Assembly (NCBI GenBank): GCA_021234155.1
Contig: JAJEKV010000096.1
Coordinates: forward strand, 1,372,010-1,436,009
Length of the DNA: 64,000 bases
Reading direction: 5' to 3'
Source: Isoetes taiwanensis
Taxonomy: Eukaryota > Streptophyta > Lycopodiopsida > Isoetales > Isoetaceae
The position numbers and the translations under genes are program-made. This document shows, in pieces, positions 1-64,000 of the stretch (the stretch's first letter is position 1; every line of letters begins with the position of its first letter). The notes beneath the pieces are model-generated. The model had not been told where the DNA came from. It did no database searches and saw only the letters and a list, made by a program, of their open reading frames with translations.

Positions 1-166
1 TGAAAGAAAAGCAATGCCTGTTATCTGCAATAGCATGGCTTTTCAATCCATTCACATTTACCATAGGGACAAGAGGCAACGGTGAAGCCATTGTGTGTTG
101 GACAAAATATATTCCATGCTTCTTGAACCGTCAGGTTATTACCTTTGCTTTCTACTCTGGGAGTAG

Positions 167-352
167 GTGGATGATGTTTTTATGCAGTTGCAAAACGATG
201 TGATCCAACAGCTTGATAGGATGTTTCAAAACCCCGCACTAGCTATTGAACTAGTGCAGGCTGCCTCAATTGGTGAGTGTCAAAGGTTCATAGTTGATAT
301 GCTCTCAACAGGATACCATCCAAGTACAGAACCTTATTTGAATCTTATTTGA
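167..352 (+). CDS. possible terminal exon, unknown protein
   Basis: A 61-residue open stretch begins just after a plausible splice acceptor (pyrimidine-rich run ending in TAG at about 161-163) and ends in TGA at 350-352. The peptide is mixed and mostly helical-looking, with no transmembrane or low-complexity character, and includes a run like QNDVIQQLDRMFQNPALAIE. I do not recognise the family. It could be the last exon of a plus-strand gene that starts left of the window. No earlier exon can be tied to it, since the preceding 160 bases have stops in this frame. A chance ORF remains possible. Confidence 0.3.
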   Translation: MDDVFMQLQNDVIQQLDRMFQNPALAIELVQAASIGECQRFIVDMLSTGYHPSTEPYLNLI

Positions 353-2768
353 TTTATTTTGTTCAGGTGAATTCTGTGAAAATATTCTATCATTTGTTAA
401 AACTATGGATTATACATATATACATACTTGGTTCCAATTTTGTTGTGCTTCATATTTACATTTCAGAATAGGAAGCCTTCTCATTTCCAAGTAGCTCTTC
501 TAGCAAATTGGGACTAAAAGCACAAGCCCCAAGTAATGGCAAATGTCGTTGCCATTAGTTTTACTAAGCTGCTGTTTATACGAGTAGGTTGTTTAACGAT
601 TTAGGCCCTTGAAGTTTATCTACATTTGCTTTTGTTAGGGCCCGAAGGGCCCAAATTTTTTTTTAATATAGCAATCAACACACAACTACCATTAACATTA
701 TTAACACAAACCATTGCATTTAACACATTTAAATTAAAATCCCCCTTAAACCCCTTTTGGTTTGGGTGCATATTCACACGGGGGGTTACGTAGGGCAGCG
801 AGAGCCCCAAAAATATATTTACAATATATGTACAAAATTAGCACCATTAAGTACATTCTTTCAAACCTTATAGTATTTTGCAAACTTTAATATACAGTAT
901 ACAAAAACTTGTACATGCATACCCCACAAATGAGGATTGCTATATACGGTCCAGATCTTGGAATAAAGGGCAAATATGCCCATGTGACAGCTCTCGTTGC
1001 CCGGAGTAACCTCCCGTGTGAATATGCACTTATATTTCGACATTAATGTTTCATCATCTTTATGTATACCAAGTATGATGTTCCGATTCATCATTTACAA
1101 TGTGCCATCTTATGCCCATCCTCACATAAAACTACAGACTTTGACTATAGTTATAGGTTTACCTCAAAACATGCTCAGATCAACACGTAACTCAGACATA
1201 CTTGCTATGAACAAGCACCACTCATAATCTCAAAAAGATACAGATGCATCGCTTTAATATGAAAGAGCTAGGTTTCTTTTAAAATATTATTAAAGCTCTA
1301 AAAAGTTTTTGTTATAATAAAAATTTACAAAGATTGAATTATTACTGTATGCTTTTCTCATTGCGGCCTTTGCTGGAGCATTGACCTGCAGAGAATGTGG
1401 AAGTCTAGCAGAGAAGGATTGGGTGGCATGTCCAAAGCAGTTGGGTTCGTACAGCCAGATAAAGAGAGCGCCCAGCTGCTGAAGCTGTTGTCATAGCTTC
1501 CGGCCAACCCAGCCCCAAACCATACAACCAATTTTTATATTCGTCATTTTGCGATTTTGGCTCTTCAGCTTGCAGCAGTGAAACCCATTTCCTTCCCTGA
1601 TTTTTACATTACTAATTTTCTCTGACTGGTCTTCTAAATTGGAGGCGAGTCTGACAAACAGAAAAGCTTCAAAAATGGGTCAAGTTCATGCGTATTGGCC
1701 ACCAGAATCTAAAAAGGGATGCACCCATTTTGTCATGACATGCAAAGAAGTAAAAAAGAATCGTCGTTTTTGACCATTTGGTGCGAAAAGCTCAGCAAAA
1801 AGGGGTTTTTGTTTGCGGAGTAGAGCTGGGACAACACCATTGCTAGACTACTTGTAAGATGAAAGGCGCTTATTTGTCAAGCTTTTGGATACCAGCAGTA
1901 GAGGTATGCACAAAATCTTCTTTACTTAATGCTTAGTGATGTCTTTAAACTCATTCTCCACAAAATGCACCCAGGCCTAAGCCACCCAAAACATACTTTA
2001 TGTGGAATGCACCTTGAATCTGTATAGAGTCAACAAGATGATGTTTGACCTGCAATATCATTTTCAACTTAACCTTTTTCATAATGGCTTCTAGATTCTC
2101 ATAAGGAACAGATTGAAAGAGCCAAGGTCTATGATACCATTTTAGCAGTATGGTCTTATAGCAATGAATTGCAGGTGTATGACCTTTACATGTGAATGCA
2201 TCAATTCAGCCTGATATTCCATATCTTCAGATTTGTATCAGAAGCAAATGGAAGTCCATGGAGATGGCTCATCTCTCACAATGTTACATTACTACCAAAG
2301 CTCATCTGATTTGAAAACCAGAATGCATGAACGTTGACCAGCATATGAAAATGCTTCTGAGTTCGGATATAATATGGGAGGATACCAAACCCAAATCTAC
2401 CATTTCTACACATGATTCAAGCCTCAAAATATCGTTGCAGAGCTTATGCAAGTCTCATTAACTATTACATTCAAACAATGATGATTCCAAGGATTTGTCA
2501 TAACACTCTTTAGAAAGAAAGAAATAGCCTTTTCTGTTAAAAGAGTGCATCTTATCTTCACCCATGTTGGACAAGTCCTTAGTGATTCTGAAAATGAAGC
2601 CAATATACACTGATTATGTGCCAGATATAGGGGATTTTTTGACACAACAAGATGAATCAAACTATTCATTGCTTCTCCTCACGCATAAGGCTATATTCTT
2701 GCTTTGAGGCACCTTGAACCACGGCAACAATCCCCATACATCAAGTAGAAAGCTTCTGCCAAGATGTG
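353..2768. other. no gene recognised; AT-rich, one inverted repeat
   Basis: Only short ORFs without protein-like composition are present on either strand. The one clear structure is an inverted repeat at 766-805 and 990-1029, listed separately. A GGGCCC-GAA-GGGCCC palindrome lies near 639-653, next to a T-run. I see no RNA gene. Confidence 0.5.
766..1029. repeat. 40-bp imperfect inverted repeat with 184-bp loop
   Basis: Bases 766-805 match the reverse complement of 990-1029 at about 35 of 40 positions; both arms contain TGCATATTCACACGGG. The spacer is 184 bp and AT-rich. This could be a fold-back or MITE-like remnant. I see no target duplication. Confidence 0.6.
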
Positions 2769-3295
2769 TCATGGAATCATAGAAGCTTCAAGACTGGGGC
2801 GGTCGTCGGATATGCCACTTGGCAAGTCCGTAAAAGCATTTGGAGATAAACTCGCAATCCGACTCTTCAGGTTGCTGTATGCACAAATGTGTTATATCTG
2901 AACTTTATGATGGCTGGCTAGAAATTAAGCATTACACATACCGTAGGCGCTGGAATATGTGATCCAAATCCACTTTCATCGACCGTAATAGCTTAGTGTT
3001 CATGGAAAAGTCATTAGAAACAGCTAAAAAACTGCGTTCTGAGAAGTCATTGAAATGTGCAAGCACTGCATTGCTATCTTGTAGTCTTCCCAATCTATAA
3101 TAACAAATGTCAATAAGATCAATCACGAAAGCTGCTAGTTAATCCTTTGAAGAACTAGTATCATGCTTACATGAGAAGCTGAAGTTGCTTAAGGTCTTCT
3201 ACATCTTTTTTTTCCAACATATTTTCAAGAAGAGATGATGATGCTTTTGCAGCTTCAACTATTTGATGTTCAGTTTTCGGATCTAAAGACATCAT
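2769..3295 (-). CDS. KXDL1: KxDL motif-containing protein (BORC-type subunit), 3 exons
   Basis: The spliced gene is complement(2769..2874, 2942..3094, 3171..3295): 384 nt and 127 residues, with GT-AG introns and frame kept at both junctions. Exon 1 encodes an acidic helical N-terminus (starting MMSLDPKTEH). Exon 2 carries the family block GRLQDSNAVLAHFNDFSE and the signature LLRSMKVDLDHIFQRLR (K-x-D-L). Exon 3 encodes a basic stretch (NLKSRIASL) and a short acidic tail ending in MIP-stop. Length and block order fit the plant homologues of about 115-130 residues. In animals KXDL1 is part of the BORC complex that positions lysosomes; the plant role is less clear. Two adjacent ATGs at 3290-3295 make the start ambiguous by one codon. 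The gene looks intact. The call rests on recognising the motif, without an alignment. Confidence 0.88.
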
Positions 3296-4224
3296 GATTA
3301 GCATTCCACATGAAGTTTCACCAAACATGAAGAGAATCAACACACTCTTTCTTTTTATCTTGATCTTGCCTTTAAACTTTCAACGCAAAAGATTGGCACA
3401 TATCAGTTGTGGCACATATCATAGCCTGACAGCTTCTTCTGAAAATGCATAAAATAATGCCACAATACAGTTTCCTGAAAAAATATACTCATCTAAGATT
3501 ATCAAAATCCAGCTTCATGCAATGCATTAAAAGATTACCGAAACGAAGCTTCATTCTTTCGATATCTGCAATACAAAACTAGGCTACAGTACCACATAAA
3601 GTTTCAAAAAATGGATTGGCACTTAGAAAGAAATCACATACAAGAAAAAAACTCAAAGCAAGACCATCCTTGTCGTTTTCATTGAGACAAGCAACCCACA
3701 TTAGAGGAGGTTGTATTTAAAAATTGCAACCTTGGATATTTTCCGAACCTATAGGCTTGGAATTTAGCACCCAACCTGGTTATGCCATGTAGGTATGGGT
3801 ACGGTACCTGTTAGGTAGCCTCGTTTCTGTTTCGAAAAATGGCGGTCTACTGCTGTGTCATGAGGTTCTGCCTCGGTCTACTGTCATGAGGCCGGAGTAG
3901 CTTCGTCGGTAGTATCTGAGGCCGGATGTCAACAAAAAAAAAAAATAAGAGGCCTCGACATTCATATCAACATCAGTTCTGTTGCTGATGCTTGCTACCT
4001 CATCCGACCAGCATTGTGTACCAGGTAAATAGATCTTTATCCCTCCATTCACATCGGAGATAGATCTTTATCCCTCCATTCACATCAGAGAGGCAAATTA
4101 AACAAGAGCCTAGCGTTTTTGCAAGAAATAAATCTAAGAATGTCAATTTCAATTTATTACTGTTTCAATCTATTTCAATTTCTTACTGTTATCCGACCTG
4201 TTCCTTGCATTGCATTTGCACCAG
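3296..4224. other. intergenic; AT-rich, no gene recognised
   Basis: This is probably the promoter side of the minus-strand KxDL gene, because the start codon at 3295 faces it. Nothing diagnostic is visible apart from a two-copy tandem repeat at 4029-4090. Confidence 0.45.
4029..4090. repeat. 31-bp tandem duplication, 2 copies
   Basis: The unit containing TCTTTATCCCTCCATTCACA occurs at 4029-4059 and again at 4060-4090 with one or two changes. Confidence 0.85.
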
Positions 4225-4325
4225 AGCAACCTATTCAGCATCTAGGTGTAAGTGGGCATGTACCCCTATCGGATGATGATGGATCTGAGGATGACAAATT
4301 AGAGGAGGAAATACAACCAAATCAG
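4225..4325 (+). CDS. candidate internal exon, acidic peptide
   Basis: An open stretch lies between a plausible acceptor (TTTGCACCAG, ending 4224) and a donor (AATCAG|GTTTG). It encodes about 33 residues, including the acidic run SDDDGSEDDKLEEE. It has no recognisable domain. It might be an upstream exon of the plus-strand gene at 8933-11744, with the retroposon and minus-strand genes lying in a long intron, but nothing in the sequence proves that link. A chance acidic ORF cannot be excluded. Confidence 0.25.
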
Positions 4326-4641
4326 GTTTGATCTATGCTTTGGCAATCTAGTTACTGTTCAAGATTACACTAAAGTCTCTTTCTATTTAAAATCCATTAT
4401 GCTGGATCTAGTTCTACTGCAGGTTACAGTAATGTTTTACATAGCTTATAATTCTGAATCTGCTGCCATGCACCTTTGGGAAAATGTGCTTAAAGAATCA
4501 TACGTAGGCCTTTTAGACCCAAGGCACCCATCATGACAGTTTCCACTGCATATAAGCTGCCTGCATAGAACTGTGCATTATGATATCCACAGTAATCTAG
4601 ATCTGATACCCCATGCATCAATCTGTTAAACACCAATATAT

Positions 4642-6432
4642 ATATATATATTTTTTTTTTTTGAGGGTAAGATTTTTTTGATTAATATAAAAACAAGGTA
4701 CACGACCTTCTTGTGGGCTCCACAATAGGCCAGATAGGAAGTATACAATGCTCTTGGTCACCAGATAGGAAGAATTGCAATAAAAACTACTCGCAGCCAT
4801 CAAACTGGAAAACTACCCTAAGATCACGTCCATGTACTATGGTCAAGGTTCTCAACCTCTTCTTCATCCCTGCAAAATGAGTTCAACAGTTTTGAATACT
4901 ACAGGAGAAAGCCAATCGCAATTCCATGGAACTTTCCCAGAGAAGCCTCCAGTAAGATGCTGCAGCCCCGCAGACTCATGGCAGCCCCGTCATGACAAAT
5001 AGGAGTTGCAATAAACAAAATATCTGTTTCAATAGTATCTGCCTCCTGAAGCACACCCCCGAAAGATTTGAAGGCATTAACATTTAAACAGTATATGTGT
5101 TGCAGCTACAAGAGACACAGGTCTCCCGTCCTGTATATCCTGCTTTACCAATCTGACCTGTACGGATCACCATGTCATCCTCTCTACCTGGGATAGAGAA
5201 GGGGAAAAAACCCATAACACGCAAGACCCATAACCCAAGCATGGCACCAAAAATACTGCAATGATCCAGAAAAGTAAGATCCAAGGGAAGTCTCTTGACA
5301 CCCTAGAGGCAATGCCACCATCCTCTCCACCTCCTAAAGTGCTAGACGGCAGAATCAGGCAGTGGGATGCTTCTTCCCGCGCGTTAACTAGGCCAGAGTC
5401 TCTATACTTGCATAATGGTACTAGAAGGAGAATCCTAATCTGTTCCAATGTGTACTACGAGTAGGATCTCACCATCTTCCCATTAAGCAGGTGCATACCA
5501 AGCCTCCCCAAAGGGTGGTCCACAATCTCCATGCCTCTTCCCGCCTTCTACTTGAGCTTTGCCTCCATAATACCCTAGACTTCTTCCGTCAAATCTAATC
5601 TTTTTTCCCATAGCCTCTCCTAGGAGCCACACCTCCTCCTAGCTGGGATAGGAGTGGGCGACATGAGAAAACTAGTCATCCAACTGCGGCTCTCACCCTA
5701 TACATAGAAATCTTCACAGCAGAAACTGAAACCAAAACTGTACAGCCCCGTGTATCATAGAATATGGGCCCATGGAAGAATCATTCTCTCATGTCTCTAA
5801 AACTGGATGAAATCTCAGTTATCAAATAGTGCACAAATAAATCTTACCGAATGAAGAGTACCAGCGCCAAGATTAACCATAGAGTCCATGCTGCAGTGAG
5901 TGCAGCAGATTTTGCTGGGCTGCAGTGAGTGCACCCATCCCTAGCCCGCTGCAATGAGTGCAGCCGTACCTGGCATAGCTACAATGTGCAACAGTGCAAA
6001 ATACAAAGAGAAAGCAACGCTGACAAGCTCACACACCGGGAAGATTAAAATGTGGCATACCATAAGACCTTCGGGCTGAGATACTCCAGTGCAGCAACAG
6101 AGCAAGAAACCGTCTTACTGTTGCAAAGTGGCTTTCCCTATTGATCTAGCCACCGAAGAAGCAAGGAGGTCGCTCTAATAACAAGCCCTTGCACAAACAA
6201 CTCCTCTCCAGAAGCTAAGGCGAGCTTGGATGAAGGTATCATGTGCTCAGGACTGTATCTTCTGATCCAGGCTACCTTTCCTGATCTCCAGTAAGATCAA
6301 ACCGGGAAAAACCAGTGATCCCTTGATCACTCTTCCAGTCACCTCTACGAGCTTGAAGGATCTGCAAGAGATGGGGCGGCCGCCTGCCGCCGCCCTAACC
6401 GCGACCTAACCCTAGCGCCATCCTCCGGTTCC
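4642..6432 (-). mobile_element. poly(A)-tailed retroposon (non-LTR type), 1.8 kb, with TSD
   Basis: The insert is bounded by a 13-bp direct repeat, AACACCAATATAT, at 4629-4641 and 6433-6445. On the plus strand it begins with a (TA)n/T-run, the complement of a 3' poly(A) tail, so the element reads on the minus strand. Its 5' end is GC-rich (a GCGGCCGC site and ATGGCGCTAGGG near 6400-6430). No intact ORF longer than about 95 residues exists and no endonuclease, reverse transcriptase or DUF4283 motif is visible. It is therefore a degenerate LINE derivative or a non-autonomous retroposon. Three short hairpin-like units related to GCTGCAGTGAGTGCAGC lie at about 5889-5965. The target duplication and tail are seen directly; mobilisation by LINE machinery is inferred. 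Confidence 0.75.
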
Positions 6433-6573
6433 AACACCAATATATTGAGCATGTGCTGATAGTATTTCCTCTGCCTATTGAACTTATGCTGATAATATTG
6501 CTGCTGTCTATTAATTTTCAGTCTGGCTGTTAGTTTTAATTACATAAAAAGATCTCTCCCCAGCATACTGGAT

Positions 6574-7148
6574 CTAGTTTACTGCATAGTACAATAGCAA
6601 TCTATATGCTAAGGCAGATATAGCAGCACATGCATCAAGCATGGCTAAATAGGTGACCCTATTAGGTTGTATGCCTTCAAGCTGCATTTCTTTAAACAAT
6701 GTAAATACCTGCATTTCTGTAAATAAAACTCTGGCTTCTTCAAGACTACCATATTGAAAGTAGGCTGCTAGCATTTCATTCCAAGATACCATATCCCTAT
6801 TAGGCATTTTGTCAAATACATTCCTAGCTCCTTGCAGATTTTGACAACGAGCATAAGCAGAAATCATGAAATTCCAGGAAAACACATTGGGCTCCTGTAT
6901 GCCATGGAAAACTGCACAGGCATCCTTCAAAGCACCACACTTGCCATACATCTCTATAAGAAAATTTGCCAAGAATCTGTCTTTTCCATACCCATTTCTA
7001 ACTATCTGGTTATGAAGCTTGTTACCTTCTAATAAAGCCTTCTCGTTACCATAGCGCTGCAAGAGAGGTACATAATCTCGATATTCTAAGCCAGTATAGC
7101 CTGTGCTGTAACTGGTAAAATTCCTTGCATCTTTTCTTCTGACTGCCT
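6574..7148 (-). pseudogene. PPR (PLS-class) protein fragment
   Basis: The reading frame is open from a TAG near 7148 down to 6574 but has no ATG at its head. It encodes typical PLS-class pentatricopeptide motifs: LLEGNKLHNQIVRNGYGKD, then FLIEMYGKCGALKDACAVF, then FSWNFMISAYARC, then FDKMPNRDMVSWNEMLAAY. After about four motifs the repeat phase breaks: an internal deletion joins LFTEMQ to VFTLFKEMQ, and the end (YRLLLYYAVN) is not PPR-like. Intact members of the family have 400-1000 residues and act in organelles, in RNA editing or processing. The opening block resembles the first repeats of such a protein, so this is a 5' piece of a broken gene. Confidence 0.75.
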
Positions 7149-7528
7149 AAAACCTCATAATCTTGTTGATACCGCTAGGCAACTCCTAATGCCCCATCAC
7201 CATGTTTAAAGTAGCATCCTTGAATTTCCTTGAACCACATCCAATCTCCTTATAAACATGACCTATTTTTGTATTGATAGCCCCCATGGATTTTTACCTC
7301 CCCATGACGACGTTGACGACATAATGGATGCCCCTGAAACATCAATTGTCCAGCCAAGTTTGGTTATAATTCCCTGGTCAAAGAGAACAACCTGTCTTCT
7401 TCAAAACACGTATCAATCCTCAACATATAACAAGTGCCACAATTTGACTAAGCCAGCTGCTCTTTAGATAAATTCATAGACAAGGTGAAGAGGACTGAGA
7501 AATAAAAGTCAAGACAACAAACATCTAT

Positions 7529-8652
7529 TTATATACAAGTTAGAATTAGTGAAATTAATACAGAACTTGCGTACTTTGCAACAGTTTTTTGATTATCGAC
7601 TATTGTGTCATTCCAGACTGCAAAATACGGCATCTGTCTTGTGAAACTCGTTCTGCCATTCAAGTTTTGAAATGGTTGAGGTAGTTGTGATCCATTACCA
7701 GGAATAGACAGCAATTGCTGTTGATTTCCTACATAAGAGAAACTCCTACCATCTTGACATTCAGGTCTGGATCCATCTTCCATGAAGGGCTTGGCTAGTG
7801 CCACCTCTGAGCTTCCAGTGAGTGGACGTGAAGGCAATCCATCCTCAGTCACATCATTACCATCCTGTTCAGAAGGATATAAATTTGATCCTATCAAATT
7901 CTGCAGCATCATTGGCATAGTTTTTTTATTGCACTCCAGTTGATCCTGAACAGAATAATGCTTTTCATGGCCAGCATAACTACTGCTCGTGCCATCATTA
8001 ATATCTCTACCTTGACCTTTAAGTAGATCCCCACTTTGATTATTTGAAACACTATCTTTCCTCCTGGCAATGTCTCCCATTAGAAGACTGGGGCTAGAGC
8101 ATATTTTCTTCAGATTGTATCTGCTTATGTCAAAGTTAGTCACTGCATTTACTCCTCTAAATTTGATAGCAGCAATGTCATAAGCCTCTGCAGCTTCTTC
8201 TTGAGTACCTGAAGAGCAGAAGGCTTAGTTATAGTGATGTTTAGCATATTTTTGAAAGTGCATCTATCTTACTAACTGTTCCCAAGTACAAATCTTTGTT
8301 CCCAGCAACTCTGCCAATCCTAGCATGCCAGCGCCCTTGCTGGCGATGCCTAAAGGATTTTAAACAGTATCAGGAACACCCACTTAGACCAGAACAAACG
8401 GAAATATAGGCCTAAAAACTAAGAAGAGGGATAGCAAAAACCTAGTCACTCCTCGGTACATTGAAGCACCCCTTGAAAATCCACTGCTTTTCCTATCATA
8501 TCATAGCAATAGATGCTCAGTTTTAAGATCTCTTGAAGAGCATATTGGCCCCGATAGAGTACGGGATCTTCTACTGACCTTCTTAGAGATGCCACGTATT
8601 CTTGCCTGGTCATATTCTTCATTTCTTCAAGCTCTAGCTGATAATAAATTAC
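7529..8652 (-). CDS. AP2/AINTEGUMENTA-like transcription factor, 3' part only
   Basis: Four exons splice in frame: complement(7529..8208, 8273..8349, 8442..8492, 8579..8652), 882 nt, 293 residues. They encode the AP2 linker ([18 protein letters not shown], then [17 protein letters not shown]) and the second AP2 domain ([20 protein letters not shown], then [20 protein letters not shown], then [16 protein letters not shown]). A serine-, glutamine- and asparagine-rich tail follows, ending near MPYFAVWND. The intron after SLRR and those inside the second AP2 domain match the layout I know from the ANT/PLT group. The first AP2 domain and N-terminus are absent: the 280 bases upstream hold nothing like them, and beyond that lies the plus-strand gene at 8933-11744. 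ANT-type factors bind DNA and control meristem and organ growth. The piece is well kept, so either the missing exons lie beyond a very long intron or this is a 5'-truncated copy. Confidence 0.8.
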
Positions 8653-8932
8653 CTGCAAAAACTACATAGTCATTTGCTGAATGACCAAGGAAAACAGATA
8701 CCAAGAATAAGACTGGCAGTCTAAACCTTCAAACACAAACTTCAGCGGTAGCAAGGATTTTTAATCTATACCATCATGCAAAACTCCAGAAAACTAAAAG
8801 CACGATGATTCTATCAGATTACTATGCAAGACAAGCCATGCTAAGGATCTTTCTAGATTTAATTTATGTTGCAAGGATCTGAGGCAAAGACTCTAAGTCA
8901 TAAACTTATAAAAAACCATGATTTGTTTTGCA

Positions 8933-11744
8933 GGAATTGATGCTACCATGCCTCGTAATACAAATTTGAGGGTGCTACACTTGCAAATTGAGCCTGAACG
9001 CCTTCCATTGAAGAATATAACAACAGAAGAAATAAGTCGCTTGCGAGGTGACAAACACTTGGATATTTGTTGCCGAGGAAAATTGTATCCGCCCGACCCG
9101 TTCTCTCATCAACCACCAAAATTTGAGAACATTGTAGAGGCTTTAAACTTCATTTCAGATGGTTCTAAGGGGCTTCTTGGATATGTGCTCCACTTTTGGC
9201 AGCATATTTAGAACCAACAACAAGAGATACATAACAAACAACAAGAAATTTTCAGGAAACACCACAAAATCTTCATGCAACAACAAGAAATCCATAGGCA
9301 ACAAGAGCAAATGCATAGACAACAAGAGGAAATGCACAGGCAGGTGGCTTCATGGCAGATCAAGCTTTCAGTCAAACAAGAAGAAATCGAGGCACTTCAA
9401 AATGAGCTTAAGGGGTTTAAAGAGCAGCGAAGAAAACAGACCTTATCAGACATTAATAGTCTTGTGGCTGGAGGTAGAGCATTTAGAAAGAGGATGAAGA
9501 TGGTCCAAGATATACTTCATCCTGGTGATTCCTCAATGATAGAGGCTCAAAAACCTGACCACATGATTCAATTGTTCCATAATTACTTTAATGAGGACAT
9601 CTTGAAATTGATGCTAGAGCATGACTCCTCTTTCAAACTGATGTTGTTGAATCGGGTAGCTGCGGTAGAAGCTGAGCAAAAAGAAAAGGATGCTCATCCT
9701 AGCCAAGATGTTCAAGAAGCATGAAGGTGGCATTAGCCGAAGAGCTTATGAATTGCTTTTCTAGTCCTTAAGAGAAGGCCATCCATTGATGAGCAAAACA
9801 TTCATTCCTTGTCCTTGGCGAGTACGTGTGTCACGAGCATCAAGCACTGAGAAAATTCGGGCTCTTCTTGGAGATTTTAAAGCATACAAAAATAGCTATC
9901 CAGAGAAGAAACTTACACTTAACAAAAGCAATAACTTGTTTGTCAATTTACAGAAATTACTTGAGGTATTTTACATATTATCTTAACTAATACTAAGGCT
10001 TTCTTAATTTCATTTATGCATTTTCACAGGTCATTGTCCATTTTTATAAGCTTGAGCCAGGTGTGATAAGTCTGTTGTTGAAAATGGATGAGATGGAGCT
10101 CATTAAGGGGCAGAAGATAGAGAGGATGTCTATCCAACTTCTTCACGATAATATTACACAATCTGAATTTGACCTTTGGTGAGTCAAATTTTAGTGAATT
10201 TGACCTTTGATGACTTAGTAAATTCTAGTGCATCAAGTACCTCATTAGTATCTGCCTTTGCATGCGCTCCTTGATTAAGAAATGGAATTTTTTTTTAAAG
10301 GTGGCTAGCAGCTTTTGAAATTCCAGCTGAAAATTATTTCAATTTGCGCTGGGTGCTCGAACAAACAGAAATTCCATCTGTCATCAATGAACAAATTCGA
10401 GGAGAGCCACTAATAGTTGATGGTGTTGGAACATTCAAGATTGATTGGCATTTTTCTTCTGATCTTAAAACAGCAAAAGTACGAACATATTTTAAATGCC
10501 AAGTAAATAATTTGCTCATTATGAAATGCATTTTGTAGGTATTTTATGGTTTTGCTGAAGGTGTCAGTGCAAGAGCTCCTTGCCCTTTTTGTATGGTCTC
10601 GACGAAGGATTCTGGTTGGTTTTCCGTACGGCAAACAGAACAAGCACCAACTCGTACATCACAAAATGCCATAATCAATATTCCTTTGAGCCGGTTCCAT
10701 CCTTGCATGCTTCATGCATTCATTCGTATTGTTGACAAGCTGATTAACCTTTCCGTGTTGTTTTGCTGGAATAAAAGACCCCAAGCTGCTCGTGACACAA
10801 GCTTGCGTAATATAGAACAAGTTCTTTCTGCTGCAGGATTACATAATGGCAAACAGAATCTTCTTATTCTTAAGTGTGCCATTTTAAACTATGAATATTC
10901 TTATTCTTTAGTGTGCCATTTATTCTTTAGGTGAAGCGAAGATAACGAAGGATGAGAAGCGGTCCTCTGATAAGACAGATGTTCCAAAATCTATGAGTCT
11001 TGGAGGAGCAAAAGCACGGCATTTCTTGAGTGAAGACGCTCAAAAGGCCATAGGTAACCCGGATATTAAACTTTAGGGGGTTAAGGGCTAAGGGATAATT
11101 GAGCCTAACATAAAATCTATAACATGTATACAGGGAGATTAAGAACTCCAGGTCAATGGTCTTTTGGTCAACAACTAGTGGATGCTGAGCGTGACCTTAC
11201 AAGAGGAGGTATGGCAGCTGTGCAGAAGAAAAATGTTTGGACAAGCTTTGAAAAAGTATATGAGATGATGATGGATGAGAACTTGTCTCGAGATAGAGCC
11301 TTGGAATTTCAAAATGCTGTCAACAATTTTATACATGCTTTTAACAAAGCTCATCCAACATCATCAGCTACTCACTACATGGTACTATGCTATGTAAGAA
11401 AGCCATTATACATTTTAAACATATTGTAACCATTTTTGTTTACCTTACAGCACATATTATCTGCTCACTTGTCCTGGTTTATACAAGAATATGGCAGCTT
11501 ATCAAAGTTCAGTGCAGAAGGGATGGAGAAATCACACAAATTATTAAAAACAATTTATCAGCGCAGCACTCAACACGGGGGTTGTACTAAGAAATGGAGT
11601 CCGTTAGTTCAGGCCTTTGAAGGGTGTTATAAACAAATGCTAAGTAAAACGAGCAAGCGTATTCGTGATTCTCGTATATCCCGAGCAGCTCGAGTAGTTA
11701 ATGCTCGAGTAGTTAATGCAACTGATCACGTGCAAAGAATGTAG
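8933..11744 (+). CDS. uncharacterised multi-exon protein, transposase-like
   Basis: Supported segments are 8933-9724, 9765-9965, 10030-10178, 10301-10478, 10539 to about 10850, about 10933-11053, 11134-11381 and 11451-11744. Most junctions are GT-AG and keep frame, for roughly 750 residues. The order is: an N-terminal block (LRVLHLQIEPERLPLKNI); a Gln/Glu/His-rich coiled coil; a block FIPCPWRVRVSRASSTEKIR; a block WLAAFEIPAENYFNLRWVL; IDWHFSSDLK followed by a zinc-type APCPFC; an SRFHPCMLHAFIRIVDKLI block; and a C-terminal block with HLSWFIQEYGSLSKFSAEGM and a basic end. The D-L-K, CPxC and LHxxxRI order recalls uncharacterised RNase H-fold transposase-like proteins of many eukaryotes. That is recollection, not an alignment. 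A TAG at 9209-9211 interrupts the first segment in frame. The gap 9725-9764 is too short for a normal intron, and the junction near 10850-10933 is uncertain. No terminal repeats were found. Confidence 0.6.
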
Positions 11745-11991
11745 TGAAGAACTTATAGGATCGAGCAGGAAATCAGTGCTCTTTGAAAAGGATTATGAAA
11801 CTAAAAAACATCAAACAGACTATTTGCGTATCAATCAAATAATTGTAGGATTTGTTATAAACAGAGGCAAGATCTGCTGTAAACAGTTATAGAAGAATTG
11901 ATATGTAGTCTTTCAATTCAAATTCATATTATTCTTTCCCGTGTCGAGTATTCATGTAACACTCTTAAATGCATATTATTCATGAATGCAT

Positions 11992-12918
11992 TCATGCATT
12001 CATATTATCCGATGCAAAAAGTTTGAAACTCTCACACTTCGCATACATGCTAGTAAGGGCAGTCTGTACAGTTATATCTAAATCAAGTGTAAAATGCAAG
12101 ATGGAACTATGAATCATTCTTCCCTCGTGTAGGCTAGAACAGGCATTTAGAGTTCCTATCATAGGAAACATGACCTTATTCAGTTTAAAGCCTGCTTCTT
12201 GGATTTTCTGAAATTGATACATATGTTTTCTAGGAATTCCATGGTGCACATCTGATTTAGTCATGCAGATGCCCTTTCTAGCGATGTTTGTATCAAATAG
12301 TTGAGCAATATCTCCTGATATCCCACATTTGTTATACATGTGTACAAGTGCAGCACCCAGATCATCATCAATCGCGAACCCATATCTCAAAACGAGAGAA
12401 TGGACCAACCTTCCCTCTGCAAAAAATGCCGGATTGCTACATGCTTTTATAATAGTCAGAACAACAATTTTATCTATTTTAAAACCTCCCAATTGCATCT
12501 GCACAAAGAGGTCAAGAGCCTTTTGGCCATTGCCATGCTCAACATAAGCTACAATTATAGCAGGCCATGAGAAAATATTTTGTTTGACCATTGTTTCAAA
12601 TACCGTCCAAGAATTTTCTGGAACACCACATTTGCCATACATTTCTAATACAAGGTTCTGCAAAAACATGGAAGATCCTACTCCACTTCTTAATAAACAA
12701 GCATGGAATAGCTTACCTTGATGAAATGCCTTGGCATTACCGCAAGCACGCAAGATAGCTGCATAAGTGGGCGTATCCATGCGTATTACATTTTGCTGTT
12801 GTAGATGATGGATCGCCTCTTTTAATTGTCCTTGTTCACACAACCTTACAAGGACTTGCAAATTTTCTGGCTGCCTTGTTACAAGGGAGGGGATGCTAGA
12901 ATTGCTCATTTTCTCCAT
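11992..12918 (-). pseudogene. PPR (PLS-class) gene, truncated
   Basis: An ATG at 12916-12918 opens a 308-residue frame. After a short leader it has recognisable PPR motifs: TYAAILRACGNAKAFHQGKLFHACLL, LQNLVLEMYGKCG, FSWPAIIVAYVEHGNGQKALDLFVQMQ, AALVHMYNKCG and TALTSMYAKC. Around residues 200-235 the pattern decays, with no SWN..I.AY core. The frame stops after about nine motifs, with no E or DYW domain, short of the family's usual 500-900 residues. It may be a degenerate copy. It lies on the same strand as the fragment at 6574-7148, but both have N-terminal-type opening repeats, so they are two broken genes and not halves of one. Organelle RNA binding is the family role. Confidence 0.7.
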
Positions 12919-13082
12919 GCCAGCATTTGTGCCTCCTGAAACTTCCTTATCATTCGCAATTGTGGACTCTAGATCGAGAATGTTCTACCTACATGGTAAA
13001 GTATAGACAATGACATTGTGGAAGTAATAAAAAATTATCTTTTTTGATGAGAAATGTGCACAAGACATCAAGGTCTGTGGGA

Positions 13083-13597
13083 TGTTAAAATTATGTGTCA
13101 TGTGATATTCGAGCATATAAGGGGATTAGTGACCACATCTTGGCTCCCCTAGGCTAATGAGAATTCATACAAGCATTCATGAGAAGCAGTGGCAGTGAAT
13201 GCAAGAAAAAAACATAGAAGTCGAAAAGTGGTGGGCAGGTACTACCCAGACGTTGCTACGGCCGCCAGAAAACGCGTGATACCCCCTGCCCGCCACTTAG
13301 GGTTTTGACTGGTCAAATGGGTCAAAGTCAACGACTTTGACAGCTGGAACTTAAGGACAGCAGGGCATCCTATTATTTAGGTAAGTTGGAAAACTTTCTA
13401 TAGGAAGGGGCATGCACGATTTGACATGTGGATATATCCAGGTTGATAAGAAAATATATATATGAATGAATGTGATATAGAATATAAGGAGCTGAGTGCA
13501 GATACAGGTGTGTGTGTGCAGTTTTAGGAGCGGGTGGGTTTGAAGGAGACAGAGACTTGGCATACTTGGGTTCAAACCCCAAGCTCTGATTCTAACA
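13083..13597 (+). repeat. 5' LTR of copia element 1
   Basis: It pairs with 17674-18176 at high identity. The main length difference is an extra 14 bases (ATTAGTGACCACAT) near 13125. A hairpin CTTGGG/CCCAAG with the B-box-like GGTTCAAACC in its loop lies at about 13566-13583, just before the LTR end. Confidence 0.93.
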
Positions 13598-13598
13598 T

Positions 13599-13610
13599 TG
13601 GTATCAGAGC
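13599..13610 (+). other. primer binding site (initiator tRNA-Met)
   Basis: TGGTATCAGAGC sits one base after the 5' LTR. It is the standard plant copia primer site, complementary to the 3' end of initiator tRNA-Met. Confidence 0.93.
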
Positions 13611-14867
13611 TAACTAGTTCCTGCCCTGTGATAATGACAACCAGATTCGGGGCAAATCTATTGAACTCTATTGAAGTCTTTAAAGGAGATGGAGGATTTC
13701 AAATCTGGAAGGTGGGTATTAGAGGTGTGCTGGAGTTTGAAAAGTTGTGGTATTTGTTTGATGGTAGTCCAGTAAACGGTGCATTTGATAAAGCACTATG
13801 AACAAAAAAGTTCTTCACAAATAGATGTGCTAGAAAAACAGTTAAGGAAGATGAAATTGTTTGAGAAGGATAACCTGACTGACTTTTTGGAGAGATTTGA
13901 TTCCATTATTGCAGATCTTGAGGGAGCTGGAAATATCTTGAATGAACAGTATCAAATACTTGCTTTGGCAAGAGCAGTATCTCATAACAGTCACTTGGCA
14001 ACTTTAATGTAGCCACTTCCAAGGAGCATGCTATCAGAATGATACACACAGAGTTTGAACAGTCTACTATTACACAGGAGGAAGCTGATCAATCCTCAGA
14101 GGTCTTGTATACAGGTAAGACTAAAAGAGGTGGTTTTGTAAGAAGGAAAGTAGGACCTTGTTATGCATGCAATCAATTTGGTCACCTAAAGAGTGAATGT
14201 CCAAACAATAGTGAGAAGGAATTTAGATGTTTCAATTGTGAAGGCAAAGGGCATTTTGCTTTTGATTGCCCAAGTCCTAAAAAGGGAAGAGGTCGAGGGG
14301 GATTCTCTGAAACTTATAGAGGTGGCAGAGGCAGGGGAAAGCAAGATAGTAGTGAAGGTGAACTTGAGAATGATACCTTGGAGGTAAGGAAGAATTTAGC
14401 TTGTAATGTTTCAGAGTTTCCAAGGAAAAGCAATAAACAATTTGTTGTTATAGATTCAGGAGCAGAAAAAAGTGTGATGTGTGACTTGCATATGCTTAAG
14501 GATTGGGAAAAGAAGGAAGGACATGTGCAACTTGGTGATGGGGGTTTGAAGAAAATAGAAGATACCGGAGTTTTAGAGTTGTTTGACTTAAATGGCAAAA
14601 CTGTAAAATTGAGAGATGTTTTGTGTGTGCCCTGTCTTGTTAGAAATCTCATATCCGTATGCCAGCTTGTGGATTTGGGATATAAAGTACTGTTTGAACA
14701 GATCCGTTGTAAAGTATTTCTTAATGGTGAATTAAAATTTATTGGCAAAAGAGTTGGTAATCTCTTTGGATTGGATATGGAGCATCTTCATGAAATTAAC
14801 CTTGTGGAATATTCAGATGTGAAAATATGGCATAACAGATTATGTCATGTAAATGTTTAGAACAATT
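13610..14867 (+). pseudogene. copia 1 gag and protease region, broken
   Basis: The Gag N-terminus starts near 13622 (FGANLLNSIEVFKGDGGFQIW), then stops and shifts frame at about 13800. A Gag middle part follows at 13779-14012 with a stop, and then an open frame of 273 residues at 14039-14860. That frame holds two CCHC zinc knuckles (CYACNQFGHLKSEC, CFNCEGKGHFAFDC), a Gly/Arg-rich stretch, the aspartic protease motif VIDSGAEKSVMC and the start of the pre-integrase zinc region (KIWHNRLCHVN). Part of Gag appears deleted near 13800. The stops make it non-functional. Confidence 0.85.
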
Positions 14868-17613
14868 AAAAGACTTGGAGAAAAGGGATTAATATCTGCC
14901 AAGGTACAAAATGAAAAGTTCTTATGTGGGGGCTGTCAACTTGGAAAGCAATCAAGATTTCCATTTAAAAGGTCACACAAAAGAGCAAAGGGCATTTTGG
15001 ATTTGGTGCACACAGATTTATGTGGTCCTATAAATGTTACTAGTTTGAGTGAGATATTTCATGAGCTTTATTGATAATTTCAGCAGAAAAACCAAGTGTT
15101 ATATTTTGAAAACAAAAGACCAAGCTTGTGATGCTTTGAAGTTATTTACTGCTGAAACCGAGCTAGAAACTGGAAGGAAGATAAAGTGCATAAGGTCGAT
15201 TGAGGAGGAGGCTAATATATCTCCTCGATGAATTTAAAGCTTTTTGTGCAAATAGGGGAATCAGGAGGCAATTGACATGCAGATACTCACCACAACAAAA
15301 TGGAGTTGCGAGAAAGGAAAAATAGAACATTGCTTGATGTTTGTGAGGTCCATGTTGAAGTACTCGCTTACTTACAAATTATTTATGGGATGAAGTGTGA
15401 AGACGGTACTACATTCAAAACTTGTTACCTTCATCAAGTATTAAAGGTGCAATTCCAGAAATGCTTTGGTCCGTAAGTCACCTTCTTATGATAGATTAAA
15501 AGCATATGGGTGTTTATGCTTTGTACATGTGCCCCAAGAACTAAGGAAAAAGTTGGATGATAGAGCATACATATCTTATCTAGTAGGGTATGATTCTAAC
15601 TCGAAAGCATTCAGATTATATGATCCTGCTAGAAGAAAAATTATAGTGAGTAGAGATGTGGTCTTCAATGAAAATGAATTTTATAGGAAAATTCCCAAGA
15701 TAAATAATGAAGATCCATGTGAAAGTGAAAGGAAAGATAGTATTGAAGAAGCAAATCAGTCAATAAGTGAAGAGGAGAAAATTCAAGGATTGAAGCAGGT
15801 AGATTTGAGTGACTCTGATAATGAGTCAGAAATGATTCCAAGTAATGTTGTTGAGCCAGAAGTGGAATCAAGTCTTTGAGCAAGAGATTGAACACCAAGA
15901 GGCAAGAGAGGGTGATAAACCGATAGACCAAAAAGAAAACCCGATTTAACGTAAGCTCAAATGTTGGCGTAAAGAAGCAAAACATAATTTAGAGTCTCAT
16001 GGTAGAACCGAACTTGGGAAAAGTAAAAGACTTAGATCTCGTGTAGGAGAAATTAATCTTGATTTGACATTTTGATACTTGAAACAGACAAGATTCCACA
16101 AAATTATATGGAGACAGTTCAAGATATGAATGGAAAGAACTGGAAATGTGCTATGCAAGAAGAAATGAGAGCATTCAAAAGAACCAACACTTATACAGTG
16201 GTAGATATTCCTTCTGATAAGAATATAGTTGGAAGTAAGTGGATCTATAGAATAAAACCAGGAGTAGACAAAAATACTAAGAAATTCAAAGCCGGACTTG
16301 TTGCACGGGGGGCTTTACACGTAAAAAAAAAAAAAAAAGGGAAGATTTTGATGAAACATTCTCACCATTGGTAAAGATAAATAGTTTGAGAATGTTATTA
16401 GCTATTGCTAATGCTTGTGACCTTGAAATCCATCATATGGATGTAAGTACAGCATTCTTGAATGCTAAATTAGAGGAGGAAATTTATTTAAGACCTGCAC
16501 CTGGGTTTGAAGAGGACAAAGGAAAAATTTGGAAGTTGAATAGAGCAGTCTATGGTCTTAAACAGTCTCCTAGGGAATGGTATAAATGTATGGATGGATA
16601 TCTTGTAGAACAAGGTTTTGAGAAGCTCAATTATGATGGTAATATCTATAGATTCAAAATGGGAGATGCCTGGTGCATTATTGCTTTATATGTTGATGAC
16701 AATATTATGATATCAAAGGGAACTCAAGTACTAAATCATTGCAAAGATATCTTAAAGAAACGATTCCAAATGAGTGATCTTGGAGAATTAAAGAGGTTTC
16801 TGGGCATAGATGTTTACAGGGACAGAAATCACAAGATATTAGCTTTGAGTCAACAAGGGCATATTCAAAACATGTTGAAGAAATTTCATATGGAAGATTG
16901 CAATATGGCATATACTCCTATGGTTCCGGGTCACAGAATTTCTGCAGATATGAGCCCAAAGACAGAAACAGAAAGCAAACAAATGGAGAAAATACCTTAC
17001 AGAAGTTTGATTGGTTGTTTGTCCTATGTAGCCAATTGTACTAGGCCTGACATTGCATTTGCAGTTAATATTCTCAGTAGGTACAATGACAAGGCTGGTA
17101 AAGGACACCGGAATGCAAAAAAAGGATTCTCAAATACTTGAAAGGTACAATGCATTTTGGTATAGTATTTAATGGAACCAACTTGCAATTGCGGGCTTAT
17201 TGTGATGCCGATTGGGAGGAGATTTAGATAAACGAAAATCAACTTGTGGATTTTATTAGGTGGAGCCCCAGCTTGCTTGGAAGTGCAAGAAGCAAAGCAA
17301 AGATTGCTTTATCTAGTCTTTGCCGAAAGTACAACTTCAAAGAGCCACATTGACTAAGGAACTTATTTGGGAAAGAAGGCTTATGGCAGAATTTGGATTT
17401 GCTCAAAGAGGACCAACAATCATTTATTGTGATAATACTAGTTGTATTGCTATGACAAAAAACCCAATTCTGCATGAAAGATCAAAACATATTGATATGG
17501 AGGTTCATTTTATCAGGGATATGGTAAAGAAGGATCAGGTGCATTTAACTTATGTTAGTTCACAAGATCAACGAAAGCGGATATACTTGCAAAAGCCTTA
17601 CCATTGTCCGTGA
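14853..17613 (+). pseudogene. copia 1 integrase, RT and RNase H region, broken
   Basis: The integrase start (CGGCQLGKQSRFPF, LVHTDLCGP) is at 14853-15074. The catalytic core is shredded between 15050 and 15470, and the integrase C-terminal part is at 15466-15879. RT begins near 16072 (FKRTNTYTVVDIP, GSKWIYRIK). It is broken by a run of 15 A at 16323-16337 and resumes at 16368 with HHMDVSTAFLNAKLEEEIY, VYGLKQSPREWY and the active-site ALYVDDNIM. RNase H survives in pieces at about 17150-17613 (IIYCDNTSCIAM, ERSKHIDMEVHFIRD). Multiple frame changes rule out a product. Confidence 0.88.
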
Positions 17614-17664
17614 TTTGTGGAATTAAGAAGTTTGCTACACTGTGACAACAGGGAATATCACATG

Positions 17665-17673
17665 AAGGGGGAA
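17665..17673 (+). other. polypurine tract of copia element 1
   Basis: AAGGGGGAA lies directly upstream of the 3' LTR and is the expected primer for plus-strand synthesis. Confidence 0.85.
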
Positions 17674-18176
17674 TGTTAAAATTATGTGTCATGTGATATT
17701 CGAGCATATAAGGGGCTTGGCTCCCCTAGGCTAATGAGGATTCATACAAGCATTCATGAGAAGCAGTGGCAGTGAATGCAAGAAAAAAACATAGAAGTCG
17801 AAAAGTGGTGGGCGGGTACTACCCGGACGCTGCTACTACGCCCGAAAAAAGCGTGATACCCCCCCTCGCCACCACTTAGGGTTTTGATCAAACAAACGGG
17901 TCAAAGTCAACAACTTTGACAGCTGGAACTTAAGGACAGCAGGGCATCCTATTATTTAGGTAAGTTGGAAAACTTTCTATAGGAAGGGGCATGCACGATT
18001 TGACATGTGGATATATCCAGGTTGATAAGAATATATATATATGAATGAATGTGATATAGAATATAAGGAGCTGAGTGCAGATACAGGTGTGTGTGTGCAG
18101 TTTTAGGAGCGGGTGGGTTTGAAGGAGACAGAGACTTGGCATACTTGGGTTCAAACCCCAAGCTCTGATTCTAACA
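17674..18176 (+). repeat. 3' LTR of copia element 1
   Basis: It starts TGTTAAAATT and ends CTAACA, followed by the target duplication TGGGA. It includes the same hairpin and B-box-like sequence near its end as the 5' copy. Confidence 0.93.
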
Positions 18177-18181
18177 TGGGA

Positions 18182-19819
18182 CCCAAACCATGAACTGTAA
18201 TTCTGAAAATTCTGAATTATAGTTGACATGCATTCTGAATTATAATTCTGAACATGCATGAAGCTAATTGACATAGAAAAATATCTGCAAAACAACCATG
18301 AGGTGAGAGCTAGTCGGTCCCTTAATGGATGTAAAACAAACATTTGGGCGAGCCGACACAGCAGTAAATGTATTTAAATGTAAACTAAAGAAGTAGGCAG
18401 AAGCAAATGCAATTATGCTGTAATAATGATTTTTCTATTCTTTGATAGAGTCAACAGAATGTTAAAGGAAGAGCAATATTACTTGGAGTGATAGATTTTC
18501 CAGAGATTAATGCACAAGTATAGAATCAGCCATTACGAGAATCGGCCATTAAGACCATTCTTTTTAGAAAAACTTTTATATAAACAGCAGAGTTAATATC
18601 CAATGCCAATGCATTTTTCTGTACTTAAATGCAGCATAATGGAGCATGCAGCCAGTAAAATACTGTTGTAACAACGCAATCACTGTTCTTTTGACAAAGC
18701 CAGCATGCATGTGTAGCAAGAATAAGCATAATGTAGACGAAAATCCATACGAGAGAAATACACATGTTCACTTTTTCAGCATTATTGTGCTCATAGTATG
18801 CACAAGCACGTGTAAGTGCATACAAATGTTAATGAGCCCAAAAAGTTAAAATATACTTGGTATACAACCATGCAAAACTATTCAGTCAGGGTATCTTTAT
18901 TCATCCATTTAATGGCATTAGGATGAGCAGAATGCAAAAACAGATAGAAGCATACATTATGAGAAATATGCTGATATAGAAGATGCAGATCATTATCCTT
19001 TAGACCAATGATTCCAGAACACAAACATATGGACTGGAAGTTCAAGAGATGAAAAAGAATAAGAATAATTCTGGTAGGAGAAATTAGCATTGGTAAGGGA
19101 AGTCCAAAATGCATAATCATGCATAACGTTGGTGGATATGAAAACCAAAGGATTCAAAATACATGATAAAACATCGTCAGCATGCTTATTTCCATTATTC
19201 TATGGTGTGTAGTAAAGCAAATAGACTGTCACAAACAATGCAAAATTCTGAAAGTACTTATGTCAAGAGCTGTACTTATGAAAGACAACAGAAACATAAT
19301 ATAGAACCCTAGATACACCTCAAAATCTTTTTGGCACTTCAAAAATTTCATTAAGTGACATGGAACAAGTTGCAGATATTTAAAAGAGAGTAAAGTCAGG
19401 TGATTTTCATGTATGAACTGCATGCCCTCTCCCTGTACATGATTGTGAAACATGTAACAGACTAGTTACACTTGAGAACAACTGCCTCCAAACCAGAACA
19501 ACATCAGATCTTAAACTTCCTCAAAGTTTTGCATTTTCGATCCGAGCTTTTAAGCACATAGAAGCATTATGTCCCATGAGCTGAAATGAGTGGCAGCAGG
19601 TCTATACTTTACTTTTCTTGCCCAAGACTTATAAACATACTTGCAACATCTTCATGAATTTTCTTCAATGCAGCTAAGACTTTAAAAGTTCCATCAAAAA
19701 CACTAAAATACAGCCTGCACCGAGATAAAATCTAAGGCTCATAAAATTTCTTTCCTTATACCATTTAAAAACGTGAGCTATAGGCCCTCCAAATACAGCA
19801 TAACCCCATAAAGAGGCAT
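18182..19819. other. no gene recognised
   Basis: AT-rich sequence with short unconvincing ORFs on both strands. A small repeat (CTGAATTATA with nearby variants) occurs near 18200-18255. No RNA gene or element end is visible. Confidence 0.45.
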
Positions 19820-20147
19820 CTAGGTGAGAATGTCTATGTTATTCAACTCATGACATTTTACTGTCAATTCTCTACGGCCCCGAATGACTCGGCCATTGAG
19901 ACAAAAGAAAAATACCAATGAAGGTTCATACTCTAGAAGCAAAGATCTAACATCTCGAAGAACAACATCTGTTGGAAGCTCAAAGTGCCGATATGGACTT
20001 CCATTCTTGCACACTGTCAAAGATGTGACATTCACATGTTCATCGTCATCTTGCTCAAGAGGATGCCACTGATAATTAGTACTAGCTGCTCGGCGAAACC
20101 TCCTAAATTCAAATTTCAAAGAGAGTTTTTGTCTTGAAAAGTAATAC
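19820..20147 (-). CDS. candidate terminal exon, ubiquitin-fold-like, unknown
   Basis: The frame is open from a plausible acceptor (TCTTTTCACAG|GTATTAC at 20148) to a stop at 19820, about 108 residues. It runs from a basic N-terminal part (KLSLKFEFRRFRRAAS) through an acidic turn (EQDDDEH) to a region whose pattern suggests a beta-grasp fold: a strand VNVTSLTVCKNG, a helix DVVLRDVRSLLLEYEP, a strand LVFFFCLNGRVIRG and a terminal NNIDIL. This resembles ubiquitin-like domains only in spacing. I do not recognise the family. It may join the ORFs at 20762 and 22346 in one minus-strand gene, which is unproven. Confidence 0.35.
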
Positions 20148-20179
20148 CTGTGAAAAGATGGAAGTATGGATATGGTCAA

Positions 20180-20761
20180 TTTAGAAATAGTCTAAATCAA
20201 ATGCCTTTACAATACACACGATTAATAGACCAAGTAAAACGTACCTATAAACAAGGTGCAAAGCACTGTGGATTGCCCCCAAAATGCTATTATGAATAAA
20301 GCTTTATAAATGTATCTTCATTATTTAAATTATTTAATTATTTTGAAAGTAGTATAGGAACATGGATGAATCATTTTGTTGCATATGTCTTTGTTTTTGC
20401 AAGGCGAAGAGGTAAGTGGCCAATATCACGAAGATGTTGTTTTTATGTTCTGATCCCGTGTTGACAATTCATGTGTATTTTTTTTGTTTTGTTAAGGGTG
20501 ATGTGTAACTTTTTTTTTTTTTATGTTTAGATGTAGATTTTGAACATTATTTATTAGCATGTGTTTGTGTTGAATGGTTAAGTCCTTTGAGGTGTAGGGT
20601 TCGAGTTAGTGTTGAATAACATGAGTAACATATGGGATTTGAATTTTTAAAATCACGTAAAAGTAAATCATTTATATAAAAGTGTCTAGTTTTGCTTTAA
20701 AAGCAAAGATTTCTACAATTATTAAAACAGACAGAAAGCTCATAGACAGAGTGTTGATTGT
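20180..20761. other. no gene recognised; AT-rich
   Basis: AT-rich sequence with a T/G-rich stretch at about 20460-20560. It could be an intron if the minus-strand ORFs on either side belong together. Confidence 0.35.
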
Positions 20762-21052
20762 CTAGTTGTTTTCGTACTCGATGATTACGTTTGCACAATT
20801 GACTTTGAATATCCCTGTTGGATTTTGTTGAGATACTCGTTCACGGAATTTTAGTGGCGACGTCATCATTTCATTATACAATTCTCCATCGTCCATTCCA
20901 TATGCTTTGTCAAGGAGTTCATTTCGGAAGAGTGCTTTGTATGCTTTGCCTGTATCGCTGTAGATGGAACCAGCAAGTGAATCGAAATACGACAACTCAA
21001 ATGTTGATGTAGCGTGCTCAAACCACCCCTGAAAGGTCGATGCAGGGTTCAC
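20762..21052 (-). CDS. candidate exon or small ORF, unknown
   Basis: The 96-residue frame has ordinary globular composition (GWFEHATSTFELSYFDSLAG, AYGMDDGELYNEMM, IFKVNCANVIIEYE) and ends at 20762. The ATG near 21052 follows TGTTGTGGAG, which could equally be a splice acceptor. No family is recognised. It is listed because its composition is more protein-like than nearby chance ORFs and it shares the strand of 19820-20147 and 22346-23320. Confidence 0.3.
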   Translation of the reverse strand: MNPASTFQGWFEHATSTFELSYFDSLAGSIYSDTGKAYKALFRNELLDKAYGMDDGELYNEMMTSPLKFRERVSQQNPTGIFKVNCANVIIEYENN

Positions 21053-22345
21053 TCCACAACATTATTTATTTAAGCTCCCTTAGGTATGGTTTCAAGGTTT
21101 TAATATTAAAATTCCACTTCCATAGCTAACTAATTTATTGAGACAAGTAATGCAGAGTCTCATAATTACGTGCTTACAGCTTTAAAATCTATAGGGTCTT
21201 ACGACCGCAAATGTCCGTAACCCTTGTCCACTGATCCCCAGACTAGGCCTCATCTCCGGGAACAAGCCTGTATAATCATCCTAGATACCGTTGATTTATT
21301 AGCTTCAAATTACGTAAATGTCTTAGTTAATACAACTAGTCATAGAAATTCTTACAACTTGTTATTACTCGCCCGCACGTCATGCTCGAATTTCCTCTGC
21401 TGGCTAATTCTTTCTTAAGCCCAGGCGCCACCCAATTCCTTCTATGATTACCTAACTTTATAATTTTCTTTTAACATGCCAACAATGAGTTCAAAGCAAC
21501 AAATTGACAAATCCAAACATAAACAACAAATAAAGACCACAACCCAAAAAAAGTTAAGAAAAGAAAACAGCAACACAGCAAGCAACGAAGATAGACATGT
21601 TTCGGCCTCTTTGGGCTCTGATTTTGGCATGGATTCACCATCTACCACTGACCCACCACCAAATCGACATGATCCAAGCCCAAATCGACTGATTCCGCTT
21701 ATTTTGAGGCATTTTGGGGCGCTTTGGATCGCTTGAGGAGCTCTTCAAACACTTGCCGAATAGCCATGCCAATCCTTAATTCCTTCAAAATAGGCCTTTA
21801 AACTCAATTTCGGCCCTCTCTAAGTAGTTTCAAAGATGTTCTAACTATGCCCAATCCACGCCATGAGACATGTGCTCAGTTTTTTTTTTTCCCTGATCAA
21901 TCCCATCTTGGTTTTTGTCGGATCCAATTCACATCCTCGAAACAAATCCAATCCTTCTTCCCGATGATCTTTCAAAAGCCCATCTTACAAATCCAATTAC
22001 CCAGATACAAAGCCTCTCAATCACAACTCTTAACAAAAGCATGTACAATCATGGCAGCCTATGCAAACCTCAATTGAATCATAAAAATTAGAATTCAAAC
22101 CCCACCTGAAAAGGAAGAACGATTTGATGCCGTTTATTCCAGCTCCCCGCCTCCAGATAGCCTCCTCCCAACTCCTCTGCAACTCAAATTCCTTCTGAGC
22201 TCCTCTCTTGCAACAATTCCTCACGTACCACCAAAAGCCCTCTTCTATAATTTTTTCTTTTTATAGTTTGGCTTATGTGGATTTACTTATGTGGATATAT
22301 GAACCCAAAGATAAATTCTAAAAAAAGGAATCTCTAGCCCAAAGG
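21053..22345. other. no gene recognised
   Basis: Short ORFs only. The stretch 21860-22250 is pyrimidine-rich and could be an intron or untranslated sequence of the minus-strand ORF upstream at 22346-23320. Confidence 0.35.
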
Positions 22346-23320
22346 TTAAAAAAACCAATAGTTTTTCACAAAAAAAATGAGTTTCCGATCGCCGGAAAAA
22401 TAATTTGGCGTCCAAAACACGGAAAACCTTAGCGTATATTCATACGCAAAAAAACCAAAAAGTTTTTCACCGCCGGAAATACAATCAGTAATGACGGGCG
22501 TCAGATTATCAGATATACCCCTGATATGCCAGAATATGCCAAAACCAACCCTCCCCCTAACGAATTGCCCCCTTAACAGGGGCAATCCAAAAAGCTTATC
22601 TTCCTGAACTCTACATTCAATCTCCTTAAATTCAAGTCCGTACTTTCTTATCTTCCAACCATGCAATAAGTCCAGCTTTGTGCATATGGCTGTCTTCTTT
22701 GTTTTTCTGTGACAGGAACTTCCAAATAAAGCTTCAAACATGTCGGGAATCAAAACCCATCCAAGTCTAACTGCAGTCCCTCCACTCTTCTTTAAGCTTG
22801 CATGAATGTCTTGCATGATCTTGGCTTTGAAGAACATAACTTGCTGCAAATTATTTCTAAGCTCTGTTGCAAGTGGTTGTTCTAACGGCCGTACTACACC
22901 ATATTGCTCTGAGTGTTTTGGCACGAGATACTCATGACTATAAAAGAAGATCATTTGCTGTCTGAGAGCTATTGATTTGCTACTTTCAAACATCCCTCTA
23001 TAGCTAATGTGGTAGGCTATAAATTTAGATGTGAAGCAATCAATGCTTTCCCATTCAAAAGCATCTGAAGGAAAAATAGAGTTTGGAAATCTACCATGCT
23101 GAACCTTTGTTGCCATATCTTTACTTTCATAGACATGTTGCACTAATGCTTCTATCTTTCCAGATTGATTTACTCTAAATGCCGTTACTCTACCTTTCCA
23201 ATGCAAGTGAATAATCTGTACTGCATTTGGGGGCTGCATTATAACCCAGTCACCTGTTGAAATTATCCCTATTCTCGTCCTAACAGAGTCAATTTCACCA
23301 ATTCCTTGTACTAGTGCCAT
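22346..23320 (-). CDS. 324-residue ORF, unknown function
   Basis: An ATG at 23318-23320 opens the longest minus-strand frame of this region. The first 240 residues look like a globular domain: TGDWVIMQPPNAVQIIHLHW, KGRVTAFRVNQSGKIEALV, WESIDCFTSKFIAYHISYRG. The end (from about residue 265) is Phe/Tyr-rich and coincides with a repeat of GTGAAAAACT followed by TTGGTTTTTTT, so the true coding end or a splice donor may lie earlier. GDWV followed by strands and a closing aromatic block is faintly like a BAH module, but I would not assign it. It may be a first exon of a gene reaching to 19820, or a transposon-related ORF. Confidence 0.45.
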   Translation of the reverse strand: MALVQGIGEIDSVRTRIGIISTGDWVIMQPPNAVQIIHLHWKGRVTAFRVNQSGKIEALVQHVYESKDMATKVQHGRFPNSIFPSDAFEWESIDCFTSKFIAYHISYRGMFESSKSIALRQQMIFFYSHEYLVPKHSEQYGVVRPLEQPLATELRNNLQQVMFFKAKIMQDIHASLKKSGGTAVRLGWVLIPDMFEALFGSSCHRKTKKTAICTKLDLLHGWKIRKYGLEFKEIECRVQEDKLFGLPLLRGQFVRGRVGFGIFWHIRGISDNLTPVITDCISGGEKLFGFFAYEYTLRFSVFWTPNYFSGDRKLIFFVKNYWFF

Positions 23321-24761
23321 TCCTGAAGATGCTTGCTATAAAATTCTTATAAAATTCCTGAAGATGCTTGCTATAAAATTCCTGAAGATTCTTAGACTAT
23401 AAAATCTGGTGATACTAATTCAAAGACATCAGGCTATCTAAATTGAATTTTATGGAACTACAATTGCATACCTTGCTGGTCCCGTAATCTCAGGGATTCA
23501 ATTCTCTAAAGATTAGCTATTAACAACAACTTCCGGCAATGAATTGACCGCTCCATATAAATCGGCAATGAATCGGCAATGAATCGACAACTTCCGGCGG
23601 GAGGGAAAAGCCATGGATCGACCACTGGATGGAAGGGCCTGGTTCACGCGGCAACGAAGTGGCCTGGTTCACGCAAGTTTCTATTGCTCCATATAATAAA
23701 TTACCAAACTTATTAACCCATACCTAATCCGAACCTAAAACCAAACCTGACCCTTCACCAAATTAAAAGGCCCATTTTTTAAGGGCCACCTCCTCTAATG
23801 ATCTAGAAAGAAAGAACTTTTGTAAGGTAAACACTGAACAAATATCGAGATACTGCCGATAAACCTGCAAAAACTACAAGATAAAACCTACAAGAGGTAA
23901 GCAAACTCAACAAAACTCTTACACCAAAACTCTGAACTTCCTTGTCTCAAAATCGATCAGTGAGGACGACCTAATGCAGAGCCGGATCTGCCATAGCCGA
24001 GTTGGGCCTGTTCTTTGCCAGAGGCACGACAGAGAATTTCTTGGGTTTTCTAATTTCTCTATCAGACGGCTCAAAATGATTTTAGGTGACGTGGCACGAC
24101 ACATGGCATAGCTAGAATCGCAGGAAAGTGAGGCAACCTGGTAAAAATTTTGAAGTACAAGAAAAGAAAAGAAAAATTTTGAACCACTTGCGAGCGATCT
24201 TAAATTTGGGAACTTCAGGGACTAACGGAGAAGCCTGCATGCGGACACATTGGCCGTAGTTATCACGGTTGCCGTAACTGAGCTCCGCCAGGGACGCCGC
24301 CGGCGGCGCCGCCAGGGGCTTGTCGCCATAGCCATCTGAATTGGCGCCTCCGTTCCTGAATCATCCTTTTCTTTCCGTCTTACTGTCTCCCGCGCCATTG
24401 GGCATGCTTTATTTCTCATATCACGAATTGGGTGCCGGATTTCTTCTGCTCTTACCGTGACCCACCTCCATAAGATCTGCCCTTAACCTCAAGCAGCTCG
24501 TTGATTTCTACCCAAATGATTTTATCTGTCGCGCATTAGGATTTTATGTCAAATTCCGCTCTGGGCTAGTTTTGGGGTTTTCTATCAAATTGGAAACAAT
24601 CATTTACTATGGAAAATGAGAACGCATATCGGAAAGGAAAACCTCGAATAGGTTATTTTAGGTAAATATTTGCTCTGGCTGGCCGGAATGGATGTTAGAA
24701 GATAAGAAATTTTGTTATGAGAGCATGTGAAACTCATTAGACAAATACTGGTTGATTAAAA
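23321..24761. other. intergenic; likely promoter side of the ubinuclein gene
   Basis: The left half is AT-rich with short direct repeats (ATGAATCGGCAATGAATCG and a doubled GCCTGGTTCACG near 23560-23670). A GC-rich patch (GCCGCCGGCGGCGCCGCC) lies at about 24295-24315. No TATA box is convincing. The position suggests the 5' region and untranslated leader of the gene that starts at 24762. Confidence 0.4.
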
Positions 24762-27700
24762 ATGTCTGAAGAACGGTCAGGAGCAGGGGTGGTTACCTTG
24801 CCAACTGGGTCTTCCATGGCCTCACCTTTTCAAGTAGTGGATTCAGCACATGGAGCAAGGCAACGGTTTTATGTGGAGCTTAAGGAGGAAACCACAGTAA
24901 TATCCTGGAAAAGGTTGCTAAGAAGTGTAGCTTCTATTGTGCCTGAGGCTCCTCCAGGAGCCAAACCAGCATTGGAGGCCCGGCTTGCGCCTTTGGAGGT
25001 ACCTTGCATAACTTCTGCTTTATATATGGATAGTGATGCTAAGTTTACTACTTACTAGGGCATGTTACTTAACTCACCATTTCAGCCTCTGTTCCTATGC
25101 TAATTGGTGTTCTACTTGACCATATAGACAGGAACAGGAGTTGCAGCATGCAAGGATCAGTTACCCCCTCCCAATCGCTTCAGTTCTGTGATCGAGAAAA
25201 TTGAACGTCTTTATAAGGTTAATATTCTAAGCTGTTCATTTTGGTATTTAAGGAGCAAATTGCTTCAATTTAAAACAATGGCATATGTAATGACATTAAG
25301 TGCATGTACCTGGTAGCATTACAAAGAAATTCTACAATCTACAGCTGCGATTTGCTGTGAGCATCATTAAGATGGGAAGTTTTTAATGCTATCTTCACTT
25401 GCAGGGGGATGATAGTGAGGATGAAAACTTGGACGATGTTCCAGATGAGGATCAGTACAACACCGATGATTCCTTCATTGATGATTCAGAGCTGGTATAT
25501 CTATATGCGATGATTATTTCTATCATTTGTTTCTTTGGTCATGGAGGGCATAAACTAACAGATTACATGTTTGAGAAGGTAATATCTCATGTCAGTGTCT
25601 TAATCAGCTTCTTGATCTTTTGTTTGTAGAATGAATACTTTTCTGTTGACAAATCGAAGACAAAGCATACAGGCTTCTTCATCAACAAAGGGAAGCTTGA
25701 GAAGATGTAATATGCTCTTCCTCATCTGGCAATTAATACGATTTACAATGCTTATGGTTCTTAGAAGTCTTTTTAGTCTTATTGTTAACCATGGTTAAGG
25801 CATACTATTTTTGTTCTAGGAATAACTGTCTTAAAAATTCTGTTGTACAGTTGACATAGTGATTCCTTTGTGTTGTGCAAAGTCCCGCCTCGATTATAGT
25901 ATTTGTTGTGTTTGTTAATGTATTTGACATGATCCACATTATCCATGTACATCACAGAATCTTTGTCTTTGACATATTTAATCTGTATTGATAAACAGAT
26001 CTGAACCTACTCCTCCCCCTGTACCAATCGTAAAGAAGAGGAAGCGGAGGGAAACAAAGGTTGGAGGTGAGGATGGACCAAAAAAGGTGTCTAAAGTCAA
26101 TATTGGCCACGATGGTTCAGCAGCTCGTCTCAAAGCAGCTGCAAGAAAGGTACTTGAGTAATCATACAAGTTCTTAAACATGAATTCTGGCTGACACTTG
26201 CATATTTAATAATCAGGCAGATAGCCTAACTCTGGTGGCAGCCCCTAAAGAAAAGAAGGATTATGGCTCTTTTAAACCTTTGTTACATGATAAGGGATCC
26301 TCTCAGTGCACCGTGGAAAATGGTTCTGAGAGGGAAGACACGTTGGCACAGGAGATGCAGCGAATAAAGGATAGTTACCAGGCAAAAATCAAGGCGAGCC
26401 CGAAACGAAGTGGTGCAGGCAGTGCTGCATACAAAGGGCTTCAAGTAGGTGGTCTTGATAGCTCAGAAGATAGAAACATTGGCAGGAAGCTTGAGGCAGC
26501 TATAGATCTCCCTTCAAAGGATAATACAGCAGGGTATGTAAATAAAGTTAAACGTGAAGAGATAAAGGAGGTTGAAGGAACTGGATCAAGAGGAGGGAGC
26601 ACTGCCTTTGTAAGCACTTTTGTTGTCTCATATTAGACTAAGTCAAATGGATAGTTGGCAGTTGGTTTTTGGTCAAATTTGGCCAAGTCATGATAATATT
26701 TGTATTGTTTCATTCCAGAGATCACCTGGAGGTCGCCGTGATGCAAGTCCTGTGAAACGTGCGAGTTGTGTCAAAACCAATGTGCTAGAGAGGGCAATTC
26801 AAGACTTAGCAAAAGAGGTTATTGAATGTATGTGAAAGCAATTATTCTACTATGAAAGTTTACCAACAAATTTGGCAAAGTTATCTATCTTAATTCATTG
26901 ATTTTGATAGTGTGTCCACCATCATCTGATGCCCAAGAGCTGGATCAATCTCAACTAGCAAAATCCAAGCGTCTGCCACGAGATGTAAAGCAAAAACTTG
27001 CAAAGGTCGCAAGGCTTGCGGTATGGCTACTTTTCTGACGTGTTTAGACAAATATGTTTTGTACCGCTTACATTGAATTATATATGTTTGCAGCAGGCTA
27101 GACAAGGAAAGATTCCTGATGAGCTGGTTGAGCGTCTGATGGGAATATTAGGGCATGTTATGCGTCTTAAAACACTTAAGGTTACTCCATTCTTAAAGAA
27201 TGTTTCTTCTCTGCTGTAGTTGTTTCATGTTATTGACTTTAGTTCTGGCAACAGAGGAACTTAAAGGAAATGGTGGAACTGGGCCTTTCTGCAAAACAAG
27301 AGAAGGAAGGACGTCTGGAAGATATCAAACGCCAAGTTACTGAAATGGTTCGATCAAGAGTGTCTACTCTTCAATCACAGGTATTTTACAACTTGCAAAT
27401 TGAGTCAGGTACTTGTGCATTAGTTAACGCACAGCCTATATCCAATGCCAATCATAGGATGCTGAAAACAGAGAAGGCTCGGCCGATGATTTTCAAACTT
27501 CCCCAAACTGTTCAGAAAAGCGTAGTAATGACCGTTTCAAATGGGATCAAGCTACAGAAGACCGACTTTGTGACCTGTACGAGGAGTATCTTCAGGTATT
27601 TTTATTGCATCTTCATTGCTTTTTCTCTGTGTTTGTGTGATATAAGATTGAGTTTAGAAGTCAGGAAAGTCAAATGTTCGTCTTGAATCGGCCATGTTAA

Positions 27701-28841
27701 AAATGATTTATATTCCTTGGTATATGTTGTCCCCTCGTCTTGTTGCATCTACTCTTTATAAGGATGTCTGGATTCAAAATTCACTACTTCAATCAAAATC
27801 CTCAAAATTAATATGGTTTATTTTCCATATCCATTTCTAATAACATGATTGTGCTTTAGGAAGAATATTGTAAATAACACTATTGATTTATACAGGGTAT
27901 TGATGAGCACAAGGGCCCTCAAATTCGGAAATTGTATCTAGAGGTATTTCTGTATGTGCCCTCTGTCACAGAAATCATGGGATTAACAAGCAGCTGTTGA
28001 TTGTGTTTTAGTTAGCTGAGCTATGGCCTGAAGGTTGGATGGACAACAATGGTGTGAAGAATGCTGTGCACAGGGCAAAAGAGCGCAAGAAAAAGCTTGA
28101 TAAGTTGGTATGTTTCTCACCCTTAACTTTATGACGTGCAGTTTTCTCACGATCATATAGGTACATAATTTCCAGTACTCACATTTCACATCCATTTTAG
28201 ACATTTATTCTCCGGATTTGCATGAGTTGGACTGGTCCTTCAACCATGCTTTAACCATTTTTATTCGTATCTTTTGATAGTATGCATGGACGATTTCTTA
28301 CATCTTTTCTTGTTGCTAGAATCGCATGGGTGCAAGGAAAAAACTGCGGTTGGCTGCTAAAAGTGGTGAAAACTCTAGACAGCTGGAAGAAAATATGTCG
28401 AGACCATCTAATGTCATTTTGCAGGGCTATACCTCATCTTCAGAGAAGCCAAAAGCCTCTGGATTGATTTCAGATGCTGAAAAAGCTATGCTTGCAAAAC
28501 AATCTGGAAAAGATAAGCCTATTTGGGTTGAACAGAGGAAAAATTATGCTAGAGGGAAGATTGAAACGAATAAAGAACGAGTCAGAAAGGAAACTATCAT
28601 GCTTGAGCATGACAAGGGTCTTGCCCTTCTGAAAAAGAAGCTAAAGACTAGGGATATAATAGAACAAAATGAGTATTTGGCAATAAAGGGCCAAGAAATG
28701 GATGAATGTGCTTGGGGAGGTCCACCATCAAATCTACACATTTTGCCCAAAGAAGACCCAATTCTTCAAAGGAAGGACAGTATGCAGCCAATGAGGCGAT
28801 CGTTGGATTCGTCAGATCTAGGAGATTGGCAAGAGCAGTAA
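24762..28841 (+). CDS. UBN: ubinuclein (HIRA complex subunit), 14 exons
   Basis: Exons: 24762-24998, 25128-25217, 25405-25494, 25630-25706, 25999-26149, 26217-26609, 26719-26827, 26911-27020, 27094-27180, 27255-27380, 27458-27595, 27896-27943, 28012-28107 and 28320-28841. All junctions are GT-AG and in frame: 2274 nt, 757 residues. The N-terminus (RQRFYVELKEETTVISWKRL) leads to the HPC2-related domain across exons 3-4 (YNTDDSFIDDSEL then NEYFSVDKSKTKHTGFF), which binds HIRA. A basic linker (PIVKKRKRRE) follows. The ubinuclein middle region spans exons 7-14 (LCPPSSDAQELDQSQLAKSK, FKWDQATEDRLCDLYEEYLQ, LAELWPEGWMDNNGVKNAVH). The C-terminus is charged and coiled-coil-like. Known role: with HIRA it deposits histone H3.3 independently of replication, in the nucleus. 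Length suits plant UBN1/UBN2. It appears fully intact; the exon 2 and exon 9 acceptors have close alternatives. Confidence 0.94.
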
Positions 28842-29910
28842 GAGCTCAAGTATTCCGGTTAGCCAAACTTAGGAAAATTTTGTAATATGTAATTCTATCT
28901 GTTCGAGCTAGCAGCAGGTTTTTGATCTGAATGTACAGATTTTAAGAAAGTTCCGATGAAAGAAATTTAAAGAAACGTTTGGCCCTTGATACTTTAGTTG
29001 ATTTTGGGTCAGTTTACTTTGTCTAGGATCTTGGTTTCAGTCAACAGCATCAAATTATTGCCTCAGACTATATGAGCAGCAGAGCCTCTATAAATCACAC
29101 TGTAATGCTGGGAAGAGAAATCAAATAAGTCCTAAAGGATAATTTTTGTCGCTTGTTGGGGTCAACTAAGGCAACGTTGAGATCAACTGAGTTAAACTTT
29201 TTCGCAAAGGCAGCTGATTATGTATTTTCATCTACTTATTTATTTAAAATGTTTTTGTGGCCGGTGCTAACGCTTTTTCCGGTTTGCGCTAACGTCGCCT
29301 TTTCCAGGCTTACGCTGGATTTTGAGGTTTCGGTCCTTTTACTGGCCGTGAAGCAAACATGCCCTGATTTGCAGGGCGTCTGTTTTGTTTTCCGTATAGA
29401 CTCTGCTCTCTCCTCTCAGAAACGATAGAGGTGATCGCTGTGATAATAAGACTCCCTTCCGACTTCCATTATTTCTGTGGGAATAAATGGATGGATTTAA
29501 ATTTTACCTCAAATTACAATAGCAATCGATGTAGCAGAGAGGCTTTGAAGCAAACAGGTACAGATATTTGGGGTTAATCGGCTGTGGCAAATATCAAATC
29601 TGGCATTCCGGCACAGGGTTGCCATCAGTTTAAATTTTATGTGTTTGTGCTGAAATAGAGGTCGGTGAAGCAAAGGAGCCGCTGAAGCAAAGGCACTTTA
29701 TTTTTTGCCGCTTTGTTTCCACAGCACTTCTTAGGTTTTCACAAGTTTTTTTTGAATCCAGCCCTTGCAAGATCAACCCAACTCTTGCAATCCGTGAATC
29801 AAATTTAGAGCAAGATCCGTTGATGCAAGAACTGTAAGCTCTTTAACTTGGAGTCCTGCTTGATCTCTTACAGCTATCTCATTTCATTTTCAATGGTCCT
29901 TTTTTTTTAC
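28842..29910. other. 3' flank of ubinuclein, then no gene recognised
   Basis: The first ~150 bases are probably the 3' untranslated region (TTTTGTAATATGTAATTC). Beyond lies unannotated sequence with a Gln-free chance ORF at 29153-29428 and repeated GAAGCAAA words at 29545-29695. Confidence 0.45.
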
Positions 29911-30032
29911 TTGCAACCTATTTCTTACGCTCAAATTATATTCCCTTCCCCCGATTTGGTTAGACTCCCAATTGCAACCTATTTCTTACGCTCAAATTAT
30001 ATTCCCTTCCCCCGATTTGGTTAGACTCCCAA
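29911..30032. repeat. 61-bp tandem duplication
   Basis: The unit starting TTGCAACCTATTTCTTACGC and ending in GGTTAGACTCCCAA is present at 29911-29971 and 29972-30032, essentially identical, so the duplication is recent. Confidence 0.93.
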
Positions 30033-30035
30033 GAT

Positions 30036-30101
30036 TGGAAACCTCCCCCATTTTCTTTCATAGAAACCTCTCCAGATTTTGCTAACCTGGAGAGGTTTCC
30101 G
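30036..30101. repeat. opposed GGAAACCTC / GAGGTTTCC motifs
   Basis: GGAAACCTCCCCC, then GAAACCTCTCCAG, then CTGGAGAGGTTTCC form an inverted arrangement able to fold. The same motif family makes the larger array at 31435-31702. Confidence 0.7.
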
Positions 30102-30217
30102 TAAGATTCTAAAAATATAATAATTTTTCTATTTATGACAAGCAGCTATAGTAAACCAGATGTCCAAATTTAATCATTTCTTTTCGTATGCCTTTCCCAT
30201 TTCAGTTCTACATGCAC

Positions 30218-30364
30218 ATTCTTCTTGAAGCACATTCTTCTTGAAGCAGATTTCTGGAGCGGCATCCCTCTTTGGCGATTCAGTTTGTTGGCAGCTTTGT
30301 TCTTCTTGAAGCAGATTTCTGGAGCGGCATCCCTCTTTGGCGATTCAGTTTGTTGGCAGCTTTG
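30218..30364. repeat. 65-bp tandem duplication plus partial copy
   Basis: The unit beginning TTCTTCTTGAAGCAGATTTC occurs at 30235-30299 and 30300-30364. A 17-bp partial copy (ATTCTTCTTGAAGCAC) precedes it at about 30218. Confidence 0.93.
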
Positions 30365-30636
30365 TGTTATTGGATTGTTGGCGGATCGTTTTGCACATTA
30401 GTTTGTTCTGGTTTGATTGAGCAGGGGAGTGAAAATCGAGCCTCTGAAGAAGATGAGCGGCATTTGGAGCCGAAGAGGGCGCCGGATTGGGTCGGAAATC
30501 AGGAGGTTTCCAATTTCGTCCATCGCTCAAATTATATGGCTGAAGACGACTGAAGATTGCGTGTACTGAAGATGCAGCAGTGTTTATGGCTCTTGCTGCT
30601 GTAGATTTGAGCATTCATGCTTGCCTACCTTTTTCT

Positions 30637-31345
30637 GGCAGATTAAGCAAAGAGCTTTTCTGGCAGATTAAGCAAAGAGCAAAGAGATTAAGCAAAGAGC
30701 TCTGCTTCCCTGTCATCTCAAGATCAAGCAAAGAGCTTTTTCTGGCAGATTAAGCAAAGAGCAAAGAGATTGAGCAAAGAAAACAGTCATTAGAAAATAG
30801 TCATTAATTCAAAATTTTTAACTTTTCACCAGATTCAAGTATTGAGTTCTCAGATTCGTCTAAATGTTCAAGCACTTCTTTCCTGTCATCTCAAGATAAA
30901 ACAAAGAGCTTTTTCTGGCAGATTGTTGAGAATTATAGCTTAGATGCAAACTGTAATCAGCTGGATAGGCAAATCGGCAGCAAAAGTGAACAAAACGGTA
31001 GCAAATATTGGATCTGCTCTTGTCGGCAACACAAAATCCGGTTTCAGTGTTCACTTCCGGCCTGTTCAAAAACGTCGACAGAATACAGCCTTTTTGTCTT
31101 ATTTGTTTTATCACATCGGCTGTTTATAGCAGGTCCGGATATGACCTCTAGAATAATCACTATTTACATATGACCTCTACAATAATAACTATTTACACAA
31201 CTTTACATAACGTTATTGATTGAATGCCATCACAGATTAAGCAAAGAGCAAAGAGATTAAGCAAAGAAAACAGTCATTAAAAAATAGTCATTAATTTAAA
31301 ATTTTCAACTTTTCAAAAAAAATAGTCATTAATTCTGGCAACCAT
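30637..31345. repeat. scattered AGATTAAGCAAAGAGC repeats
   Basis: The word GCAGATTAAGCAAAGAGC and shorter AGCAAAGAG variants recur at about 30640-30780, 30895-30925 and 31232-31270. A longer shared block (CTGTCATCTCAAGAT plus CTTTTTCTGGCAGATT) occurs twice, near 30710 and 30885. The companion phrase AAAACAGTCATTA followed by AATAGTCATTAATT also appears twice, near 30780 and 31265. This is a patchwork of local duplications with no gene. Confidence 0.75.
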
Positions 31346-31434
31346 GGACGGAGTGCGCCTCTTCATTAAGACGCACGAGGGCTAATTGCTCTTCGTGCAA
31401 ATTTAGAGAGGAGTTTTTTTTTTTTTACTTTTAT

Positions 31435-31702
31435 GGAAACCTCCCCACCTTTCCATGAAACCCCCCTTGTTTTCTTAATTGGAAACCTCCCTAGGTCATC
31501 CCCAGAAAGTTGGGGAGGTTTCCACGGAAAGGTTGGGAAGGTTTCCATGGAAACCTCCCCTGTTTTCAAATGTGGAAACCTCCCCAGCTGTACAAGGAAA
31601 GTTGGGGAGATTTCCAGGAAAATGGGGGAGGTTTCCAGGGAAAGTGGGGGAGCTTTCCAGGGAAAGTTAGGGAGGTTTCCATGGAAAGTTGGGGAGGTTT
31701 CC
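31435..31702. repeat. array of opposed GGGGAGGTTTCC motifs
   Basis: GGAAACCTCCCC lies at 31435, 31481 (last base changed), 31549 and 31574. Its reverse complement GGGGAGGTTTCC, with variants, lies at 31512, 31535, 31604, 31625, 31647, 31669 and 31691. The right half is a regular 22-bp tandem whose spacer is close to AGGGAAAGTT. The two orientations allow a long stem, with a local palindrome centred on TTTCCATGGAAA at about 31547. Nothing here is coding: ORFs exist in several frames only because the unit has no stop. Confidence 0.9.
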
Positions 31703-32070
31703 ATTGAAGTCCAACCCAAGTCGGGCGTAGAAAAAACCATCGTATTTCTTAGCTATGTTATATATCATGGACTGTGTTTAGAGCGCGTATTATTGCTAGA
31801 GCGTGTATTATTTTTTCGTGGCCATTAGATCATGGCATATCTCGCGAGATATTCTATGAGAAGCCTTGTTGTCCCTTCTTTACAAGTCAAGATGGGGTTA
31901 AATTGCCCCATGTTGACTCGATTTTTAAAGAGGGATTTATGTCAGTATTCTAGAAGTCTGATACAGCACGGCCAACAATAATAATAATAATCTGTCTGTA
32001 ACTCCACCTGTATCAGACGGCTGAGGAAGGGCCACGTGGCACCATCTTGGCCATCTAGAAACCACTCCCG
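31703..32070. other. no gene; short inverted repeat
   Basis: GTCTGATACAG (about 31957-31967) and CTGTATCAGAC (about 32008-32018) are perfect inverted copies flanking an (AAT)n run. Nothing else is recognisable. Confidence 0.5.
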
Positions 32071-32207
32071 CGATTATTGTGGAACCTTCGCGTTTCTTCC
32101 AAAGGAAGGTTCTGGAACTCCAGCGATTATTGTGGAACCTTGCCGTTTCTTCCAAAGGAAGGTTCTGGAGGGATTTGGCTCCATCCTTCTGTGCATATAA
32201 AAGGAGG
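32071..32207 (+). promoter_or_regulatory. promoter-like block: 53-bp tandem repeat and TATA box
   Basis: A unit starting CGATTATTGTGGAACCTT occurs at 32071-32123 and 32124-32173. Each copy holds GGAACCTT and AAGGTTCT as a short stem with TTCTTCCAAAGG between. A clean TATA box (TATAAAAG, 32196-32203) follows, then a CT-rich stretch like a plant 5' leader. It lies upstream of the half LTR of copia element 2 but is absent from that element's 3' LTR. Promoter function is inferred from layout only. Confidence 0.5.
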
Positions 32208-32527
32208 GAATAGGCCATTGCATTCATTTTCTACCGGATTTCCAAACCCTCCTCTTCTTCGCCCCCCCTCCGACCGCTATAGCCAACAGACCACAAGCTC
32301 TTCTACATTCTGCTGCTTCTGAAAGCTCCGGCGTTTGTGCTTGGAAAAGAAGGGCCCGGAAAAGGAAGGTTGTTCTTGAAGGTGGGCTTACTATAGTGGT
32401 CCGGCATTTGGGCCTGGCTACGTTGATTCAAAACAACGTCGTGTATCTGCAGAGGTCTGAACTATCTCCCTTTTCAGTACGTTTTTATACGTCTTGCAAC
32501 TAGAACTCTATTTTGTACTGAAAAGGG

Positions 32528-32631
32528 ATGCAGCCTGGCCTTTCTATATTAAGAATTCTGAGATGTATAAAGATAGATCTAATGAATGGAAACGCCACTT
32601 CTTCTGGTGTCAATTTTTCTTAAGTGAATTA
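32528..32631 (+). repeat. 5' LTR remnant of copia element 2
   Basis: It matches 37266-37369. The left edge is abrupt and coincides with the end of a 14-bp inverted repeat (TCCCTTTTCAGTAC at 32468-32481 and GTACTGAAAAGGGA at 32515-32528). Confidence 0.9.
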
Positions 32632-32643
32632 TGGTATCAGAGC
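32632..32643 (+). other. primer binding site (initiator tRNA-Met)
   Basis: TGGTATCAGAGC directly follows the LTR remnant with no spacer. Confidence 0.93.
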
Positions 32644-32687
32644 GGGTCATCCTCTGTGGATAAGAGACTGCTCAAGATTAGAGCGAA

Positions 32688-33531
32688 ATGGGAAAGATCG
32701 AGAGATTGTCCCATAGTAATGCTTTCTACTGGTTCATTAAGGTCAGAGGAAAGCTTGCAGAGAAGGGCTTATGGAATATAGTATCTGGAGATGAGCCTAG
32801 ACCGGGTGTTCCAAGTAAGAAAGGGTTATCCATGACCACAGGACCACCTAGTGCTGCCCAGATAGTCAAAGGATCCACCTCTGAAATGGGTGCAGAAGGA
32901 TTGGGAGGCAAGAAATCGCCTCATGAGATACCTTGATGATACAATGATTGCTCAGGTAGAAGCAGCAGGAAGTGCCAAAGAAGCATGGGAGCAGCTCATG
33001 GCAATTTACAAGAAGAAGCACTTCTCTCAACAGGCCAATCTCTATGCTGTGATATTCACTACCAAGCTTAAAGATTGTTCCTCAGCTGAGGAGTACATAT
33101 CAAAGATAAAAGCAGCTGCATTACAACTGAAGGGTATGGAGAAAGGGCTCGATGCTGATCTTATTGTTGGTGCTCTTCTGTTAGGCCTTCCTACTTCTTA
33201 TAACAGTGTTAAGAATCTTATTGGCTCTGCTGAGCATGTGCAGCTTGAATGGGCATGTCAACAGATTTTGATGGAAGAAGTCAACCAAGCTAGTGGAAAG
33301 AAGGGAGGGAATAAAGAAAGCCAAGCATTTGTAGGTCGGAATGAAGGGAATGAAACCAGAAAATGCTTCAGCTGTGGCAAACAGGGTCATTTGGCTAGAG
33401 ATTGTCAACAACCAGATAAGCGTAAGAGGAAGCAGAAATCTCAAGAAAAGAAAGAGAAAGGAAATTCTCATGGGCACCGGGCATCCAAAGTCAGCAAATC
33501 TCAGATGGAACCTCAAGCAGTGATTCGCTAG
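32688..33531 (+). pseudogene. copia 2 gag, frameshifted
   Basis: The N-terminal Gag part (MGKIERLSHSNAFYWFIKVR) is in one frame to about 32890. The rest (WEARNRLMRYLDDTMIAQVE and onward, 213 residues) is in another, so a frameshift splits it. The C-terminal part contains the copia Gag domain (AYKKKHFSQQ-type region, KLKDCSSAEEYISKIKAA), the CCHC knuckle CFSCGKQGHLARDC and a very basic tail. Gag would form the particle shell. Confidence 0.85.
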
Positions 33532-36500
33532 TGACTGTAACCAGGGCATTTGTTGCTGTTCAACCAAAAGAGAGATTTGTCCATATGATTTATGACAGGT
33601 TCTGTAAGTACATTCAATGCCTAGTTCTGATTATTTGGGAAGCAGTACGCATTTGTAAGTCCATGACCTCAGTAGATGATACAGAAATCATAGGACAAGG
33701 GGATCTGCATGGCAAAGCAATGTGTTTTATAGCAGAGGTAGAGAATGGAACCTGGTATCTAGACTCAGGGGCCAGTGATCATATGACAAGCAGGAAAGAC
33801 CTCTTCAAGGACTTCACAAGTGTTTCAAGCAACAAGAAGGTAAAAATTGGAAAAGGTCTGCTTAAGGTAACAGGGTATGGTGTTGTAGCATTAAGGCTCC
33901 CTACCGGAATGGTGCATCTGAAAAACACATTGTATGTACCAGATCTTGAGGTAAACTTAATATCCATTGGGAAAATGGATGATGCTGGGCTATATGCCAC
34001 ATTTGGAGGAGGAAAGTGTCTCATTAAAGATGAGAAGAACCATGTTTTGGCTGAAGGAAATAAGGATGAAGGTATATATAGACTCAGCTGGTCTCAAAGT
34101 CCCTCTATTGCTTTGAGTGCTGCAGCAGCAAATATCAATCAGATCTGGCATGAGAGAATGGGCCATGTAAACTATCAGTTCCTTAAGAAGATGGAAGAGA
34201 AAAACTTTGTCAGAGGGCTTCCTAGGGTCAAAGCTCCCATGGGTATATGTGAAGGATGTGCTCTTGCCAAGCTAAACCGAAAACCTTATCATAAGCAGAA
34301 GGGGACACGTGCTTCTCAACCATTAGAGCTGGTTCATATGGACGTATGGGGACCAGCCAGAGTCACGTCCACAGGAGGATCCAGGTATTTTTTATTAATC
34401 ATTGATGATTATACGAGAAAGAATTGGGTTTACTTTCTCAAGAAGAAGTCAGATGTCTTTGAACACTTCAAGATTTGAAAAGCCATGGTTGAAAATTTTA
34501 AAGATAAGAAGATAAAAGAAATAAGGACTGACCAAGGTGGAGAGTTCAACAGTGCTGAATTTTCAGATTTCTTGCAAACCATCAGGCATGAAACCTCAGT
34601 TGCTCATGAACACCAGCAGAATGGTGTGGTTGAACGGAAAAATCGAACTGTGTTGGAGTGTGCACGTGCTATGATTCTATCCAAAGATATTGATCACAAG
34701 TTCTGGGCTGAAGCAGTTCATACTGCAGTTTACCTCATCAATAGAGCACCCACCAAAGCATTGACTTCTAGCGTACCTGAGGAGGCGTGAACAGGAGAAA
34801 AACCAGCTGTGGATGGCCTTAAAATCTTTGGTTGCACTGCGTATGTCCACCTCTCCAAGGCAGAAAGGAGATTAGGGAAGCTATCCAACAGGGGAGTACC
34901 TTGCATGTTTGTAGGCTATGGTGAGACCATAAAAGGATACAAATTGTTTGTACCTTCAACACGCAAAATGATCATACGAAGAAGTGTGGCCTTCAACGAA
35001 CAAGATTTCAAGGTTGGCCAAAACAAAGTCCCTGCCCCTTATGATCCCCTTGGCACTGCTCCAGAAATGAAAGGCCCTGATACTAGTGACTGATGATACT
35101 GCAGGTGATGTGCCTTTAGAGGAAAGTGAACTTCCATCTGAACCCGAGTCTGGACCAGAAAGTAGTGATGAGGATGGAGAGGAGTCTACTGAACCAGAAC
35201 TTCCAAGGAGGTCTAGCAGGTCACGGAGAAATACAGAAAGGATGCAAGACTATCTTAATAGTAGAAAACCTCGAGGATCTGCCTATCTTGCACTGCACAG
35301 CAGCTCATCAATTGATGAACCATCCTCATTTAATGATGCCATGAAGGCACCTGAACACTCCAAATGGCAGCAGGCAATGGCCGAGGAATATGAATCCCTT
35401 ATGGAGAATGAGACGTGGATCTTGTGCAAGTTACCACCCGGGAGGAAGGCTATAACCTGTAAGTGGTTGTACAAACTTAAGTATGATGAACATAACACCA
35501 TTTCCAGGTACAAAGCCAGATTAGTGGCACGTGGATGTTCCCAAACTGCAGGCATTGACTATCAAGAGACATTTGCCCCTGTGGCCCGTCTTACTTCAGT
35601 GAGAGTAGTACTTGCCTTAGCTGCCAAACTTGGATTAGATCTGCAACAGATGGATGTTAAATCAGCATTCCTTCATGGACGGCTTGAAGAAGAGGTCTAT
35701 TTAAAACAACCTCCTGGCTTTGTAAAACAAGGATCTGAAACTCTTGTGTGCAGGCTCAAAAAGGCCATCTACGGGCTGAAACAGTCCCCTAGACTTTGGT
35801 GTAGGACCATTCATAGTTTTTTCTCAAACTTGGGCTTTGACAGAAGTGATGCAGACTGGAATGTCTATGTAAAGCAGCTTGGGTCTCAATTCCTCATCAT
35901 TGTGTTGCATGTCGATGATTTGATCCTTGCCTCCAATTCCACCATGCTGATGCAGCAGACTAAGACTTCCTTAGCAGCTCGGTTCCACATGACTGACTTA
36001 GGGCCACTGAAATATTTTTTGGGTATTCATGTTCTTGCAGATCAGGAGCATAAGACCATCACCATTCATCAAGGGAAGGCTGCTGAGTCTCTCTTAACAA
36101 AGTGCAACATGCACTCCACCAGACACGTAAGTACTCCAGCAGTGCATTCTAGCTTATCTTTTGAAACGTGTTCTCCAAAGTGCAAGGAGGTGGATAGCAA
36201 AATTGGGGTGCCCTATAGGAGTGTGATAGGCTCCCTTATGCATTTTATGGTCTGTACAAGGCCAGACCTTTCAGAAAGTGTTATTACACTTAGCCAATTC
36301 ATGGAGTGTCCAGAACCTGCACACTGACAAGCTCTCAAGCACATATTGAGGTATTTGAAACAAACCCCTCGTTTAGGGATATGTTATCATGGAAACCATC
36401 CAGGTCCTTTCACTTTAGAGGGCATGGTTGATGCTGACTATGCAGGGAATGTGGCTTCCCCTAAATCATGCACAGGCTTCATTTTTACGCTGCAAGGGGG

Positions 36501-36882
36501 AGTTGTGAGTTGGACAAGTAAAAAGCAGAAGGCTACTGCAGTAAGCACCTGTAAATCCGAATATATGGCAATATGTGCAGCTACAAAAGAAGCCATCTGG
36601 CTCAGGAGATTGCTTAAGAGCATTGGTTGTGAACAGAGAAATCCGACGATCATCATGAATGACAACAGGGCAGCTGTATGTCTTGTGAAGAATCCCAGCA
36701 ACTTTACAAAGGCCAAACATATTGAGACACAATACCATTTCACCAGAGAAAAGGTGGAAGAAGGCAAAGTAACCATAAAGCATTTGGGAACCCACCTTAT
36801 GACTGCTGATGTATTGACTAAACCGTTACCAAGGAAGAGGTTCTCCGAATGTGTGCAAGAGATGGGCATGAGCTCAGTTTGA
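33531..36882 (+). pseudogene. copia 2 pol: protease, integrase, RT, RNase H
   Basis: The protease motif WYLDSGASDHM is near 33750 and the pre-integrase zinc region (IWHERMGHVN ... CEGCALAKLNRKPYH) near 34145-34280. The integrase core follows (DVWGP, IDDYTRKNWVYF, TDQGGEFN, HQQNGVVERKNRT). RT runs from about 35360 (CKWLYKLKYDEHN, MDVKSAFLHGRLEEEVYLKQ, YGLKQSPRLW, LHVDDLILAS). RNase H follows (GMVDADYAGN, NDNRAAVCLVKNPS, KAKHIETQYHF). In-frame TGA codons lie at 34476-34478, 34788-34790 and 36325-36327, and one frame change occurs near 35088. The active-site tyrosine is histidine (HVDD). Despite these breaks the reading frames are otherwise well kept. Confidence 0.92.
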
Positions 36883-37150
36883 TACTGGGGAATGTAGCTA
36901 TGATCAGGTAAGGAGTTAGTTAGTGATGCATTTTAAGTAGGTGAAGGTTTCTGCAGGAAACCATTAAGAGAACATGGTGGCAGATGGGCTCTTTTGGCTA
37001 CTGTGGTAAAGTTTTAGGGGGAGCATTTTCTTTCAGAAAAAAACAAACAAAAAAAATTGAGTAGTGCAGACATCATTAACAGAACTTGGTGGCAGAAGTT
37101 CTTTTTTGTATTGTTGCAACTGGAGTCTTTCTAGGAGTTTAGATTCAGTC

Positions 37151-37161
37151 AGGAGGGGGAG
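37151..37161 (+). other. polypurine tract of copia element 2
   Basis: AGGAGGGGGAG directly precedes the 3' LTR start TGTTGG. Confidence 0.88.
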
Positions 37162-37369
37162 TGTTGGAAACTGGAAAGTATGGCAAGGTTGACGCTTGTC
37201 ATATAGTTAGGATATTTGCCTTTTTGTGTTCCTAAATTACAGGACACGGTTGAAGATATCTTGGCATGCAGCCTGGCCTTTCTATATTAAGAATTCTGAG
37301 ATGTATAAAGATAGATCTAATGAATGGAAACGCCACTTCTTCTGGTGTCAAATTTTCTTAAGTGAATTA
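37162..37369 (+). repeat. 3' LTR of copia element 2
   Basis: 208 bp, starting TGTTGGAAACTGG. It ends in AATTA and not the usual CA; the end is set by where it stops matching the 5' copy, which is exactly the primer site. Confidence 0.85.
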
Positions 37370-38999
37370 TATTTTGACTTAGGTTCAGATACAAAAGTGT
37401 TACAAAATCGGCCTTTTCCGGAATCGGCCCTTTGATAGTAAATAGCTGAGATAAAGGTAAGTAGAAGCAGATAATGCTAAATCGGCAAAGATTAGAATAG
37501 ATTTGGCCCTTTTCCAGGGCGAATCGACCGGTATTCAGCAGATCCGGCGTTGCTCTATCCGTCTCATACGAATTGGGCGACAAACAGGTCCTTGCCCAAT
37601 GTTTATTTGACGCTGCATCTGTATTCGACATGGGGTTTCATTTTGAGATGTTGTTCAGCTCAGTGGATGCTGTTTAAGAAAACACAGGCTTCGAGGCAGC
37701 AATAAATAGAAGGGAATAAGCAAAGGAAAGAAACCAAGTACATCACTGCCCAACCCATGTTTACAGAGGTCGAAAAGACTCTGGAACGAAAAACTCCATT
37801 AATCCGTTCTATAGCCAGACATCCATCTGGAGATTAGCTGCCTCCCTTTTTTTTTGTGCCAATTCTGCAGTTCAGGAGAGCAGATGATGATTATGGCATA
37901 ATCCAGATGACAATGTTAGCCATTGAGGCCCACACCAACCGTGGGCAATATAATAATATGAAACAATCCTGGGACGAACCTTACATAATTTGGCAGCATG
38001 TCTTTCCATTTGAGTTGCTCCAAACAGACAAACCAATAGAGGCTGCATTTTAAGCTACAAACAAAGAATTGTCTGATTGCCACACATATGTGTGGCACTC
38101 CAAAATGTACATAAATATCTTTTAGCAAAAACTCATACACTAACTGGTATGCCATAGAAAATCTTATATGAACACTCGGAAATCATTAATAAGTTGCATG
38201 TGGATCCTGTACACATTTTAATGAGACTTCCCGCAAATATTGCTGCATTTTAGTCTGTGCAGCATTGTCATTTAATAAGAGTATTAATCCATTTATATGG
38301 AGGTATTGAGTAAACTATATGTACAATTCAAAAATATATGCCCTATTGAAATGAAGTGAGGAAACTTAATTATTTTACTAACAGGATGTTGTGAGGATGC
38401 TTGGTAATTATTGATGGGTGCCTCTGAAGGATATCATGCAATGACTTGCAGTTCTTGCTTAAAATGTTTTTTGCATAAACTATGGCATTTTGCATAAACT
38501 TAGAACTTTAAACATGTATTGTAGCCTCATCAAAAAAAGCAAGAATCTAACCCTGCTTGCCTAGCCCAGCTCATAATGCGCCACGGTTTTGGGTCATTGA
38601 AATTGTCTTTCATTTTGTACCATGGATTAAGCCAATACGGGTTCGAGATGTGAAGGAATTGCAAAAAAGTGAAGATATTATTTACAATAGAGCAAACATA
38701 TCCACTCAAATGGTGGTACCCAAATAACGCAACATATCCACTCAAATGGCATTGACACAAAAAATGCCACGCATATGACGGTCAAACAATGCAACAATAA
38801 TTCATTGGATGATGAGTACGATGGATAAATTCCTTGAACATATAGGAGTATTGTACTTTGGATAATTGAGACTTCTTTGAACATATAGAGGTGTTGTACT
38901 TTGGATATTAAGAAACATGGGTATGGAGAGATGAGTGCATTTGTCCTTGGCCGAGCATTTAGTGCGAAAGAAAGGAGGCCGCCCTAATTAAATCGAGCT
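37370..38999. other. no gene recognised
   Basis: AT-rich with short ORFs. Small duplications such as ATATCCACTCAAATGG occur twice near 38700-38745, and GAACATATAG with GTTGTACTTTGGAT recurs at 38835-38910. Confidence 0.45.
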
Positions 39000-39016
39000 T
39001 CGTGAGACCCAAAAGG

Positions 39017-41263
39017 TCATGAAGCTAAATGTACATCCACTGATTTCAAATTTTGCAGTACTAATTCACGATGGGTTTCTATTTTTAACATAAAAGTACC
39101 CAGCTTCAAAAGCTCTATTTGCGATAAAGTAAAAAAATTCTGGAAATCTTCTTGTATGGTCTCAAAATCATCGCGTATCTCCTGGTAATGAGGACAGTAC
39201 AAAAAGACATGTTCGTCATCTTCAACATGTGCCTCGTCACAAGAACAGGTTCGATCTTCTCTTGGAATCCCTTCCCAACGTCCTGTCTCAACCCGCAGCC
39301 GGTGAGAACCCAGTCTATATCGTGCAATCATCTTCCTAAGCCATGGTTGTGCTCGTAAGTACTCTTGTTCTCAATTACCTTAGATTGCACTATGTCTCTG
39401 ACACCTGCATCAGAATCTGGCCAATCTTGTTCATCCAACCCCCATTTGCTTGCCCACATTTTAACATCAGAAAACCATCCATTTTCAGAAGACATTTGCA
39501 TTCCTATGTATGGAAGCCTGTCATCGTTCAAGCTTTTAACCCAATTAATGTATGAAATTGTCTTATACAAGACCTCTGCCTCTAGTGGAAGCATTCCAAC
39601 CTCTGACAAGATCATTGCATAAGGCACCTGTTTCTTGACTCCCAATTCCTCCCGCAAAAACAACTTAAGCACTTTCTCTATTTTGCTAAAAAGCTTGCTG
39701 GAGATAGATGGCCCCCATATGGGAGATCCTTAAAGCACAACCGTTTGAATCAAAGTTCGAAAAAGCATTTTACGCAAGTGCCATGTTTGCAAGCTTGCCT
39801 TATGACATCTCCTCAACATGCTATATAGTGCCGATTTACCTCCTGCTATTCTCTTCATGATGCACTCCTTCCAACCATAATTAGAGCTGACCTCTAGGCC
39901 CAAATATTTGTATGTATCAACTATCTCAAGTTTATCTTTCCCATAAAAGAAGTCTATTTTTGCCACAATCCCAAAAATCATGCACTTTGATTTTGACATG
40001 TTTACCTTCATAATCTGATCTTTAGAGAACAGCTCCAAGGTATCTAAATGTACTTGTAGGCCCATTGGGTTTTCTGAAACAAGAACCACATCATCAGTAT
40101 ACATCAATAACTAAATTAAGTGGTTACCAAGGGGCATCCCTGTTTGTCCTCTCATACGTATCCATTCTTCTAATGAATCAATGTAAAGCCCAAAGAGCGT
40201 CGGTGATAGGGGGCACCCTTGTTTCACACCAATTGTACTTTTGATTTCATCTGGAAGTTTTACTGAAACTTTTGCAATGACCTCTTCATATAGTTTTGTA
40301 ACCACACCTCGCAAGGATGTCGGGACACCTGATTGTTCCATTCTTTCCTGCAAGCATGCCCTTAGAACATAATCAAATGCCTTTGCGAAATCAATGAAGG
40401 CCAAATACAATGCTTTTCTAGGACGTTTCACCCTCTCAATAAGGCAACGGAGTGTCACAATATGGCCATACGTACTGTGATTCCTTCGAAAACCAGCCTA
40501 ACATACTGCTCTCTTGCCATTTTTCTCCGTCCAGTCACTTACTTTACGTTCAAGTAAACCACCAAAGACTTTTGCGTACACACTACTAATGATAATTGTG
40601 CGGTAGCTGTGACATCATGCTTATTACCTGCTTTGAAAATAGGGACTACCTTGCAAACTTGCCATGCTCTAGGAAAACCGTCTTTGGCTGCTCTATTCAA
40701 GATTGAAGTCAAACATGAGATCATACAATCCCCACCACATTTAAATAATTCGAATGAAAGCCCGTCTATGTCTAATGCTTTGCCATTTGACATTGCACGT
40801 AGAAGTAAATAAATCTTCATGCACCTCAATTTCTTTCATAGCGGTAGCCCCAGGAACATAGTAAACTTGCCGGACAGATTCCAGCAATTCACCTACATTC
40901 AAAGCTGTATGATCGTGATCTAGTTGAGTGGTAGCCCAGAATAGCTTGAGCTCCTTTTCTAACAGTGCCTCTAGTTCCACTTGACGAGTTCGCTGAAAAG
41001 ATCTCTTCTTCTTTTTTCCTTTTCAAAAACTTCTTATACCAGCTCGGTCTAAATCTCAGACCCTTTGGCAAGGATTTCCGCATCTTTGAGCACTCCAAAT
41101 CCCACCAAGATTTAGACCGTTTTGCTGGCCTATGTTTCATCATTCCAAAACTCTGTTTGGCAGCACCCAAAATGGTTGCATCAATTTCAGTCCCGCTTTC
41201 TACCAAGCTTTCAATGTGCCTTTCAAAGCTTTCTCGATATAGATGTTTTAGTTTATAATTCAA
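39017..41263 (-). pseudogene. LINE 1 reverse transcriptase and C-terminal zinc region
   Basis: Minus-strand pieces in order: a linker with KSWWDLECSKMRKSL (41263-40889); the RT start NGKALDIDGLSFELFK and KVVPIFKAGNKH (about 40800-40600); LAFIDFAKAFDYVLRA and GVKQGCPLSPTLFGLYID (40458-40111); the active site YTDDVVLV after a stop at about 40108; the thumb region KYLGLEVSSNYGWKECIM; and finally a zinc segment CSCDEAHVEDDEHVFLYCPHY (39331-39017). At least five frame breaks make it inactive. Confidence 0.85.
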
Positions 41264-41506
41264 CTTGATTCTAGTTGCTAGCGACCTGTTTTTACAGCCT
41301 TACATTTAAAGAGAAACATAGAGGAGCATGGTCTGACTCAAGCAGCTTCTCCATGATATAAAAATCTTGAACAACATCTATTGTCGGAGGTGCAAGTAAA
41401 TAATCAACTACACTATTGCCTTGCCATGAAAAGTATGTTGCAGTTCCTGTTTTGGGGTACTAAGGTATGCCATTAGGAATTTTGAGATTACAGATGCATC
41501 CAAGCT

Positions 41507-42793
41507 CTAACAGAAAATCTCCCATTTGGTTTTTAACATCGTCTGTGGAATTTCTGACAAACTGGGGCTCCTGAACCTCATCCAACATAGGATCTCCTGC
41601 TGACAGAAAGGTCGCAGTTTGCAGCCCTTTGTTCTGGCGTTAAAGTCGCCTACAAAAAATATAAACCCTTTGGACTGATATTGTAATACTTGTGATGTTA
41701 AAGCATGCAATGGGTGCTCTCTATCCATGTCATCTCGGGCATATACCTTCGAATTTAATGGTGCAAAGTAGCACAGTCCAAGGAATATGGACTGATCTAA
41801 AGCATGTATCCTCATCCACATAAACTGATTGTGTTTATGCTTCTGTTCTACAGTTATACATATGTCTAAATGTTTTTTAACATAGACTGCCATACCTCCA
41901 AAGCTTCGCCCTTTGCATGTATCCTTGTGATTCCATATTGAGTCCAGCAGCATGAAGCCATTAAGATCTGGCAATGTGCTTGCCTGATAATGCCAAGTTT
42001 CCATGAACATTAACACATCTGCATTTCTCCATAGATCAATTGTGCCATCTGCCTTGGCTTGATTTAAGCCATATACATTCCAGGCTAAGACATTTAGGGT
42101 CTCGCATCCCTTTAACTTCCTTAGCCGTTCTGTTATGACAGCCTTTCCTCCCCTGCCCAAGAATGCAATGAATCCCTTATCTCGTGCTTCCTTCACTTTT
42201 GCAAATTCATGCTTTCTCACCTCTTGTTGGGCAGGTATCAGGTCATAGTCCAGCCAGATCTTCTGGTCTTTTAAAGATCCATGGTGGTCTAATACCCTGT
42301 CTCTAGCCCCTTTATCTGTAAACGTCACCAATATTAGTCTCACCTAATAACCAGACTTCCCAATTCTCCTGCAAGAAATTGGTTTTGGATCGTGCAGGTG
42401 CATTGTTTCTCGAAAGAAGCGATCCAGAACGCATGGAGGTCTTCGTCCTGCTCTTCTGATATTCCTGATATCTTCAAATTCTTGGAGCGAGCTTCTTGAT
42501 CCTGTGTCTCTACAGAAGCAGATTCGTGGTACAATTCCAATTGAGTCTTGGTTGCTGCAGCCACCAGACCCGACAGTTTCATTTCTAATTGAAAGCATTT
42601 GATCAGGTGGTATGGTTTCAGCCTTGGCTTCCATGTTCTTGTGGAGCGCTTCCCTCAATTCATTATTCTGAACCCTTAGTTCCTTATTCTGTATTTTCAG
42701 AATCTCATCCACAAGCAGCTGTAACTTGATCATCTCGTTCTTAAGGTCCTGGAGCAAGGTACGAATATCAGCTTCTTCCTCTAGATCTGACAT
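41507..42793 (-). pseudogene. LINE 1 ORF1 and endonuclease domain
   Basis: A coiled-coil start (MSDLEEEADIRTLLQDLKNE, then Glu/Asn/Lys heptads) leads through a frame change to the ORF1 RRM-type region (SKNLKISGISEEQDED, RLILVTFTDKGARDRVL). A TAG at 42344-42346 lies within it. In the same frame as the ORF1 end, with no stop, comes the endonuclease: LNVLAWNVYGLNQ, the catalytic Glu region FMETW and GDFNART. After that the frame degenerates at about 41600. In most LINEs ORF1 and ORF2 are separate, so the continuous reading is unusual; either the element encodes one polyprotein or the junction was lost. Confidence 0.82.
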
Positions 42794-42935
42794 CGAATTC
42801 TTCTTCCTGTTTCACATGCTTCTGTCTTCGACCTATGGCCCTTACGTCCTCTGTCCCACGGCGACCCTTTCAGATGACCTACTAACGCCTCATCTGAGCG
42901 GGATGATAGAACTTGGGGAATCGAATTCCAACTAA

Positions 42936-44740
42936 GAGATTCCAACACTCTTGGCTTATAAATTAAAGCTAAATTCCAGCACGGTCTGTTGCCAATGCTC
43001 TTAATCCCACAAAAATTATAATACATGCTTATGACATAAATCTTTAATATGCTTTCCGTTTCCTTGCTAGAGCGTGCTCTTTCTGGCTAGTCTTCTCATA
43101 CACATGATGACAGTCTTGGTTAACAAAAAAGACACCTTTGTTATAAAAAAGCAAATCAACCTATAAAAGAGGCCGACATCGACCGGATGGGAGAAGCGGA
43201 AACAACAACGATTGAGGCCACGACCAAATCTGGAATCCGTGAATAGAACTGAAAAGCTAATCTTGTATACTGACCTCCTATGCAAGCCTTAATGCCTTCT
43301 TGCTTTTATCCAGAGTTTGCAATCAGCTTTTTAATCAAACCCTTCTTAAGCCAGTCGTAATTGTTGCTCAGCAAGCTAGCTACGGAGGGGCAGTGCAAAA
43401 GAATTTTCTGAAAGCCCAAGTGCTTCAGCCAGAGTATTGTCACAACCCAATGATTGGGCAAACATTATTGCCACAGAGCCCAGTTGGGCGATTAAACAAA
43501 GAAACCCAAGAAAACAAGCTCCCATCTTCTCCACATGATCAAGGCGACACCTGCAAGGCCCAAAATTAGCATCAAAGCAAATCCAGGTCACTCACCTCTT
43601 CTGTGTACGTCGGCCAAGTCCAAATAGCAGACATAGGCAATCCGGAAACCGCCAACATCACTAAATCGACACCGTAGAAAATTCCAATTTGGCATCGGCC
43701 TCCCCGGGCCCATATGCCCCTTACCCCATTGTGAACTGTTATCCGCCCCTGAACCTTACTCCAAAAGAAATACCCCTTCTTTCCATAACCAATATGCAAA
43801 CATCAGCTTCATACTTATTTATATATGAATACCTCACTAAACCTTTAATAAAAACCTTAAGTTATAAACATACAACATGTGATTGTGCAAACATTATGGA
43901 TAAGAGCATGGCATATCTGTCTCTGTATGATTTCAAGTTCGAAGTAAACAAAATTAGAAACTCAATAGGGTTGTGAATTTATCAAGAAATATGTAATATT
44001 ATGGCGAGGAACCCCCTCCCCGCTTCCATAATCTCTACGAGTTCTTGAAAATGGCGGAAGCAAATCGAAGAGGTCAAGCATACCAGGGTTTTGTAGCCCA
44101 GCACTCAAACATCACAGTTTAAATGTTTCAGGAACGACGAACTGGACTTGTAGGTAAGCCGAGGTTTCGTAATTTGTTCCAATTTTGTTTCTTGCAAGAA
44201 GCTAAGGTTTTGTAATTTCGTTCAGGCTAGGGTGTTGCAATGCTTGAGCTTCTCTGTTGAGGCCCATTTACTCCCTACAAAGCTAAAAAACGAAGTGTAA
44301 CTCATTTTCTATTTATTCAGGCAAGAATAGAATCTTTAACGCATTCTTGGGAAGACTCTTCAAGCAAAAACAACAACATATGGCGGAAGTGAAGTGGCTT
44401 TCTTATTGAGCGTTCAAAAAACAAAGTTCAAAAGCATAGTAGTAGAAATGATTGGCTAGAAAAATAGAAAGCCAAACAAATCCTGGAAGTAGACAATCAT
44501 CGAGGGTTTCAATGAGAAAGGAGGTAAGCCACAATGAAACTCAAAGTAAGAGATTTATCAACTAGAATAAAAACCCCGCCTTTTCGGGTTTTCCGAGAAA
44601 ACCATGGAGATAAATAACAGACTAAGAGCCATACAAGTGCATCATCCATCCATCATTTGACAAAAATCCTTGTGCGTACGCAGTCTTCACATAACAATTG
44701 CAAACTCCAAATGGCCATAATAGCTTGATAGAGTGAGAAG
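42936..44740. other. no gene recognised
   Basis: Mixed sequence with short ORFs. A hairpin-forming segment (CCCGCCTTTTCGGGTTTTCC) at about 44576-44596 has an inverted relative near 53925. Short repeats of the phrase GCTAAGGTTT/GAGGTTTCGTAATTT occur at 44160-44220. Confidence 0.45.
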
Positions 44741-44761
44741 CCATTGAAAATTCATCCATAG

Positions 44762-45696
44762 TTATGAAGCCACGGCCCCACTTCGAATGTAGATATCTAT
44801 AGTCATGAAGCCATGGCCCAATTCAAATGTGACTTGAATAGATCTAAAAGAAAAAAAGAGTGGACTACTTTTAATAACCACAGATTTTGGGAGGGAAGCC
44901 TCAGCAGGAAGGGAAACACAAATACGAGGACCATTGGCAATTGAATGAGCAAGGTACAACCCTAATCCATTGGCAATGGAGATCAAGAAGTCTGGAGCCC
45001 GCAACTCAATTGGGAAGTCATACCAGCAGGGCATACGACGTGCTCCAAACTTATTAGGAAGAAACCCATGGATGTATACCTGATACAAGAGATAATGTCC
45101 CCACAAAGGATCCACTCCACATTCCACTAGTTTATCAACAGCAATAGGCTACCCGAACATCACTAAGAAATAATTGTTTTGCTTATCCAAAAATTTCAAG
45201 GACTCATGCGGAGGCAATTCCAACTTTTGCAGATGTTGTTTCAACCAAAATTCCATCCTTTTGAGATCAAGAAACTGACCAGTGAAAAGACATACCACTG
45301 CATGGGACACTAGATTGTGAAGACTTTGCAAGTGGATGCCATGATCTATCTCCACAACTGAGACACCAGCCTGAGTGAAGGCACTAGAACACACCTCTGC
45401 TTCATAGAACACGTTATTAGGAGGTAGTTGAACATCCATTCGATCTTCAAGACCCTGCAGCTCTTTCATATATATTCAGACACCTCTCTTTTGTTATTCT
45501 CCATCATAATGGACATCGCAGCAGCAACATGAGCAGAACACACACCAGATATCATGTCTCGCTTAATCCAATCACTGAAGCGCGTTTGTGAGACTCGAGC
45601 AACAGTATTAGGGGTAGACCGGGGAGCAGAGGGACGTGGGGTTAAACACTGTTGTTCATAGATTTTGTCCAGAATGCATGCAGAGGAATGAGACAA
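44762..45696 (-). pseudogene. L1-type LINE ORF1 (DUF4283-like) fragment
   Basis: On the minus strand the pieces read AVVCLFTGQFLDLKRMEFWL, LDKQNNYFLVMFG, a TAG, then CGVDPLWGHYLLYQVYIHGF, MPCWYDFPIELRAPDFLISI and ANGLGLYLAHSIANGPRICV. Spacing and the last block match the DUF4283 domain found in ORF1 of plant L1 elements. The stop near 45147 is in frame with both sides. The fragment abuts a plus-strand LINE 3' end at 45660, so the two lie head to head. Confidence 0.65.
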
Positions 45697-46226
45697 TTGA
45701 GCACTGTTTTTTCTTGTGTCACCATCTTCGACTTGCTTGGCAGTGAGCCTTTTCCATGGTGACTTGAATAGTCAGCAGGTCCTATTGTCAGTCTATCCTA
45801 GTCCTTGGGACAAGTTGGCAAAGAGGGCTTTCCACTTAGCATCTGCTTGGATCATCTGGTCCATCTGGAAGAGACAAAATCTCCTCATCTTCAAGGGACA
45901 GGTCTTTTCAGATACGCAAGTGCTTAGCGATGCTCGTAGTCGCATTGTAAAGGCGTATAAGTGTTCTTTCTTAAAAAAGGATGACGTCAAGAGTATCATT
46001 TGGGAGTGATATCTTTAGATTCAGACTTACTCATAGCAAACAGTTGTGCTCGTGGTGATATATATTCTCTGCTTTTCTGTGTTATGTATATGGTGGGTAG
46101 TGTTGCTCTAGTGGACATCTTCTCCACTGGGTTTTGAGTCCCCCATGTACTCTTTGTATTCTTTTGAGTAATAAAGGTCCACGTTCATAAAAAAATAAAT
46201 AAATAAATAAATAAATAAATAAAAGT
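45660..46226 (+). mobile_element. L1-type LINE 3' end, with (AAAT)n tail
   Basis: It begins with the zinc-type C-terminus (CMQRNETIEHCFFLCHHLRL), then shifts frame into KRAFHLASAWIIWSIWKRQN, typical of the last part of plant L1 ORF2. It has an AATAAA signal near 46171 and ends in (AAAT)n at about 46189-46224. It has lost endonuclease and RT. With the minus-strand ORF1 fragment to its left it could be a single 5'-inverted insertion. Confidence 0.75.
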
Positions 46227-48512
46227 TTTGAAAATGAATCACGTTAAGGAACCATTAATCATGTCAAAATCCATAAACAAGCATACGAGAAAATATATCA
46301 AGTTCAATATGATGCAATAACTGGGCAAGCCACCCATATGAAATGATCATAAGTGAAGAGACGAGGAAGAACATCCGCCTAGTGGGGAAGAACATCCATC
46401 CAAACAACACAACAAAGAAAATGGAGCGGGGAAGAACGTCTGCCTAGTCGAAAGATATCAAATGCAACTAAGACAGGGAAGAACATCCGCCCATAAACTA
46501 CCAACGAAGGAAACATAAACAAACAAGGTGAGGAGAAACGACCACACATTTCAAGTACATTGCAAAAGGGCATGGGAGGGTGGGAAAGTAGGAAGACAAA
46601 ACACAAAAAGAAGGAATGCTCAAGAGGAAGGCCGATGATGAAATCCTAGAACTGATGAAATATATAACCTGTAAAAAAAAGGTCTCATGGGAAAAAATAG
46701 ACGTTCCAAAAAGGGCCCGCCTTCTGGCCGAAAGAAGAGGAATACTCCACCTTATAAACCCTAGGTGCAATGGTAGATGGTAGGAAAAACTTAGCGAGAA
46801 AAGAAAAGATGAGAAGCAAATCAAGACAAATGGAGAAAAAGAAGTCAACAAACATCAAGAAAGAAAAAGGAAAAAGAGAATGGAAAATAACAAAGAAATA
46901 TAAATGGGATGAAACCTCCAATGGGACCCATTCGTAGCTACGAGGACATATAGAGAAAGGCAAACATGAATGTTATGCAAGGAAGAACAGATACTTAGTA
47001 TTGACCAAAAAGCTAAAGTACTGCATTGCCCGAGAAAAAGAACCAAAGGACAATTGGATTGTAGATGCCAATATACACAGTACACATGCACTGCCTTGGC
47101 CGTAGGTTATAAAGAATGTATCATTAAATGGGTTAGTGCACAAGAAAACGTAAACTATTGAAATGGCATGAAAAATAAACGTTATTGGAAGTGTGAAACA
47201 TAAGCAAAAAGGGATGAAAGTAAATCAAACTTACGCCTCAATAAATAATACCTATACATGCCTGTTAATACTACTTTGAACCTACGTAAGATGGAGCCAA
47301 TAAAAATATAGAAGAATTTAAAATCATAGTAAAAATGAGCAAGGTCAAAGTCGATATGATATGAAGGAGGTTTAGACAATGCAACCTAGTAGCTTGAAAC
47401 CAGAACATCAAGTTCGATGGGATGGTAAAGCATGACACAATTTGGGACCCGATATCGAGCTGTCACAACAATGTTGGCAGACATATGCATACTAGCTTTT
47501 CTACTAAAGATGAAAAAATCCAAGAACATAACTTACATCATAGCTAAAGGGACAATCAAAGCACCTATGTATTGTATAGTCTAATGCGAAAAAGTTTTAA
47601 AGCACCTCTATATTGAAATGGCCAATAGACATAGCGAAGAAGATATATAGCACATAGACAATGAGAAGAAGGTTAGCAAGACTAATGCAGGGAGTATATC
47701 ACAAATAGAGGCAAAGCCAGCTTGATGAAAACATTTTGAGGTCGACCAAGGCGAGCATAAATTAGCCCAATTGAAATGATATGTGAAAGATTTGAATAGT
47801 ACAAAAATGATCTAAATTTATGTGAAGCTATAAAAAGGATATCAAGTCAAAAACATAAAAACGATGTCCAAAATCGTTGCCTAGAATGTTGAAGTATGTC
47901 AAGTCAAAAGCATAAAATGATTTGCAGAACTGTTGACTAGAATATTGGAGTAACCAAACATCGGATGCCCACAAAGAGTATGAGATTAGTATAGTTGAGG
48001 CAAGAAATAGTTTAGCAGTCCTGAATATCCCTTTCCAAACATTAATACAAGGAAGCAAATGAATGGAGATAAACTGGCAACAATTATAACATGATTTACA
48101 AATGATGGAAAACCAAGAACAACTCTTGTTGTTGTTGAAAATTACAGATCGAAAAATCTGGTCTTATCCATTGCAGGAGAAGTAAATATGGACTTGAAAT
48201 CTACTAAGCTGCACAACAAAGACAAATTTGCTTAGGAACTGTTGGAGAGAAAATCGCTTAGGACCTGTTGGAGAAAAACAAACATCCAGCATTAATATAA
48301 TATCTAAGATGAGAGTTTGAATAATATGGTAATCGTTTATAATGACGTGGCATAAAAGTAACTAAAATTAACGGTCGGTGAACATTAGAAATAAAAGAGC
48401 AACGTGGATTAGCAAATGCAATTTACAAGCTTAAAAAACAAATAATAGATTCGACTGGGGAGAGTATAAAATAATAAAGTGTGGTAGGGAAAATGTAGAA
48501 AGCAAAATGTAA
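46227..48512. other. no gene recognised; AT-rich with short repeats
   Basis: The phrase GGGAAGAACATCCGCC recurs about four times at 46363-46495. An imperfect ~72-bp duplication built on GTCAAAAGCATAAAA lies at 47845-47960. ORFs here are chance. Confidence 0.45.
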
Positions 48513-48655
48513 GAGGATAGCGTCGATCCGAACCCTCGGATTGCCATTCTGGGCAGGGACAGGCCATTATATAAGTACACTCCATATTTGAGGCCGGTTA
48601 TCGGCGTCTTCTCACAGCAGCACTTCTCTCATTTCCCCTTGCTTCCCTCCCTTCT
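48513..48655. repeat. dispersed TATA-containing block, copy 1
   Basis: About 143 bp align with 52858-52998: GCCATTCTGGG, CCATTATATAAGTA, GAGGCCGGTTATCGGCGTCT and CAGCAGCACTTCTCTCATT are shared. TATATAAG resembles a core promoter, suggesting an LTR or element promoter rather than a host gene. Confidence 0.8.
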
Positions 48656-48933
48656 CTCTTGTTCTGAGACTTCTCGATTCAATCTTCTTTTAGATGTTGC
48701 ATGCTGGTTGTACTCATGAATTTTGATGGTTTTGCTCATTATGGCAAAATTGAGATGACAGATGGTTATCATAAGACTATGTCTGAATTAGTTTTAGTGC
48801 GGCACTGTATTTAAGTGGGAATTAGCTTACTATGGTTGTAATATTGCCATTGTGACGTTTTTCTGTTATTGTTATCATAGCATTTTTCTGTTTACGTCAT
48901 GGAAATTGGCTTGGTTGATCTTGCATGTATGTT

Positions 48934-51115
48934 TTTTTTTTTTTTTAAGAACTGTGTCATCAATATATTAAAAGAATGGTAATGTTACAAAGCAAGTGAG
49001 GAGGAAGGAGAACTGCCCCAAAGAGACAGCGATACCTCGACACTCCACAACAAACTCACAGAAAAACTGCAACTCTACCGCTGTACAAACCGACCATCGC
49101 CATCTACAACACCCAAGAAGTCCCGCCAAATGGCAAACTTCCGCTCTACTACTCCCCGAACACCGAAAGCTTTGAAATAGCTTGTACCGAAGTCGAGAAT
49201 CGAGAGGCCGCAGTCGCCAATCCCCTCGAAAGATCCACAACCGCCGCCTAAATCAGCCACACCAACCAAGCCACGCGACAGATGCAAGGCTTGCCGCCGC
49301 AAGAGCGGCCAAGCACCGATACACATGAAGCAAAGAATCACGGGCTAGTCAATCTCACCAAACAGAGCCCTAACCCAATCCCGTGCAGCCCGCAAGTGAG
49401 GGCATAAAACCGCATAATGCTCCACAGCCTCAATGATGAAGGCCACAACAAGGGCGTAGAGGACTCACACCGCCTAAACCAACTCACAAGGGCATTCACC
49501 CCCGATACACGCGGTGCACCACCGCCACGCGAAGCACCTAACCTTCGGTGGGGGGGAAGTGAGCTCCATGTCCACGCCCAAACGGAGCGCCATCGAGAAC
49601 CCGGAGCCGCAGAGACCACTTGCTCAAGGAGGCAAGTGTCATGAATAGCCAGCACTTAAGAAGACCGCACAAAGCAAGAAGACACAACATCCGATGAACC
49701 TTCCAAACCTGCACCACCACATCATCCCGAGGGACTATAGGTATGTGTAGCGGAATACCCCCGCCACGTGCTCCCGTGATAGCCCGGCCACACCCCTCGT
49801 GCAAAAGCGAGCTCGAAAGAACTCCCCACGGCTAGCTGACCACCCCAATACCAATCCTCCAAGGTGAGCACAAAGAGCCGCCTCCAACGGGCCTCACACC
49901 GAGCATGCACGTGGCGCCAAGGGCAAGTGCGCAGGGGTAAAGGAACCCACAAGAAAGGAGAAGAGTTGGTGATAAACTGAGGCATAATCTAGCTGGAAGA
50001 GCACACGCACATGATTCCAAGCCCACAACACTCCTGTGAGAAAAGGGGATGCATGTGGGAAAGGCCGGAGACCATACAACAGTGCCCAGGGCAACTCCAC
50101 ATGCACAGACGGCTTCCCAAACGCCACACAATGGCGAAGAGACTGCAACAACAGCGCCACACCAGGAGAAGATGCTCCATCCTGCAGAATGCTCCAAACA
50201 AACTTGGAGACCAACACCTTACTATGCAGTGCTAAATCCAGAATGGCCAAGCCCCCATCCTCCCGGGGGCGGAGACACTTCCACCAAGCCACTTTAACAA
50301 CCGCCCCTTCATCATCCCCGCCCCACACAAAATTTCGAACAATCTTATCCAAAGCATGTATCTTACCCTCAGGAGCTAGCATCGCAGATGCTGTATACAC
50401 ATGAGTGCTACAAAGTCGACTTGGCAATAGTGATCCTACCGCCATGGACAACTTGCTACCCTTCCACCAATTGAGGTGTTTTACGCAACCCCCGCAAAAA
50501 TCTCATCCCACACCCTCCCCATGGAAACATCCCCTCAAAGGGAATACCCAACACTTAGTACACACATTACCCGGAAGCACCTTCCAAGGGAATAGAGCCA
50601 AACAAGGGGAGGGCGGAGTCACCGGGCCCATAATGCGGAGCACTTACCCCAATTCAGCGTAATGCCCGAGGCCAAGGAGAAAGTATCCAACAAATCCTTC
50701 ACATTCTCGCAAATTCCTCTCTTACGCCACCAAGAAGAGGAAAGTGTCATCGGCAAACTGGTTAATAATCTGCTGGCTACCATCCTGCATCCGAAGCCCA
50801 TCCACCACTCCCTCCTCCACCGCAGCCAAAAACAATCGAGACAAAGCCTGCCGCCACAATCGTAAACAAAAACGGGCAAAAGCACCCCCGACGCACCCTC
50901 TCGCCTAAGGAGAAAAAGGCGAGGGTTCACCCCGCACACCACCGTGAGCGCGGCTTGCGACCTATGCGGCTTCATGATCGTCTCGTAAAGCGTGGACCAC
51001 AGCCCAACGCTAACATCATGGCAGACAAGAACTCCCAACGGACACTATCGTAAGCTTTGGGAAAGTCAAGCTTAAGATAGGCAATGCCTTGCCCTGTTCT
51101 TCTGGCAGAGAGCTA
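48934..51115 (-). mobile_element. 5'-truncated L1-type LINE with poly(A) and TSD
   Basis: The element reads on the minus strand and ends in a T-run on the plus strand (48932-48946). The flanks share CATGTATGTT at 48924-48933 and 51116-51125, a likely 10-bp target duplication. It starts within RT (AYLKLDFPKAYDSV near 51085) and continues through LDTFSLASGITLNWGK and LDKIVRNFVWGGDDEGAVVK, then VAWWKCLRPREDGGLAILDL, as in plant L1 ORF2. Frames change often after 49900. GC content is clearly higher than its surroundings, which suggests a distinct family and a fairly recent arrival. Confidence 0.85.
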
Positions 51116-51125
51116 CATGTATGTT

Positions 51126-52843
51126 GGCAGAGAGCTACAATATTTTTGGTATTCGAATTCCTAGATTTTGCATATAGCATAGCAGATAGATACAATCCTT
51201 CTTAGGGAGTTTCAGATCATATTGGGCCGTTGGGATCTTGATCTTCAAGGTTTTCGGCGATGGGGGCGAAACCAACAATTGACATGTAATGCAACTCTAC
51301 TGGATAGAAGCACAGTTCTAGCTAGGACGTCAGAGCAGGTCAGCTTTCAGCTGATGGAGCATCGAATAAGATAGGACACTTAACGGCTATGGTACCCGGA
51401 CTTTTCCTTAGCAATCTTCGGGGTTTGCTGAGTGATCTGCATTCCACCATGACCTTTTTCCGCCTTTCTTCGATTTGCCATGACAAATTTGGGCAGGCTA
51501 TCTGGCCGTCTTTGCAGGTTCTTCTGGGCTGCATATCCTTCTAACTTACTCCTGCCATCGATTTTTAGGGGGTCTTGAACCATCCTTCCGTGTTTCTGAA
51601 CCATCCCTTCCTTCCGAGCTTTCTGGACCATCCCTTTCATCCGAATTTTATGCTGCATCAGCGCAGCTTCCCTCGATTTTCTGGGCAGACATTTTGCATA
51701 ACATGCGTCTAACTCAACCTTGTCCATTGCTTTCGTCATACTCCTCGTTTTCGGGCTTATATTCAGGGTTTTTAACCTTCCTCTTGACTTTGTGCTCCCC
51801 TGTCTACAAACTCCACCTCAATCTCGTTCCTCATTCTAGTAAGTACGCTTTATATTGTGATATCTATTCATAGGTTTCGGCATATCAATTCTTTTTATAA
51901 CGTCTTATTTCAAAACTATTGCTTCTTTTTATGTCCCAGTTTCACATTGCTTTTCAAATGTGTCGCATTGCATTTTTTGTCATAAAGTTGTTTATTTGGC
52001 AAAATTTAGTTTACATAATTTTTTCTGTCGTCGTTTTTACGATTTTAGGCTTTTCAGGAGGTAGTCTTGCCTCATAATCATATATCATTTCACATTTTTC
52101 TGGTTATAACGTATTTGCATTTGGCACTCCATTGTATTTTTGTGACATGGGTTCTCTATTGGATACATTCTCGATTTTGCGTTCTCATTTTTCTTGTTAT
52201 GACATATTTGCGTTGGCATTCCATTGAGTTTTTATGACATGGGTTTTACGTTGGCTACATTCTTGTTTTACGTTGTCTGTTCTAGACTCATTCTCTATAG
52301 TTCTCATTTCTCCGACAATTAATTTCATGACCATTGATAACTCATTATGCTTTTGCGTTCCTCATCTTTTTAGTTCGTTCACACATAATTAGTTAACTTG
52401 CCCAGGATGCCCTTAATAGGTTGGGTTCTTTATTTGTTTTTTGGACTCGACACATCTTTTATTACATTATACAATCTCTTGATTTATCACAGACATGATC
52501 CATTGACACCGCCCTTGTCATTGACATTTTTTACATCCTTATTGCAGCCTTGTCACGATATTTCATTTTTGAATCCTTTGTTCTCGCTAGCCATATCACC
52601 AACCTCAAGCATTCTACTCTCACCTTGATCTCTCATCCTTCTTCTCCCTATCCTTGGCCATAACCTTATCTTTGCCTTGGATCGTGATTCATGTGGTTAA
52701 TTCTTGTTGCATTTGTTCCATGCCCGGCATTCATCTTTTCTCTCGCTACGGGATTCGCGACCCGACTCCACACTTGGACGTTTCTCAGCGGCTTGGCTTA
52801 TAGCTAAGGAAGTTCTCTAGTAGTCGGCCGGTTTTTGTGTTGT
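51126..52843. other. no gene recognised; one unassigned minus ORF
   Basis: A 119-residue minus-strand ORF at 51380-51739 is Lys/Arg/Gln-rich with a repeated GMVQK phrase and no known domain. The remainder (51900-52800) is T-rich with repeats such as GACATGGGTTCT and TGACATGGGTTTTACG. It may be the interior of an unclassified element whose related ends are the blocks at 48513 and 52858. Confidence 0.35.
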
Positions 52844-54138
52844 TTGCGAGTCCCTTACCAGAATAGCATCGATTCGAGCCCTCGGATCGCCATTCTGGGT
52901 AGGGATGAGCCATTATATAAGTATACATATTCGAGGCCGGTTATCGGCGTCTTCTCACAGCAGCACTTCTCTCATTGCCCCTTGCTTCCCTCCCTTCCCG
53001 CCCTGATTGCTTGGGCGCTTGTTTATTGATTTCCACATATGTTTCTGTTCATGCATACCTTATTGTTGTCCACCCCCCGGGTGTTTCTATAATCAGTTTT
53101 TTTACACCTACATGGTGCTGCGTTGTCCTCCATCTGTGGGTGATGCTGTTTATTTCCACCTTAAGGGTGACTCAAAATTTTTTTTTTTATCATGTTATTT
53201 CTTCCACCCGCTGGGTGATGCTTTTTCTCTCCACCCTCTGGGTGATGCTATCTTCTATTATGCCATGCATGTTGTTGTTGTCCTTAACTGTTAATGGGTG
53301 CCTTCTATGTGTTCCATTTTTTTTGCAGGTATTATGCTGTCTCACAGGCCGGTTATCGGCATCTTCTCATAGCAGCACTTCTCTCATTGCCCCTTGCTTC
53401 CCTCCCTTCCAGCCCTGATTGCTTGGGCGCTTGTTTATTGATTTCCACATGTGTTTATGTTCATGCATACTTTATTGTTGTTCACCCCTCGGGTGTTGCT
53501 ATAATCCGGTTTTTACACCTGCATGGTGCTGCCTTATTCTCCACCTGTGATGATGCTATTTATTTCCACCCTAAGTGTGACGCAAATTTCCTTTTTATCA
53601 TGTTCTTTCTTCCACCCTCTGGGTGATGCTTTTTCTCTCCACCCTCCGGGTGATGCTATCTTCTTTTCTGCCACGTATTGTTGATTTTCTCCTCATTACT
53701 AATTCCTCACGTCAGTTTTTTGGGTGCTTGTTGTTCTGCAGTTTGTCGTGCCGCCGTCATGCACGTTGTTGTTCTCCTTAACTCTATATGTTCCATTTCT
53801 TTTGCAGGTATTATGCCGTCTCGCAGATCCACTCCATCTTGCGTACGCCATCGCCCCACTTCCTTTGATTCTCCAGGCAACCATCCAAGGTTGTTGGCGA
53901 CCATTTCTCATTAGGGTTTTCCTTGAAAACCCGAAAGGGCGGGGTTTTTCATCCCGATGAGAAGTTGTCGCTACTACCCTTCTATATAGTCTATGCACAC
54001 TTTCTTCCTTATGGGGTAGCTCGACATTGTTCCTATGGTCAGCTCCCTATCTATATTATTCAAACATTGTATCCTGCTGCTGTGATGAATGACAAGCCTA
54101 GGCCGATTTTTCTGTTCCTTGCGAGTCCCTTACCAGAA
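52844..54138. repeat. unit flanked by direct repeats GCGAGTCCCTTACCAGAAT
   Basis: The phrase TGCGAGTCCCTTACCAGAAT, with related sequence upstream, occurs at about 52844-52864 and 54119-54138. Between them lie the second TATA-containing block (52858-52998) and a large internal duplication. This layout resembles LTR or tandem-LTR organisation of a non-autonomous element, but no primer site or coding domain is visible. Confidence 0.5.
52934..53830. repeat. 412-bp duplication with CACCC-N3-GGGTG hairpins
   Basis: The segment 52934-53345 recurs from 53346 to about 53830 (offset 412 at the start). Shared landmarks are GGCCGGTTATCGGC, TGATTGCTTGGGCGCTTG and TTTTGCAGGTATTATGC. Inside each copy, short palindromic units such as CCACCCGCTGGGTGATGCT and CCACCCTCTGGGTGATGCT repeat four or five times. 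Confidence 0.85.
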
Positions 54139-54139
54139 T

Positions 54140-56700
54140 GAAAATAACTATAGAAAATAGAAAAATCTTTCAGTGGGACATCGTTTAGAGCCATGTCAAT
54201 GGAACATCATAGGAAGAACAAGTATTTAGGTCGGCTCAAAGACTATAGTATTGCACCAAGTAGAGAAGGTATAGCAATCAGAGTGTGCACCATGGAATCC
54301 AAATAAGAAAAACCTTAAATAAGATCCCATTAGAAGCCCAGAGAATCTGGGCATTGATACAATGCAAGCTAGTTGAACCAAGAATTGCAGATGCATAAGC
54401 AAAACTTCATTCACATGAAAAGTATGTAAATAAACATGGAAGAAAATGGAATACGAGTTTAAAGAAATTTAGGAGTCAGTACGACTTTGAAAATAACATC
54501 ATCAACAACAAAATCGAAGTTACTAAGTGAAAATGCAACAGTATGGCATTAAGGCATAGCCCTGGGCCCTTTGGATTAAAGGCGCCAATAGATATGGAGA
54601 AGATTGTAAATAGACTAGTATGAAAACAACAAAATACTCCAGAAAAACTACAAGAAGAAACGCCAATATCCCACTCGATTCCATGGTAAAAAGATGTGTC
54701 ATACGAGCTATAGAAATGTATAAAGGAGAATCTCTCAAGATCAAGACGACCGAGAATGGATGCAAAAGGACTAGAATGAAAAATTTTATAAGAAGGTGTC
54801 GTATAAGCAAGAAACATGAACTTCCATGCAACTTCCAAGGTATTATCATCTTCAGCAAAATGAAGTCAAACACAAAGGGAGAGAGAAAATCTTGTACCAA
54901 ATCTATGAATGGGGCATGATTCACCGAAAACGTTATGAAAAGGCTAAGAATGTGGAAACACCCAGAATAAAACTATAGATTTGGGGCAAAAATATCTAGA
55001 ATTAAACTATGGTGTTGGAGTGAAAATGTTATGAGAGTACATGCTTCAATGAAAAAATTATGAAGGCAAAGACGTCTAAAACAAAAACCTTATGAGCTCA
55101 ACTCTAGAAACAAACGGTTAGAAATATGAAATATGGTCTTGGATAAGTTCAAACTTTGATCAATTAGAAAAAAAATATGATATATGGTCTTGGGAAAGTT
55201 CCAACTTGGGTCAATGAGACAACAACCTAAGGTCCAACTATATACCAAGAAGAAAGATATGAAATATGGAATCGAACAAAAAGTCAATTAGAATAAAAAT
55301 GCATATGATTTTAGGCAAGTTTGAATTGAGTTAATGAGACAACAACCTAAGGTTCAACCATATAATCTCGGAGACAATTGTTTTGATACACCAAAAGCAA
55401 AATAAAGAATGATGTAAACTGGCAACAACAGCATAAAACAGTAATGGATTAACTTTTGATAGCTTTGGAATGTACTGATCAGAATTCGAATTACAAAAAG
55501 AGAAGGTCGTTTGGCTATCAGAGGTCTTATGATATAATATACCTTAGGATATAAAAGGTTACGAATAAAATATATCAATATGTTTAACAACATTGAACGA
55601 TATGGTGGCTATAATAAGTCTGAAAACAAAGGGAGGGCAGTGCTGATTGGAGATCATATGCTCTAACAACTTGCACTTACATCTACACGACCAGGAGAAG
55701 ATCAATGGAGCTCTTTAAATCTATGGAGATGTGGCCATGCCGTGGTCTGCTTATCTGGGCACTGCATTAAGCAACTTGAAGCAAATTCGAAGAAAATTGC
55801 TAAAAAAGACTAGAACAAAAAACGAAATGATGGTATGAGCTAATTTAAAAATTAAAATCCAAACAACAAGTGACAAAAAGAAACGCAAAGAATGAAGACT
55901 CAAAGGGAAGCGATTGTCTATTGTTAAAAGGCGGGTTTCAGACTATCTCCTGCAAGCAAAGAGTGAATTGAATAGGTTAGACAAAAAGTCAGCCATAGAA
56001 CCATCAAAAATAAAAAGGAAATCTTAGGTAATGGTTCTAATCTAAAAATAAAAAGAATCATTGAATGCCCAAAAAATCTCCGTATAAAATGGGTCTATCT
56101 ATCGAACAATAGAAAGAATCATTCTTTGTATATTTTTGAATGATCCAGAATTATTAAATCATGGTCCACTATCCTGAAATGCACATGTTCGTTCACCTAC
56201 ACAAGGTCCACGCATTTGGTTTCATTATTTTCTTAGCTTTTTTCAGACTATGTTAGGTAAGAAGCTTCTTAATCGGATTCAACTGGCGCTCACATAATCC
56301 ATGTTCTTCCATCGCCTTAGCTTCCACTCTTACTTTTGCTTCCAAAAATGCATAAACCCTTATAAATTTGGTCATGCACTTTCAAGAAAAATGTCTCATC
56401 CAGCTTAGATTCAATGTCGAACAATCTGTTTGGGGACTTGTATATCTATATATTTTGAAATATCCTAGGAGCCATGAAATAGGTATGTGATTTTTTCTAC
56501 AATAGATTAGACTGTAACAAAAAAGGCTAGCATGAAAAAATCAACAGGACTGCTAGAAGCAGCCAAATCTACTCAGGCTGATTCTTGTTGTCGATTCATA
56601 ACCTGATGTGACGTTCCACGTATTGATACGGTATACACATGCATACTATGACACGTCACCAGGGTATAATTGGACCCTTATGGGTCGATAGGAGATAACT
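54140..56700. other. no gene recognised; AT-rich
   Basis: Chance ORFs only. Local repeats include ATGAGACAACAACCTAAGGT (near 55216 and 55335) and GATATATGGTCTTGG variants (near 55120 and 55175). Confidence 0.45.
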
Positions 56701-56714
56701 TGGGCTAACCTAAA

Positions 56715-59510
56715 AGGGATACCGTGCACCAAAATGATCTTCCATGCTGCAAAAGAGACTTTTGGTCTCACCAAAAAGCCAGTGCAAGGGCCGCCCTGCA
56801 ATTCATGGTGGGATGCTGAGTGTAGAGAAGCAAGAGCCAGCTGCCACAAAACTGCATCAGGAAGCCCAGTTGGTATAAAAGACTTTTGAGAAGCAAAAAG
56901 CAAGCATTTTTAAGAGCAAGGCAATCTGATTTGAAAGAGCAAATAAAGCAAGATCCAAAAATGTTTTGGAACAAAATAAGCAAAAACTCAGGGCAGCCAG
57001 ATTTAGAGGTAGGCGCTTTGCTAAAGTTGGTGCAAGATATTTATGAGGTGGGCAATCCAGAAGGCATGCCAATCTTGGCCATTGATGAAGATCTTTTCAC
57101 TGAAAGAGAGGTAAGAAATACGCTATCAGGGATGGAAAATAACAAAGCACATGATCTGGATGGTCTATGTATTAAGCTTTTTAAATGGGGAGGAGACAAA
57201 ATGCTTTCTATTCTTACAGACTAAATAAGAGTATCAGACAAGGCCTACAATATAGTTGGAAGTTAAATGGAGTACACCCAATTCATAAATCAGGGGACAA
57301 GAATTACAGAACCATTATGATAGGTAGCACTTTTGCCAGAATTTTGGAAAGCTTGTTGGAATACAAGTTGAGCACCTGGGCAGAAGAGAATGGCAAGCGC
57401 TCCAATTTTCAAGCGGGCTTTCGGAAAGATTTTAATACGTTAGATCCAGGGTAAAAATTAGTGGCTAAACTTAGCCAAATGGCGAAATTTTGGCCTTGAT
57501 TGGAAAAAAAACGGCTAAACTATGTCCCTTTTTTGGCCAAAAAGAAGAAAATATTAGCCAAGTCTATTTCACGTCCCACCTCCATTTCGTCCAACTTTAG
57601 CTAATCGCAAGAAAGTATAAGTGCCAAAAATTGGAAAGTTTAGCCAAAACTTAGAAGCTTTTACGTCAAAGTTTGGCGTACTTTAGCCAAATTACTCTAT
57701 AACCTTTGTTTCTACTATGCTCAGTTAATATTTAGGTCTTGAATTAGTGCAAAATAGTCAAATGATAGAAGATTTTTTTATTTTGTAATAAAAGTTTAGC
57801 CAAAAGTAAGAAAGTACAGGTCGCAAAATTTGAAAAGTTTAGCTTAACGATAGAAGCTTTCGCTTCAACTTTTGGCATACTTTAGCCAAGTCTATTTCAC
57901 CACTTTGGATATAAAAGTTCCTTAATTTTTTCCCTGGTTAGATCATGCATTAACACTTCGTGTGTTAGTAAAGAAAGCAAAGGCACCATCTGCAGCATTG
58001 TGTAGTGCATTTATAGATTTTGCAAAAGCATTTGACACAGTGCAGAGAAAGGAGTTAGGTGACAGAATGGAGCAGCTTGGTATTCCAAAAAATATAAGAG
58101 TTGTCTCACAATTGTATGCAGAGGTATTCATCAAATTATCTTGGGAAGTAAATCCTGTGATAAGGAACACTATAGGGGTGCATCAAGGATGTCCTTTATC
58201 CCCTACATTATTCGGCCTCTTTATCGACGAGCTTGAAGAATGGCTACATGCATGCTCTTTGGCAGGGGCTCAGCTTGGAGCTTACATAGTACAGTTATTA
58301 CTGTATACTGACAATTTGGTGCTATTGGCATCCAAGAAACTTGTACTATACAAGAGCATTTGCATAATTTAGCAGCGTTTTGTGCAGCCAGGCAAATGAA
58401 AGTAGATGTTGCAAAATCCAAAGTTATGGTGTTCGGGACAAGGGGGAGACTAAGGTTCATGTATCTAGAGCAGGAAATTGAAACAGTGGAGAGTTTTAAG
58501 TACCCGGAGATAGATTTCTCCTCAAGATACAACTGGAAGAACTATGTCAAAAGGAGATCCACATGGGGGAAAATGGCGCTCTATGGTATGCTTTCTAGAT
58601 GTTCTAAAATTTCTCTGCATGATTGGGGGCTTAAAAAGCTTTTGTTTAAGACATTGGTTCAAACTGTGCTATTGTATGGGGTTCCTATATGGGGACCGAG
58701 CATCTCTGCCAAGTTATGGAATCAAATAGAAACAATTCAGAAGCTATTTTTGAGAAATGTGCTTGGCATAGAAGCTCAGCTACATACGCATTTATGCTTG
58801 CAGGGCATGTATGTTTCCATTAGAATTGGAAGCATTATTTTAGACTGTAAATTTCATTAATAGGATTAGAGATCAATCACCAGAACGCTTATCCCAAGAA
58901 GCAATGATGGTCTCAGAGCAGCAAGGTTGGATGCATGATTTCAAAACCTGGGCAGGAAAACGGGGTCTGAATGATGAAAATTGGCCTGAATGTAAGACAG
59001 ATCAAGAGCATTATTAGAAAGACTTGCAATTGAATGCCTATGGTAGCACCAAGGTAGTAGAATGCTTCATTATAGAACTCAGATAAATCACATAGGCGAG
59101 TATAAGAGCCAAGAGTATCTGTGGTCAGAAATGCCGACGCATCTAAAGCATGTCATAGCTCGTTATAGAACGAGCTCGCATAAATTGGGAGTTGAGACAG
59201 GAAGATAGTCAAATACTCCACTTGAAGACAGGGTATGCAGAGCTTGTGATTCTTATAGTGTAGAAGATGAGGCACATGTCCTCCTGCATTGTACGGCTTA
59301 CAATGAGATCAAGGAACAATTTGAAATCCAAGTGTCAGATCATCAATCATTGTTTTCTATCTCTTGTTATGAGTTAGGATTATATTTGAAGGCGGTAGAT
59401 AGCCATCATACTTTGATATTAAAAATATGATTTACTTTGGTGGTTTTTTAGTGCTCCATGTCCTCTCAAGGCCCTAAGTGAGTAAGACCAAATAAATAAA
59501 TAAATAAAAT
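56715..59510 (+). mobile_element. non-LTR retrotransposon (LINE) 2, 5'-truncated, same lineage as LINE 1
   Basis: Plus-strand pieces: AAKETFGLTKKPVQG with CNSWWDAECREA (about 56740-56830); MFWNKISKNSG and NNKAHDLDGLCIKLFKWGGD (to 57220); NGVHPIHKSGDKN; FIDFAKAFDTVQRKELGDRM and GVHQGCPLSPTLFGLFIDEL (57962-58260). The active site reads LLLYTDNLVLLA, with Asn in place of the second Asp. FKTLVQTVLLYGVPIWG follows, and the zinc region CRACDSYSVEDEAHVLLHC is at about 59230-59300. It ends with an (AAAT)n tail at 59488-59510. The endonuclease and ORF1 are missing. It is broken by frameshifts and by a MITE at 57447-57936. Confidence 0.87.
57447..57936. mobile_element. hAT-type MITE, 490 bp
   Basis: It is flanked by an exact 8-bp direct repeat, GTTAGATC, at 57439-57446 and 57937-57944. 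The ends are inverted: CAGGGTAAAAATTA at the left and CAGGGAAAAAATTA (reverse complement of the right end), 13 of 14 matching. An 8-bp duplication with CAGGG ends is the hAT signature. The word TTAGCCAA recurs six times inside, like hAT subterminal binding repeats. It has no ORF. Removing the insert and one duplication leaves the LINE reverse transcriptase frame open across the site. Confidence 0.93.
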
Positions 59511-59536
59511 TAGCTATGCTAAATTATTTGTAAGTA

Positions 59537-59565
59537 AATAACCTAATTAGGCTAATTAGGTTATT
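59537..59565. repeat. 29-bp near-perfect palindrome
   Basis: AATAACCTAATTAG, a single G, then CTAATTAGGTTATT: two perfect 14-bp arms with a one-base centre, 26 bp after the tail of LINE 2. Confidence 0.9.
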
Positions 59566-60930
59566 AATTAGTAACAGTCAGCCAACGAGGCAGTGCCACC
59601 TAGCCCAAATTGATTGGCCAGGGGAAACTTGCCAAGTTTGGAGGGCAAATTGGGGCACTACCCCTAATTCTGCCCCAAATCGATTTGGAGAGAGTTGGAG
59701 GAAGGAGGAGCTACTAGTTGTTGTGACCAAACTTGAAGAATGGAAGCCTTTCGTGACAATGGCTCTAGCCAAGAGACCGGTTAGTCCGTAGATAGTCTGT
59801 GCTTCAGCTAACACTTCTCTGATTAGATGGAATGGTTAATTTCTTTTTTATGTATTACTAAGTTGATGATGGATACTTTGATTATGATTGTGTTCTCTCT
59901 TTCTGTTTCTCCTGTGTGTCGTAGAGGCCTGAAAGATTCCTAGAAGTAGAGATGTCTCTAGCTAGAATCTTTAAGACCCAATAAATACAGCCTGTGCACA
60001 AGAGCCCACCTGGCTGTGGATGCTATGATGTGATTCAGCACCAGATAACGGGTATGATGGTGAATCGGGTTGGGGTCTTGCCTAGCTTGGCTACCGGACT
60101 CCTACAGTGTGGTAGGCTTATAGCCGATCACTAAGCGTGGGCCGGGTATGGGTCTGGCACTCCCTGGTCGCAGGCGACGTGCCTATATGGACATTCTAGA
60201 CGTAAACAGGCGCGGTGAGCCGGCCTTTAGATTTAGGGGAGTAAGTCGGGTACGAATGGAGAGGGGGAGGGGATCACTGAGGTGGCACGTGTTTTCTAGC
60301 ACACCCAGGGATCCATCATGCCCGGGGAGGGGACGCCTCCCTGACCTGCCTCATCGGACCAGAGAGATGTAACCTGGAGTAGTTTCATATGGTGATTCCA
60401 TGGGATTGCATCTCCGGAGGGCTACAATCACGCCATAGCATGTTTCAGCCTATCTGCAAAGTGTGCACAGGAGGGGCAGATGGAGTGGACTACCCTAGCC
60501 ATTGTTCTATTCCAGCCAACGCCATGTTATATTTCTGTCTGTTGACATCTTGAGGCCTTGAACGTCAGTCGACCCCATGGAGTCTGAATCCAGGATAGAG
60601 CCTTATTTATGGTATATTACATATGTTATCTATGCTTGTATTGCTATTTAGTTGATGATGATGGATGGGTCACCCTTCGTGGTGGTATATTATTTTGAGC
60701 ATGATTGTTGGGTGCTAACATGTATTAGGGTGCTAACATGCTAACATATTATTTCTGAGTATGTATCCGTTGGATCCCTGTTGTGAAATGGAGGCGGGAG
60801 TCTACAGCCCATAAGTCGGGGAGCGCCTACAAAGAGAAGCTCAAGATAGTTGGGGGCATTGGAAAGGCCACGAGCTCTGCCCGTCGGCAGGACCGAGTGG
60901 ATGCCGCCCGACCTCGCCGATCTCAGGGAG
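59566..60930. other. no gene recognised; GC-richer than flanks
   Basis: It includes a duplicated phrase GGGTGCTAACATG near 60708-60745. ORFs at 60148-60372 (plus) and 60741-61082 (minus) have no recognised domain; the minus one overlaps the histone fragment and is its shadow. Confidence 0.4.
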
Positions 60931-60937
60931 CAAAACC

Positions 60938-61186
60938 CTGCCCAAGAAACCCACACAGCTAAAGAAGCCGCACATATATAGGCCCGGCACCATGGTGTTG
61001 AGGGAGATTCAGAAGTATCAGAAGACAACAGAACTTCTGCTACGGAAGCTTCCTTTCCAGCGCTTGGTCCGAGAGATAGCACAAGACTATCGGACTGATC
61101 TTCGATTCCAAACTTTTGCTATGCTCGCCCTCCAAGAAGCCGACCAAGGACTTGATTCTCGCCAGGAGAATTCGGGGAGACCATAA
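60938..61186 (+). pseudogene. histone H3 (H3.3-like) pseudogene fragment
   Basis: From 60962 the frame reads [10 protein letters not shown], then [20 protein letters not shown], then [17 protein letters not shown] and ALQEA, matching H3 residues 36 to 95 with no intron. Tyr at position 41 and Leu at position 90 are the plant H3.3 type. The N-terminal tail is not in frame with recognisable H3 (the bases upstream are only loosely similar). After residue 95 it becomes unrelated and stops at 61184-61186, so the rest of the histone fold is missing. Arg40 is Ile and Arg52 is Gln. The lack of introns allows a retrocopy, but no poly(A) is seen. Confidence 0.85.
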
Positions 61187-61950
61187 TTAGCTTGCTTGTC
61201 AAGCATTTTGTTGTACAAATTTTGTATAGAAATATAAGAATTTTTTATTGTCTAATTTCTTTTGTAAGTATAAAGTATTTATTCAATTATTAATAATGAC
61301 GACGATGTCGTCAGCATAAAAAATAGTTTAAAATAAAGTTATACTGAATATTTTTTAGGGTTTCATTTTCTTCTTTACTTCTCTTGCTTTTTGCTCCTCC
61401 TCCACTACTCGCCTGTGCAATGGAGACCTCTAGCCTCCTCCAATGGTACCATGATAGAGAACATTGGGATCCTCAAGTCCCATTTGACCTCCTTCAGCCT
61501 TTTATGCTCCAAAGGTGGACCTCATCACTATGCAAGCCCACCCTGATTGTGCAGCTTTCCTTGAGTTCTATACTTAGGAAATGGTACCAACTTAGATACC
61601 CAGTGCTGCTATGGAGGTAACGACCAGTACATCGGGGGTTGACCCCACCAACTCCTCTTGTACTAGAGTGGGCATTCCACAATTCGCTTTCTTCACCACG
61701 ACACCATGGTAGATAGAAGCCAAAGTGTCTCATGACATTCTAAACCCAACTTACGTGCCACTTCGATCGGCAAACAACCAAACCCTTTGAACCTTTTTCA
61801 ATCCTAAGATGTGATGAGTTGACATCGAGGCGCCAAATGACTCCGTCGATTATCCTTTCATTTTCTACTTGTGTGACTACTTTCTGAGGTGCCGCCATCT
61901 TTATCCCTCCATTTTGCAATTCAATGAATATTAGAAGGTGATAATATACA
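61187..61950. other. no gene recognised
   Basis: Short ORFs only. The first 200 bases are AT-rich and the rest mixed. Confidence 0.4.
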
Positions 61951-62139
61951 TTAGCAGTCTTCGACAACCTGCATTATAGATGTGCCATCCATGCCACATC
62001 GACATAGCAATAATTAGCAGTCTTCTACAACCTGCATCATAGATGTGCCATCCATGCCACATCGACATAGCAATAATTAGCAGTCTTCTACAACCTGCAT
62101 CATAGATGTGCCATCCATGCCACATCGATATAGCAAAAA
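61951..62139. repeat. 63-bp tandem repeat, 3 copies
   Basis: The unit starting TTAGCAGTCTTC starts at 61951, 62014 and 62077. Because 63 is divisible by three, the minus strand shows a 21-residue peptide repeat containing MWHGWHIYDAGCRRLL; this is probably a by-product, not a gene. Confidence 0.93.
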
Positions 62140-62478
62140 TTTGATTTATGGGATCCCTAATTAAAACTATGCTTGACTTTAATTTGTTGCTGACAAAAAT
62201 GGAACAAATGGTTATCTTCGAAACATGCCCATAAACTTTAGATGCCTCATATCTTTTTATTTTTTTATAAATTTTATAACGTATATACTTGCTTTAGGTT
62301 ATAATGCATCCATATTGAATTTAATGGGCAAGGCAATCTTTCCGGGCAATCCATACTAAAGTAGGCTTTGAATTGGAATGATAAGCTTGTTTTAGATATT
62401 TAAAGCACATATTATGCCCAATAGGAGGCCTAAACAAGCTCTAATAAAGTACCCAGGGTTTCCAAGATATCCATTCAA
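62140..62478. other. no gene recognised; AT-rich
   Basis: Nothing beyond A/T-rich sequence. It may be the 3' flank of the minus-strand LRR pseudogene. Confidence 0.4.
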
Positions 62479-62747
62479 CTAGCTATTCCAATCTTGTTTC
62501 TCCATTGCTAAACCATCTCCAGTTTTTGATGTCGTACTATTTGAATTTGCCGTTGTTTTACAAGCTAATAAAGGCCCACCACACAGTTGCAGATTTCCTT
62601 CAAATGTAGATGATCCAAATGTGTCACAGTGACTACCTATTGGAATAGCTCCACTTAAATTATTGTGGGAAAGATTATACACAATGAGACTGTCGTTGCT
62701 GCATAACATTGATGGGATTGTACCACTTAAGTTATTCTATGAAAGAT

Positions 62748-62905
62748 TGTGACGTTCTTAACCGACATGCCCTTAACCAACTGGGCAAAACCGTCTAGAC
62801 ATTTATGAGTAGTCGCTTCTACCCATTTATGTCGGTGTCTCAGGAACTCCCCACAGGCACATTCAAAGATCGAATACTCGAGCGGTCTACCATGGGCCCG
62901 TTACA
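62748..62905 (-). repeat. TRIM 3' LTR
   Basis: 158 bp. It pairs with 63069-63226 with six visible differences. Confidence 0.94.
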
Positions 62906-63054
62906 GTCTCTCCCACTAGAACTATTAGAACTATGCTCGTCCTCGAGCATCCAAGGCTATACCATGTCTATGTCATACCATGTCACAATGATTACCAAGT
63001 CTTTGCAAATTACCCATGCATATAGGCACCCATGGAGACTCGAACTCGAGACCT

Positions 63055-63066
63055 GCTCTGATACCA
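63055..63066 (-). other. TRIM primer binding site (initiator tRNA-Met)
   Basis: GCTCTGATACCA on the plus strand is TGGTATCAGAGC on the element's strand, next to its 5' LTR. Confidence 0.93.
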
Positions 63067-63068
63067 AC

Positions 63069-63226
63069 TGTGACGTTCCTAACCGACATGCCCTTAACCA
63101 ACTGGGCAAAACCGTCTAGACGTTTATGAGTAGTCGCTTCTACCCATTTATGTCGGTGTCTCGGGAACGCCCCATAGGCACATTCAAGGATCGAATACTC
63201 GAGCGGTCTACCATGGGCCCGTTACA
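63069..63226 (-). repeat. TRIM 5' LTR
   Basis: 158 bp, adjoining the primer site. It contains TTGCCCAGTTGG (complement of 63098-63109), which resembles a tRNA A box. Confidence 0.94.
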
Positions 63227-63480
63227 AAGATCCAACAATTCTAGTGCTGTACCATTTCCTAATTGGGGAGGAATCTTTCTGCTAAAGTGGTTATGTGATA
63301 AGTTCCGTTGCTTGAGCATTGGAAAATCACCAAACTGCCATGGAATGGGTCCATTCAACTTATCGTTGAACACATCAAATGATGCTCTTGTTGTTTCAGA
63401 GCATAGCCGCCACTGCCAACTTCAACGGTATATAACCTGCCTTTCGCTTTGGTAGCAAAGCCTACGATTCTTCGGTGGCT

Positions 63481-64000
63481 TGCAATTCTTTAATGGCTAC
63501 ATAAAGGTATGTTTTTTATATTAATGATTTTTCCATGATATCAATGATTTTTCCATGGCTTTCTGATTCTTCAGTATCTATATAACTCTGGCTTTACTCC
63601 ATCACTACAGAGGAATGATAATCTGATGTTCTTGGATTTTCCAATGAAAATTTAAATTTTGGAAGCTCTTACATATGTTTGATGTTTTCTCCAAGAATTC
63701 CATCGGGAAAAAATAGATAATGGGTAACAAAAGGAAGGGAAAAACATTGTGGAAGACATAGCATTCTGGCAAGCTCTGTTCTCCGTGATCAGAGACTCTG
63801 TGGTATTTTGGTGATAAGCACAGGTAATATGCCTTTGTTATAGTTTATGCTATAAACATATCTCATTCTTGTGATCCTTTCCAGGCCCTAGTTCTGATAT
63901 GATGCTTGGTTTCTGGTAGTTAAGAAGAAAAAAGAACAAAAAAGAAAAAGGATGGTGACAGCTTCGTCTCGAACTCCATTGTCACGATTTTTGCGGTAAG
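63481..64000. other. no gene recognised
   Basis: AT-rich. ATGATTTTTCCATG is doubled near 63523-63557. No coding signal is evident. Confidence 0.4.

Follow-up and report, generated by a model that had tools for sequence, protein, structure and literature searches.

A dead copy of a probable transposase gene in the genome of Isoetes taiwanensis, from a DNA transposon family with a likely, though distant, place in the CMCT clade

The EnSpm/CACTA elements are characterized by CACTA ends, and the Pack-type CACTA and MULE elements contain fragments of host genes within their bounds. A further group, Lanisha, was proposed by authors who work on mosses. Together with Mirage, Chapaev, Transib, and RAG1, the EnSpm/CACTA elements make up the CMCT clade as understood here, which is defined in PMC12730594 by a C(2)C and an H(3-4)H motif located between the second D and the last E of the transposase. 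The same source attributes a target-site duplication of 2-5 bp to the CMCT elements, and CA..TG ends to most of the members, and cites Lanisha (Maumus, McDaniel, and Carey 2020, Repbase Reports) as a proposed CMCT lineage. The roles of the zinc and catalytic residues of RAG1 are described in PMC4914335. The relatives of RAG1 are best known from animals, and have also been recorded in fungi, algae, bacteria, and plants, including 39 potential Transib-like proteins in plants, with a mean identity of 26% among the RAG1L and Transib proteins (PMC9435367). Given these 39 proteins, a plant member of this group is not new as such.

The window analyzed here is a stretch of 64,000 nucleotides of the genome of Isoetes taiwanensis (contig JAJEKV010000096.1, positions 1,372,010 to 1,436,009), which includes a gene, at 8948-11744, that very probably encodes a transposase. 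This gene is best explained as a dead copy from a family of cut-and-paste DNA transposons, whose enzyme is most likely a distant relative within the CMCT clade. The final gene model consists of seven exons with approximately 773 codons, in which GT-AG introns join the open stretches:

8948..9965 (+), exon 1: N-terminus, seven-residue coiled-coil repeat, and start of the core, interrupted in the window copy by two amber stops and a shift of frame
10030..10178 (+), exon 2: candidate catalytic Asp 1 (KMDEMEL, 10087-10089), assigned by position
10301..10478 (+), exon 3: candidate catalytic Asp 2 (SSDLK, 10461-10463)
10539..10848 (+), exon 4: CPFC (10581-10592) and LHAFIRIVDKL (His at 10713-10715), with a GC donor in the window copy
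10931..11053 (+), exon 5
11134..11381 (+), exon 6
11451..11744 (+), exon 7: H-x4-H (11451-11453 and 11466-11468) and candidate catalytic Glu (11526-11528)

The original prediction, which recognized several GT-AG junctions that maintain a single long frame of approximately 750 residues, agrees with this model in its exons and length, but not in the integrity of the frame, which is interrupted in the window copy by two TAG codons and a frame change. The Gln-rich coiled coil that it described is present as a 21-bp tandem repeat with 6.1 copies (seven-residue units) at 9215-9342, as are the DLK/CPFC and LHAFIRIVDKL blocks, whose key residues do not vary among distant relatives. The GC content is 23-36% in the introns and 38-46% in the exons, based on the intron borders of an earlier drawing. 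In dinucleotide shuffles of nine open stretches, the probability of finding no stop in the respective frame ranged from 0.001 to 0.098, although the ends of these stretches were picked to be open, which means that they are not independent proofs, and one of the nine was drawn with an earlier donor. Homology with other genomic loci is a stronger proof of the reality of the gene than these odds. All of the 12 loci taken from elsewhere in the genome, picked for their long frames among 150 scored exon matches, contain relatives with 33-36% identity over about 330-510 residues, and the best E value per locus varies from 3e-69 to 7e-103.

The donor of intron 4 was placed at 10849, rather than 10876, based on the GT found there in five of the six other copies (the sixth has GA, and the window GC). 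The 529-aa protein, its pieces, the exon used as the genome query, and the codon counts for pN/pS all include up to nine residues derived from this intron. Intron 4 also contains a 37-bp tandem duplication at 10856-10929, and is longer and rich in repeats in the copies on contigs C1045 and C1018 (the other copies are likewise referred to here by their contigs).

The candidate residues D, D, C-x2-C, LHA, H-x4-H, and E are invariant in all nine aligned sequences, with D152, D246, C267-x2-C270, H480-x4-H485, and E505 in the numbering of L047, which places a C(2)C and an H(3-4)H between the second D and the last E, as in the definition of the CMCT clade. In the window protein, the second Asp is separated from the first Cys by 20 positions (20-21 in the family), the two Cys by 3, the two His by 5, and the second His from the Glu by 20, while the spacing in mouse RAG1 is D708-19-C727-3-C730 and H937-5-H942-20-E962. 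The second Asp and the Glu thus match RAG1 in their spacing, and the first Asp is assigned by position, given that the RAG1 stretch used for the comparison starts after D600. The Glu block shares the motif GS[IL]..[WF]..[EQ]G.E...K with RAG1 and Transib, in which the H-x4-H also lies 20 residues before the Glu and the C-x2-C about 20 after the second Asp. Among the differences, no RAG2-like gene was recognized in the element, which has a second, convergent open frame (see below) that matches no Pfam family. The residue pattern suggests that the two Asp and the Glu would hold the metal ions in a core of the RNase H type, in which a zinc-binding insert (C-x2-C and H-x4-H) would separate the second Asp from the Glu, with the coiled coil probably joining the subunits.

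No family in either Pfam or NCBIfam was matched above the cut-off by the transposase protein, and the family may be called unnamed, as predicted, in the libraries searched. The prediction of a transposase with a Cys/His insert between its acidic blocks finds support in the residue pattern and the family profile, but not in the structure. The AlphaFold models were uninformative (pLDDT 43.6), as was that of the last exon (68.7), for which the fold search reached E<=0.001 with none of its matches, and RAG1 did not occur in the best 50 of the 89 matches at E<=10.

The link with RAG1 was approached through a series of comparisons and their controls. When exons 6-7 of the window were compared with the PDB, 10 of the 11 matches were RAG1 or RAG1L, aligned at the H-H-E block, with a best E of 0.46, and the family profile placed RAG1 in the first 13 positions (14 of 17 matches, best E 0.017). 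The Pfam RAG1 family was matched by two of the nine members, with a best E of 0.036, below the cut-off, and was the only one of the 22 families listed to be matched by more than one member, while single members matched unrelated families at lower E values in some cases (DivIC 0.0045, UCH_1 0.0053, NAPRTase_C 0.011, and Zn_ribbon_PaaD 0.027). RAG1 came out ahead of 3,000 shuffled versions of its own sequence (E 0.00058), and its hhalign probability was 57, with a score of 42.6, compared with at most 27.6 in 30 shuffles. None of 5,000 shuffles scored as high as the real sequence against the matched 53-residue segment of RAG1, a segment that was chosen by the search itself, and an end-free alignment with the RAG1 core, which pairs D191, CPFC, H-H, and E with RAG1 residues, was equalled by two of 500 shuffles.

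This similarity is restricted to the H-H-E block, and the rest of the core cannot be aligned with significance. The half that extends from Asp1 to LHAF had no match with RAG1, with 1,743 of 2,000 shuffles being as good, and MAFFT did not pair Asp2 with D708. Exons 2-4 recovered a single, unrelated match when used as the query, and a part of these exons recovered none, while the top match of a 66-aa query from the last exon was an unrelated protein. A hand-reversed control query produced three unrelated matches (E 0.14-0.38), and the element's second open frame, described below, produced 19 matches, all of them spike glycoproteins (E 0.076-1), which shows that a cluster of homologous matches can arise by chance. 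Given these controls, the RAG1 matches of exons 6-7 of the window prove little by themselves. None of the similarities with RAG1 is significant when taken singly, and a distant relationship between this transposase and the CMCT enzymes is likely, rather than proven.

The gene belongs to a dispersed family. An exact 30-mer of the gene occurs seven times in the genome of the window (1.66 Gb), and the gene as DNA recovers 29 pieces on 13 contigs, with identities of 84-100% in all but a single weak piece, which has 69%. The ends of the element were located by aligning the window with stretches of approximately 27 kb that surround six other copies. The left end falls on a single base (3699) that is common to C1056, C1065, and C1075, and the right end on another (23800), common to C1035, C1075, C1018, and C1045, and both ends consist of the same 13-bp inverted repeat, CATTAGAGGAGGT, with flanks that differ between copies. 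In the window, the element and its ends are arranged as follows:

3699..23800 (+), whole element, window copy, nested insertions included: the outer homology of the other copies stops there
3699..3711 (+), left terminal inverted repeat CATTAGAGGAGGT: located by copy comparison, also at C1018, C1032, and C1081
23788..23800 (-), right terminal inverted repeat: located by copy comparison and a 32-bp right-end pattern

The left end is thus 5.2 kb upstream from the gene, and the right end 12 kb downstream from it. The element spans 20,102 bp in the window, and about 10 kb in C1075, which has both ends and is the most compact of the copies that do. The termini have the form 5'-CA..TG-3' (CATTAG..CTAATG), a hairpin can be folded just inside the 13-bp repeat at each end (3699-3750 and 23749-23800), with stems that differ and that were folded without a shuffle control, and TAGGTATGGGT is common to both ends, farther inward. 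No left end was recovered from the stretches analyzed around C1035, C1045, and C1030, and no right end from those around C1056 and C1032. The 32-bp right-end pattern, allowing for up to three mismatches, occurs at 13 places in the genome, and its reversed control at none. Right ends were also observed on C996, C1033, C1036, C952, and C907 (L033-L036 and L038), where the gene search listed no copy, and these may possibly be non-autonomous copies; C996 and C1033 have an identical flank at this end.

These ends contradict the original prediction in its claim that terminal repeats are absent, and lend no support to its suggestion that the ends may have been lost, given that they can still be recognized in several of the dispersed copies. 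The searches for terminal inverted repeats and duplications near the gene had found nothing above chance, because the true ends are distant, or outside the range searched on the left (6000-8930). The transposase would cut at the CA..TG ends, and would move the element.

The copy in the window is dead. In-frame TAG codons are found at 9209-9211 and 9762-9764, and the frame changes near 9723, in a stretch that is 5 nt shorter than in other copies. All four of the other copies that cover exon 1 (C1056, C1075, C1065, and C1045) lack both stops and have the additional 5 nt, which indicates that these features represent decay in the window copy, and not a missed intron. The possibility that the stops lie within unseen introns was rejected, with the candidate introns being exon-like in their GC content (41-44%), and read through in the other copies. 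The argument that clean splicing speaks against decay fails, because the window copy carries stops, a frameshift, and an altered donor. The splice sites are conserved in most copies. Counted in the register of the window, the seven copies compared, that of the window included, all have one or more stops, frameshifts, or missing parts. The pN/pS between copies varies from 0.32 to 1.69, and is below 1 in 18 of the 21 pairs, which are not independent of each other. It is 0.33 between the window and C1075 (Fisher p 6e-6), and the Fisher p lies between 0.012 and 6e-6 in four hand-picked pairs of the 21. This pattern fits an enzyme that was under selection while mobile, and then decayed.

These observations bear directly on the rival explanations. 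The low pN/pS ratios (0.33 for the window and C1075, and less than 1 in 18 of the 21 pairs) are what might be expected if a transposase had been domesticated as a host gene, one of the two readings originally proposed, although selection prior to death is also expected of an active transposase. Moreover, what was found is a dispersed family whose copies share terminal repeats, and not a single conserved gene free of element ends, and both the window copy and all six of the others compared are damaged or incomplete, which makes domestication highly improbable. That the open frames arose by chance, with no gene at all, might be suggested by the lack of a library match above the cut-off, but this has already been refuted by the 33-36% identity with all 12 loci and by the conserved splice sites, and its probability is close to nil.

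A more serious rival is a DNA transposon from outside the CMCT clade (KDZ or Kolobok, for example, or an undescribed group), in which the pattern of C and H residues would have arisen by convergence. The similarity with RAG1 is weak and limited to the H-H-E block, and none of the four contigs with both ends (the window, C1075, C1018, and C1065) shows a target-site duplication of at least 2 bp, both of which are compatible with this alternative. One flanking base agrees in three of these four pairs, with the pairing in C1065 being assumed across 28 kb, and the lack of a duplication may mean either that the family makes none, or that the old copies are recombinant. However, the C-C (3), H-H (5), and H-E (20) distances are the same as in RAG1, and the D-C distance is 20-21 as against 19, while the CA..TG ends are those of most CMCT members, according to PMC12730594. 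An origin outside the clade is unlikely on this balance, and distant membership of the CMCT clade is the preferred reading.

The element departs from the 2-5 bp target-site duplication reported for the CMCT clade, whose only member compared with it by sequence was RAG1. Its ends, CATTAG, differ from the CACACC-type signal of an algal RAG-like transposon (PMC9435367), and, beginning with CATTA, from the CACTA ends of EnSpm/CACTA. Lanisha, which is cited in PMC12730594, may be the same family. The Pack-type CACTA and MULE elements are alike in having host fragments inside their bounds, and different in their ends.

The element contains a second open frame, which runs from the right end toward the transposase, as well as nested insertions and host sequences:

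7760..8807 (-), stretch with AP2 exons: of the six copies compared, only C1056 shares it
13079..18177 (+), nested Copia-type LTR retrotransposon: LTRs at 13079-13598 and 17669-18177, 92.7% identical, with Pfam Pol_BBD and zf-CCHC
19801..20255 (-), second, convergent open frame, part: common to C1018, C1035, C1045, and C1075
20256..22588 (unstranded), nested insertion of 2.3 kb: missing from C1018, C1035, C1045, and C1075
22589..23335 (-), second, convergent open frame, rest: from copy comparison

The second frame is found in the window, C1018, C1035, C1045, and C1075, matches no Pfam family, and may encode an accessory protein; by impression only, its last exon resembles a small ubiquitin-like fold. 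Fragments of host genes (AP2 and phospholipase D) lie inside the bounds of some copies, where they were either captured or inserted. Four exons of an ANT-type AP2 gene are found at 8102-8643 (-), within the element (Pfam AP2, 6.4e-9), and a probe for the first AP2 repeat found no match anywhere in the 64 kb of the window. A piece of phospholipase D alpha is located near the right end in C1018 and C1045 (L015 and L018), with the C1018 fragment matching PDB 6kz8_A at E 1.3e-40, and part of this stretch recurs at C952 and C1036. A pectinesterase piece (Pfam 7e-19), also near the right end in C1018, may be captured or nested. Pieces of PPR genes at 6574-7146 and 11992-12984 (-), within the element, are absent from the six copies compared, and may be either captured or older or nested host sequence. 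The AP2, PPR, and phospholipase D alpha fragments would be consistent with the genome of a land plant.

Using one exon as the query, at least 1,051 first-look candidates were found in the genome, of which 150 were scored, all with E 7e-16 or better, and these counts are lower bounds, with two of the 150 overlapping at one C1045 copy. Twelve of the 150 belong to the same family (57-100% identity), and 138 are relatives at 36-56%, many of them in stop-free frames of up to 811 codons. This abundance raises the possibility, which can be put forward only tentatively, of a new, very abundant RAG1/Transib (CMCT) lineage in a land plant, with no target-site duplication, a second convergent gene, and the pickup of host exons, which may include AP2, phospholipase D alpha, and perhaps PPR and pectinesterase.

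No description of this family was found in the literature searched, which does record Transib-like proteins from plants, as well as Lanisha. The IMG/VR and GTDB contigs contained no close relatives, in scans that reach close relatives only, and the phage records had no match by tblastn. A plant genome with at least 150 matches to an exon of a RAG1-like transposase would provide material for the study of the deep history of this group of enzymes, and of the way in which plant transposons carry host exons. If the lack of a target duplication is real, the integration step would become testable.

Elsewhere in the window, a second Copia-type element was observed at 32525-37370, with 108-bp end repeats that are 98% identical. 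The search for RNA families recovered a single rRNA fragment, of the bacterial-type large subunit, at 61722-61905 (-), which is probably an organelle insertion.
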